Shown here: positions 1 through 36,689 of the stretch, one piece after another
Numbering within the stretch: the first letter of the stretch is position 1
How the letters are laid out: the number at the start of each line of letters is the position of its first letter
Virus record (IMG/VR): IMGVR_UViG_3300046718_000243
Span: 1-36,689 of that record
Length of the DNA stretch: 36,689 bases
Direction: 5' to 3' (one strand)
Source: a virus
Notes under the pieces: model-generated
Seen by the model: only the letters and a program-made list of their open reading frames with translations
Database searches by the model: none
Told to the model about the DNA's origin: nothing
Program-made: the position numbers and the translations under genes

Positions 1-2
1 TA

Positions 3-320
3 GCCGTCGAATCTGATTTCGAGCGATGGCTTATCGCCCGCGACTTGGATCCCGACTCGGCCGTGGCGATGGTTCTGGAGGACCCAAGCACCCTAGAGAT
101 GATCTTCAATGCCGGGGCAGCCGAGGAGAGAGAGGCGTGCGCGAAGGTCATGGACGCGAGCGATCCGCCGCAAGATCAGCCGAAGTTCTACCGACAAGAA
201 GTGGATAACCAGACCAAGCTGCTCGCGCGGTGTTGGTACGTCGAAGGCCATGACGACGCGACGATCAAGGGCGCTGCGGCGATCCGCTCCCGCTCCTCGA
301 AAGGCCCGGTGCCCCCGTGA
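3..320 (+). CDS. Hypothetical phage protein, 5'-truncated by the window
   Basis: The reading frame is open from the first bases of the window and reads AVESDFERWLIARDLDPDSA before a possible TTG start at 45, so the true start probably lies upstream and only the C-terminal 105 residues are seen. It is acidic and helical in its first half and ends in a basic Ser/Arg-rich tail. I recognise no family. The stop overlaps the GTG start of the next gene (317) by four bases, the coupling style used throughout this cluster. A short protein starting at TTG 45 remains possible, but the upstream codons look like ordinary coding sequence. Confidence 0.6.
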   Translation, partial: AVESDFERWLIARDLDPDSAVAMVLEDPSTLEMIFNAGAAEEREACAKVMDASDPPQDQPKFYRQEVDNQTKLLARCWYVEGHDDATIKGAAAIRSRSSKGPVPP

Positions 321-580
321 CGCACGACGACGCGAAACGAATCGCGGAGGAGTTCATCTCCGAGCTGGCCTCAAGGCACCCGACCGCGTACAGCGGAATG
401 GACATCGAAGCCGCGCAGTTGGGGCGGGCCTATCTCTCCGTGATCGCGGAGAACGAGCGACTTCGAGGACAGGTCGCCGCCGCTAGAAGTATCGCCGTCT
501 CGATTTCCTATGCCGCTCCTGAGATGGCCGGATTGCACCACCAACGACTGACCGAGGTTCTGGCTGAGGAGAAAGCATGA
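317..580 (+). CDS. Small hypothetical protein, helical
   Basis: An 87-residue protein starting at GTG 317 inside the stop of the previous gene. The N-terminal part (THDDAKRIAEEFISELASRH) is amphipathic and predicted helical. The middle has an AQLGRAYLSVIAENERLRGQ stretch with heptad character, suggesting a short coiled coil. There are no cysteines, membrane segments or known motifs. It ends in an ATGA overlap with the Lar-like gene, whose ribosome-binding site (gaggagaaagc) lies in its last codons. Function unknown; similar small proteins sit in accessory regions of many phages. Confidence 0.65.
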   Translation: MTHDDAKRIAEEFISELASRHPTAYSGMDIEAAQLGRAYLSVIAENERLRGQVAAARSIAVSISYAAPEMAGLHHQRLTEVLAEEKA

Positions 581-936
581 ATAGTCCCGCCCCGCCGCCG
601 GAGACGAGCGCGATGGAGATACTGCCGTGCCCGTGGTGCCGTTCAAACGTGGGCGAATCCATCGTGATCGGATTCACGCGCCGCGAGACTGAGCAGCGAG
701 TGGAGTGCGAGTGCGGGTCTGCCGGTCCCTTTGAGGACAGTTACGCGCACGCTGTCGCGGAATGGAACTCGATCGCCGCTCTCCGCAAGGATCTGGCGGA
801 GGCGCGGGCGAAGCTGGCGGAGGCTACGAGTTGGATCCGCGCGACGTGCTGCCACGACTTCGATGAATCTGGAACGTGTGAATGGTGCGGAATGTCAACC
901 CTGCGCGGAGAACAGAAGGAGACCCCCGATGGCTGA
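577..936 (+). CDS. Lar-like restriction-alleviation zinc protein
   Basis: A 119-residue protein. Residues 15-64 match the Lar/restriction-alleviation zinc-ribbon pattern: LPCPWC with C18 and C21, a second pair C44/C46 followed by G-x-A-GP, then a conserved A-x-x-EWN (W63, N64). Family members are small phage and prophage proteins; Rac-prophage Lar modulates type I restriction, so an anti-restriction role in the infected cell is the obvious inference. After a helical linker (RKDLAEARAKLAEA) a second metal-binding candidate follows (CCHDF...CEWC), which is not part of the usual short family. The start at 577 has a good upstream purine tract; an internal ATG at codon 13 is the alternative. Family call is fairly firm, function is inferred. 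Confidence 0.7.
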   Translation: MNSPAPPPETSAMEILPCPWCRSNVGESIVIGFTRRETEQRVECECGSAGPFEDSYAHAVAEWNSIAALRKDLAEARAKLAEATSWIRATCCHDFDESGTCEWCGMSTLRGEQKETPDG

Positions 937-1117
937 GAAGAAGTGCTACGAATGCGGTGCGCCCGCGCAGACGAAGAAGGATCACCGCCCCGGTGGCTGG
1001 AGTCCGTTCTTCTGTCGAGCGTGTGACGAGAAGCGGATCGCGCGCATCACGGCTGGCTTCGCACAGATATCCGCCGCGTTCGACAAGGCCGAGCAGGAGC
1101 CCCCCGATGCCCCGTAA
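929..1117 (+). CDS. Small zinc-ribbon-like protein
   Basis: A 62-residue protein starting at ATG 929, eight bases inside the end of the Lar-like gene, with a strong ribosome-binding site (gaaggag, 915-921). It opens MAEKKCYECGAPAQTKK and has a second pair FFCRACDEKR, a CxxC...CxxC arrangement typical of one treble-clef or ribbon zinc site, then a helix. The longer frame further upstream is rejected because it runs inside the Lar-like gene in another phase. Possible roles are nucleic-acid or protein binding; the sequence does not decide. Confidence 0.65.
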   Translation: MAEKKCYECGAPAQTKKDHRPGGWSPFFCRACDEKRIARITAGFAQISAAFDKAEQEPPDAP

Positions 1118-1343
1118 GCTCTCGATCGACCCGAAGGACTACGGCGTGGGATGGGCGTGGTGTTATCGCTCAAGCCTCGAACCCCATGAGTGGCGGATGA
1201 AGAACAGCGCGCACATCCACGAGGCGGGTGCTCTATGGGACTCCAATAATCCCAGTAACGGTCGCGCGATCAAGGTGGTCATCGTCCCCGCCTCCGCGTG
1301 GCGCGAGATCACGAGGAAGAAGAAAGGGAGGAAGACGACGTGA
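1107..1343 (+). CDS. Small hypothetical basic protein
   Basis: A 78-residue protein starting at ATG 1107, 11 bases inside the previous gene, behind caggag. The protein is Trp-rich near its start (GVGWAWCYRSS) with a predicted beta-rich middle (AIKVVIVPASAW) and a very basic tail (ITRKKKGRKTT) that could bind nucleic acid. No domain recognised. Its end holds the purine-rich ribosome-binding site (aaagggaggaag) of the next gene, and the two share a GTGA overlap. Confidence 0.6.
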   Translation: MPRKLSIDPKDYGVGWAWCYRSSLEPHEWRMKNSAHIHEAGALWDSNNPSNGRAIKVVIVPASAWREITRKKKGRKTT

Positions 1344-1861
1344 CCTCTCCTGACCGACAGCTCGCGGAGCGCGCGGTGCTGGACGCCGCAAGAGAACTCG
1401 TGAAGCGCAACGCTTGGAGCCGCGTCGAAGACTGCAATCCCAACTTCATCGGTCCCGGAAACGCGCTGCGAACGGCGATCGACGCCCTCGACGCCATCCC
1501 CTCTCCGCCAGAGCCGGGGGCGGGGACGGACCAACTCGCCCGCCTCGAAAGCCGCAGCTATGAAGTGAACAAGCGACTCGACGCGATCGATGAGCGGCAG
1601 CGCACCGTAGACGACGGATGGCTCGACGTGCTGAAGCGCCTCTCCGCCCTCGAACGCCCGCCCGCCGCCGCGAAGCCTGGTGTAACCGCGCAGGACGTGC
1701 TCGAAGTGTTCTCCAAGACACGCTCCGAGGAAGCCGCCGCCATCCGCCTCCAGACGATCAGGGAGTGCGACGCGGCGCTGGAGAAAGCGCTATTCCTAGA
1801 TCCAGCGGTGTATCCAGACTGTGCTCGCGCTGTGCTCGCGCGGATGATGGAGGGGACGTGA
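1340..1861 (+). CDS. Hypothetical coiled-coil protein
   Basis: A 173-residue protein. I chose GTG 1340, which overlaps the previous stop by four bases and follows a strong purine tract (1322-1334); an upstream ATG at 1298 would add 14 very acidic residues translated from that ribosome-binding site. Residues about 65-105 (LARLESRSYEVNKRLDAIDE onward) have strong heptad character, so oligomerisation through a coiled coil is likely. N- and C-terminal parts are helical, with Cys residues near the end but no metal-site pattern. Family not recognised; conserved accessory phage genes of this size commonly pair a coiled coil with short helices. Confidence 0.65.
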   Translation: MTSPDRQLAERAVLDAARELVKRNAWSRVEDCNPNFIGPGNALRTAIDALDAIPSPPEPGAGTDQLARLESRSYEVNKRLDAIDERQRTVDDGWLDVLKRLSALERPPAAAKPGVTAQDVLEVFSKTRSEEAAAIRLQTIRECDAALEKALFLDPAVYPDCARAVLARMMEGT

Positions 1862-2334
1862 TGGCGAAGTTCAGGAAGAAGCCCGTCGTGATCGAGGCCG
1901 AACGCAATAACGGATCATGGAGGCCGATCGTCGAGTGGCTTCAATCGATGGCCGGACAGCGACTCGTGTTCCAGCCTGGGGAGTCGCCGCCGATGGCGCA
2001 GAATGAAGATGGATCGATTGCGATCAGCACGCTCGAAGGGGTGATGCGTGCGGATGTAGGCGACTGGATCATCCGGGGCGTCAATGGCGAGTTCTACCCG
2101 TGCAAACCGGACATCTTCGCGGCAACGTACACGCGGGCCGGCGCGGAGATCGAAGACCTGCGCGACGAGGTGATCGAGCAGGCCCGTGGATGGGCGACTG
2201 TCTACCACTATGATTCGACGGCCAAGGATTTCGGACCGTGGGATCAGCTCCGGCGCGCGGCTATGGCTCTAGCTGAGGCGGAGCGGATTGCATATTGGGA
2301 CGCGAAGAAGGAGACCCCCGATGCCCGAGAGTAA
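1861..2334 (+). CDS. Phage protein of the 'RKKPVVIEA' family
   Basis: A 157-residue protein opening MAKFRKKPVVIEAERNNGSW, the hallmark start of a widespread small phage and prophage family of unknown function. A second hallmark is VGDWIIRGVNGEFYPCKPDI, where family members read nearly the same, followed by F-A-A-T-Y (residues about 60-86). This domain normally ends near residue 90; here it continues into a helical extension with a W-rich segment and a tail that contains the ribosome-binding site for the following start. The ATG at 1861 overlaps the previous stop by one base; GTG 1858 is an alternative in the same frame. Role unknown. Confidence 0.75.
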   Translation: MAKFRKKPVVIEAERNNGSWRPIVEWLQSMAGQRLVFQPGESPPMAQNEDGSIAISTLEGVMRADVGDWIIRGVNGEFYPCKPDIFAATYTRAGAEIEDLRDEVIEQARGWATVYHYDSTAKDFGPWDQLRRAAMALAEAERIAYWDAKKETPDARE

Positions 2335-2383
2335 GCCCGGCCCTGCCGACATCGCGTTCACGGTCAAGGAGCCCACCCCGTGA
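2321..2383 (+). CDS. Possible 20-residue mini-protein
   Basis: ATG 2321 lies directly behind an 18-base sequence identical to that at the start of the zinc protein at 929 (agaaggagacccccgatg). The frame encodes MPESKPGPADIAFTVKEPTP and stops at 2383, overlapping the GTG of the next gene by four bases. Overlaps at both ends and a strong ribosome-binding site argue for translation. The short, proline-rich peptide could equally be only a reinitiation device that hands ribosomes to 2380, or the remnant of a lost gene. No function can be assigned. Confidence 0.35.
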   Translation: MPESKPGPADIAFTVKEPTP

Positions 2384-2637
2384 TCCCTTCCGATCCCGAC
2401 ACATCTGAGCAGCCGCCGTGCGTTGCCCGATGGGTCTACGGCTTCTCAGTTTGGCCGGTCGAGGGGCGCAAGATAGAGCGCGAGGTCTTCGAGTGCTTCG
2501 AGAACCTCAAAGGTCGTATCGAATTCGTCTGGACCGCGCAACATTTCGAGAAGGCCAGGAGCGCGTTGAGCCACTTTGGCCTGGTGATGCACGAGATAAC
2601 GCGCGTCCCATGGAATCAAGAGGAGAACGTGCCGTGA
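2380..2637 (+). CDS. Hypothetical phage protein
   Basis: An 85-residue protein starting at GTG 2380. The N-terminus (MIPSDPDTSEQPP) resembles the PSD-containing starts of the ORFs at 2634 and 3314. The body is a probable alpha/beta fold (RWVYGFSVWPVEGRKIEREV, then two helices). No cysteine motif or membrane segment is seen. It ends with aggagaac ahead of GTG 2634, keeping the coupled layout. No family recognised. Confidence 0.6.
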   Translation: MIPSDPDTSEQPPCVARWVYGFSVWPVEGRKIEREVFECFENLKGRIEFVWTAQHFEKARSALSHFGLVMHEITRVPWNQEENVP

Positions 2638-2705
2638 GTCCCTCCGATCCGACGGCGGCGGGGGACTTCGACGCGCTCGCCGCGTCCGTCAAGGGGGGCG
2701 AGTGA
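2634..2705 (+). CDS. Possible 23-residue mini-protein or gene remnant
   Basis: GTG 2634 follows aggagaac and overlaps the previous stop by four bases. It encodes 23 residues beginning SPSDPTAAGDFDALAA and ending SVKGGE, and overlaps the next start (GTG 2702) by four bases. Its beginning resembles the Ea22-like protein at 3314 (PPSDLTAALEAL), and its end is identical in DNA and reading phase to the end of the gene at 2702. It therefore looks like a truncated or rearranged gene rather than an independent one, although the translation signals are intact. Confidence 0.35.
   Translation: MSPSDPTAAGDFDALAASVKGGE
2678..2702 (+). repeat. 25-bp direct repeat, copy 1
   Basis: The sequence beginning cgccgcgtccgtcaaggggg and ending gcgag at 2702 is repeated exactly at 2968-2992. 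Copy 1 spans the end of the 23-codon ORF and touches the start codon of the gene at 2702. Both copies are read in the same phase as A-A-S-V-K-G-G-E. Confidence 0.85.
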
Positions 2706-3007
2706 AGCGCCACAAGTTCAAGATCCAGCCAACCGCCGGGCCGCGCGGGTTCTCGGCATGGATCCCGCCGAACCCGTACCGCTACATGATGGAATGCTGC
2801 GACTGCGCCCTCGTCCACGAGATCCAGTTCAAGGCGATCAAGACGACCAAGGTGCGCGCGGACGGCATGTTCAAATACAAAGAGTTGCCGAGGACGACGC
2901 ATCGCGTCTTGATGCGCGTGCGCCGAGCAGAAAAGTACACCGAGCGACAGCGCAAGAAGCGCCGAGCCGCCGCGTCCGTCAAGGGGGGCGAGAAGCCGTG
3001 CCGATGA
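2702..3007 (+). CDS. Small basic hypothetical protein in a repeat-bounded cassette
   Basis: A 101-residue protein starting at GTG 2702, with the motif YRYMMECCDCALVHEIQF (paired cysteines followed by DxALVH) that I associate with small phage proteins of unknown function. The second half is rich in Arg/Lys (RRAEKYTERQRKKRRA), suggesting nucleic-acid contact. The C-terminus (ASVKGGEKPCR) is encoded by the second copy of the 25-bp direct repeat, so the gene is bounded by the two copies. The stop overlaps the ATG of the HNH-type gene by four bases. Confidence 0.65.
   Translation: MKRHKFKIQPTAGPRGFSAWIPPNPYRYMMECCDCALVHEIQFKAIKTTKVRADGMFKYKELPRTTHRVLMRVRRAEKYTERQRKKRRAAASVKGGEKPCR
2968..2992 (+). 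repeat. 25-bp direct repeat, copy 2
   Basis: Exact second copy of 2678-2702, 290 bases downstream, inside the 3' end of the gene at 2702 and just before the HNH-type gene. Recombination between the copies would remove the gene at 2702 and leave an intact junction into the HNH-type gene. Confidence 0.85.
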
Positions 3008-3327
3008 AGCGCAGCCGCTATCCCATGAACTGGGAGGCGATGGGGCGTGCCGTGCGCGCCCGCGCCGAACATCGCTGCGAATGCGTCGGCGAGTGCGGCC
3101 TGCATTATGAGCGCCGTTGCGAGGAACTGAACACCAAGCCAGCGAAGTGGGCGAAGGGCAAGGTTGTGCTGACCGTCGCGCACCTCGACCACGATCCCGA
3201 GACGTGCCGCGACCTCGAAAGGCTCAAGGCGATGTGCCAGCGATGCCACCTGCGCTACGACCGAGATTTGCACGCGAAGACAGCGAAGGCGACGCGCGCC
3301 CGAAAGGCTCCCCATGCCCCCCTCTGA
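3004..3327 (+). CDS. HNH endonuclease-like protein
   Basis: A 107-residue protein from ATG 3004 (GTG 2998 is an in-frame alternative). It has the layout of small phage HNH proteins: a cysteine-rich N-terminal knuckle (C25, C27, C31, C39), then VAHLDHDPE (H60, D62, H63), and LKAMCQRCHLRYD with C78-x-x-C81-H82. Family members usually have Asn-Leu just before the MCQ-C-H segment; here the aligned position is Arg73-Leu74, so the middle 'N' of HNH appears substituted. It may be a nicking or homing-type nuclease or a packaging helper, though it is not beside the terminase genes. Overlaps the next gene by 14 bases. Confidence 0.75.
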   Translation: MKRSRYPMNWEAMGRAVRARAEHRCECVGECGLHYERRCEELNTKPAKWAKGKVVLTVAHLDHDPETCRDLERLKAMCQRCHLRYDRDLHAKTAKATRARKAPHAPL

Positions 3328-3670
3328 CCTGACGGCGGCGCTGGAGGCGCTGGAGAGGATGGAGAAGGCGGCGACGCCTGGGCCATGGCTACATCGCTAC
3401 TTCCTCGGGCGCGCGGACTGGCCGGTAGTCATAGCCGAGGGGACCGGACACATCGCCGGGAACATCGACGGTGAAATATCAGACGCCGACGCCGCCCTCA
3501 TCGCCGCCGCCCGCAACTCCTTGCCCATGCTGATCGCGCTGGGAAAGCTCGCCATCGAGGCTGCCGATCTTGTGGCGATGTCGCGCCGCGTCGCCATAGA
3601 TAAACGCATCGAATGGAGCGAGCGTTTCCAGGCACTCGAAGACGCCTTCCCTACTCAGGAGAAAACATGA
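3314..3670 (+). CDS. Ea22-like phage protein
   Basis: A 118-residue protein with the pattern shared by Ead/Ea22-like phage proteins: LERMEKAATPGPW (ATPGPW at residues 20-25), a beta-rich middle (PVVIAEGTGHIAGNI), then a D-A-x-x-I-A-A-A-R motif (DADAALIAAARNSLPMLIAL) and a C-terminal helix. Family members are scattered in accessory and early regions of temperate phages; their role is unknown. The start is 14 bases inside the HNH-type gene with only a weak purine tract. The end carries caggagaaaac, the ribosome-binding site for the 598-residue gene. Confidence 0.7.
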   Translation: MPPSDLTAALEALERMEKAATPGPWLHRYFLGRADWPVVIAEGTGHIAGNIDGEISDADAALIAAARNSLPMLIALGKLAIEAADLVAMSRRVAIDKRIEWSERFQALEDAFPTQEKT

Positions 3671-5463
3671 GCACCGTAACTTTCGCGCTGATGACTCAGG
3701 ACGGGCATAGTCACGCCTACACGCTCACCGCAGCCATTGGCCCCGAGTGGCAGAGGAAGTGGTGCGTCATCGACGAGGGCGTCGTCGGGCTCGGCGTCCA
3801 CGTCTATTTCCGTTCCCTCCCCAACGGCGACACCCAGCTCGGCGTCCGCTTCTCCAACGGCTGCACACGGAGCGACGGAACCGGCTTCAAGGGCCGGCTC
3901 TACTACTCCAGCCTGACGCTCCAGGTGGACGGGGTGACGATCCGCGTCGTGTCGGACGGACTCCATTGCTTCCCGCCGCGCGCGATCCTGGAGCGGCGCT
4001 ACACGATCCACGGCGGCCAGGCCGTGCGCGGATGGGACTATGGCGATGTGTCGATCCCTTCCCCGGCTCCGGCGTTTGGCCCCGCGCGTGAAGCTCTGCC
4101 GCCCGTGGATCGGACGCACTACGCGCAGGCATTCGAGACGATGAACCTCCAGCTCCACGGAGCCCTCGAAGCCGGAACGAAGCTCACGCTCTACCCGTGG
4201 GGCACGAACGGCCCCGCGCCCGCGATCGACCTCCGCACGGACGCCCTCGGCCCGTGGATGCCGGATGGCTACCCCGAAGCTGGAGCGCCCGCAGGCTACG
4301 GCATCGACCTTGCCTTCGGCTGGAGCCAGACCACCGAGGAACTCGACTTCGCCTCGATGGCGCACGAGTGCGCGATGGATCGCAACCCCGTAGCCGCCTA
4401 CGACATCGACACGGGCGCGCAGATCACCTGCACGGACTGGGCAAACAACTACCTCGCGCACGGCCAGCTCGTCGGCTCAAAACTCGAACTCCCCGCATTC
4501 CTCCAAGGCACCTACGGACAATTCTTCTATGCGAACGCGAACCAAGGATCCTCGCCGTACCAAGCGGCGCTTGAGGGATATCAGCCTGACAATTCAGAAC
4601 ACGTCGTGCGGGCTATGCGGCGCGCGTGCGCGCTTGTGGGATGGGCCAACGATCCAATGGCTCTTGATGATCTCACAGCCCTCTTCGAGTACCACCGCAC
4701 GCTCTGGTTCGGCGACCGCGCCGACGACAAAACGCACGCATCGGACGGATCCTACGTCCCGCCGTCACTCTCCGCGCTCTCCTACTTCGTCGCGCTGAAC
4801 GGCCCGCACGGAGCACCCGTGCTGCGATCGTTCGGGTGGATGATGACGCTCGGAGCCTGGGCGAACGCGCCGAAGACCTGGGCGCAGAAGGCGATCGATA
4901 CCTACCTGGGCATGTGCGACAAGTTCGGCATCCCGCAGAGGGAGGCGCACACGCCCTACATCCCGGCCGGCTGGCTTGGGACCCAGCACTTTCACTCGGC
5001 CTACATCCACCACGGAGCCTGGACGCTCTCCAGGGCCGCAGGATGGCGCGAGAGCGACGTGCTCGCCATGATTGACCGCTGGCGCTCCTACGTGCTCAAC
5101 GCGCGCGGGATGCCTCTACAGGAGCGCCCGGACGGGCCGGGGAGCTTCGGGCCTCCGAAGTGGATCTTCACCCAGGGGCCGCAGGGCGAGGTGCCGCAGC
5201 TCACCACGGCAAGCACGAGCGGAGGCGGCTTCCAAGAAGGCGTCCTCGCGGTGCTCGGCCACGGCGCGCAGTCGGCGTTGGAAACAAACGCTGCCGCTGG
5301 AGGCTTAGGCCACGACGAGGTAACACAACGAATGCTCACCTCCGGCCTCGGCGTGGACTTGCCCGCCGCGCGGATCGGCGCGAAGCTGACCCAGATGCGC
5401 TCCCACACGGGCGACCAACAGGGCTTCGCCGCGTACTGGGCGGCGCTGGAGGCGACCACATGA
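3667..5463 (+). CDS. Large protein of unknown family, possibly carbohydrate-active
   Basis: A 598-residue protein from ATG 3667, by far the largest in this cluster. Residues 1 to about 150 are beta-rich (VTFALMTQDGHSHAYTLTAA; LYYSSLTLQVDGVTIRVVSD). The rest is dominated by Trp/Tyr-rich helical segments (PDGYPEAGAPAGYGIDLAFG; HSAYIHHGAWTLSRAAGWRE) resembling the beta-domain plus alpha/alpha-toroid layout of polysaccharide lyases and some glycosidases. I see no signal peptide, no membrane segment and no catalytic signature I can name. Near its end TSGGGFQEGVLAVLGHGAQS is Gly-rich. It is coupled on both sides (ATGA overlaps). It could be a virion depolymerase or another structural protein; the enzyme idea is inference from composition only. 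Confidence 0.7.
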   Translation: MSTVTFALMTQDGHSHAYTLTAAIGPEWQRKWCVIDEGVVGLGVHVYFRSLPNGDTQLGVRFSNGCTRSDGTGFKGRLYYSSLTLQVDGVTIRVVSDGLHCFPPRAILERRYTIHGGQAVRGWDYGDVSIPSPAPAFGPAREALPPVDRTHYAQAFETMNLQLHGALEAGTKLTLYPWGTNGPAPAIDLRTDALGPWMPDGYPEAGAPAGYGIDLAFGWSQTTEELDFASMAHECAMDRNPVAAYDIDTGAQITCTDWANNYLAHGQLVGSKLELPAFLQGTYGQFFYANANQGSSPYQAALEGYQPDNSEHVVRAMRRACALVGWANDPMALDDLTALFEYHRTLWFGDRADDKTHASDGSYVPPSLSALSYFVALNGPHGAPVLRSFGWMMTLGAWANAPKTWAQKAIDTYLGMCDKFGIPQREAHTPYIPAGWLGTQHFHSAYIHHGAWTLSRAAGWRESDVLAMIDRWRSYVLNARGMPLQERPDGPGSFGPPKWIFTQGPQGEVPQLTTASTSGGGFQEGVLAVLGHGAQSALETNAAAGGLGHDEVTQRMLTSGLGVDLPAARIGAKLTQMRSHTGDQQGFAAYWAALEATT

Positions 5464-5726
5464 GCGAGAAGAACCCGATGAAGCTATGGACGCTTCGACC
5501 GAACGCTTCGCCGGGACGCTCCGAGTGGGGTCCGTGGGACCCCTGGTATGACAAGGCATTCGGATTCGTGATTCGTGCAGAGACGGAGGAGCGCGCGCGC
5601 AGCCTGGCGAACGAGAGGTGCGGCGATGAGAAGAAAGTATGGACAGATCCGGCCCTGGCTACGTGCGTCGAGCTTCTTCCGCACGGCGCGGAGGAAGAGA
5701 TCATGCGGGACTTCTGGAGCGCCTAG
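5460..5726 (+). CDS. Small hypothetical phage protein
   Basis: An 88-residue protein starting in the stop of the previous gene. It contains WGPWDPWYDKAFGFVIRAET followed by EERARSLANERCGDEK and WTDPALATCVEL, a layout (FVIRAETEExAR...GDE...W.DP..T.C..L) that I recall from short, widespread phage proteins without known function. Predicted fold is a small beta-alpha-beta unit. It ends two bases before the winged-helix gene. Confidence 0.65.
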   Translation: MSEKNPMKLWTLRPNASPGRSEWGPWDPWYDKAFGFVIRAETEERARSLANERCGDEKKVWTDPALATCVELLPHGAEEEIMRDFWSA

Positions 5727-5728
5727 CC

Positions 5729-6091
5729 ATGAAGCGCCATCCCCCCGAGGAGGTCGATGAGCCGACGATGTTCGACGCGGCTCGGGCTCGATCCACGGAT
5801 CCCGAGACCTCCCATTTCGCAGCCGCGAGCGTCACGAATCAGACCACGATCCGCGCCAAGATCGTCCGCATCCTCATCTCGGCAGAGCTGACGGATGAGG
5901 AGATCCTCGACGGCTTCATCAAGCGCGGCTGGAGCGGAACGCCGTCCGGGGTTCGAACGCGCCGCTGCGAGCTGGTGGAATCCGGCGTCGTCGAGGACAG
6001 TGGGCGACGGCGACTCACCGATGCACGGCGGGAGTCGATCGTTTGGCGCTTGCGGAGCCCGCCAGGGCTTGCTACGGAGGGGCCGTGTTGA
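5729..6091 (+). CDS. Winged-helix DNA-binding phage protein
   Basis: A 120-residue protein with the conserved N-terminal STDPETSHFAAAS motif, a basic helix, and a winged-helix core: ILISAELTDEEILDGF (helix and turn), SGTPSGVRTRRCELVESG (recognition helix; T-P-S-G-x-R-T-R-R is typical), and a wing VVEDSGRRRLTDARRESIVW. This family is common near accessory or late genes of phages and is thought to bind DNA, perhaps as a regulator; its target is unknown. The start ATG 5729 has no strong purine tract, so translation probably depends on coupling to the gene ending at 5726. Confidence 0.75.
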   Translation: MKRHPPEEVDEPTMFDAARARSTDPETSHFAAASVTNQTTIRAKIVRILISAELTDEEILDGFIKRGWSGTPSGVRTRRCELVESGVVEDSGRRRLTDARRESIVWRLRSPPGLATEGPC

Positions 6092-6318
6092 TCTTCCTCG
6101 CCGTTATCGGCCTCATCTCCTTCTTCGTTTTCGGAGTCCTTACCGCCATGATCCTCGACGACATCCGCGCCCAAGTCACCCAAGCCAACGCCACGATCCA
6201 GACCCTTGCCGCCCAGATCGGGAACGACATCCCGCCCGCTGGCGCTCAAGAGATCCTCACCGGCCTCCAAGGCATCAACGCCTCCCTGTCCGCCCTCGTC
6301 ACCCCGCCCGCCCCCTAG
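6085..6318 (+). CDS. Small single-span membrane protein
   Basis: A 77-residue protein. I chose GTG 6085, behind acggagggg; TTG 6088 or an upstream ATG at 6043 are alternatives. Residues 2-24 (LIFLAVIGLISFFVFGVLTA) form one transmembrane helix; the rest is helical with coiled-coil character (IRAQVTQANATIQTLAAQIG) and a Pro-rich end. A small one-span protein with a soluble helix could be a holin, spanin part or lysis accessory, but no endolysin is recognisable nearby, so only membrane topology is supported. It overlaps the winged-helix gene by seven bases. Confidence 0.65.
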   Translation: MLIFLAVIGLISFFVFGVLTAMILDDIRAQVTQANATIQTLAAQIGNDIPPAGAQEILTGLQGINASLSALVTPPAP

Positions 6319-6325
6319 GAGAATC

Positions 6326-6613
6326 ATGTCCGATCCGATCTCGCTCGAAGCTCCCCAGGTTCCGCTGCTCGGGGAGAAGAACAAAACCGTAGCCATGCGG
6401 GCCTTTGACGGCGCGATCAAGGAAGTGATCGGCCAAGCCCTCGGCTACAACCTTCCGCCGCAAGCCCTTGGCATGAACCTACTTGCGTCGGCGCTCTCGC
6501 TGTTCGTCCAGGGGGAAGTGGCTGGGATGATGCGCGCCGTCAATGGGCCGCAGATGAACGGCAAGGAGCCCGAGATCGTCCAGGAAGGCCCGCACACGCT
6601 CCGCCCGGTCTAG
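6326..6613 (+). CDS. Small hypothetical protein
   Basis: A 95-residue protein from ATG 6326 behind a clear taggagaat ribosome-binding site. The N-terminus (SDPISLEAPQVPLLGEKNKT) is extended; the middle (VIGQALGYNLPPQALGMNLL) and following segment (SALSLFVQGEVAGMMRAV) are moderately hydrophobic helices that might touch a membrane but are too short or interrupted for a firm span. It is the last gene before the first true intergenic gap. Function unknown. Confidence 0.6.
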   Translation: MSDPISLEAPQVPLLGEKNKTVAMRAFDGAIKEVIGQALGYNLPPQALGMNLLASALSLFVQGEVAGMMRAVNGPQMNGKEPEIVQEGPHTLRPV

Positions 6614-6678
6614 GGTCTTTCACTGGCGAGGGACATAACCCCTTGCGCTTGCACCCGTGAATCGCTATCCGTGCCTTC
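6614..6678 (+). other. 65-base gap before the surface-protein block
   Basis: One of the two longest gaps in the window. I see no stable hairpin. A very weak sigma-70-like pair occurs, ttgcgc (6643-6648) and tatccg (6666-6671) with 17 bases between, matching the consensus at only half the positions. No purine-rich ribosome-binding site precedes the ATG at 6679. The gap plausibly holds a promoter or processing signal, but nothing decisive is visible. Confidence 0.3.
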
Positions 6679-7911
6679 ATGGCTTACGGAAGCGCGCTCT
6701 ACGACCTCTCGTTCCTCGACACCTTCCTCCACTATCCGCTCGCCCGCATCAACGAAAAGTGGATCGGGGCCACCGCTACCGGAATCGCGCTGACGAATGA
6801 CGCAGCCGAAGGCGGCAACGTCGCCGTCTTCTCGGGAACCGGCCTTCTGGAGCATGTCCTTCCGAGCACGAAAACCGGCTGGACGATGGGCATTCGGATC
6901 AAGCCCACTCAGGTCAGTCTCGGGCAAGCCGAAATCTTCCGTCTCAGCTCCGGTGCTTCGCGGCTTGTTTCGCTCGGCTGGAGTTCGAGCGGCTTCCTCC
7001 AGTGGCGCAAAGCGGACGGCTCGGTCGTCGTCACGGACTCCGTAGTCCAGCTCACGTCGGCCTGGACGACCATCGAGATTGGCTTCTTCTGGATCGATAC
7101 GACGCACTCGAACGTCGAGGTTCTGGTCAACGGGACCCGGGTCGTCTCGCTGACCACGAGCAACTTCTCGGTGAGCCCGGCCGGCACGATCGCCACGACG
7201 GTCGTTCCTGGCGGCGCGGCGGCTCCCGATCGGATCAGCTTCCGGAACGTCATCACGACGGACGACGCCTTCTCGCTCTCTCATCTCTGGTTCATGCGCG
7301 ACACGGCGCTCTGGACGGACATCGGAGGAACCTATCCGACAGGTCGTCCGTTCGCGGGCACGCTCGCCAAGAACGTCCGCTATGCCACGTCGAACGGATA
7401 CTACGACGCGCCTGGAGCTACGCAGCCGACCGGAGGACTCACGGGGCTGCTCAACTCCAACTGGCGCAACGGCGACTCTAACGCGAACTTCGTCAGCCCA
7501 GGAATCGAGTACATCACGGAAGCCCTTGCCAACGGTGACGGTCCAGGTGCGGGCACGGTGAACAGCTACGTCCGAAATGCTGTCGTCCCCGCTTCGACCA
7601 CCGTTGACTTCGCCTCGTGGCAATTCGGCTCGCTTCCGGCAAACGCCAGCGCGGTCCACATGATCCAGCATTGCGTGGAGGCCCGCTGTTCTCCCGGCGC
7701 GGCGACGGGAAACATCAATCTGTTTCTCTCGCAGAAGTCCGTCGAGACGACGATCGCGCACGCGGCCGACATCGCGGCCCCGGGACTCTCATCTTCCAGC
7801 TACGGGATCTATCGCCAGCCCGCTGTCCAGAACCCGCTAACTTCGGCAAACTGGAGCGTGGCGCTCGCTAACGACCTCTCCGCAGGCGTGAGACAACGTG
7901 CGCTCTCGTGA
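6679..7911 (+). CDS. Lectin-like (concanavalin A/LamG type) virion protein
   Basis: A 410-residue protein. Residues about 1-215 have the beta-sandwich rhythm of LamG/concanavalin A-like domains: VAVFSGTGLLEHVLPST, TGWTMGIRIKPTQVS, a 'sugar-binding' style strand series (FLQWRKADGSVVV), and WTTIEIGFFWIDTTHSNVEV, followed by an interface strand series. The C-terminal half (GLLNSNWRNGDSNANFVSPG) looks like a second beta domain. Together with the downstream repeat and spike genes this suggests a surface or fibre component that touches host glycans. The frame has an upstream stop at 6658, so ATG 6679 is the only sensible start although no Shine-Dalgarno is seen. Confidence 0.6.
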   Translation: MAYGSALYDLSFLDTFLHYPLARINEKWIGATATGIALTNDAAEGGNVAVFSGTGLLEHVLPSTKTGWTMGIRIKPTQVSLGQAEIFRLSSGASRLVSLGWSSSGFLQWRKADGSVVVTDSVVQLTSAWTTIEIGFFWIDTTHSNVEVLVNGTRVVSLTTSNFSVSPAGTIATTVVPGGAAAPDRISFRNVITTDDAFSLSHLWFMRDTALWTDIGGTYPTGRPFAGTLAKNVRYATSNGYYDAPGATQPTGGLTGLLNSNWRNGDSNANFVSPGIEYITEALANGDGPGAGTVNSYVRNAVVPASTTVDFASWQFGSLPANASAVHMIQHCVEARCSPGAATGNINLFLSQKSVETTIAHAADIAAPGLSSSSYGIYRQPAVQNPLTSANWSVALANDLSAGVRQRALS

Positions 7912-8465
7912 GCGAAAACAGAGCAAGTCAGAGCGCCCTTGAAGCACTCTATGACACCCCCGCCCGAAACAACGTCACCCCAATCAATCAGACTCGGGCT
8001 TCTCAATCCGTTCTGGAGGATCTGGAAAAGAACAAGGCGACAGTTCTCCAGAATCGCGTCAGTCAGTCGGTTGTCGAGACGCTCTACATCCCGATCCTCG
8101 ACGACAACCGCGTCAGCCAATCCGTCTTGGAGTCCGTCGTCCGGACCCCGGCAGCACCCGGAACGAATCTCGTTTCGCAGTCCGTGGTGGAGGCTCTCTA
8201 CCGGAATCTCTGCAACATCGTTTCTCAGAGCGTCCTGGAGACGCTGTTCCCCCCGCCGGTCACACACGAGAACCGAGTCTCCCAGTCCTCTCTGGAGGCG
8301 CTGTACGTCGCACAGCTTCCTCCTCCGCCTCCAAGCACGGTTCCTGTCAAGGAATCTGGAGACGTGGCGATATCAGGCGTGGAGGGCTTTGAGGGCGTGA
8401 GCGGCGGCATCGAAGCAGGACAGACCGAGATGGGCGGCTTTGAAGCCTTCCAGGGGTTCCAGTAG
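7908..8465 (+). CDS. Seven-repeat 'VSQSV' virion protein
   Basis: A 185-residue protein starting with a GTGA overlap. It carries seven copies of an 11-residue motif, consensus R-V-S-Q-S-V-L/V-E-A/T-L-Y, starting at residues 5, 30, 50, 68, 88, 104 and 123, separated by variable 5-14-residue linkers often containing Pro or Asn. Comparable 'V-T/S-Q-x-V-V-E' repeats occur, as I recall, in minor virion proteins of other phages. A Pro-rich hinge (LPPPPPSTVP) and an acidic Gly/Phe-rich tail (EGFEGVSGG, GGFEAFQGFQ) follow. Its position between the lectin-like and spike genes suggests an adaptor or fibrous linker. Confidence 0.65.
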   Translation: MSENRASQSALEALYDTPARNNVTPINQTRASQSVLEDLEKNKATVLQNRVSQSVVETLYIPILDDNRVSQSVLESVVRTPAAPGTNLVSQSVVEALYRNLCNIVSQSVLETLFPPPVTHENRVSQSSLEALYVAQLPPPPPSTVPVKESGDVAISGVEGFEGVSGGIEAGQTEMGGFEAFQGFQ

Positions 8466-11336
8466 ATGCCCGCCCCCCGCACGTTCCGCCAAGACTTCTG
8501 GCAGGGCACCGACCCCGGAATGATGCTGTTCCGCGTCACGGGTCCGAACCGGATCCCGCTCCAGTCCGCCGACGTGACGCTGTTCCTGCTCGAAGTCTTC
8601 GACATGAGCGTCAGTCCGAAGCAGAAGGTCGCCTCAATCAGCGGACCGGGATCCCAGATCGTCTTCGACACGCTCCAGAAGAACGACGGATTCTGGAGCA
8701 AGGACGACATCGGCTACGACGTGCGCGTCTACCTCAGCGCGAGCGACTTCACCGTCCCGCCCCAAGGGGAGCACACCTACCGCACCGAGCTTGAACTGAC
8801 GACCGGGGACGTTTCTAACCGCTCGGGCGCGGCGACCGTTCCGGCTCGATGGGGAAAGCTCGTCGGCGTCGTCGAAGGAACCTGTCTTCCCAGAGAAACC
8901 GCACAGCTCGCCTCGGGCGGCTCCTCGGCTGACTTCTCGATCACGGTTTCCCCCAGTTCTGCCACGGCGAACCTCGGCGATAATCTCTCGTTCACGGTCT
9001 CGATCGGCGCGAGCAATGGGTTCTCGTCTCCCGTCGCGCTCAGCGCGGCTCCGGCCATCTCCGGAATTACCTACAGTTTCGACACGAACCCGCTCAGCCC
9101 GAACAGCTCGACGACGATGCACGTCAGCGTCAGCGGCTCAGCGAGCGGTGGAAACAACACGATTCTCGTGACCGGAACGGCCGGAACGCTCACCCATTCG
9201 ACTCAGATTCAGCTCTCGATCGCGCAGCCCGACTTCTCGCTCTCGACAGACATTCTTTCTGCGGCAATCGCCGTCGGGGCAACGCAAGACATCCTCGTCA
9301 CGGTCTCGGCCGCTTCGGGCTTCTCGGGCTCTGTTGCGTTGACGGCCACTGCGTTCCCGGCCATGACGGGCGCATCCTTCACGTTCGACAGCCCGAGTGT
9401 CACTCCGACCGCCTCGACGACGCTCCACGTCACAAACACGGGCAGCGTGCCGATCAACCTCTATTCGCTGACGATCAACGGCACGCAGGGGACGCTCTCC
9501 CACAACGCCTACGTCAACTTCCAGGTGGGCACACGGCCCGCGAACGGCTACACGGCCTTCACTGTCTCCAGTGACACGCGGATCATCTACCTCTCGACGA
9601 GCGGCGTTGACACGAACGACGGGCTCTCTCAACTCACGCCGAAGAGATCGATTGTCTCGGCCAGCCAGCTCCTCCGTTCCGGCTTCCCGGACTGGTTCCT
9701 GTTCAAGAAGGGCGATGCGTTCGACATCACCGGAAACGACAACTTTGGAATCTGGACGCGGAGCGGGCGCTCAATCAGCGAGCCCATGCTGCTCGGGGCC
9801 TACGGCTCCGGCACGACGCGCCCGCTGCTTCGTATTCACAAGGCGACGGGCCAGAGCGGCGAAGCCATCGGTCTTTATCACGACGTTGCGCACGTCGGGG
9901 CCGATCACGTCAGCATCGTTGGGCTCGAATGGTGGGCCGATCAGCACAGCCAACAGCAAGGACAGCCAGTCGCCATCATGTGGTTCGGCGCGAGCCAGAA
10001 TCTCTTGATCGAGGACTGCCGCGTGCGAGAGTTTTCCGTCGGAATCATCGTCCAGGGCACGTTTGAGTCCGGTCCGCACCACGCCAACTTCAAGCTGCGC
10101 CGCAACGTCATTCACGACTGTTGGAACTCCGATCCGTCCACGTCTCACGGCGTATACTCGGACTTCATCGACGGCTGGCTTGTCGAGGGCAACGTCTTCG
10201 ACCGCAACGGCTACGGATTCAGCGGACCGCTCTCGGGCTTCGCGTTGCAGCAAGCTCACAACATCTACATCAACAACGGGGCAACCGGCGTCATCGGTAT
10301 CGATAACGTCTTCGCCCAAACGTCTGGTTTCGACACGGCCAGGCCGGGCGGTATTTTCAAGAACAACCTCATGGCGCGCGTGGCTGTGGCGATGCGCTGC
10401 GGCCACCACGGAATCGGCGACGTTTCGCCGCCCGCTGGGATCACAGTGGAGATTCGCGGCAACGTCATCCTGGACGGAAACGACTTCTCTACTGTCACGA
10501 GCGACGCACGCGGGTGGGGCATCTCACTTGAGAACGTGGTCGGTGGCCTCGTGGACGGCAACATCATCGCCCACAACCGCTTCGGGCACGGCGCGACGCC
10601 GATTCAGTTCCGACTCAATGACTCGACAGGTCGGATCCTGGAAAACTGCATCATCTCGAACAACGTCGTCTATGACTGGCAAAGCCTTCCCTATCCACCC
10701 GCGCCTCCCGACCCGACGACATCCATAGCGATCGAGGCCGACACAGCCGGCGTGGGCTCGTTCTTCGGCAACAAGCTCCGCAATAACATCATCATGGAGC
10801 CCCGCGTCGGCGGGAATGGCGCGGACACGATCGTTTCGGCCAACATATCCACCGACATCCTGCCCGCGAACTTCACTGGATACGGGAACAAGTATTTCTC
10901 GATGCGCGGCGGCAATGGAGACTTCTCCAACGACGCATTCACGCTCGGATGGTTCAACGCCGGCCCCCCGCCGAGTGGCGGCAATAGCTACACCGTCAAC
11001 ACGTTCCGCGCCGCGATGGGCGATCCCGAATCGGGACATGCGGCCTCGATTCCCGAACTTCACATCTTCCCTGCGGGAACGACCACGCCCGGAGGCTCAG
11101 CCGCGCTCGATGCCGTGGACCTGGAGCACTACATGACCTCGATCAGCCTGCCGAACACGCTCGCCTACTTCCTCAACGGCGACAGTGTACGCAACGCGGA
11201 CGGCACGATCAGCGGGACGATCGGCGCTCGGATGCAATCCAGGGATCGCGGCTACTTCGACACCGAGACGCGCTTCACATCCACGGCGGTCAACAACTAC
11301 ATCCGCGCCGGCTTTGGAGTGACCTACACGCCATGA
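8466..11336 (+). CDS. Tailspike: adaptor, two Ig-like domains, beta-helix
   Basis: A 956-residue protein. Residues 1 to about 150 form a beta-rich N-terminal domain, probably the virion anchor. Residues about 156-255 and 256-355 are two related Ig-like repeats (DFSITVSPSSATANLGDNLS; DFSLSTDILSAAIAVGATQD), each with a fitting SxPVALSA or SGSVALTA strand. From about 361 to the end comes a pectate-lyase-like right-handed beta-helix with the phage-typical start RIIYLSTSGVDTNDGLSQLT and many N-x-I/V rungs (NVIHDC, NVFDRNGYG, NVILDG, NIIAHNRFG). Beta-helix spikes bind and often cleave host surface polysaccharide. The beta-helix is paralogous to that of the gene at 35265. The start directly follows the previous stop. 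Confidence 0.8.
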   Translation: MPAPRTFRQDFWQGTDPGMMLFRVTGPNRIPLQSADVTLFLLEVFDMSVSPKQKVASISGPGSQIVFDTLQKNDGFWSKDDIGYDVRVYLSASDFTVPPQGEHTYRTELELTTGDVSNRSGAATVPARWGKLVGVVEGTCLPRETAQLASGGSSADFSITVSPSSATANLGDNLSFTVSIGASNGFSSPVALSAAPAISGITYSFDTNPLSPNSSTTMHVSVSGSASGGNNTILVTGTAGTLTHSTQIQLSIAQPDFSLSTDILSAAIAVGATQDILVTVSAASGFSGSVALTATAFPAMTGASFTFDSPSVTPTASTTLHVTNTGSVPINLYSLTINGTQGTLSHNAYVNFQVGTRPANGYTAFTVSSDTRIIYLSTSGVDTNDGLSQLTPKRSIVSASQLLRSGFPDWFLFKKGDAFDITGNDNFGIWTRSGRSISEPMLLGAYGSGTTRPLLRIHKATGQSGEAIGLYHDVAHVGADHVSIVGLEWWADQHSQQQGQPVAIMWFGASQNLLIEDCRVREFSVGIIVQGTFESGPHHANFKLRRNVIHDCWNSDPSTSHGVYSDFIDGWLVEGNVFDRNGYGFSGPLSGFALQQAHNIYINNGATGVIGIDNVFAQTSGFDTARPGGIFKNNLMARVAVAMRCGHHGIGDVSPPAGITVEIRGNVILDGNDFSTVTSDARGWGISLENVVGGLVDGNIIAHNRFGHGATPIQFRLNDSTGRILENCIISNNVVYDWQSLPYPPAPPDPTTSIAIEADTAGVGSFFGNKLRNNIIMEPRVGGNGADTIVSANISTDILPANFTGYGNKYFSMRGGNGDFSNDAFTLGWFNAGPPPSGGNSYTVNTFRAAMGDPESGHAASIPELHIFPAGTTTPGGSAALDAVDLEHYMTSISLPNTLAYFLNGDSVRNADGTISGTIGARMQSRDRGYFDTETRFTSTAVNNYIRAGFGVTYTP

Positions 11337-11836
11337 GCACGATCCCGGTTGAAGCGATCGAGGCGGCGGTGGATCAGAGCCTTCGGAAGATGGCGAAGAA
11401 GAAGAAGCGCGGTACACCGAGGCCCAATCTCCGGAAGTACCGGTGGAAGGAGGGCCAGACGGGCAACCCTGGCGGCAAGCGCAAGCCCCCCAAGAACCTC
11501 GACGAAGGCGTAGGACAGGAACTCGGGAATCCCGATGAGATCCTCGCCATCGCGCGGGCATTGATCGCCAACGCAAAGGACCGCACCCATCCGGCTCAGA
11601 TGCGCGCAGCCGAGCTTCTCTTCGATCGCACATGCGGGAAGCCCCTCCAGCGCACCGAGCACTCCGGCTCGATCGGCCTCTATCGGGTCGAGCTGATCGG
11701 TCTGTCGCCGGACGAGATGGCGAGGGCCGCAGACCTGTTCCGCCCTCCGGTCGGAGGCGAGTTGGCCGAGAATGCGGAATCGAACGAGGACGAGCCGGCT
11801 CAGCGTGACATCCAGCGTGACGAGGACGACGAATGA
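11333..11836 (+). CDS. Terminase small subunit-like protein
   Basis: A 167-residue protein in an ATGA overlap with the spike gene and, at its end, with the large terminase. Residues about 40-52 carry the RWKEGQTGNPGGKRK motif (F/W-K-x-G-Q-S/T-GNPGG-K/R) seen in a family of phage and prophage proteins that often precede the large terminase. The following helical section (ILAIARALIANAKDRTHPAQ) plausibly forms the DNA-recognition oligomer, and the tail is acidic. Role in genome recognition for packaging follows from motif and position; the exact binding site is unknown. Confidence 0.75.
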   Translation: MSTIPVEAIEAAVDQSLRKMAKKKKRGTPRPNLRKYRWKEGQTGNPGGKRKPPKNLDEGVGQELGNPDEILAIARALIANAKDRTHPAQMRAAELLFDRTCGKPLQRTEHSGSIGLYRVELIGLSPDEMARAADLFRPPVGGELAENAESNEDEPAQRDIQRDEDDE

Positions 11837-13299
11837 GCCTCGCGGCGCTTGAAGAGGCACCCAAGCGGCTGCACTACCGGGGAGCCGGTGGAGCGGCGAA
11901 GCTCTTGAGCTGCCGAGCGCCCGAGATCCTCTTCGACGGTCCGCGTGGAACAGGCAAGTCCAGGGCTGTCGCCGAGTACCTGATCCAGTACGCAATTCGG
12001 TTCCCGGGCACGCGGATCCTCGTTCTTCGCAAGACCCGCGCGAGCCTCTCGGAATCGTTCCTCGTGACCTTCGAGGGCAGACTCGCGGTTCGATGTCCGT
12101 CTGCGCTGTCGATGGTCCAGCGCAGCCATCGGACCAAGTACACGATTGGCGCGAGCGAGATCGTCATTTCAGGGCTGGACATGGAGAGCCGGCAGCGATC
12201 GGGCGAGTACGCGCTGATCTTCGTGGAGGAAGCGAATGAACTCACTGAGAACGATTGGGAGATGGTTCAAGGCTGTCTTCGGTGGAAAGACGGTGGCGGA
12301 TACCACCAGATCGTCGGAGCCTGCAACCCCGATTCTCCCGGCCATTGGCTCTGGAAGCGGCATCGGAAGTCCCTCACCGGAGAGCTGGCCGGCTTCCAGC
12401 GGATTGCGTCCCGGCACACTGACAACCCTTCACTCGATGCGGATTATCTTGAACGGCTCTCGCGTCTGTCTGGTGTGCGGAGAAAGCGGTACTTCGAGGG
12501 AGAGTGGTTCGCCGCTGAAGGCCAGGTCTTCGACAACTTCTCCGAGGATCGACACTGGATCACCGTCCCCGAGGACAAGGACGGGAAGCGCGACTACAAC
12601 GCGCTCTCGATCTCCTGGTACTTCGCATCCGCCGACTGGGGTACCTCGAAACCTGGCTGCTTGGGCATCTGGGGGGTGGATGTCGAAGGGCGACTCTACG
12701 AGGTCGCCGAGGTCTACTTTGCGGGCAAGAGAACGGCGTGGTGGGCGGACGCTCTCGTCGAGTTGAATCGCAGGTTCCCGATCCGGATTGGAGTCGGCGA
12801 CCCAGCGCGGCCGGACATGATCACGGAGATGAACCTCGCGCTCGGCTACCGGCCCGACGGCCCCGAGGCGATCTTCTTCAAGGCGGACAACAAACGCGCG
12901 TCCAGTCCTAACGGCGACATGGGCGGCTTGAACCTCGTCCACGACTGGCTCGATCCGCAGAGCGACGGACGCCCGCGCCTGTTCTTCTGCCGGGACAATA
13001 CGCCGTTCGGCATCGACTCAGCGCTGCGCGAGTCTGGCAAGCCCTGTTCGACCGTCGAGGAGACTCCGAGCTACGTCTGGGCGAAGAACGCCGAGGGCAA
13101 CCAAGACAAGGACTCCACCGATCAGCGGTGCGAGGATCACGGCTGGGACCAAACCCGCTACGCCTGTACGTTCGCTCGCGGCAAGGATCTGAGCGGCGAG
13201 AAGGTGATCCCGCCCGATGAGCCGGGCACCTACGGCGATCTCTACGGCCACAACGAACTGATGGCCGAGATGCAGGCTGAGGAAGAGGGGCTCGACTAA
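11833..13299 (+). CDS. terL: Terminase large subunit
   Basis: A 488-residue packaging motor. The ATPase half has a Walker A GPRGTGKS at residues 36-43 and a Walker B with catalytic acid in ALIFVEEAN (E132/E133). The nuclease half has an RNase H-like set: SADWG with D268, VGDPA with D323, and a late EDHGWDQTRYACTF helix that fits the C-terminal acidic motif. This enzyme docks on the portal, translocates DNA into the capsid and cuts it. Length is normal for the family. It sits between the small terminase and portal, each joined by overlaps, unlike T7, where the terminase genes are at the other end of the late block. Confidence 0.93.
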   Translation: MSLAALEEAPKRLHYRGAGGAAKLLSCRAPEILFDGPRGTGKSRAVAEYLIQYAIRFPGTRILVLRKTRASLSESFLVTFEGRLAVRCPSALSMVQRSHRTKYTIGASEIVISGLDMESRQRSGEYALIFVEEANELTENDWEMVQGCLRWKDGGGYHQIVGACNPDSPGHWLWKRHRKSLTGELAGFQRIASRHTDNPSLDADYLERLSRLSGVRRKRYFEGEWFAAEGQVFDNFSEDRHWITVPEDKDGKRDYNALSISWYFASADWGTSKPGCLGIWGVDVEGRLYEVAEVYFAGKRTAWWADALVELNRRFPIRIGVGDPARPDMITEMNLALGYRPDGPEAIFFKADNKRASSPNGDMGGLNLVHDWLDPQSDGRPRLFFCRDNTPFGIDSALRESGKPCSTVEETPSYVWAKNAEGNQDKDSTDQRCEDHGWDQTRYACTFARGKDLSGEKVIPPDEPGTYGDLYGHNELMAEMQAEEEGLD

Positions 13300-15275
13300 T
13301 GGCTCTCAACATCGAACCCGGCCCGCTCTGGGAGGAATGCCACGAGGCGATCGAGTGGCACAAGAAGCGCATGAACGCGCTCAAGATGATGGTCGAGAAC
13401 TACCAGACGCCGTGGCATCGCGGCGTCACGGATCGCGCGTGGAACGGCTCCTCAACGGGGATGATGCAGTTCGACTCGCGCAATCACGCCTTCGAGTACA
13501 TCGCGCTCACGATCTCCTCGGTCGTCTTCGATAACCCGAAGTGGCTCGTCACGGCGAAGCGCGGGTATGCCGCTGAGGTCGATGCGCCGGCTCTCCAGGA
13601 CGGCCTGAACCGCTGGACACAGGACATCAAACTCAGGCGATTGCTCTCGAAGTTCTACGTGGACTATAGTTTCGGCCTCTCGACGTGCCTGCTTCGCCAG
13701 GAGCCGGAGCCAGGGAGCCGGGAGGCGAACCTCGCGCAGCTCAAGCACCGCCCGATGCCTCGCCGACTCGGGACTTCGCGCAGCTTTATTGACCCGCGCT
13801 GCTTCGACCGCGAGGACACGCGCTTCGCAGGCCACTTGTTCATCAAGGACAAGGAGGACCTGCTCGACATGGCGAAGGACGATCCCGACTCGGGCTGGAA
13901 CTTCAAGGTGATCCAGGGCATCGCCATCGGCTCTGGGATCGACGACATCCGCACGAAGGACACGACATTCAAGGCCCGTGACCGCGAAGAGATCGCGCTG
14001 ATCGAGGTCCACGTACCCGAGCACGAACTGCCCGACGATGACCCGTTCTGGAAGGACGTTCCCGACAACGAGCGGGACAACTACCACGGGACGGTCTTCA
14101 CGCTGCCCATGAACGGCGTAGCCGATCCCGAGGGCAAGATGGAGGACTACCCCAGGGCTCCGTATGCGTTCTATGGGCCGTCGAACGGGCCGTACTACTT
14201 CGGGGGCACGTACTACGTTCCGGACGATCCGCTGCCGCTCTCGAACCTGCTCGCAGTCGAGGGCCAGAACCGCCAGAACAACGCCGCCGCTCGGGCTCTG
14301 TTCCAGGCGATCATCGAATACAAGAAGCTGATCGTCACGTCGAGCAAGAGCCCGAGGCTCGCGGGGCTCGTGCGCAGGGCGAAGCACGGCGAGGTGGTGA
14401 GCGCGGACCTCCAAGACCTGACGCGGATGCTGCAACAGGTCGAGGTGGGAGGCCCGACGCCGAGCCTGGAAAGCGCGGCCGCCTACCTACAGGACTCGCT
14501 CGACCGATCCTCCGGCATCAACGAGAACTATCGCGGGCAGGTGACGGACGCGACGGCCACGGCCTCTTCGATCGCTCAGGCGGGCACGAGCGCGCGGCTC
14601 GCTTATCCCCGGCAACAGTTCCTCGACTTCGTGGCCGACGTGGGCTGGGGGGCAGCCTGGTACATGCACAAGGACGATCGGGTCAAGATCGACCTGGACG
14701 GGGGGGCAGGGACGATGCTCGGAGGCCCTCCGGACGCGCACCGGGACTTCATCGTCCAGACGCTCCAGGGGAAGGGCATCCCCGAGCAGATGGCTCACCA
14801 GTACGTGGACTTCGCCGAGAAGCAGTACCGCGAAACGCCCTTCGAGACCTTCGACTTCAAGATCGAGCCGACGAGCACGGGCAGGGCCAGCGATCCGGGC
14901 AACCAGCAGCGGATCATGTCGATGGTTCCCATGCTTGAGAACCTGATGATGGTCGCCGTCCAGGCCCCCTGGTTCAACACGCAGGAAGTGCTCCACCAGA
15001 TCGGGCAAGCCTACGACTTCCCGCAGATCGAGAAGGTCCTGAACCCGGCCATCTTGAAGCAGGCGCAGGCGATGATGATGCACGCCCAGGCGAACGAGGG
15101 TGCTCCTCCGGAGGCCCAGGCTTCGACAGGACAGCCCCGGATGGCGAGGGACATCACCACACCCCCTCCGGCCCCGTCGCACATCTCGAAGCCTCCTGGG
15201 CGGTCTGGCGTGAAGGAGCCGAAGTTCGGCAACACGGCCCCTATTGCAAAGCCCGCCACGGCGGGTAAGGCTTAG
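13299..15275 (+). CDS. Portal protein
   Basis: A 658-residue protein immediately after TerL (TAATG overlap). Portal-like segments include the N-terminal helices with YQTPWHRGVT, AFEYIALTISSVVFDNPKWL, a wing region ending GGTYYVPDDPLPLSNLLAVE, and INENYRGQVTDATATASSIA followed by SARLAYPRQQFLDFVADVGW, the stem/clip region typical of podovirus and siphovirus portals. The end is Pro/Ala-rich (PPEAQASTGQPRMARDITTP), probably flexible. It forms the dodecameric ring through which DNA is packaged and on which the adaptor is assembled. Position and motifs agree. Confidence 0.85.
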   Translation: MALNIEPGPLWEECHEAIEWHKKRMNALKMMVENYQTPWHRGVTDRAWNGSSTGMMQFDSRNHAFEYIALTISSVVFDNPKWLVTAKRGYAAEVDAPALQDGLNRWTQDIKLRRLLSKFYVDYSFGLSTCLLRQEPEPGSREANLAQLKHRPMPRRLGTSRSFIDPRCFDREDTRFAGHLFIKDKEDLLDMAKDDPDSGWNFKVIQGIAIGSGIDDIRTKDTTFKARDREEIALIEVHVPEHELPDDDPFWKDVPDNERDNYHGTVFTLPMNGVADPEGKMEDYPRAPYAFYGPSNGPYYFGGTYYVPDDPLPLSNLLAVEGQNRQNNAAARALFQAIIEYKKLIVTSSKSPRLAGLVRRAKHGEVVSADLQDLTRMLQQVEVGGPTPSLESAAAYLQDSLDRSSGINENYRGQVTDATATASSIAQAGTSARLAYPRQQFLDFVADVGWGAAWYMHKDDRVKIDLDGGAGTMLGGPPDAHRDFIVQTLQGKGIPEQMAHQYVDFAEKQYRETPFETFDFKIEPTSTGRASDPGNQQRIMSMVPMLENLMMVAVQAPWFNTQEVLHQIGQAYDFPQIEKVLNPAILKQAQAMMMHAQANEGAPPEAQASTGQPRMARDITTPPPAPSHISKPPGRSGVKEPKFGNTAPIAKPATAGKA

Positions 15276-15280
15276 CACCA

Positions 15281-15601
15281 GTGCCGCTCTACCTGTTCAA
15301 GACTTCCGCAGGTGAAATCGTCGAGGAGTTCTTCCCGATGGCGAGCGCGCCGCGCATCGGGTCCACGGTGACGATCAAAGGGCATGGGCGGGCGCGTCGG
15401 CTGCCCTCGAACATCGGCATCGAAGCCTTCGATCCGAGCCACGTCGCGCTGGGCTTTCCGCGCGTGCTCGACGACACCGGCCCGAACGAGATCCAGGCCG
15501 ACTACCCGCATGTGGACAAGGACGGCTACTGCGCCTTCGCCAGCAAGCGCGAGATCAACGAGTTCTCGGCCAAACACCCCCGATACCGCTACGACGCATA
15601 G
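15281..15601 (+). CDS. Small FmdB-like protein without zinc cysteines
   Basis: A 106-residue protein from GTG 15281, six bases after the portal. The start MPLYLFKTSAGEIVEEFFPM recalls FmdB-type zinc-ribbon proteins (MPxYEYxC..G..xE..xPM), but the paired cysteines are absent; the only Cys is late (DGYCAF). The C-terminal HVDKDGYCAFASKREINEFS-like segment suggests a helix-turn unit. Phages often place such short proteins between portal and scaffold or protease genes. Function unknown; homology to FmdB is only pattern-level. A ribosome-binding site is weak, so coupling to the portal gene is likely. Confidence 0.55.
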   Translation: MPLYLFKTSAGEIVEEFFPMASAPRIGSTVTIKGHGRARRLPSNIGIEAFDPSHVALGFPRVLDDTGPNEIQADYPHVDKDGYCAFASKREINEFSAKHPRYRYDA

Positions 15602-15610
15602 AGGAACCAC

Positions 15611-16927
15611 ATGGCATCCCGTCCGCTCGCTTCGTCCGGCCTAGCTCCGAGCATTCAGGCCCAGATCGGCTCCGCGCTGGCGGATCCTGAGATCCAGAGC
15701 GCCAAGGGCATTCGGGCGGGGATCGTCAAGCCTTCGAAGTCGATGGGCAGCGAGACGAAGAACATCCCCAAGGAGCCCGTCCAGCGCGTGCGCGAGGACG
15801 TGGAGAGCGCGCCGGCCAAGCGCGGTTCGAAGAAGATTCAGGTAGCGAAGGCCGAGCCGGCCGCGCTCCCTAAGCCGCGCCCATCACGCGAGTCGATCCG
15901 CATTGAGGAGGAGCGCGCGGCGCGGATCGACGCCTTCGGAGAAGCCGCCGAGGAGATTGCCAAGCGCCAGGAACTCGAAGACGAGGACCGCGACTACCCC
16001 GAGTCGAAGAAGATCGACGCCGGGGACGAGGAAGAACAAGCCGAGGAGAGCGCGGACGACGCGGCTCCCGAGGCAGAAGAGACCACCGAAGAAGCGTCCA
16101 GCGTGGACGAGGCTTCGGATGAAGCCGAACCGGAAGCAGAAGACGAGCACCTGTCACTCGACAAGGCACGCAAGCTCCTGCGTCTGGACGGCTGGAAAAC
16201 GTCCGCTCTCGACAAGCTCTCCGACGAGGAGGCGATTGAACTCGCTTCCCATCGCCTGAAAGTTCGTCGAGGCGTGGACGCAATGGCCGCAGAGCTGGCG
16301 GGATTGAAGAAGACTGGAACGACAGCCAAGCCGATCGAGCAGAACCCCACGTCACCCGAGGGACAGCAAGTAACGCCTGCCACGTCCTCTCCGACAGGGT
16401 TCGACTCGAAGAAGGCCGCCACGAAGTTCCTGGAGCTTTACTCCCAAGGCGATGCGGACGCTCTGGCGGATGGGTTGGACCACACGGCGCGATGGAGTCA
16501 GGGATACGCCGACAAAGCGGTGAAGACCGCAGTTGACGCCTTGAAGGCTGAGTTTCAGCCCTATCTCCAGGCGCTCGGGTCTCTCCAGCTCAATGCGGCC
16601 AGAACCAGGCTCGCGGGTGTGTACCCCGAGCTGGCTGACGAAAACCGTTTCGCCAAGGTGCTAGAGAAGGCCCGCAAGTTCGACAAGACGGCCTACGAAA
16701 ACGTAGACGATCTTCTCTCGGACGCAGCGGCAGCCGTGCTCGGCCCCAAGGCAAGAAAAATGGCTCAGCAAGCGGCGGCGCGTTCGGCGCGGTCACGCGG
16801 GCAGATGAGCACTTCGACGCGGCAGATGCGGTCTTCGCCCATGACGGCGGACGATCGTTTCGTGGCTGTCGCCGAGGCTGCGCTGCACGGGGACCTCGAT
16901 GAAGCGGCGGAGCGTGCTCGCATGTAG
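15611..16927 (+). CDS. Scaffold-like capsid assembly protein
   Basis: A 438-residue protein just upstream of the capsid gene. Residues 95-190 are extremely acidic, with runs of Glu/Asp/Ala (EEEQAEESADDAAPEAEETT). The C-terminal third is helical and basic (AARTRLAGVYPELADENRFA; RKMAQQAAARSARSRGQMST), as expected for a scaffolding protein whose basic helix binds the coat protein. No protease signature is visible, so it is not an obvious protease-scaffold fusion. Length is larger than T7 gp9 (about 300), partly because of the acidic block. Function is inferred from position, charge pattern and helicity. Confidence 0.7.
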   Translation: MASRPLASSGLAPSIQAQIGSALADPEIQSAKGIRAGIVKPSKSMGSETKNIPKEPVQRVREDVESAPAKRGSKKIQVAKAEPAALPKPRPSRESIRIEEERAARIDAFGEAAEEIAKRQELEDEDRDYPESKKIDAGDEEEQAEESADDAAPEAEETTEEASSVDEASDEAEPEAEDEHLSLDKARKLLRLDGWKTSALDKLSDEEAIELASHRLKVRRGVDAMAAELAGLKKTGTTAKPIEQNPTSPEGQQVTPATSSPTGFDSKKAATKFLELYSQGDADALADGLDHTARWSQGYADKAVKTAVDALKAEFQPYLQALGSLQLNAARTRLAGVYPELADENRFAKVLEKARKFDKTAYENVDDLLSDAAAAVLGPKARKMAQQAAARSARSRGQMSTSTRQMRSSPMTADDRFVAVAEAALHGDLDEAAERARM

Positions 16928-16940
16928 AGCCGGATTGCAG

Positions 16941-16957
16941 GCGGGCAGAAAGCCCGC
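16941..16957 (+). promoter_or_regulatory. Hairpin upstream of the capsid gene
   Basis: A perfect 6-bp GC stem (gcgggc / gcccgc) with a 5-base loop (agaaa) in the 40-base gap between scaffold and capsid genes. It lacks a T-run, so it is not a standard terminator. It ends just before gaggtaa, the ribosome-binding site of the capsid start at 16968, and could stabilise or set the 5' end of a capsid message. Confidence 0.45.
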
Positions 16958-16967
16958 GAGGTAAATC

Positions 16968-18176
16968 GTGGCAGGCGTTCCGGTCAATGCTTTCACCGAA
17001 ACTGTTCGGTTGACGGGGTTGACTGTCTTCACTGGTGCTCGGGACATCATCAACGATTCCCAGAAGACCAACTACAACACTCAGGGCTACCTCATGCGAG
17101 GCCAGCCCATGTCTTCCGTCATTCAAGGCGGAACGCAGATCGTCGATGACATCTTCCTGTCGGCGGTTCGCAAGGCGCGTCCTTATCGAGCAGGCGCGAA
17201 ACAGTCCTACTCCAACCCGCAAACGGGCATCCAACTGGCCTGCCCGTGGCGTCAGTTCATCACGGACATCACGTGGGACGACACCGAACGCGAGTTGAAC
17301 GAGGGCGCTGCGCGAGAGGGAAACCGCTCGCTCCAGCTCAAGGACATCTGGACCAAGAAGCAGATGGTCACGTACTCGGACTGGTGCGACTTCACCGAGG
17401 AGTTGTACTGGAACGTTCCGGACAAGACGCGCATGGAGGACGCCAACGGCGACCTCATGTACAGCTTCCCGGCGCTCATCAACGAGTTCACGTCGGGCCT
17501 GTACCCGGCTGCGGCTCCTGGTGGTTTGTGGTCCACGAAGCTCGGGATCGACCCGACTGCGGCCGGGCAGACTCGCTGGGATAACCAGCGGTTCGCCTAC
17601 ACCGACGTGAACGTGGCCTCCACGTCCGGCGGCATCAAGAGTGGGTCTCTCATCTCCGTCTTCAAGACGGCTTTCAACAAGCTCGATCTGAGACCTCCGC
17701 CTCAGTTCAAGGAATACTTCGAGGCGGCGAACGCGAAGCCCGCGAGCTTTGTGGCCTGTTCGCAGAAGGGTCAAACCTTCGTCTGGGACATGTACATGAG
17801 TTCCCAGAACCGTTGGAGCGATCAGATGGACCCGTGGGGGATGCCGACCTTCGGTGGTGTCCCGTTCGTGTACGTCGGTCAGCTCGACGGCGCTCCGCTG
17901 TATCCCACGGGAACGGCCGGCGCGCTTTCGACCGAAGATGCGTTCGTGACTGCGGCTGCGTGTGGCCCTCGCTACAAGCTGATCCAGTCCGAATACATCA
18001 AGCAGTTCTATCATAGCAAATTCACGTTCCGGAACCTCGGCGTGATGGACGATCGGGCTCAGCCCACGTCGCACACCATGCCGCTCCTGACGTGGACCAA
18101 CCTCTTCCCGAGAAGCCTCTACCGTCAGGGTGAAATCTATCCCTCCTCGGTCGCGGCCTTCGCTACTGGCTTCTAA
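16968..18176 (+). CDS. Major capsid protein
   Basis: A 402-residue protein from GTG 16968, seven bases after a good gaggtaa site. Capsid-like signatures include an early extended arm (TNYNTQGYLMRGQPMSSVIQ), a helix-and-strand middle (VTYSDWCDFTEELYWNVPDK), and QMDPWGMPTFGGVPFVYVGQ before a long C-terminal beta-rich region ending MPLLTWTNLFPRSLYRQGEI, a layout seen in many about 400-residue coat proteins of short- and long-tailed phages. The fold is presumably HK97-like. It follows the acidic scaffold-like gene and precedes a small beta-rich protein, as expected for coat plus decoration. No cleaved prodomain is evident. Confidence 0.85.
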   Translation: MAGVPVNAFTETVRLTGLTVFTGARDIINDSQKTNYNTQGYLMRGQPMSSVIQGGTQIVDDIFLSAVRKARPYRAGAKQSYSNPQTGIQLACPWRQFITDITWDDTERELNEGAAREGNRSLQLKDIWTKKQMVTYSDWCDFTEELYWNVPDKTRMEDANGDLMYSFPALINEFTSGLYPAAAPGGLWSTKLGIDPTAAGQTRWDNQRFAYTDVNVASTSGGIKSGSLISVFKTAFNKLDLRPPPQFKEYFEAANAKPASFVACSQKGQTFVWDMYMSSQNRWSDQMDPWGMPTFGGVPFVYVGQLDGAPLYPTGTAGALSTEDAFVTAAACGPRYKLIQSEYIKQFYHSKFTFRNLGVMDDRAQPTSHTMPLLTWTNLFPRSLYRQGEIYPSSVAAFATGF

Positions 18177-18188
18177 GGGGGTGCCACC

Positions 18189-18665
18189 ATGGGAAATCTC
18201 GTAGACATCCTCCCGCCCGTCGGTTTCGACCAAGACAACGACGAATTCCGAATGATCAATGGAACCGGTGTCGCGCTCGCAATCGGCGACATCCTGCAAG
18301 TGGACACTTCTTCGGGCTCGCTCGACGCGGTGTCCAAGCTCTTTACCAAGGTTCGTGTCCCCGACACGACTGCGGCCCTTACCGCAGCCGCCACGTTCTG
18401 CGTCTGCATGGAGGCCATTCCGATCGGCGGAACGGGTCGATTCCGAGTTGAGGGCGATGCTCTCTGCTCGGAGGACAACTCGGCCATCGTTGTCGGAAGC
18501 CCGCTGTGCGTGACCTTGAACGCCAAAACCCTCCACCTTGCGACGATCGCCACGGCGAACTTCTCGAAGGTGGTCGGAATTGCCAAGGCCGCGAACAGCT
18601 CGACGGCCGGTGTGTTCAATGTCCAGTTCTCCGGTTTCCGTGGCTTCGGCCACTCGGGGGTGTAA
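18189..18665 (+). CDS. Probable capsid decoration protein
   Basis: A 158-residue protein behind aaggggg, 12 bases after the capsid gene. Almost wholly beta-rich with turn-rich strands (MINGTGVALAIGDILQVDTS; RFRVEGDALCSEDNSAIVVG; LHLATIATANFSKVVGIAKA), matching the general layout of capsid cement/decoration proteins such as the gpD-like or DUF2190-like types (IGD...V..A...G). The end FSGFRGFGHSGV is Gly/Phe-rich. Such trimers sit on capsid faces and stabilise them. Position supports this; the exact family is not determined. Confidence 0.6.
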   Translation: MGNLVDILPPVGFDQDNDEFRMINGTGVALAIGDILQVDTSSGSLDAVSKLFTKVRVPDTTAALTAAATFCVCMEAIPIGGTGRFRVEGDALCSEDNSAIVVGSPLCVTLNAKTLHLATIATANFSKVVGIAKAANSSTAGVFNVQFSGFRGFGHSGV

Positions 18666-18668
18666 GCC

Positions 18669-19724
18669 ATGGGTTCACTGATTCCGGCTGGACCGACAGA
18701 CACCACTGGCGGAAGTGCGACCAAGCACCTTCCCGACGTTGTTGCAGTCAGAGGGAACGTCTTGACGTTCTCGAAGACGGACAGCTCGGGGAACACCCTG
18801 ACCGTAGACACCACCGATGGATCCACGATCGCGGGTGCCTCCTCGGTTGTCCTCTCCTATCAGGGTGATGCAATCAGCCTGCTCGCGCCCGATACGGGCA
18901 CGGACTGGGTTGTGGTCGGCGGCAACTCAAACACGACCGTTGGAACGCACGAGGCGTTGACGGCGACTCACGGGGCGACGGGCGCGGTTGTTGGCACCAC
19001 CAACATCCAGACCTTTGCCACGGGGGCCAAGACCTTCAACTCGGGCATTCTTGTGGCGACGAGGCCCAAGATCACGACCTCGATCGACGACTCGGGCGGG
19101 AACGAGGTCATCAAGACCCCGGCCACGGCGAGCGCGGTGAACGAAATCACCGTGACGAACGCGGCAACCGCTACGGATCCCGAAGTGTCGGCCACTGGGG
19201 GTGATAGCAATATCAACCTCAAGCTGACGGCCAAGGGCACGGGCGGGATCTACGTTGCCTCTCCGATCATCACGGGAGCCTTGCCCGGTGCGGCTGGAAA
19301 CAGAACCACCGCGGCCAAGCTCCTGACCTCGATGACGGATAACACGGCGACGGATGCAATCACGGTGACGGTGCCGAACGCGGCTCACTGTGCGGGCATC
19401 TTCGTGTGGGCGTCGGGCTCTCTGGGTGACTGCGACTCGACGCACACGCAGGGGTACTTCATTGCCGTTTCGCGTCTTTCGGGCGCGACGACCTTGACGA
19501 CCGTTTCGACGGCTTTCGGATCCGCGAAGAACACGGGTGCGACGGCTGACGCGACGACCACGATCGCAGTTTCTGCCAATGCTGGCGCGGTCGGGGCAAC
19601 CCAGACCTTCACCATCACGGCCAAGGTTGCGAAGTCCACTGGCTCTGCCGCAAACCACATCTGCAACGTCTATGCGCAGATCGTGAACGGCAAGTCCACG
19701 GGCATCACCATGGTCGCTGCCTAG
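18669..19724 (+). CDS. Beta-rich virion protein, fibre-like
   Basis: A 351-residue protein, low in charged residues and very rich in Thr, Ala, Gly and Ser. The middle (VTNAATATDPEVSATGGDSN; INLKLTAKGTGGIYVASPII) has the 'NLxLxAKGTGxIxV' rung seen in trimeric fibre-type or head-fibre proteins, and the C-terminus is a beta-sandwich-like domain (FTITAKVAKSTGSAANHICN). The location, next to the capsid and decoration genes and before a hairpin, suggests a head fibre or other surface structural protein. I cannot assign a named family. Start ATG 18669 follows a gggggtg tract. Confidence 0.6.
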   Translation: MGSLIPAGPTDTTGGSATKHLPDVVAVRGNVLTFSKTDSSGNTLTVDTTDGSTIAGASSVVLSYQGDAISLLAPDTGTDWVVVGGNSNTTVGTHEALTATHGATGAVVGTTNIQTFATGAKTFNSGILVATRPKITTSIDDSGGNEVIKTPATASAVNEITVTNAATATDPEVSATGGDSNINLKLTAKGTGGIYVASPIITGALPGAAGNRTTAAKLLTSMTDNTATDAITVTVPNAAHCAGIFVWASGSLGDCDSTHTQGYFIAVSRLSGATTLTTVSTAFGSAKNTGATADATTTIAVSANAGAVGATQTFTITAKVAKSTGSAANHICNVYAQIVNGKSTGITMVAA

Positions 19725-19738
19725 TTTCTGTTCTCTCC

Positions 19739-19779
19739 GGGGCTGGCGGTGGTCTTCTTCCTCCGCTGCCGCTAGCCCC
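19739..19779 (+). terminator. Strong intergenic hairpin, terminator-like
   Basis: The arms 19739-19753 and 19765-19779 can pair over 15 positions (ggggctggcggtggt with gctgccgctagcccc after its neighbouring g), using four or five G-U pairs, around an 11-base C/T loop. It lies in the 66-base gap between the head and tail blocks. No T-run follows (acctttcacct), so it may be a weak terminator, an RNA-stabilising element or a processing site. Confidence 0.55.
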
Positions 19780-19790
19780 ACCTTTCACCT

Positions 19791-20159
19791 ATGCCCAAGT
19801 TCGAGAGCTACCCCGATAACGTCGTAGGCACGGCGAACCCGTCCGGGGAACAAATCTCGATCTCGGGGACCAATTCGATCGAGGCGACGACGGTACACGC
19901 GCCTCCGGCTCAGCCTGACGCCTACGACGAGCTGACGATCGAGGCCGTGGGTGTAGACCCCGGCGTCCGCCACAAGGTCACGCTCATGTGGGGCAGCGAT
20001 CTCGTTTCGGACTACGTGCCGGTGATCGTCTCGCCCGAGGTCGGGCCGATCGTGATCATCGACTCGCGCAAGCTCCAGCGTGGCCGACCAGTCAAGGCGT
20101 TCGCGGACACGGCGGACGTGATCCTGCTCTACGTCAAGGTGGGCAAGGTGACACCGTGA
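19791..20159 (+). CDS. Small beta-rich structural protein
   Basis: A 122-residue protein starting 12 bases after the hairpin, with no strong ribosome-binding site (tcacct precedes the ATG). Strands dominate: EQISISGTNSIEATTVHAPP, ELTIEAVGVDPGVRHKVTLM and SPEVGPIVIIDSRKLQRGRP, suggesting an Ig-like or jelly-roll sandwich. The next gene overlaps its stop by one base (TGATG), so the pair is co-translated; this protein may anchor or cap the fibre. Family not recognised. Confidence 0.6.
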   Translation: MPKFESYPDNVVGTANPSGEQISISGTNSIEATTVHAPPAQPDAYDELTIEAVGVDPGVRHKVTLMWGSDLVSDYVPVIVSPEVGPIVIIDSRKLQRGRPVKAFADTADVILLYVKVGKVTP

Positions 20160-21820
20160 TGGGCTACGCGCTCACCGAAGCCGCGATGGCGGTGACGATC
20201 CTGGACGGCGCGCAGGATGTCTACTCGCTGCGGACGCTCGGAAACGGGCATCTCCAGGCCCTTCCGGGTGACGGGACGCCGCTGTCGGTTCCCGTTCACA
20301 CGCACGCGGACAACACGCAAGGCGGAAACACCCTGACGATTCCAACCATCGCGGACTTCACGAACGCGCAGCATGATCATTCCTCGGCTGCGATGGGCGG
20401 CGCGATCCCCAACTACGTGGGAGCAACGGTCAGCCTGTTTGGAGTGCCGGGACTTGTCCCGGGTGCGCCGTTCGATACTGGCCGGAGCCAGATCCTTCTT
20501 GGAAATGGCCTTTGGACGACGTTCTCCGGCGACTGGACGAACGACGGATCGGGCGTGGCTACGATCGCGGCCAAGGCGGTGACGCTGGCGAAGATGGCGG
20601 ACATGGCGACGGCTTCCCTGATCTACCGCAAGACTGCGGGATCAGGAGCGCCGGAAGTCAACACGCTCGCCACGCTGAAGACTGATCTGGGCCTCACGGG
20701 CACGAACTCTGGCGATCAGACGATCACACTTACAGGCGACGTGACCGGCGGCGGCACGGGATCCTTCGCCACTACCATCGCCTCGCACGCAGTCACCTAC
20801 GCGAAGATGCAGCAGGTTGCGACGACGCAACGGCTACTTGGCCTGGACGGCACGGCTCCAGGCGACATCGCCGAGCTTTCGATAACGAACGTCCTCAACT
20901 GGTTGGGGACCACTCGGGGCGATATCGTCCATCGCAGCCTTTCGAGTTGGGGTGTGCTTTCGGCGTCAACCGATGCGTATCCGCTCTGCTCTAACGGGGC
21001 GTCGGCGGGGCTTACCTACCAACAGCTCCGCACGGCCGGCATCACGGATGCAGCCGTCACCTACGCGAAGATCCAGAACGTCTCGGCGACGACGCGGCTG
21101 CTTGGAAGATCATCCTCGGGGGCCGGCGTCATCGAGGAATTGACACTCACGAATCCGCTGACGATCAGCGCGGGCGCGGTCAGTGCGGCAACGGCCACGA
21201 CAAGCACGCCTGGAATCGTCCAGTTGGCTACCGACGGGGACACGTCCTCGACACACGCAGTAGTCGGAAACGACAGTCGCATGGAGAAGGGCGTCGAACA
21301 GACCGAGCGGTACTTCCGTTCGATGCTGCCGAACGATCTCGCGGGCATCGTGTCGATCTCGGGGACTGCCTACGCGGTCTACGTCGGACGGACGACCGTG
21401 ACGATGACGCCGAAGCACGTCTACATGTGGCTTTCGGCGCTCGGATCTGGCACGCAAACGGCGGAGATCGGGCTGTTCTCCTCGCCAGCGGCTCCGTCGC
21501 GTGCGGGTCAGACGCTTACGAAGCTCGTCGCCACGGGAACGGTTGACGGCTTGATTTCAGTCGGGACAACCGGCGTCAAGGGCAACACGAGCGCGTTCAG
21601 CACGTCGGTCGCGGCCGGGACCTATCTCTGGGGTGTGTTCCGCGTCGCCAATGCGACGACGCAGCCGACGATCTTCGCGCTCACTCAGGACAACTCGCAG
21701 GGGAACGTCTTGTCGGTCACGGGCGCGAGCGCGCTGACAAGCATGACGACTCAGGCGTTTGCGCTCATCACGGCCTCGGCTGGGGCGATGTGCCCCGACC
21801 TCATCGTGACGCTGGATTAG
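20159..21820 (+). CDS. Tail fibre with HxH motifs and triplicated module
   Basis: A 553-residue protein. It has two histidine motifs early: VHTHADNTQGG and FTNAQHDHSSAAMGG, the latter a recognisable phage-fibre segment (metal-binding HxH motifs occur in trimeric needles and fibres). Three related modules follow at about residues 139, 210 and 297: AVTLAKMADMATASLIYRKT, AVTYAKMQQVATTQRLLGLD and AVTYAKIQNVSATTRLLGRS, each ending in E-x-L/I-T/S. The C-terminal 190 residues form a beta-rich head domain after TPGIVQLATDGDTSSTHAVV, a known fibre-tip repeat style. It probably binds a host receptor. Start ATG 20159 is fixed by coupling. Confidence 0.75.
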   Translation: MGYALTEAAMAVTILDGAQDVYSLRTLGNGHLQALPGDGTPLSVPVHTHADNTQGGNTLTIPTIADFTNAQHDHSSAAMGGAIPNYVGATVSLFGVPGLVPGAPFDTGRSQILLGNGLWTTFSGDWTNDGSGVATIAAKAVTLAKMADMATASLIYRKTAGSGAPEVNTLATLKTDLGLTGTNSGDQTITLTGDVTGGGTGSFATTIASHAVTYAKMQQVATTQRLLGLDGTAPGDIAELSITNVLNWLGTTRGDIVHRSLSSWGVLSASTDAYPLCSNGASAGLTYQQLRTAGITDAAVTYAKIQNVSATTRLLGRSSSGAGVIEELTLTNPLTISAGAVSAATATTSTPGIVQLATDGDTSSTHAVVGNDSRMEKGVEQTERYFRSMLPNDLAGIVSISGTAYAVYVGRTTVTMTPKHVYMWLSALGSGTQTAEIGLFSSPAAPSRAGQTLTKLVATGTVDGLISVGTTGVKGNTSAFSTSVAAGTYLWGVFRVANATTQPTIFALTQDNSQGNVLSVTGASALTSMTTQAFALITASAGAMCPDLIVTLD

Positions 21821-21831
21821 GAGACAGAGCC

Positions 21832-22011
21832 ATGCCGGCAAAATGGGAACGATGCGTCCAGGAAGTGAAGCACAAGAGTCCGCATGTGAACGCCTATGCG
21901 GTCTGCACGAAATCGACGGGGCTGACGCGGACGGGGACCCCGACGAGGAAGAACGTCCATCACAACTCCATCCGCCACAAGAAAACAGCGAGAGGATACA
22001 CAGGAAGATGA
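21832..22011 (+). CDS. Small basic phage protein
   Basis: A 59-residue protein behind ggagacagagcc. It reads MPAKWERCVQEVKHKSPHVN then AYAVCTKSTGL, matching a short phage motif (C-V-x-x-V-K..S.x-V-N-x-YAVC) I recall from small proteins near tail-adaptor genes. The remainder is basic and His-rich (TRKNVHHNSIRHKKTARGYT). Two Cys residues could form a metal or structural pair. Function unknown. A longer upstream ATG at 21790 would overlap the fibre gene and is less likely. Confidence 0.6.
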   Translation: MPAKWERCVQEVKHKSPHVNAYAVCTKSTGLTRTGTPTRKNVHHNSIRHKKTARGYTGR

Positions 22012-22268
22012 GCACCGACGAAATGCGTGGAGAGATGGTCGAGTACGCCGATCAGAGCGGCAAGTACCCGGCGCTCGTGGTCAACGGCGGGGAAGGCGAA
22101 GCGGCCGACCTCGTGGTGTTCGGAATGCCGGGATCTACGGCATCGAGCAAGGAAGGCGGGGGCGTCGCGCTCGTCACCAAGGTCAAGGCGTCCACGTTCA
22201 TCGCGGACGTTCGGCACACGACCATGAAGGGTCGCGCGCTCTACCCGTTCTGGGACAGGCGGCGCTAG
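22008..22268 (+). CDS. Small hypothetical protein
   Basis: An 86-residue protein in an ATGA overlap, with caggaag just ahead. Beta-rich centre (YPALVVNGGEGEAADLVVFG), a Gly/Ser linker, then GGGVALVTKVKASTFIADVR and a basic end. It is in the tail-adaptor neighbourhood and may be a small structural or assembly protein. No family recognised. Its stop overlaps the adaptor start by one base. Confidence 0.6.
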   Translation: MSTDEMRGEMVEYADQSGKYPALVVNGGEGEAADLVVFGMPGSTASSKEGGGVALVTKVKASTFIADVRHTTMKGRALYPFWDRRR

Positions 22269-23218
22269 TGCAACTGATCGAGGCTCAGCAGACCGTCTCG
22301 TATTCGATGGGGGATCCGCCGCCCCCGCCGCACATCCTGACGACGATCATCAACGATGCAGGGCAATGGTTCTGCGGCGCGCATGACTGGAACTTTCTCA
22401 TGCGCGGTCCGGCCCTCGTTGACTTGCGAGCCACGATCGCGGTTTCCGGGGGGATCTGGTCGCCATCGGCCAGGTCCCTCCAGTCTGTCGGCACCTTTGC
22501 GAACTACCAATTCCTGACGGGTGATCAAATCATCATCACGAGCGGGACGGGCGTGACGGTTGGGAGCTACGTCGTCGAGGACAAGTTCTCGGATGACGTG
22601 ATCATCCTGGCTACGTCGCTCGGACTGGCGACGACGGACGTGGCGGGAGAGATGAAGCTGCCGTGGGCGCGGCTGCCGGACGACTTCGCGGAGATGCTTC
22701 CGGGTTTCCCGGTCGGTGGGCCTGGAACCGGAATCACCGTGGACATGGTGGATTCGGCCGACACGGAGGGCCGGCGTGCGACGACTCAGGCGGGCACGAC
22801 GGCGGCGTATCTGTGCGCGGTGACGCAGGCGCGGCCGGTTGGCGGAGGGGTCTCGGTTCCCCGGCTCAATCACTACCCCGAATGCACGGGCGGGCAGCCT
22901 GGAGCGTTCTCGATCATGTACCGCAGTTCGATGTTCCCGGTCACGTCGGCCGTCCAAGAGTTCGACATGCCGAGGTGGGCGGAGCCGGCGTTCCGCGAGA
23001 CGCTCCGAGCCTTCGCTAGAGGAGTCGAGGAAGAGGACGAGGGAACGGTCACGGATCGGCTGGAGAAGCTCGTGCAGGGCGCGCTGTGGGCTCAGGCGGT
23101 CGATCAGGACTCCAGGCTCCAGACGAGCTTCGGGCCGGTCGAGCGGGGCGCGTTTGCTCGGGCGATCGGGCGCGTGGGCGTGCCGATTGCCGACTTCGAC
23201 ATCCAGGGGCCGATGTGA
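22268..23218 (+). CDS. Head-tail adaptor-like protein (T7 gp11-like position)
   Basis: A 316-residue protein from GTG 22268. The N-terminus has the pattern of portal-attached adaptors: IINDAGQWFCGAHDWNFLMR then a strand block, and after about 120 residues MKLPWARLPDDFAEMLPGFP, where adaptors usually have 'LPDDF'. A beta-rich middle and the helical end (AEPAFRETLRAFARGVEEED) complete the fold. By position it is directly before the nozzle gene, as gp11 is before gp12 in T7. It would form the ring joining portal to nozzle. The call rests on pattern and synteny, not on close sequence identity. Confidence 0.65.
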   Translation: MQLIEAQQTVSYSMGDPPPPPHILTTIINDAGQWFCGAHDWNFLMRGPALVDLRATIAVSGGIWSPSARSLQSVGTFANYQFLTGDQIIITSGTGVTVGSYVVEDKFSDDVIILATSLGLATTDVAGEMKLPWARLPDDFAEMLPGFPVGGPGTGITVDMVDSADTEGRRATTQAGTTAAYLCAVTQARPVGGGVSVPRLNHYPECTGGQPGAFSIMYRSSMFPVTSAVQEFDMPRWAEPAFRETLRAFARGVEEEDEGTVTDRLEKLVQGALWAQAVDQDSRLQTSFGPVERGAFARAIGRVGVPIADFDIQGPM

Positions 23219-26085
23219 GCGAGTCCCAAAAGATCCTCGTCCCGTGGCCCTTCGGCGGGCAGGACCGTGGGCAGGCGTTCACGGATCAGCCCGTCCAGAC
23301 CTACCGAGAAGGGTTGAACGTCCTGGGCGTCGATCCGGTGACGACGCGCAAACGCGGTGGTCCGCGTGCTGGACAGATCGAGTACATCTCGCCTTCGGCT
23401 GCGATCTCGACGGGGGGAGTCCTCGTGCGCAGGCTGGAGAGCGTCACGATCAATGATCGCCAGCTCACCTACAGCCTGAATCCCCATCCTCCGGCGATGT
23501 GGTCGCAGGCATCTCCGAGCAGCGGCGTGGAGAGCCCGATCGTTCGCTGCGACCCATACGGCGATCTGTACTTCGCAGACGGCAACAGAGCCATCGTCAA
23601 GACCAACTCGGACGGCGTGGAGCTGTGGCGACAGCCGCTCGATGTTCACGACTCGACACACATCATCACGGCGCTTGCCGTGGATCCGGTTGAGCTGTCC
23701 TTCTACGTGGGGATCGGATCGGCGACGAATCCGCTTAGCTCTGGATCGCAGACGGCGGCAACGCTTTCGAAGTATCAGCTCTCGCTCGACGGACAGAGCT
23801 ACGAGTTGGCGTGGGTGCTCGGCAATACGGGCGGCGTCGGTCGCTACTTCGCCGACGCGCTGATCTACCAAGGGGAACTGTTCACGCTGGAAGTGGACTG
23901 GAGCCCAGCGAGCCCGAGCAAAACCTCGAAGGTCGTCCGGTACGCGAACATCGATCTCCCGGTGGCCCCCCAGACGGGCGACGTGACGATGTACCCGATG
24001 CAGGTCTCAGGCACAAACGGCGTCTGGGACGATGCGAACAAGCGCAACGTCATCGGGCATTCGCTCGCGCTGCGCGTGAACAACGGCATCGAATTCATCG
24101 TCGCGGGGACCGATGGCGGTCCGTTCTCGCCGGACACCGAGGAAAACTTCTTCCTCTGCAAGCTCAACCTGCTCTCGAATGTCGTCTGGCGGCTGCGGAA
24201 CGGCATCGGCGCGACGGACCCCGGCGGTGGCCCGGTGGCCTCGCCCTACATCAACGGCACGGGTGGAATCGGCTTCGGATGTGCTGTGGACTCCGAGGGG
24301 AACATCATCTCCATTGGGCACACGAGCGGCGCGGTGAACGAGGGCATCTGGGCGCGGCGAATCGTGGACAACGGCACGACGGCGAGTACATCGGGGGCAG
24401 GCACCTGGTCGAGCCTCAACGTCTTCGAGGTTCTTCACGAGTACCCGCGCTACGTGATCGACGCCTACGACAACTCCTATCTGCCCTACGCGATCGGAAC
24501 AGCATCGGGCACCAAGGCCGTGCGCGTGTTCACGAAGGCCGGGGTTGAACTGACGGGAACGGCGATCCTCGGCTCGGATGGGTCGGGAAACGACTACGCG
24601 CGCTCGACGGCAATCCCTCCGGCCGGCGTGCCGTACTCGCCGGACCTGCGAACGGACGATGTGAAGTGCGCGGAGTTCGTCTACGTCTCGGGCCACCAAC
24701 TCGTCGCGGGCGATCCGGTCTTCCACAAGCGCCGACTGCTCGACGCGACGCAGACTTCGGGTTCTGTGCGGGATCTGCGCCTCGTGGCAATCGCGCCGCC
24801 TGACGTGCGCGTGTTTGAGGACTCGTTCGTGGTCACTCCGAGCGGTGGAGCGGGGGCATTCAGCGCAGGCGCTTCCTATGTGAGCGCGGCCATCTTCGCC
24901 GGCAAGCTGTTCATGTCGGACGGGCTCTCATACAAGTACCTCGACGCCGTTCCGAGCACGGCCAATCCGAATGGTCAGGTGCTCGACTGGCAATCAAAGT
25001 CCACCGGGGCGATCCCTGTTCGGGGACGCCTGCTCTTTCCTTGGAGAGCGCGGGTGGGTGTGGGTCGCACTCCTGACGACCCACACAACTTCTATCTGTC
25101 CGAACAGGAAAACCCGTTTGGATGGGACTTCAACGCGGTCGTTCCTTCGGTCGGAGATGCCATCGCGGGCAACCTGAGTTCGGCGGGTCTCGTGCCGGAC
25201 CTGCCTAATTCGTTCTGCCCCTATTCGGACGATCTCCTGTTCGTGTTCTGTGACCACTCCATCTGGCGGATCACGGGCTCGCCTTTGAAGGGTGGGGAAA
25301 TCGACAAGATCACGTCCATCGTGGGGGGGTCGTTCGGGAAGTGCTGGTGCTTCGATCCCGAGGGAAACGTCTACTGGCATGGAGCGCGTGGGGGGATCTA
25401 CACGGGTAGCCCGCAGGGCGGATTCAAGCGCATCTCGACGGACTCAATCGACCAAGACCTCGCGGAGATCGACACGTCGGCGAACTACGTCGAGCTTCAC
25501 TGGAGCGACTACAACGGCGTCCAGGGGATCCACGTCTTCGTGTTCCCGTTCGGAGCCGGGGGAACGATTCGGCAGGCGTGGTTCTTCGAACGGCGGACGG
25601 GCGGCTGGCATCCGCAGAAGTTCGGAAGCGATGGCGCTACCGGTGTCCAGCCCACGGCGGCGCTCGTGCTCGACGGAGACGGTCCGAGCGATCGGGTGGT
25701 GCTCGTTGCGGGCGAAGACGGGATCATCGGCGCGCTCGACCCGACCGCGAAGTCAGATCGCGGCTACCCGATCCAGTCGAGTGTCCTGATCGGGCCGCTC
25801 GTGGCTCCGACCAACAGGCGCATCCGCATGACGGAGCTGGAGGTCACGCTCGCGTCGGATCAATCCGGCTGCGGCTTCGAACTCTACGCCTCGGACGTGC
25901 CCGACGACATCGGAGACGCGGTGCAGTCGGGCGAGTTGGTGGCTGGGTTCAACCGGGTCCGCGTTCGTGCGCGGGCGCGATACATCTTCCTGCGCCTCTT
26001 CAACGGGATCGCCGGCAAGGTCTGGCGCTTCGAGTCGGCAACGATCAAAGCCTATCCGGCAGGGAGAGTCCATGCGGGGACCTAG
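23215..26085 (+). CDS. Tail nozzle-like protein (T7 gp12-like position)
   Basis: A 956-residue protein from GTG 23215. It starts with IPW-style tail-nozzle residues (KILVPWPFGGQDRGQAFTDQ) and a conserved R-x-G motif (TTRKRGGPRAGQIEY). Beta-propeller repeats occur through it, for example CDPYGDLYFADGNRAIVKTN, CAVDSEGNIISIGHTSG and CFDPEGNVYWHGARGGIYTG. The C-terminal third has DDLLFVFCDHSIWRITGSPL and a terminal jelly-roll-like block. The T7 nozzle is also built on a propeller and is about 794 residues, so this one is somewhat longer. It would form the hexameric tube tip through which DNA leaves. Ends just after the start of the next gene. Confidence 0.7.
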   Translation: MSESQKILVPWPFGGQDRGQAFTDQPVQTYREGLNVLGVDPVTTRKRGGPRAGQIEYISPSAAISTGGVLVRRLESVTINDRQLTYSLNPHPPAMWSQASPSSGVESPIVRCDPYGDLYFADGNRAIVKTNSDGVELWRQPLDVHDSTHIITALAVDPVELSFYVGIGSATNPLSSGSQTAATLSKYQLSLDGQSYELAWVLGNTGGVGRYFADALIYQGELFTLEVDWSPASPSKTSKVVRYANIDLPVAPQTGDVTMYPMQVSGTNGVWDDANKRNVIGHSLALRVNNGIEFIVAGTDGGPFSPDTEENFFLCKLNLLSNVVWRLRNGIGATDPGGGPVASPYINGTGGIGFGCAVDSEGNIISIGHTSGAVNEGIWARRIVDNGTTASTSGAGTWSSLNVFEVLHEYPRYVIDAYDNSYLPYAIGTASGTKAVRVFTKAGVELTGTAILGSDGSGNDYARSTAIPPAGVPYSPDLRTDDVKCAEFVYVSGHQLVAGDPVFHKRRLLDATQTSGSVRDLRLVAIAPPDVRVFEDSFVVTPSGGAGAFSAGASYVSAAIFAGKLFMSDGLSYKYLDAVPSTANPNGQVLDWQSKSTGAIPVRGRLLFPWRARVGVGRTPDDPHNFYLSEQENPFGWDFNAVVPSVGDAIAGNLSSAGLVPDLPNSFCPYSDDLLFVFCDHSIWRITGSPLKGGEIDKITSIVGGSFGKCWCFDPEGNVYWHGARGGIYTGSPQGGFKRISTDSIDQDLAEIDTSANYVELHWSDYNGVQGIHVFVFPFGAGGTIRQAWFFERRTGGWHPQKFGSDGATGVQPTAALVLDGDGPSDRVVLVAGEDGIIGALDPTAKSDRGYPIQSSVLIGPLVAPTNRRIRMTELEVTLASDQSGCGFELYASDVPDDIGDAVQSGELVAGFNRVRVRARARYIFLRLFNGIAGKVWRFESATIKAYPAGRVHAGT

Positions 26086-26359
26086 CGCACCGAACACATC
26101 GAAGAACACGCGGCTGGGAATGCCGAGCTGGTCGAGGTCTCCCCTCAACCCGGAAGATCCCAGGGGGCGTCGCAATGATGCCGTTGGTGCGTCGAACCTG
26201 CCCGTGGCGAACGGCGTGGATGATCGCCGCGTTCCGGGAACCGACATCGGCACCCCCTCGCTTTCGATCCTTTCGACTCGGATCGTCGAGCTGGAGCGCG
26301 TGGTGAAGAGCCTCCTCGTTCAACTCCGCAATGCCGGGGCGCTGGAGCGTGCGCCTTGA
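26072..26359 (+). CDS. Small protein with C-terminal coiled coil
   Basis: A 95-residue protein from ATG 26072 behind agggagag, overlapping the nozzle gene by 14 bases. The first 55 residues are Pro/Ser/Asn-rich and probably disordered (SPLNPEDPRGRRNDAVGASN). The last 30 form a helix with leucine heptads (LSILSTRIVELERVVKSLLV), a likely oligomerisation segment. It sits between the nozzle and the internal core genes, so a tail-core linker or assembly aid is possible. No family recognised. Confidence 0.6.
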   Translation: MRGPSAPNTSKNTRLGMPSWSRSPLNPEDPRGRRNDAVGASNLPVANGVDDRRVPGTDIGTPSLSILSTRIVELERVVKSLLVQLRNAGALERAP

Positions 26360-26937
26360 ACTCGCGCGTCTTGAAGGAATCGACGCTCGCGGCGCTGGGT
26401 CACTTCGCCACGGCGAAGGACGAGGACCGAATCCGCGCGATCATCCTCGATCCGGCTGTCGCCCCGACCTTCTTCATCGACGGCGCGAAGCCCGAGGACT
26501 TCGACTTCGCGCGGTCCTGTGAAGTCGGCTGGTGGGTCATCACCAAGGGGAGCGCGTTCTGGCTCGTCGAGTTGATCCCGGGCATCGTCGAGGTCCACGC
26601 GGGCGTGCTGCCTGCGGCTCGCGGTGAGCGGGCCGTCGAGGATGCCGAGGTCGCGGCGTTCCTGATGTTCACCCGCACGAACGTCATGGAGATCATCGGG
26701 CAGACGCCGGTTGAGAACCGGGCGGCTCAGTGGTTCGATGCGATGTGCGGATTCCGACCGGTGACGATCCGGCAGAAGAAGCGCGTTTGGTCCAAGCACT
26801 TCCTGGACTGGATTCTGTCGCGTGAGAATCCCTGGCAGGTGGCGCGGATCGTCGAAGGCAACGGATTTACGACCAAGGCGGACTGCGCGAAGGCATGTCT
26901 CACGCGGCTTTTCAGAGGAGAGCAACATGGGAGTTGA
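26356..26937 (+). CDS. GNAT-like internal core protein (T7 gp13-like position)
   Basis: A 193-residue protein from a TTG start that overlaps the previous stop by four bases (TTGA), following a purine-poor region. GNAT-like fold is suggested by the core strand WLVELIPGIVEVHAGVLPAA, then TNVMEIIGQTPVENRAAQWF and DAMCGFRP, which corresponds to the N-x-x-A-x-x-x-x-x-x-x-G-F helix and end of acetyltransferases. T7 gp13 and DUF2833-type phage proteins share this fold and position; they are virion core proteins rather than enzymes. An acetyl-CoA loop (R/Q-x-x-G-x-G/A) is not seen, so catalysis is doubtful. Role in ejection is inferred. Confidence 0.65.
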   Translation: MNSRVLKESTLAALGHFATAKDEDRIRAIILDPAVAPTFFIDGAKPEDFDFARSCEVGWWVITKGSAFWLVELIPGIVEVHAGVLPAARGERAVEDAEVAAFLMFTRTNVMEIIGQTPVENRAAQWFDAMCGFRPVTIRQKKRVWSKHFLDWILSRENPWQVARIVEGNGFTTKADCAKACLTRLFRGEQHGS

Positions 26938-27550
26938 TCCGATCTCGGCTGGATTGATGGGTGGTCAGGGCGTGATGAACCTGATCTCGGGCAACTCCGC
27001 GCAACAGGCGCAACACGGCCAATACAGCGCCGCGTCGAACTTCCTCCAACGGAAGTGGCCCGCGATCGAGGCGCTCTACGGGCAGGCTCAAGGCGCTCTC
27101 GGAGCCGGATTCGATCAGGCTCAGGCGCTCACGAAGGGCTACGGCCAGTCGGCGAAGCGGGACATCTTCGCTTCCGGTCAACAGAACCAGGCGAGCGCGG
27201 TGGACAACTCGATCTCGCGCGGGCTTTGGGGCAACTCCTACCTGGGCTCGCTGCAACGCGGCATCGCCTCGGACACATCGAGGCAGATGAGCGGAGTGGA
27301 CGAGAACACGGCGATGATGCTCTCGAACCTGCTCAAGCAGAAGGGCATGGCGCAGTCGGGTCTCTTCTCGCAAGAGGCCGGCGCGCTCCAGGGGATGAGT
27401 CAATCCGAGTTGTCGGCGGTGACGGGATTCCAGCACACGGGGAACCAGTCGAACCTCTCGGGGCTCATGTCGATGTTCGGGGGGATGTTCGGTGGCGGTG
27501 GCGGGGGTAGTGGCGGCGGAGGGGGAATGTTCTTCCCGGGAGCGTTCTAG
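26927..27550 (+). CDS. Internal core protein (T7 gp14-like position)
   Basis: A 207-residue protein from ATG 26927 behind cagaggag, overlapping the previous gene by 11 bases. Starts MGVDPISAGLMGGQGVMNLI, a hydrophobic segment like the start of gp14-type proteins, followed by Gln/Ser/Ala-rich helices (QQAQHGQYSAASNFLQRKWP). The end is Gly-rich (27492-27541: FGG, six Gly, Ser, five Gly, MFFPG), a flexible or membrane-active tail. T7 gp14 (196 residues) is about the same size and forms the outer-membrane pore during DNA ejection. Assignment is by size, position and amphipathic character. Confidence 0.65.
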   Translation: MGVDPISAGLMGGQGVMNLISGNSAQQAQHGQYSAASNFLQRKWPAIEALYGQAQGALGAGFDQAQALTKGYGQSAKRDIFASGQQNQASAVDNSISRGLWGNSYLGSLQRGIASDTSRQMSGVDENTAMMLSNLLKQKGMAQSGLFSQEAGALQGMSQSELSAVTGFQHTGNQSNLSGLMSMFGGMFGGGGGGSGGGGGMFFPGAF

Positions 27551-29362
27551 ATGCCGGTTGTCGTTCATGGTTGGGCGGGAGGGCCGGCGCTTTCGAGCGT
27601 CGGGGATTCGGCCGTCGAGGCTCAGGACATCCGCGACCGCCAGAAGAAGGCGCAGATCGGGAATCAGGCGTATGTCTTCCAACTCCAGGAGGCGATGAAG
27701 AAGGCCGACGAGGAGGACCAACAAAGACAGGCGCAACAGTCGGCCGGCGAGTTCTCGATGAAGCTCTTGCCGCAGGACATGGGGCAGCCGCAGGATCAGC
27801 CGCAGGCGCAAGGTCCCGTGCAGCCCGCGCAGGGGCCGACGATGGGTGGATCGCCGCTCGCGCCTGGGCCGACGCCGACGATGGCTACGCCGCAGGATCA
27901 CGCGGACATGGCGGCGCTCGGCCAGAGTCACACGCAGCTCGCCCAACAGGCCGCGCAGATCGCCAAGTACCTTCCCCCCGAGGGACAGGCGCGGCTCAGG
28001 AACGACGTGAGCGCGAAGTTCGCGCAGGACGCGCTCCAGGTCCGCCGAGAACAGGTCCACCGACGCATCCTCGACATGGCTGCGCACGGAGCGTTCGGTG
28101 CGGCCCCCGAGGGCAAGGACGGTCAGGGCGATCAGGCGGGCCAGGAGGACATCAAGGCTCTGGCCGAAGCGGCGATGGCTCCCGACTCCGATCCCGAGGC
28201 CGTGCTTGGCGAGGCACTCAAGCGGAACGAGCCCGTTCGGCAAGCCGCGATCGATGAAGCGCGCCGAACGTCAATCGGTCAATCCGCCCTCCAGGACATT
28301 GAAGCCCTCAAGGCTGCGAACCAGCACCCGAGCGCCTACGCAGCCGGTCTCGCAAACGACCTGATCACGCACCGAATCTCCATCGAGGACTTCCAGAAGG
28401 AATGGCCGATGGCGAAGCTCGGGAACGTGCCGATTACTGACTCGCTCGGGCGGCGCGTGTGGGTGCCGGAGGCGCAGGCTCAACAGATCCAATCGGACAT
28501 GCAGGACGCCGCGAAGGCTCGCGCGGAACTCTCACGCGCGCAGGCCGAAGAGGCGCGACAGAGGGGCGCACGGGCGAGCCCGTTCGGACAGATGCTCCGG
28601 AACGCGGGCGAGATCGCCAAGACCCAAGGCGCGAACACGGCGAGGCAGCAGGCGATCGAAGCCGCCGCCCGCGAAAAGGCTCAGGTTGCGACGCAGCAGG
28701 ATCCCACCTACGTCAACGCGCCGCCTGAACAGCGGAACGCGATCTATCAAGACCTGTTCGAGCGCAACCTGAACAACATGCTCCCGGCGTCGATGAGGTC
28801 GAAGCCGGGGGAGGCCCCGACCGATCCGGCCGGGATCATGGACGCGATCCGAAAAGAACAGCGCGGCGGGAAAGACCCGGCCAAGCTGGCGGCTCTGGTC
28901 CAGCAGTACCGAGCCGCGCAGGGGCAGCCGGGGCAGCCTTCTCCGGGGGGAGCTGGGGCTTCACCCCCGGCTGCGCCTGCCTCTCCGCCGCCTGTAGCGT
29001 CGCAGGGCGAGGTCTCACCGGATCGGATCCCTGCCCTGGAGGCGAAGCTCAAGTCTCTCCAGGACGGATCCTGGAGCCCGACGCCGGAGGACTACGTGAA
29101 GACCATCGGCGACAAGCTCACCGGGGCGGCTGAAACGGCCGTCAACGCGGTCCCCGGCGTCCAGACGGCGAAGAAGGCCGGCAAGGCGATCGGCGAGGCG
29201 GCTCAGAGCCTCGGGGCGCAGGCCAGCCAGGCGGGCGGGATGCTGCGCCAGGCGTGGGCGCAGCGAGTGAACGAGATGCTCGATTCGGTCAAGCCGTCGC
29301 GGCGGGACATGATCCGGATTCTCCGAGAGGAGATCGAGGCCGCGAAGGGCGGCGCGAAGTAG
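27551..29362 (+). CDS. Gln-rich internal virion protein (T7 gp15-like position)
   Basis: A 603-residue protein whose ATG directly follows the previous stop. It is dominated by Gln/Ala-rich helices (EDQQRQAQQSAGEFSMKLLP; QTLAQQAAQIAKYLPPEGQA-like segment near 27930), with Pro/Gly/Gln linkers (PQDQPQAQGPVQPAQGPTMG; PGGAGASPPAAPASPPPVAS). The C-terminal 80 residues carry an amphipathic helix and a moderately hydrophobic Ala-rich stretch (AVNAVPGVQTAKKAGKAIGE). Helical, low-complexity proteins of this kind are inner-core or ejectosome tunnel components. T7 gp15 (747 residues) is the analogue by position. Its stop overlaps the megaprotein start by one base. Confidence 0.6.
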   Translation: MPVVVHGWAGGPALSSVGDSAVEAQDIRDRQKKAQIGNQAYVFQLQEAMKKADEEDQQRQAQQSAGEFSMKLLPQDMGQPQDQPQAQGPVQPAQGPTMGGSPLAPGPTPTMATPQDHADMAALGQSHTQLAQQAAQIAKYLPPEGQARLRNDVSAKFAQDALQVRREQVHRRILDMAAHGAFGAAPEGKDGQGDQAGQEDIKALAEAAMAPDSDPEAVLGEALKRNEPVRQAAIDEARRTSIGQSALQDIEALKAANQHPSAYAAGLANDLITHRISIEDFQKEWPMAKLGNVPITDSLGRRVWVPEAQAQQIQSDMQDAAKARAELSRAQAEEARQRGARASPFGQMLRNAGEIAKTQGANTARQQAIEAAAREKAQVATQQDPTYVNAPPEQRNAIYQDLFERNLNNMLPASMRSKPGEAPTDPAGIMDAIRKEQRGGKDPAKLAALVQQYRAAQGQPGQPSPGGAGASPPAAPASPPPVASQGEVSPDRIPALEAKLKSLQDGSWSPTPEDYVKTIGDKLTGAAETAVNAVPGVQTAKKAGKAIGEAAQSLGAQASQAGGMLRQAWAQRVNEMLDSVKPSRRDMIRILREEIEAAKGGAK

Positions 29363-32300
29363 TGCCGGTCGATACCCAAGATCCCGATGTAGCTCGGATC
29401 CTCGCGGGGGAGGATCCGGCGCACGTCCTTGGGGCTCAAGGGCAAGACCCGGATGTGGCGCGGATCCTAGCGGGAGAAGATCCCGGCAAGGTCTTGAGCG
29501 GCGGCCCTCCGCCTCCGACCGCAGGGGACTACGCGGGCTCGATCATGTCGAGCGCGGCGCGCGGGCTGGAGTCGGGCGTCGGGGCGGCGATCTCCTCGGA
29601 TGTGAAGCTGCGGCAGTTCGCCAAGGAACACCTGCCCGTGACCTCGTTCCCGGGCCTCATGCTCCGAGCGGCAGATGCGATCATCCCTCCGAGTTCCCGG
29701 GCAGCGGCCGGTCAGGGCCTCCAGTCCGACGCTCAATCGAGGTTCCCCGTCAATCCACGGGTGGACGCACAGAGCGGGGGGATGGCCGGCGCGGCGAAGT
29801 GGATGACGCAGACGCTCCCCGAGGGGATCGGTCAGATGGCCCCCGGCCTCGCCGCTGGCGCGGTGAACCCGGCGCTCGGCGTGTTCACGATGGCTGGGCA
29901 AGCGGGGCTCCAGCAGGCCGGGCCAGCCTTTGACGAGATGCTCCAGAAGACGGGCGATCCCGTGAAAGCCTGGACGGCGTACTTCCTCAACCTCGGTGGG
30001 GCAGGCGTGGCGTTCGCCTTCCCGGCCGGCAAGATCATGGGCCAGCTCAGCGGGCCGGCGCAGAGCATGGTCAAGTCGATGCTCGTCGATGCCGGGGCCG
30101 TGGGTCTCGGAAACGCCGCAGCCTCGACCGTTCACGATGCCGTTGTGAAGGAGCTGACGGGCGAGGACGTGCCGATCTTCGAGAACGCATGGAAGGCGGG
30201 ACTTGAAGGTCTGAAGTTCGGTGCGGCGGTGGGCGTCGGTGTCCACGGCGCGCGCGCGGGCATCGAAGCCCTCCCGACCGAGGGCCGTCTCGCTGGCAAG
30301 GCCGCCGAGTTCGTCCAGGGGGCCAAGACGGAGCTTCCGAGCGAGAAGGCTCCGGAGGGTGCGGAACCCCCGAAGCCCGGCGCGAAGGCTCAGATGGGCG
30401 AGCAGGAAGCGCCCAAGTTCGAGCGCGCGAAACAGACGATCTCCCAAGTCACTCCAGCCGGAGGCGCGGAGCCCTTCGGGGAAGCAGCGGGGAGGTTGGA
30501 GGCTGTCGAGCCGACCACTCCCGAGGAAGCCCAAGACCTTGCCATCGCGCGGAAGTTCGGCCGCAAGGCGTTCCTGGTTTCGCATCCTGACGGCGAGCCC
30601 ATGCCCGTCCCCGGCCTCACTTCCGAGGGCGTGACCTACCTCGACAAGAACAGCTCCAGTTCAGCTCGGCGGAGAGCGGTCCTCTTCCATGAACTGATAC
30701 ACGGCCCCGGATGGCAGAGCATTCGGGAGGACGTGGCGCGAGTAGACCCCGAGGGCCTTCGCGCGGCGGAGGATGCCTACACGAAGCGCAACGCCGAGAT
30801 GGGACTCCCCGAACTCAGCCCCGATCAGGTTCAAGAGGAAGGCCTCGCCCATTGGACTGAGCGTAATTGGGTCGGTATCCAACACGAGATCCTCAATCCG
30901 GGGCGTCTCCAAGGCTTCCTCCAGGCGCAGCCTAGCACCGGGGAGAGGCTCGCGGACATGCTCGTCCGGATGGTGCGTCGGGTCCCGGGCCTCTCGGACG
31001 CATCGAGGACGACGGCCGAGGACAGACTCCTGGCTGCCCGTGAGGTGCTTCGCACGCGCGACGGGCTCCAGGATCCCGCGAAGCTCTCGGAGGCAGCTCA
31101 GGCCATCTCACGCGGCCTCAAGGCATCGGGGATGGAGTGGGCCAAGGGGGAAGAGGAGCGAACGGCGGGCTTCGAGTTCGGGAAGAAGGTCGGCGCGCAG
31201 CCTGACGTTCCGCTGCTCCCCGAGGCAGGCTCAATTCAGCTCCCTGCCGGACGCACTCCAGCCGAGGCCGAGGGCGCGCGGGTGATGGACGAGAAGCTCG
31301 GGCCGCAGGTGCCGAGGCTGGGGCCGGCGAGGGACATCCAGCTTCCCGCAGGCAAACCCGCCCCGCCTCCCGATGAGCTTCCGAATGAGGCGTTCCCGTC
31401 GCGCTTCGCGCTGCCGCCCGACGCCCTCGGCTTTCGCTCCACGCTAGAGGATGCCGCAGAGGAGAAGCTCCCCGAGCGCGGCTCCGCCCTCCAGATCATC
31501 CGCACCCTGGAGAACACTCCCGGCGTCAAGTCCGAGGAGATCGAATGGAGCGGCCTGCGTCAGTTCCTCCAGGGGAAGTCCTCCGTCTCGAAACAGGAAG
31601 TGCTCGACTATCTCAAGCAGAGCAACGTGAAGGTGGAGGAGCGGGCGCTGGGCGAATCTCCGACGCAACAGGGCTCTATAACGGACCTGCCTAACGGCAA
31701 GTTTCGTGTCAGTTTCCCGAGCCTACAGGACGAACTCTACGGCGAGCGCGGCCTAGCGATTTCAAGGCTCTCTTCTCTGCGTCGTCATTTCGGCGCGGAT
31801 GACACCAAATTCTCCCAATACCAGCTCCCCGGAGGCACGAACTACAGGGAGCTGTTGATGACGCTGCCTAAGCGTGGCGCGGACTACGGCCTCGGATCTC
31901 CCGCGCGTGCTGTTCGTGGAGCGGAGGGTTGGGAGGTCTACGACGACGCCGGGCACAAGTACGGAGTCTATTACGCTGGAACAGAAGCCGAAGCTCTCGC
32001 CAAGGCGCGGCATGGCGGCCCGACAGACTTCGGGATCTCCGAAAAACGCGCGGCCATGTCGCCCGATTTCACCGGCGGCCACTACTCCGACACCCCCAAC
32101 GTCCTCGCCCATCTCCGGGTGAACGACCGCACCACGGCGGACGGGAAGAAGATGCTGTTCATCGAGGAGGTACAGAGCGACTGGCATCAGAAGGGGAGGC
32201 GGGGCGGGTATGCGAACGGGCCGGGCACGCGCTCCGTCGATGCGATCGACCGCGAGATGAACGCGCTGCATGACGAGTATCCCCCGCCCGAGGAAGGCGA

Positions 32301-35268
32301 GCCCATCAACCCTGAAATGGCGCGGCGCATGAACGCTCTCCAGGAGGAGAGAAATCGCGCTGGCGGTGCCGTCCCCGACGCCCCCTTCAAGAAGACCTGG
32401 CACGAACTCGCCTTGAAGCGCGCGATTCGCTACGCCGCAGAGAACAGGTACGACTCGGTGGGATGGACGACGGGGGAACAACAGGCGGAGAGGTATGACC
32501 TGTCAAAGCAGATCAGCAAGATCGAGTGGCTCAAGAGCAAGACGGGTCAGGGCGTTCACCTGACGGCCTACGACAAGTCAGGTAAAGAGGTCATTGGCGA
32601 TTGGTTCAAGCCGGAGACGATTCCGGACACGATCGGTAAGGAGTTGGCGGACAAGATCGCATCTAATCCCAGAGAGTCGGGAGACTTCTCCGGCGTGGAT
32701 CTCAAAGTCGGCGGCGAGGGGATGCGCGGCTTCTACGACAAGATGCTCCCCGCCGCCGCAGAGAAGATCGGGAAGGTGGGCGGGGCGAGAGTGGAAGACG
32801 CGACGATTGGCGCGTCGGCGAAAGAGGCTGGATGGCACATCAAGCAGCGGCAGGGCGGCTACGTTGTTGTCGATGAACGTGGCCGCGAGTACGGCTTCTA
32901 CGAGACGCTCGGGCACGCGCAGGAGGGCCTCGCGTCCTCGCTCGGAGCAAGCCCGGAGGATGTTCGTAATGGATTCCAGGTCCACTCCCTCGACATCACG
33001 CCCGCGCTGCGCGAGTCGGCCATGCAGCGAGGATTCCCCCGCTTCGCCCTCCCCGAGAAGCCCTCCGAGATCCCCGACATCCGAGAGGATCCCGAAGGCG
33101 CGAAGGCGCGCATCGAGGACTTCTACAAGCGCCGCGACCTCCTCGAAGCCGAGGCCGAGTCTCGATCCCGACAGCGCGAGCACGACCTCGCCGCCGCCGC
33201 GAAGGACACAGGCGTTCCCGAGAAGGACTGGCGACGCGCGATCGTCCGCTACATCGACGCGAAGCAGCACGGCGAGGGCGAACTCGACACGATCGGCTCG
33301 ACGCTCGACGCGGACCAACAGCGCATCATCGAGCTTGCGAAGAACCTGCCCGAGCCGATCAAGAAGATCGCCGATCAGATGGTTGAGACGGCGCGCGGGC
33401 ACCGGGACCAAGCCATCGCATCCGGCCTGATCGAGAAGGGCCTGGACTACTACACGGCGCACCTGTGGAAGCAGCCGGAAGGCGAGATGGCTCCCGAAGC
33501 TCGGGGCAAGTTCGGCACGAACACGCCGAGGGCGAAGCATCGATCCATCTCGATCATGCAGGGCCTTGCGAACGGGATGGAGTTGAAGGTGGACGACGCG
33601 ATTGCGGCAGAACGCATCGCCTCAAAGCAACTGATTCAGGCCGTGACGGATCGCAACTTCCTGAACGCGATGAAGGCGGCGGGGATCATCAAGGACGAGC
33701 CGGGGCCGGGCCTCGTCGCCTTGAAGCATCCTCGGCTCCGGATGCCTCCGAGCTACGCAGATCCGGCGACGGCGAAAGCCTTGAACCGCGCGCTGGGAAC
33801 GTCCGTGCTCTCGGACTTCGGGCCGATCCAGAAAATCTCCGACTTCACCCGAGCGGCGAAGTCCCTGCTCCTCACCACGTCCCTCTTCCACGATCGAGCT
33901 TTCGTCACGCGCTACATGCTCGGCGCTCCGGGCGCGATGGCGGCGAATCCGATCGAAGGCTATCGCCAAGGCGGCGAGATCATCCGGCGCTTCGACCAGC
34001 ACACGCAGGACTTGTTCGCGGCGGGGATGACGGGGCCGCACACCAATGACTTCGGCGACCTGAAGGAGAACGCCGGGAACGTCCTCACTCGCCAGCTCGA
34101 CAAGATCCGGATGGTCGGGGATGCGCGTCAGTTCCTCGCGGACATGAACCAGCGCCATTCCGACTTCCTCTTCGGCAAGCTCGGCCCGCACCTGAAAACG
34201 ATGGCGGCGCTTTCCGAGTACGTTCGTCTCCTGGACAAGCATTCCGACGCGATCACGGCCGGAACGGTCACGCGCGAGGAGATCGCCAAGGGCGTAGCGA
34301 CAACCTACAACAACCTCTTCGGCGGACAGAACCTCAAGAGGCTCGGCGAGTTCGGCCGAGACCCGACCGTCCAGCACGCATTCAGGCTTCTCGCGCTCGC
34401 GCCTGACTGGACCGAATCAAACCTGCGCCTTTGGGCCTCGATGTTCCAGAGGGGCATGAAGGGCGAGGTGGCGCGGGCCGTGATGGGACGAGCCTTCGCG
34501 CGGGCTGGCGCAGCCGTGATTGGGCTCAATCTCGCGCTCTCGACCGTGGACGACAAGAATGCGATGGAACGCTACGGCGAAGCTTGGAAACAGGGCGGGC
34601 TCCGCTGGATGGACGTGGACGTGACGCCGATCCTGCGTGCGATGGGGCGGGAGAAGCCCGAGCGCGTCTACTTCGGGGTGGTCTCGGCGCTGCGCGATGG
34701 GATCCGCGCTGCGGACTCTGCGCTCGAAAGCCTCGGACTCCCGAGCCTCGAAGGCGCTCCCAAGACGCAGCCCAACGGCGAGCCCTCGAAGGAGCGCAAG
34801 GTCGGCGCGCTGGAGGGCTACCTGTCCTCGAAGGGCTCCGTGCTCACCCGAGCCGCGCTGGACTTCGCGCGCGGATACGATTGGCAGGGCAAGGGCTTCA
34901 CGAGCTTCGGGGAGTTGCTCGGCATCGACGACAAGGGCGACTACAAACGAGCAGGCGCGGGCCACTACATCGGCCAGGAGAAGGGCGGCCAGCTCGCAGG
35001 CCAGCTCACTTCCTACAAGACCGAGAGCCCCGGAGTGGTCGGGCCGCGCCGGTTCCCGTCCTACATCGGAGCACAGGTCCGAGGCAACAGCCCGATCCCG
35101 TTCCAGAGCGCGGAGGCGGCCCTCGCTGGCGAGATGGACTGGGCGCTCGCGCTGGGTCGCTCGGCTGGGCTCGACTTGAAGGAGGAGCACCTTCCCCCGC
35201 CGCCGAAGGCGAAAGCCCCCGGCAGTAGCCTTTCGTTCCCCACTCTCACCCTAGGCGGCAATCGATGA
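29362..35268 (+). CDS. Ejection megaprotein: HELIH peptidase and polyvalent domains (T7 gp16-like position)
   Basis: A 1968-residue protein from GTG 29362. It begins with a 22-residue tandem repeat (QDPDVARILAGEDP at 6-19 and 28-41). Residues about 100-290 are Ala/Gly-rich with hydrophobic helices. A zinc metallopeptidase motif HELIH is at 443-447 (RRAVLFHELIHGPGWQ). Residues about 680-1220 carry phage polyvalent-type motifs: FSQYQLPGGTNYRELLMTLP, KMLFIEEVQSDWHQKG (about 930-945), RYAAENRYDSVGWTTGEQQ (1023) and GGEGMRGFYDKML (1117). The rest (1224-1968) resembles other internal virion proteins (LAPDWTESNLRLWASMFQRG, 1690s; one hydrophobic helix near 1706-1728). T7 gp16 has a transglycosylase instead; none is seen here. 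Expected role: form the tunnel and deliver effector domains with DNA. Confidence 0.75.
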   Translation: MPVDTQDPDVARILAGEDPAHVLGAQGQDPDVARILAGEDPGKVLSGGPPPPTAGDYAGSIMSSAARGLESGVGAAISSDVKLRQFAKEHLPVTSFPGLMLRAADAIIPPSSRAAAGQGLQSDAQSRFPVNPRVDAQSGGMAGAAKWMTQTLPEGIGQMAPGLAAGAVNPALGVFTMAGQAGLQQAGPAFDEMLQKTGDPVKAWTAYFLNLGGAGVAFAFPAGKIMGQLSGPAQSMVKSMLVDAGAVGLGNAAASTVHDAVVKELTGEDVPIFENAWKAGLEGLKFGAAVGVGVHGARAGIEALPTEGRLAGKAAEFVQGAKTELPSEKAPEGAEPPKPGAKAQMGEQEAPKFERAKQTISQVTPAGGAEPFGEAAGRLEAVEPTTPEEAQDLAIARKFGRKAFLVSHPDGEPMPVPGLTSEGVTYLDKNSSSSARRRAVLFHELIHGPGWQSIREDVARVDPEGLRAAEDAYTKRNAEMGLPELSPDQVQEEGLAHWTERNWVGIQHEILNPGRLQGFLQAQPSTGERLADMLVRMVRRVPGLSDASRTTAEDRLLAAREVLRTRDGLQDPAKLSEAAQAISRGLKASGMEWAKGEEERTAGFEFGKKVGAQPDVPLLPEAGSIQLPAGRTPAEAEGARVMDEKLGPQVPRLGPARDIQLPAGKPAPPPDELPNEAFPSRFALPPDALGFRSTLEDAAEEKLPERGSALQIIRTLENTPGVKSEEIEWSGLRQFLQGKSSVSKQEVLDYLKQSNVKVEERALGESPTQQGSITDLPNGKFRVSFPSLQDELYGERGLAISRLSSLRRHFGADDTKFSQYQLPGGTNYRELLMTLPKRGADYGLGSPARAVRGAEGWEVYDDAGHKYGVYYAGTEAEALAKARHGGPTDFGISEKRAAMSPDFTGGHYSDTPNVLAHLRVNDRTTADGKKMLFIEEVQSDWHQKGRRGGYANGPGTRSVDAIDREMNALHDEYPPPEEGEPINPEMARRMNALQEERNRAGGAVPDAPFKKTWHELALKRAIRYAAENRYDSVGWTTGEQQAERYDLSKQISKIEWLKSKTGQGVHLTAYDKSGKEVIGDWFKPETIPDTIGKELADKIASNPRESGDFSGVDLKVGGEGMRGFYDKMLPAAAEKIGKVGGARVEDATIGASAKEAGWHIKQRQGGYVVVDERGREYGFYETLGHAQEGLASSLGASPEDVRNGFQVHSLDITPALRESAMQRGFPRFALPEKPSEIPDIREDPEGAKARIEDFYKRRDLLEAEAESRSRQREHDLAAAAKDTGVPEKDWRRAIVRYIDAKQHGEGELDTIGSTLDADQQRIIELAKNLPEPIKKIADQMVETARGHRDQAIASGLIEKGLDYYTAHLWKQPEGEMAPEARGKFGTNTPRAKHRSISIMQGLANGMELKVDDAIAAERIASKQLIQAVTDRNFLNAMKAAGIIKDEPGPGLVALKHPRLRMPPSYADPATAKALNRALGTSVLSDFGPIQKISDFTRAAKSLLLTTSLFHDRAFVTRYMLGAPGAMAANPIEGYRQGGEIIRRFDQHTQDLFAAGMTGPHTNDFGDLKENAGNVLTRQLDKIRMVGDARQFLADMNQRHSDFLFGKLGPHLKTMAALSEYVRLLDKHSDAITAGTVTREEIAKGVATTYNNLFGGQNLKRLGEFGRDPTVQHAFRLLALAPDWTESNLRLWASMFQRGMKGEVARAVMGRAFARAGAAVIGLNLALSTVDDKNAMERYGEAWKQGGLRWMDVDVTPILRAMGREKPERVYFGVVSALRDGIRAADSALESLGLPSLEGAPKTQPNGEPSKERKVGALEGYLSSKGSVLTRAALDFARGYDWQGKGFTSFGELLGIDDKGDYKRAGAGHYIGQEKGGQLAGQLTSYKTESPGVVGPRRFPSYIGAQVRGNSPIPFQSAEAALAGEMDWALALGRSAGLDLKEEHLPPPPKAKAPGSSLSFPTLTLGGNR
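29377..29484 (+). repeat. 22-residue tandem repeat in the megaprotein N-terminus
   Basis: Copies of the 42-base core at 29377-29418 and 29443-29484 encode the identical peptide QDPDVARILAGEDP, each followed by x-x-V-L-x-G/A. Eight of the 14 codons differ, all synonymously at the third base. Confidence 0.85.
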
Positions 35269-36689
35269 GTCTCCTCGGCGACATCCTCGTCAACATCCAG
35301 CTCATGGAGGGCTACATCCAAGACCTTCTTGGAACGGATGATTCGATCGTTCCCTCGGGCGTCTCGGATCCGATCGTGGGCCAGGCCAACCTCGGTATCG
35401 GCGAGGGCTACGCGAACCTGATCGCCGACGCGATTCAGAGCCTTACGAGCAACATCAAGCGGGTCAAGTTGCACGAGCCTCCCCCGCCAGCACATCTTGA
35501 TGGCGTGCTCGCCACAGCCGGATGGACAAGTTTCACGTCGAGCGCGGACTCTCGAATCATTTACGTCTCCAGCTCTGGGGGTAACGACGCGAACGACGGT
35601 TTCTCGACGGCAACGCCAAAGAAAACGCTCGCGGGCGGCGTGGCGCTTTTGCGAAGCGGCTTTCCCGATTGGCTGCTATTGAAAAAGGGCGACGTTTGGG
35701 AGAACGGTGTCACTGAGACGTTCGGAAGCAACGCGATCAAGCTCGGCGGCGGCGGCCCGGCTGGCGGCCGTTCGATGTCGGAGCCGATGCTGATTGCATC
35801 CTACGGATCGGGTGAGCGGCCGAAGATCATCTCGCACTCGAACACAACAAGCTGCGGGAACGTGATTTTCTTCAACAACAACACGCCGCTCGCCAATTAC
35901 GTCGCCATCGTCGGGCTGTGGATCCACTCCGGCGCGGACGGAGTGACGCCAAATCCGAACAACGGGAACATAACCTCGGGAATTGCGGTCATCGCTGCGG
36001 CCCACACGGGCATCCTCATCGAGGATTGCAAGGTCGAGCAGTTCGTCATCAATATCCAGTTCACGAACGGCAGCGCCCACAACACGATCACGAACTGCGT
36101 CGTTCGCCGAAACGTGATCTGCGACGCGAGCATGGCCGGCGACAGCCTTTTCGGCCACGGTATTTACGCCGGCAACCTGGGCTCCTCGATCTTCGAGGAG
36201 AACATCATCGTTCACAATGGTTGGGTGCCCGGACAGATCCCGATTTCAAACGCGACGTGGAACGAGAGCGCGAAGACGCTGACGCAGACGGGAGCGTTCG
36301 CCTCCTACTACAACACGAACAGCGTCCACAATGGCTGGGCTGCCGGCGATGTGGTCGGGATCACAAGCGGATCCGGAGCTACGGTCTCTACCTACGACGT
36401 GGCGTCCGTCGTCTCGGCGGATCAGATCGTCCTGAAGACGAGCATCGGGTCAGGCGCTGGCGGCGGCATCGTCGGCACGCTCTACTGGGTCCAGTGTTTC
36501 AACTTCAACCGGCACAACTGCTACTTCCAGGACGGAATGCCGAACATGACCTTCCGGGGGAACATCCTCACGGAAGCCGACGGGATCCAATACCGAGGCG
36601 GTGGTGACCTCATCAATAACCTCGGACTGCGACTCGCCTACGCATTCCAGTTTGGGTCGGGGACGGATCTCCAGTACGACCCCAACGGC
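35265..36689 (+). CDS. Second tailspike, beta-helix, 3'-truncated by the window
   Basis: Starts at ATG 35265 in an ATGA overlap with the megaprotein and is still open at the last base, so 475 codons of a longer gene are visible. Residues 1-85 are helical (SLLGDILVNIQLMEGYIQDL; LIADAIQSLTSNIKRVKLHE), probably the virion anchor, with a Pro hinge (EPPPPA). From residue 86 the beta-helix begins: RIIYVSSSGGNDANDGFSTA, LLRSGFPDWLLLKKGDVW, SMSEPMLIASYGSG, then rungs with NCVVRRNVICD and NIIVHNGW. This matches the spike at 8466 closely from residue 361 of that protein. Position after the megaprotein is that of T7 gp17. Receptor binding or polysaccharide cleavage is likely; catalytic residues cannot be assigned. 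Confidence 0.75.
   Translation, partial: MSLLGDILVNIQLMEGYIQDLLGTDDSIVPSGVSDPIVGQANLGIGEGYANLIADAIQSLTSNIKRVKLHEPPPPAHLDGVLATAGWTSFTSSADSRIIYVSSSGGNDANDGFSTATPKKTLAGGVALLRSGFPDWLLLKKGDVWENGVTETFGSNAIKLGGGGPAGGRSMSEPMLIASYGSGERPKIISHSNTTSCGNVIFFNNNTPLANYVAIVGLWIHSGADGVTPNPNNGNITSGIAVIAAAHTGILIEDCKVEQFVINIQFTNGSAHNTITNCVVRRNVICDASMAGDSLFGHGIYAGNLGSSIFEENIIVHNGWVPGQIPISNATWNESAKTLTQTGAFASYYNTNSVHNGWAAGDVVGITSGSGATVSTYDVASVVSADQIVLKTSIGSGAGGGIVGTLYWVQCFNFNRHNCYFQDGMPNMTFRGNILTEADGIQYRGGGDLINNLGLRLAYAFQFGSGTDLQYDPNG

Follow-up and report, generated by a model that had tools for sequence, protein, structure and literature searches.

A phage relative of an unnamed Planctomycetota family of secretion-type proteins, with a possible action on host glycans

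Examination of a 36,689-base stretch of viral DNA, which is a whole IMG/VR virus record and is referred to here as the window, revealed among its small accessory genes a frame for a 598-residue protein with homologues in Planctomycetota. An orphan phage protein is thus placed in an unnamed family of secretion-type, enzyme-like proteins. Judged from the sequence comparisons, the chances are about even that this product is a host-derived, soluble protein of carbohydrate-active type, composed of a beta and a helical domain and acting in the cell or after lysis. We advance more tentatively the fuller proposal that an undescribed family of carbohydrate-active Planctomycetota proteins here gains its first phage member, which would have been taken from the host, trimmed and kept as a soluble enzyme against host polysaccharide in a lineage of Planctomycetota podoviruses.

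The gene, its phage homologue and the Planctomycetota family

The frame is free of stops over 598 codons of the plus strand (Table 1). An alternative in-frame ATG at position 3613, further upstream, would yield 616 residues; the start at 3667 is favoured because it is preceded by an AGGAGA motif and forms an ATGA overlap. A preliminary description, made from the letters alone, had remarked that the gene is far larger than its neighbours (598 residues versus 118 and 88) and coupled to them on both sides, and the two ATGA overlaps bear this out. The base composition by codon position (GC of 0.65/0.52/0.83) is like that of the terminase, portal-like and capsid-like genes of the window. The length of the frame lies within chance: in 200 first-order Markov sequences of window size, the longest stop-free run of the plus strand had a median of 374 and a maximum of 662 codons. 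At this GC content, length alone would not show the frame to be coding; it is a real gene all the same, the existence of homologues having settled its coding status.

Table 1. Features of the window that bear on the 598-residue protein
Feature	Position	Strand	Basis or remark
HNH endonuclease ORF, same region	2758..3327	+	phrog_1571, E 1.9e-30
Upstream small accessory ORF, 118 aa	3314..3670	+	weak PHROG matches, function unknown
Shine-Dalgarno AGGAGA	3657..3662	+	read directly
ATGA start/stop overlap with upstream ORF 3314-3670	3667..3670	+	
598-aa gene, phage homologue of the Planctomycetota secretion-type beta + helical family	3667..5463	+	open frame; homologue P0002; bacterial-only profile, E 6.3e-16
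Beta-rich domain, residues 1-121 (42-118 match the bacterial second domain); holds N64, R110, R111	3667..4029	+	hhalign; strands in low-confidence model
Helical domain, residues 150-598, taken as alpha/alpha toroid; profile homology to about residue 525	4114..5460	+	HMMER, hhalign, low-confidence model
R239, identical in 19/19 rows	4381..4383	+	
H312-x-x-R315, identical in both phages and 17/17 bacterial rows	4600..4611	+	
R387 and W391, identical in 19/19 rows	4825..4839	+	
His-rich patch HFHSAYIHHGAW, residues 441-452, present here without conservation across the family	4987..5022	+	
ATGA stop/start overlap with downstream reading frame 5460-5726	5460..5463	+	
Downstream small accessory reading frame, 88 aa, ATG 5460, stop ending 5726	5460..5726	+	
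Terminase	11833-13299		PF04466, E 2.5e-11
Portal-like	13299-15275		position; Pfam and PHROGs name none
Capsid-like	16968-18176		position; Pfam and PHROGs name none
2004-aa ORF	29254-35268		

The protein (P0001 below) had also been described as belonging to no recognised family, in agreement with the library searches: Pfam, NCBIfam and PHROGs gave no match at E<=10, and PDB a single one at E 1.7. A PDB profile search with the phage pair defined below gave no match, and PDB searches with one bacterial relative or with family alignments gave none below E 0.4. Direct searches with P0001 recovered nothing in phages, viral contigs, plasmids or genome contigs; in tblastn against phages at E<=10, nineteen of the 20 records listed, all at E 8-10, come from a single Flavobacterium phage group, and the remaining one stands at E 5. 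Degenerate motif scans returned seven loci in viral contigs, one being the known relative and six chance matches, and 11 matches in genome contigs, all of them chance; a scan for the pattern of the His-rich patch returned none.

The relative was sought in 77 viral records that have the conserved domain of the window's large protein. With P0001 as the query, and 50 of the 77 records searched, a 549-residue ORF (P0002) was found at E 1.2e-6 in IMGVR_UViG_3300046791_000199, hereafter G002; a two-sequence comparison gave E 2e-10 and 29% identity in the alignment. A profile of the two phage proteins found a homologue in G002 alone over all 77 records (1/77) and in none of three named phages (0/3). 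G002 is also the closest relative found for the window, with identities of 38, 30 and 43% for terminase, portal-like and capsid-like proteins, and a scan with the capsid alignment confirmed G002 alone. P0002 itself has no Pfam match at E<=10, and tblastn against phages at E<=10 brought up two records, one at E 0.4, where the match runs antisense to an annotated gene, and the other at E 3. The gene of P0002 occupies the corresponding region of the map: it belongs to a group of small genes and precedes the terminase by about 4.3 kb, compared with about 6.4 kb in the window, where a tail-like module intervenes. The two phage proteins resemble each other in this location and in the absence of the same N-terminal part, whereas P0002 differs in its 549-residue frame and at several conserved positions.

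The same two-phage profile was run over bacterial genomes, in five samples whose phylum names were read from the titles of the centre records. Matches at E<=1e-3 were obtained in 10 of the 343 Planctomycetota genomes (18 matches, best 8.1e-13) and in none of 347 Acidobacteriota or 329 Myxococcota genomes. At E<=0.01, one of 288 Verrucomicrobiota genomes (best 0.006) and three of 296 Actinomycetota genomes (best 7.8e-4, over 74 columns) were matched, and these four weak matches were judged, by score alone, to be due to chance. The Planctomycetota proteins appear to be the sole convincing cellular relatives in the sample, the 1260 genomes of the four other phyla having given none.

Seventeen of the 18 Planctomycetota matches make up the bacterial set used below; the other, G1583:C69 (E 1.1e-5), was dropped, as it was absent at E<=0.01 in a local search. 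The 17 open frames measure 827-925 residues from stop to stop, save for three longer ones (1090, 1227 and 1341). Seven of the 17 rows have a lipobox-like motif near their start (the pattern matched eight, and the match in L149 was discounted as lying inside the mature domain), and several other rows have hydrophobic leaders by eye. In each of four genomes (G1602, G1635, G1677 and G1682) two copies are found, separated by no more than a few kb. Eight of the 10 neighbouring genes scanned have a Pfam match and are ordinary cell genes: an aldehyde dehydrogenase, a PPIC-type rotamase, two M28 peptidases and one M10 peptidase, a PMT_2-type glycosyltransferase, a PaaA/PaaC-like protein and a di-haem oxidoreductase. 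Because of such neighbours, the family genes look chromosomal rather than part of prophages. The glycosyltransferase is the sole glycan-related gene among these Pfam matches, which include no sugar hydrolase, lyase or sulfatase, and this counts against a role on glycans.

The bacterial family has no name in Pfam (two proteins scanned) or in NCBIfam (eight proteins scanned), and one of its proteins has a GH76 match at E 0.043, below the cut-off. With two bacterial members as queries, tblastn found nothing in phages at E<=0.01. Literature searches, at the level of listings, found no published description of a Planctomycetota family of this kind. Loci L140-L153 encode secretion-type proteins of about 850 residues whose scanned members are without Pfam or NCBIfam name and whose first domain resembles the PcRGLX barrel.

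Domains and conserved positions

Homology between the phage and the bacterial proteins was assessed with a profile of the 17 bacterial rows from which the phages were excluded. It recovered P0001, at the E-value given in Table 1, and P0002, at E 1.1e-12, and nothing besides them at E<=1 among 9511 ORFs (from the window and the fetched loci) and 2002 decoys made by shuffling or reversal. The stretch found by HMMER in P0001 covers about residues 177-411, and an N-terminal stretch scored just 0.3 bits, which is not significant. In hhalign, P0001 alone matched the bacterial family at E 8.5e-17 over residues 42-525, and ten column-shuffled phage pairs taken as controls gave E 0.09-0.94. Residues 1-145 matched the second domain of the bacterial proteins (E 6.7e-6; 5.2e-5 for the pair; ten pair shuffles, 0.06-0.77) and the part after residue 145 matched the third (E 1.1e-12; 1.1e-18 for the pair), with crossed comparisons at E 0.26-0.90. 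By these profile alignments the beta and the helical domain each match on their own, and their order is that of the bacterial proteins.

Compared with the Planctomycetota family of about 850 residues (for example G1539:C71:12536-13348), the phage copy is alike over residues 42-525 of P0001, but it has neither the first domain nor the secretion-type start, and the aligned identity is 19-24%. This start and the first, RIFT-like domain are absent from both phages. P0001 starts near the second domain, and no hydrophobic export signal is seen by eye at its start.

The bacterial alignment of 17 rows has 39 invariant columns, 30 of them covered by both phages. P0001 keeps 21 of the 30, P0002 keeps 23, and both keep 17, namely G43, N64, R110, R111, G195, P199, G206, G210, G218, R239, H312, R315, L323, G382, R387, W391 and W405; as a background, the two phages agree with the bacterial majority at 57 and 56 of 304 little-conserved columns. 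Most invariants are thus kept, but others are clearly lost in one phage or in both, including a K replaced by L333 in P0001 and an R replaced by A in both phages. In a tree, the phage branches have lengths of 2.8 and 3.4, the median being 0.52, and because the phage rows stand on such very long branches an altered function of the phage proteins is possible. With a support of 46/75 and long branches, a single acquisition shared by the two phage genes is no more than possible. His-rich patches had been pointed out as a feature of the protein; HFHSAYIHHGAW is indeed present, but it is not a family signature, since the column of H443 holds E in 15 of the 17 bacterial rows, as it does in P0002.

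The preliminary description had further likened the protein to carbohydrate-active enzymes built from a beta domain and an alpha/alpha toroid. What survives of this likeness is indirect: the protein is homologous to Planctomycetota proteins with a PcRGLX-like N-terminal domain and shows strands followed by helices in a low-confidence model, but the phage pair itself has no PcRGLX match. PcRGLX, which we take to be the PL26 group of exo-rhamnogalacturonan lyases, which start with a RIFT-type barrel and end in an alpha/alpha toroid, was represented by a set collected via PF21345 and PF21346 (20 loci, the longest open frame of each, three frames of less than 580 residues being omitted). The N-terminal part of the bacterial family matched that of PcRGLX at E 8.7e-6 (prob 83; reversed control, 0.75), and the whole lengths matched at E 3e-5 (prob 73; six shuffles, 0.5-0.96). 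The helical parts gave a weak match, at E 0.0019 and prob 14, the reversed controls of these comparisons being at 0.30-0.75. Pfam PcRGLX models had no match at E<=1 in the two bacterial relatives scanned. Taken together, these alignments suggest that the bacterial relatives begin in the same way as the PcRGLX carbohydrate-active group and probably have its layout.

For the phage pair, the comparison with PcRGLX was not significant over the whole length (E 0.26; shuffles, 0.29-0.70), and by parts it gave E 0.12 for the helical and E 0.80 for the N-terminal part. Membership of the phage protein in PL26 was rejected on this pair value and on the lack of a Pfam PcRGLX match at E<=10. PcRGLX/YetA proteins (PF21345/PF21346) have in common with the bacterial relatives the N-terminal domain and a similar order of further domains, whereas that shared domain is absent from the phage and no HMM of theirs matches P0001.

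Structure prediction followed by a fold search had been put forward as a check and brought little. Both AlphaFold models are unusable, with pLDDT of 32.1 and 29.6; the first has nine strands and then helices, an arrangement that agrees with the domain assignment but carries little weight, and Foldseek with this model gave no match at E<=1e-3.

Genomic setting and possible roles

The order of head and tail genes in the window is like that of a short-tailed phage, and the record may be a fragment of a genome. The 598-residue gene stands among small ORFs upstream of the terminase and outside the tail-like module (6679-11336), which separates the accessory genes from the terminase. In G002 an internal virion protein has weak homologues of ORFs 6679 and 8466 next to it (hhalign E 2.5e-4 and 0.003), and the repeat ORF of the module had no significant match there (hhalign E 0.18); the module may have been relocated between the lineage of the window and G002. 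The repeat ORF (7908-8465) contains seven RVSQSVLE-like units, and an ORF of the relative (L094:1444-2532, minus strand) contains three FTQDTFEG-like units; each of the two is beside a concanavalin-like ORF by eye, and there is no significant homology between them. A small frame at 6087-6320, with one hydrophobic segment and then a likely coiled stretch, may encode a membrane protein, again by eye.

In the reading that we prefer, the gene would derive from a Planctomycetota host, in a family whose proteins begin with a signal or lipobox, followed by a RIFT-like barrel, a beta domain and a helical domain, and the phage copy would have lost the export signal and the first domain. The remaining beta domain would be packed on an alpha/alpha toroid, with H312, R315, R239 and R387 in the cleft, and the phage protein may still bind, and probably cleave, a host glycan. 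Made as a soluble protein during infection, it could act on glycans inside the host or, after the cell has burst, on the surrounding host polysaccharide, helping the progeny to get away. Action in the cytoplasm or after lysis is proposed because the protein has no export signal and its gene lies outside the tail module. On this best reading the protein is neither a tail spike nor a lysin.

An intracellular auxiliary metabolic enzyme, which would process oligosaccharides taken up by the host and feed replication without a role in entry or exit, is the alternative that fares best; we regard it as unlikely when considered by itself, and its chances are counted within those of the preferred reading. 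It accords with the lack of a signal peptide (by eye) and with the location of the gene, in both phages, in a region of small genes away from the tail genes. However, no gene for sugar uptake or sugar metabolism is present among the scanned neighbours in the window or, by eye, in the other phage, and the cytosol would be an odd place to meet the same substrate if the bacterial proteins act outside it.

Less probable again is a catalytically dead protein that has kept the scaffold and lost the activity, binding glycans or serving as a decoy. The long branches, the losses at several invariant positions and the absence of the first domain are what such a protein might show, but H312, R315, R239, R387, N64, R110 and R111 are kept in both of these distant phages, which looks like selection on the cleft.

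Depolymerases are common on short-tailed phages, and a virion-associated depolymerase, attached to the tail or to the capsid, would fit the tail-like module that follows closely in the window. We nevertheless find it improbable: in G002 the tail-like homologues adjoin the internal virion protein but P0002 remains among the accessory genes, and the sole beta-helix-like hint in the window is in another ORF (8466-11336), where a NosD-like stretch reaches E 4.9e-4, below the cut-off. Pfam and PHROG searches of the 598-residue protein found neither a tail-binding N-terminus nor a beta-helix. Of the roles first envisaged, a depolymerase and a host-metabolism gene are both still candidates, and a depolymerase of the tail is disfavoured. 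Homologues confined to virion proteins would, by the preliminary description, have spoken against an enzyme; the homologues found are not so confined.

The cell-wall enzyme for exit that the preliminary description had also considered is very improbable, because, even with no clear lysin elsewhere in the record, no peptidoglycan-hydrolase family was matched at any level by P0001 (Pfam, PHROG, NCBIfam) or by the scanned bacterial relatives (two in Pfam, eight in NCBIfam), and the record may miss part of the genome. The accompanying remark that no other lysin is seen was not disproved, although the 2004-residue ORF has an "endolysin" PHROG label (phrog_7348, E 3.4e-14) without any Pfam domain at E<=0.1. 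We consider this label doubtful. Three named phages have matches to the ORF, one of them Pelagibacter phage HTVC028P, in whose record tail-tubular and internal virion proteins are annotated. A domain of this ORF, at 31819-33051, has relatives in 77 viral loci, partly under the same label.

Should the soluble, host-derived protein that we favour be active, the phage copy would offer a smaller form with two domains, and its expression could help to reveal the function of the whole family.

Host of the phage lineage

Homologues of the capsid-like protein were found in one of 154 genomes of the Planctomycetota class to which G1635 belongs. This genome, G1706, carries them on a pair of contigs, 39.8 and 25.9 kb long (E 2.8e-74 and 3.4e-42). 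Each contig is phage-like and has several genes in common with the window: terminase, portal-like, capsid-like and one or more besides. Three profiles found no homologue of P0001 in these contigs at E<=10. A Planctomycetota host is hinted at because the contigs of G1706 and the Planctomycetota-only relatives of the protein point the same way; the contigs are binned ones, and the capsid search was made in Planctomycetota alone and so provides no control. A phage lineage previously without a host is in this manner directed toward Planctomycetota, a phylum for which, to our knowledge, few phages are known. The four loci of G1706 are distributed as L156 and L159 on contig C283 and L157 and L158 on contig C38. 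Phages are mentioned many times in a report on a cultured deep-sea planctomycete (PMC10945688).
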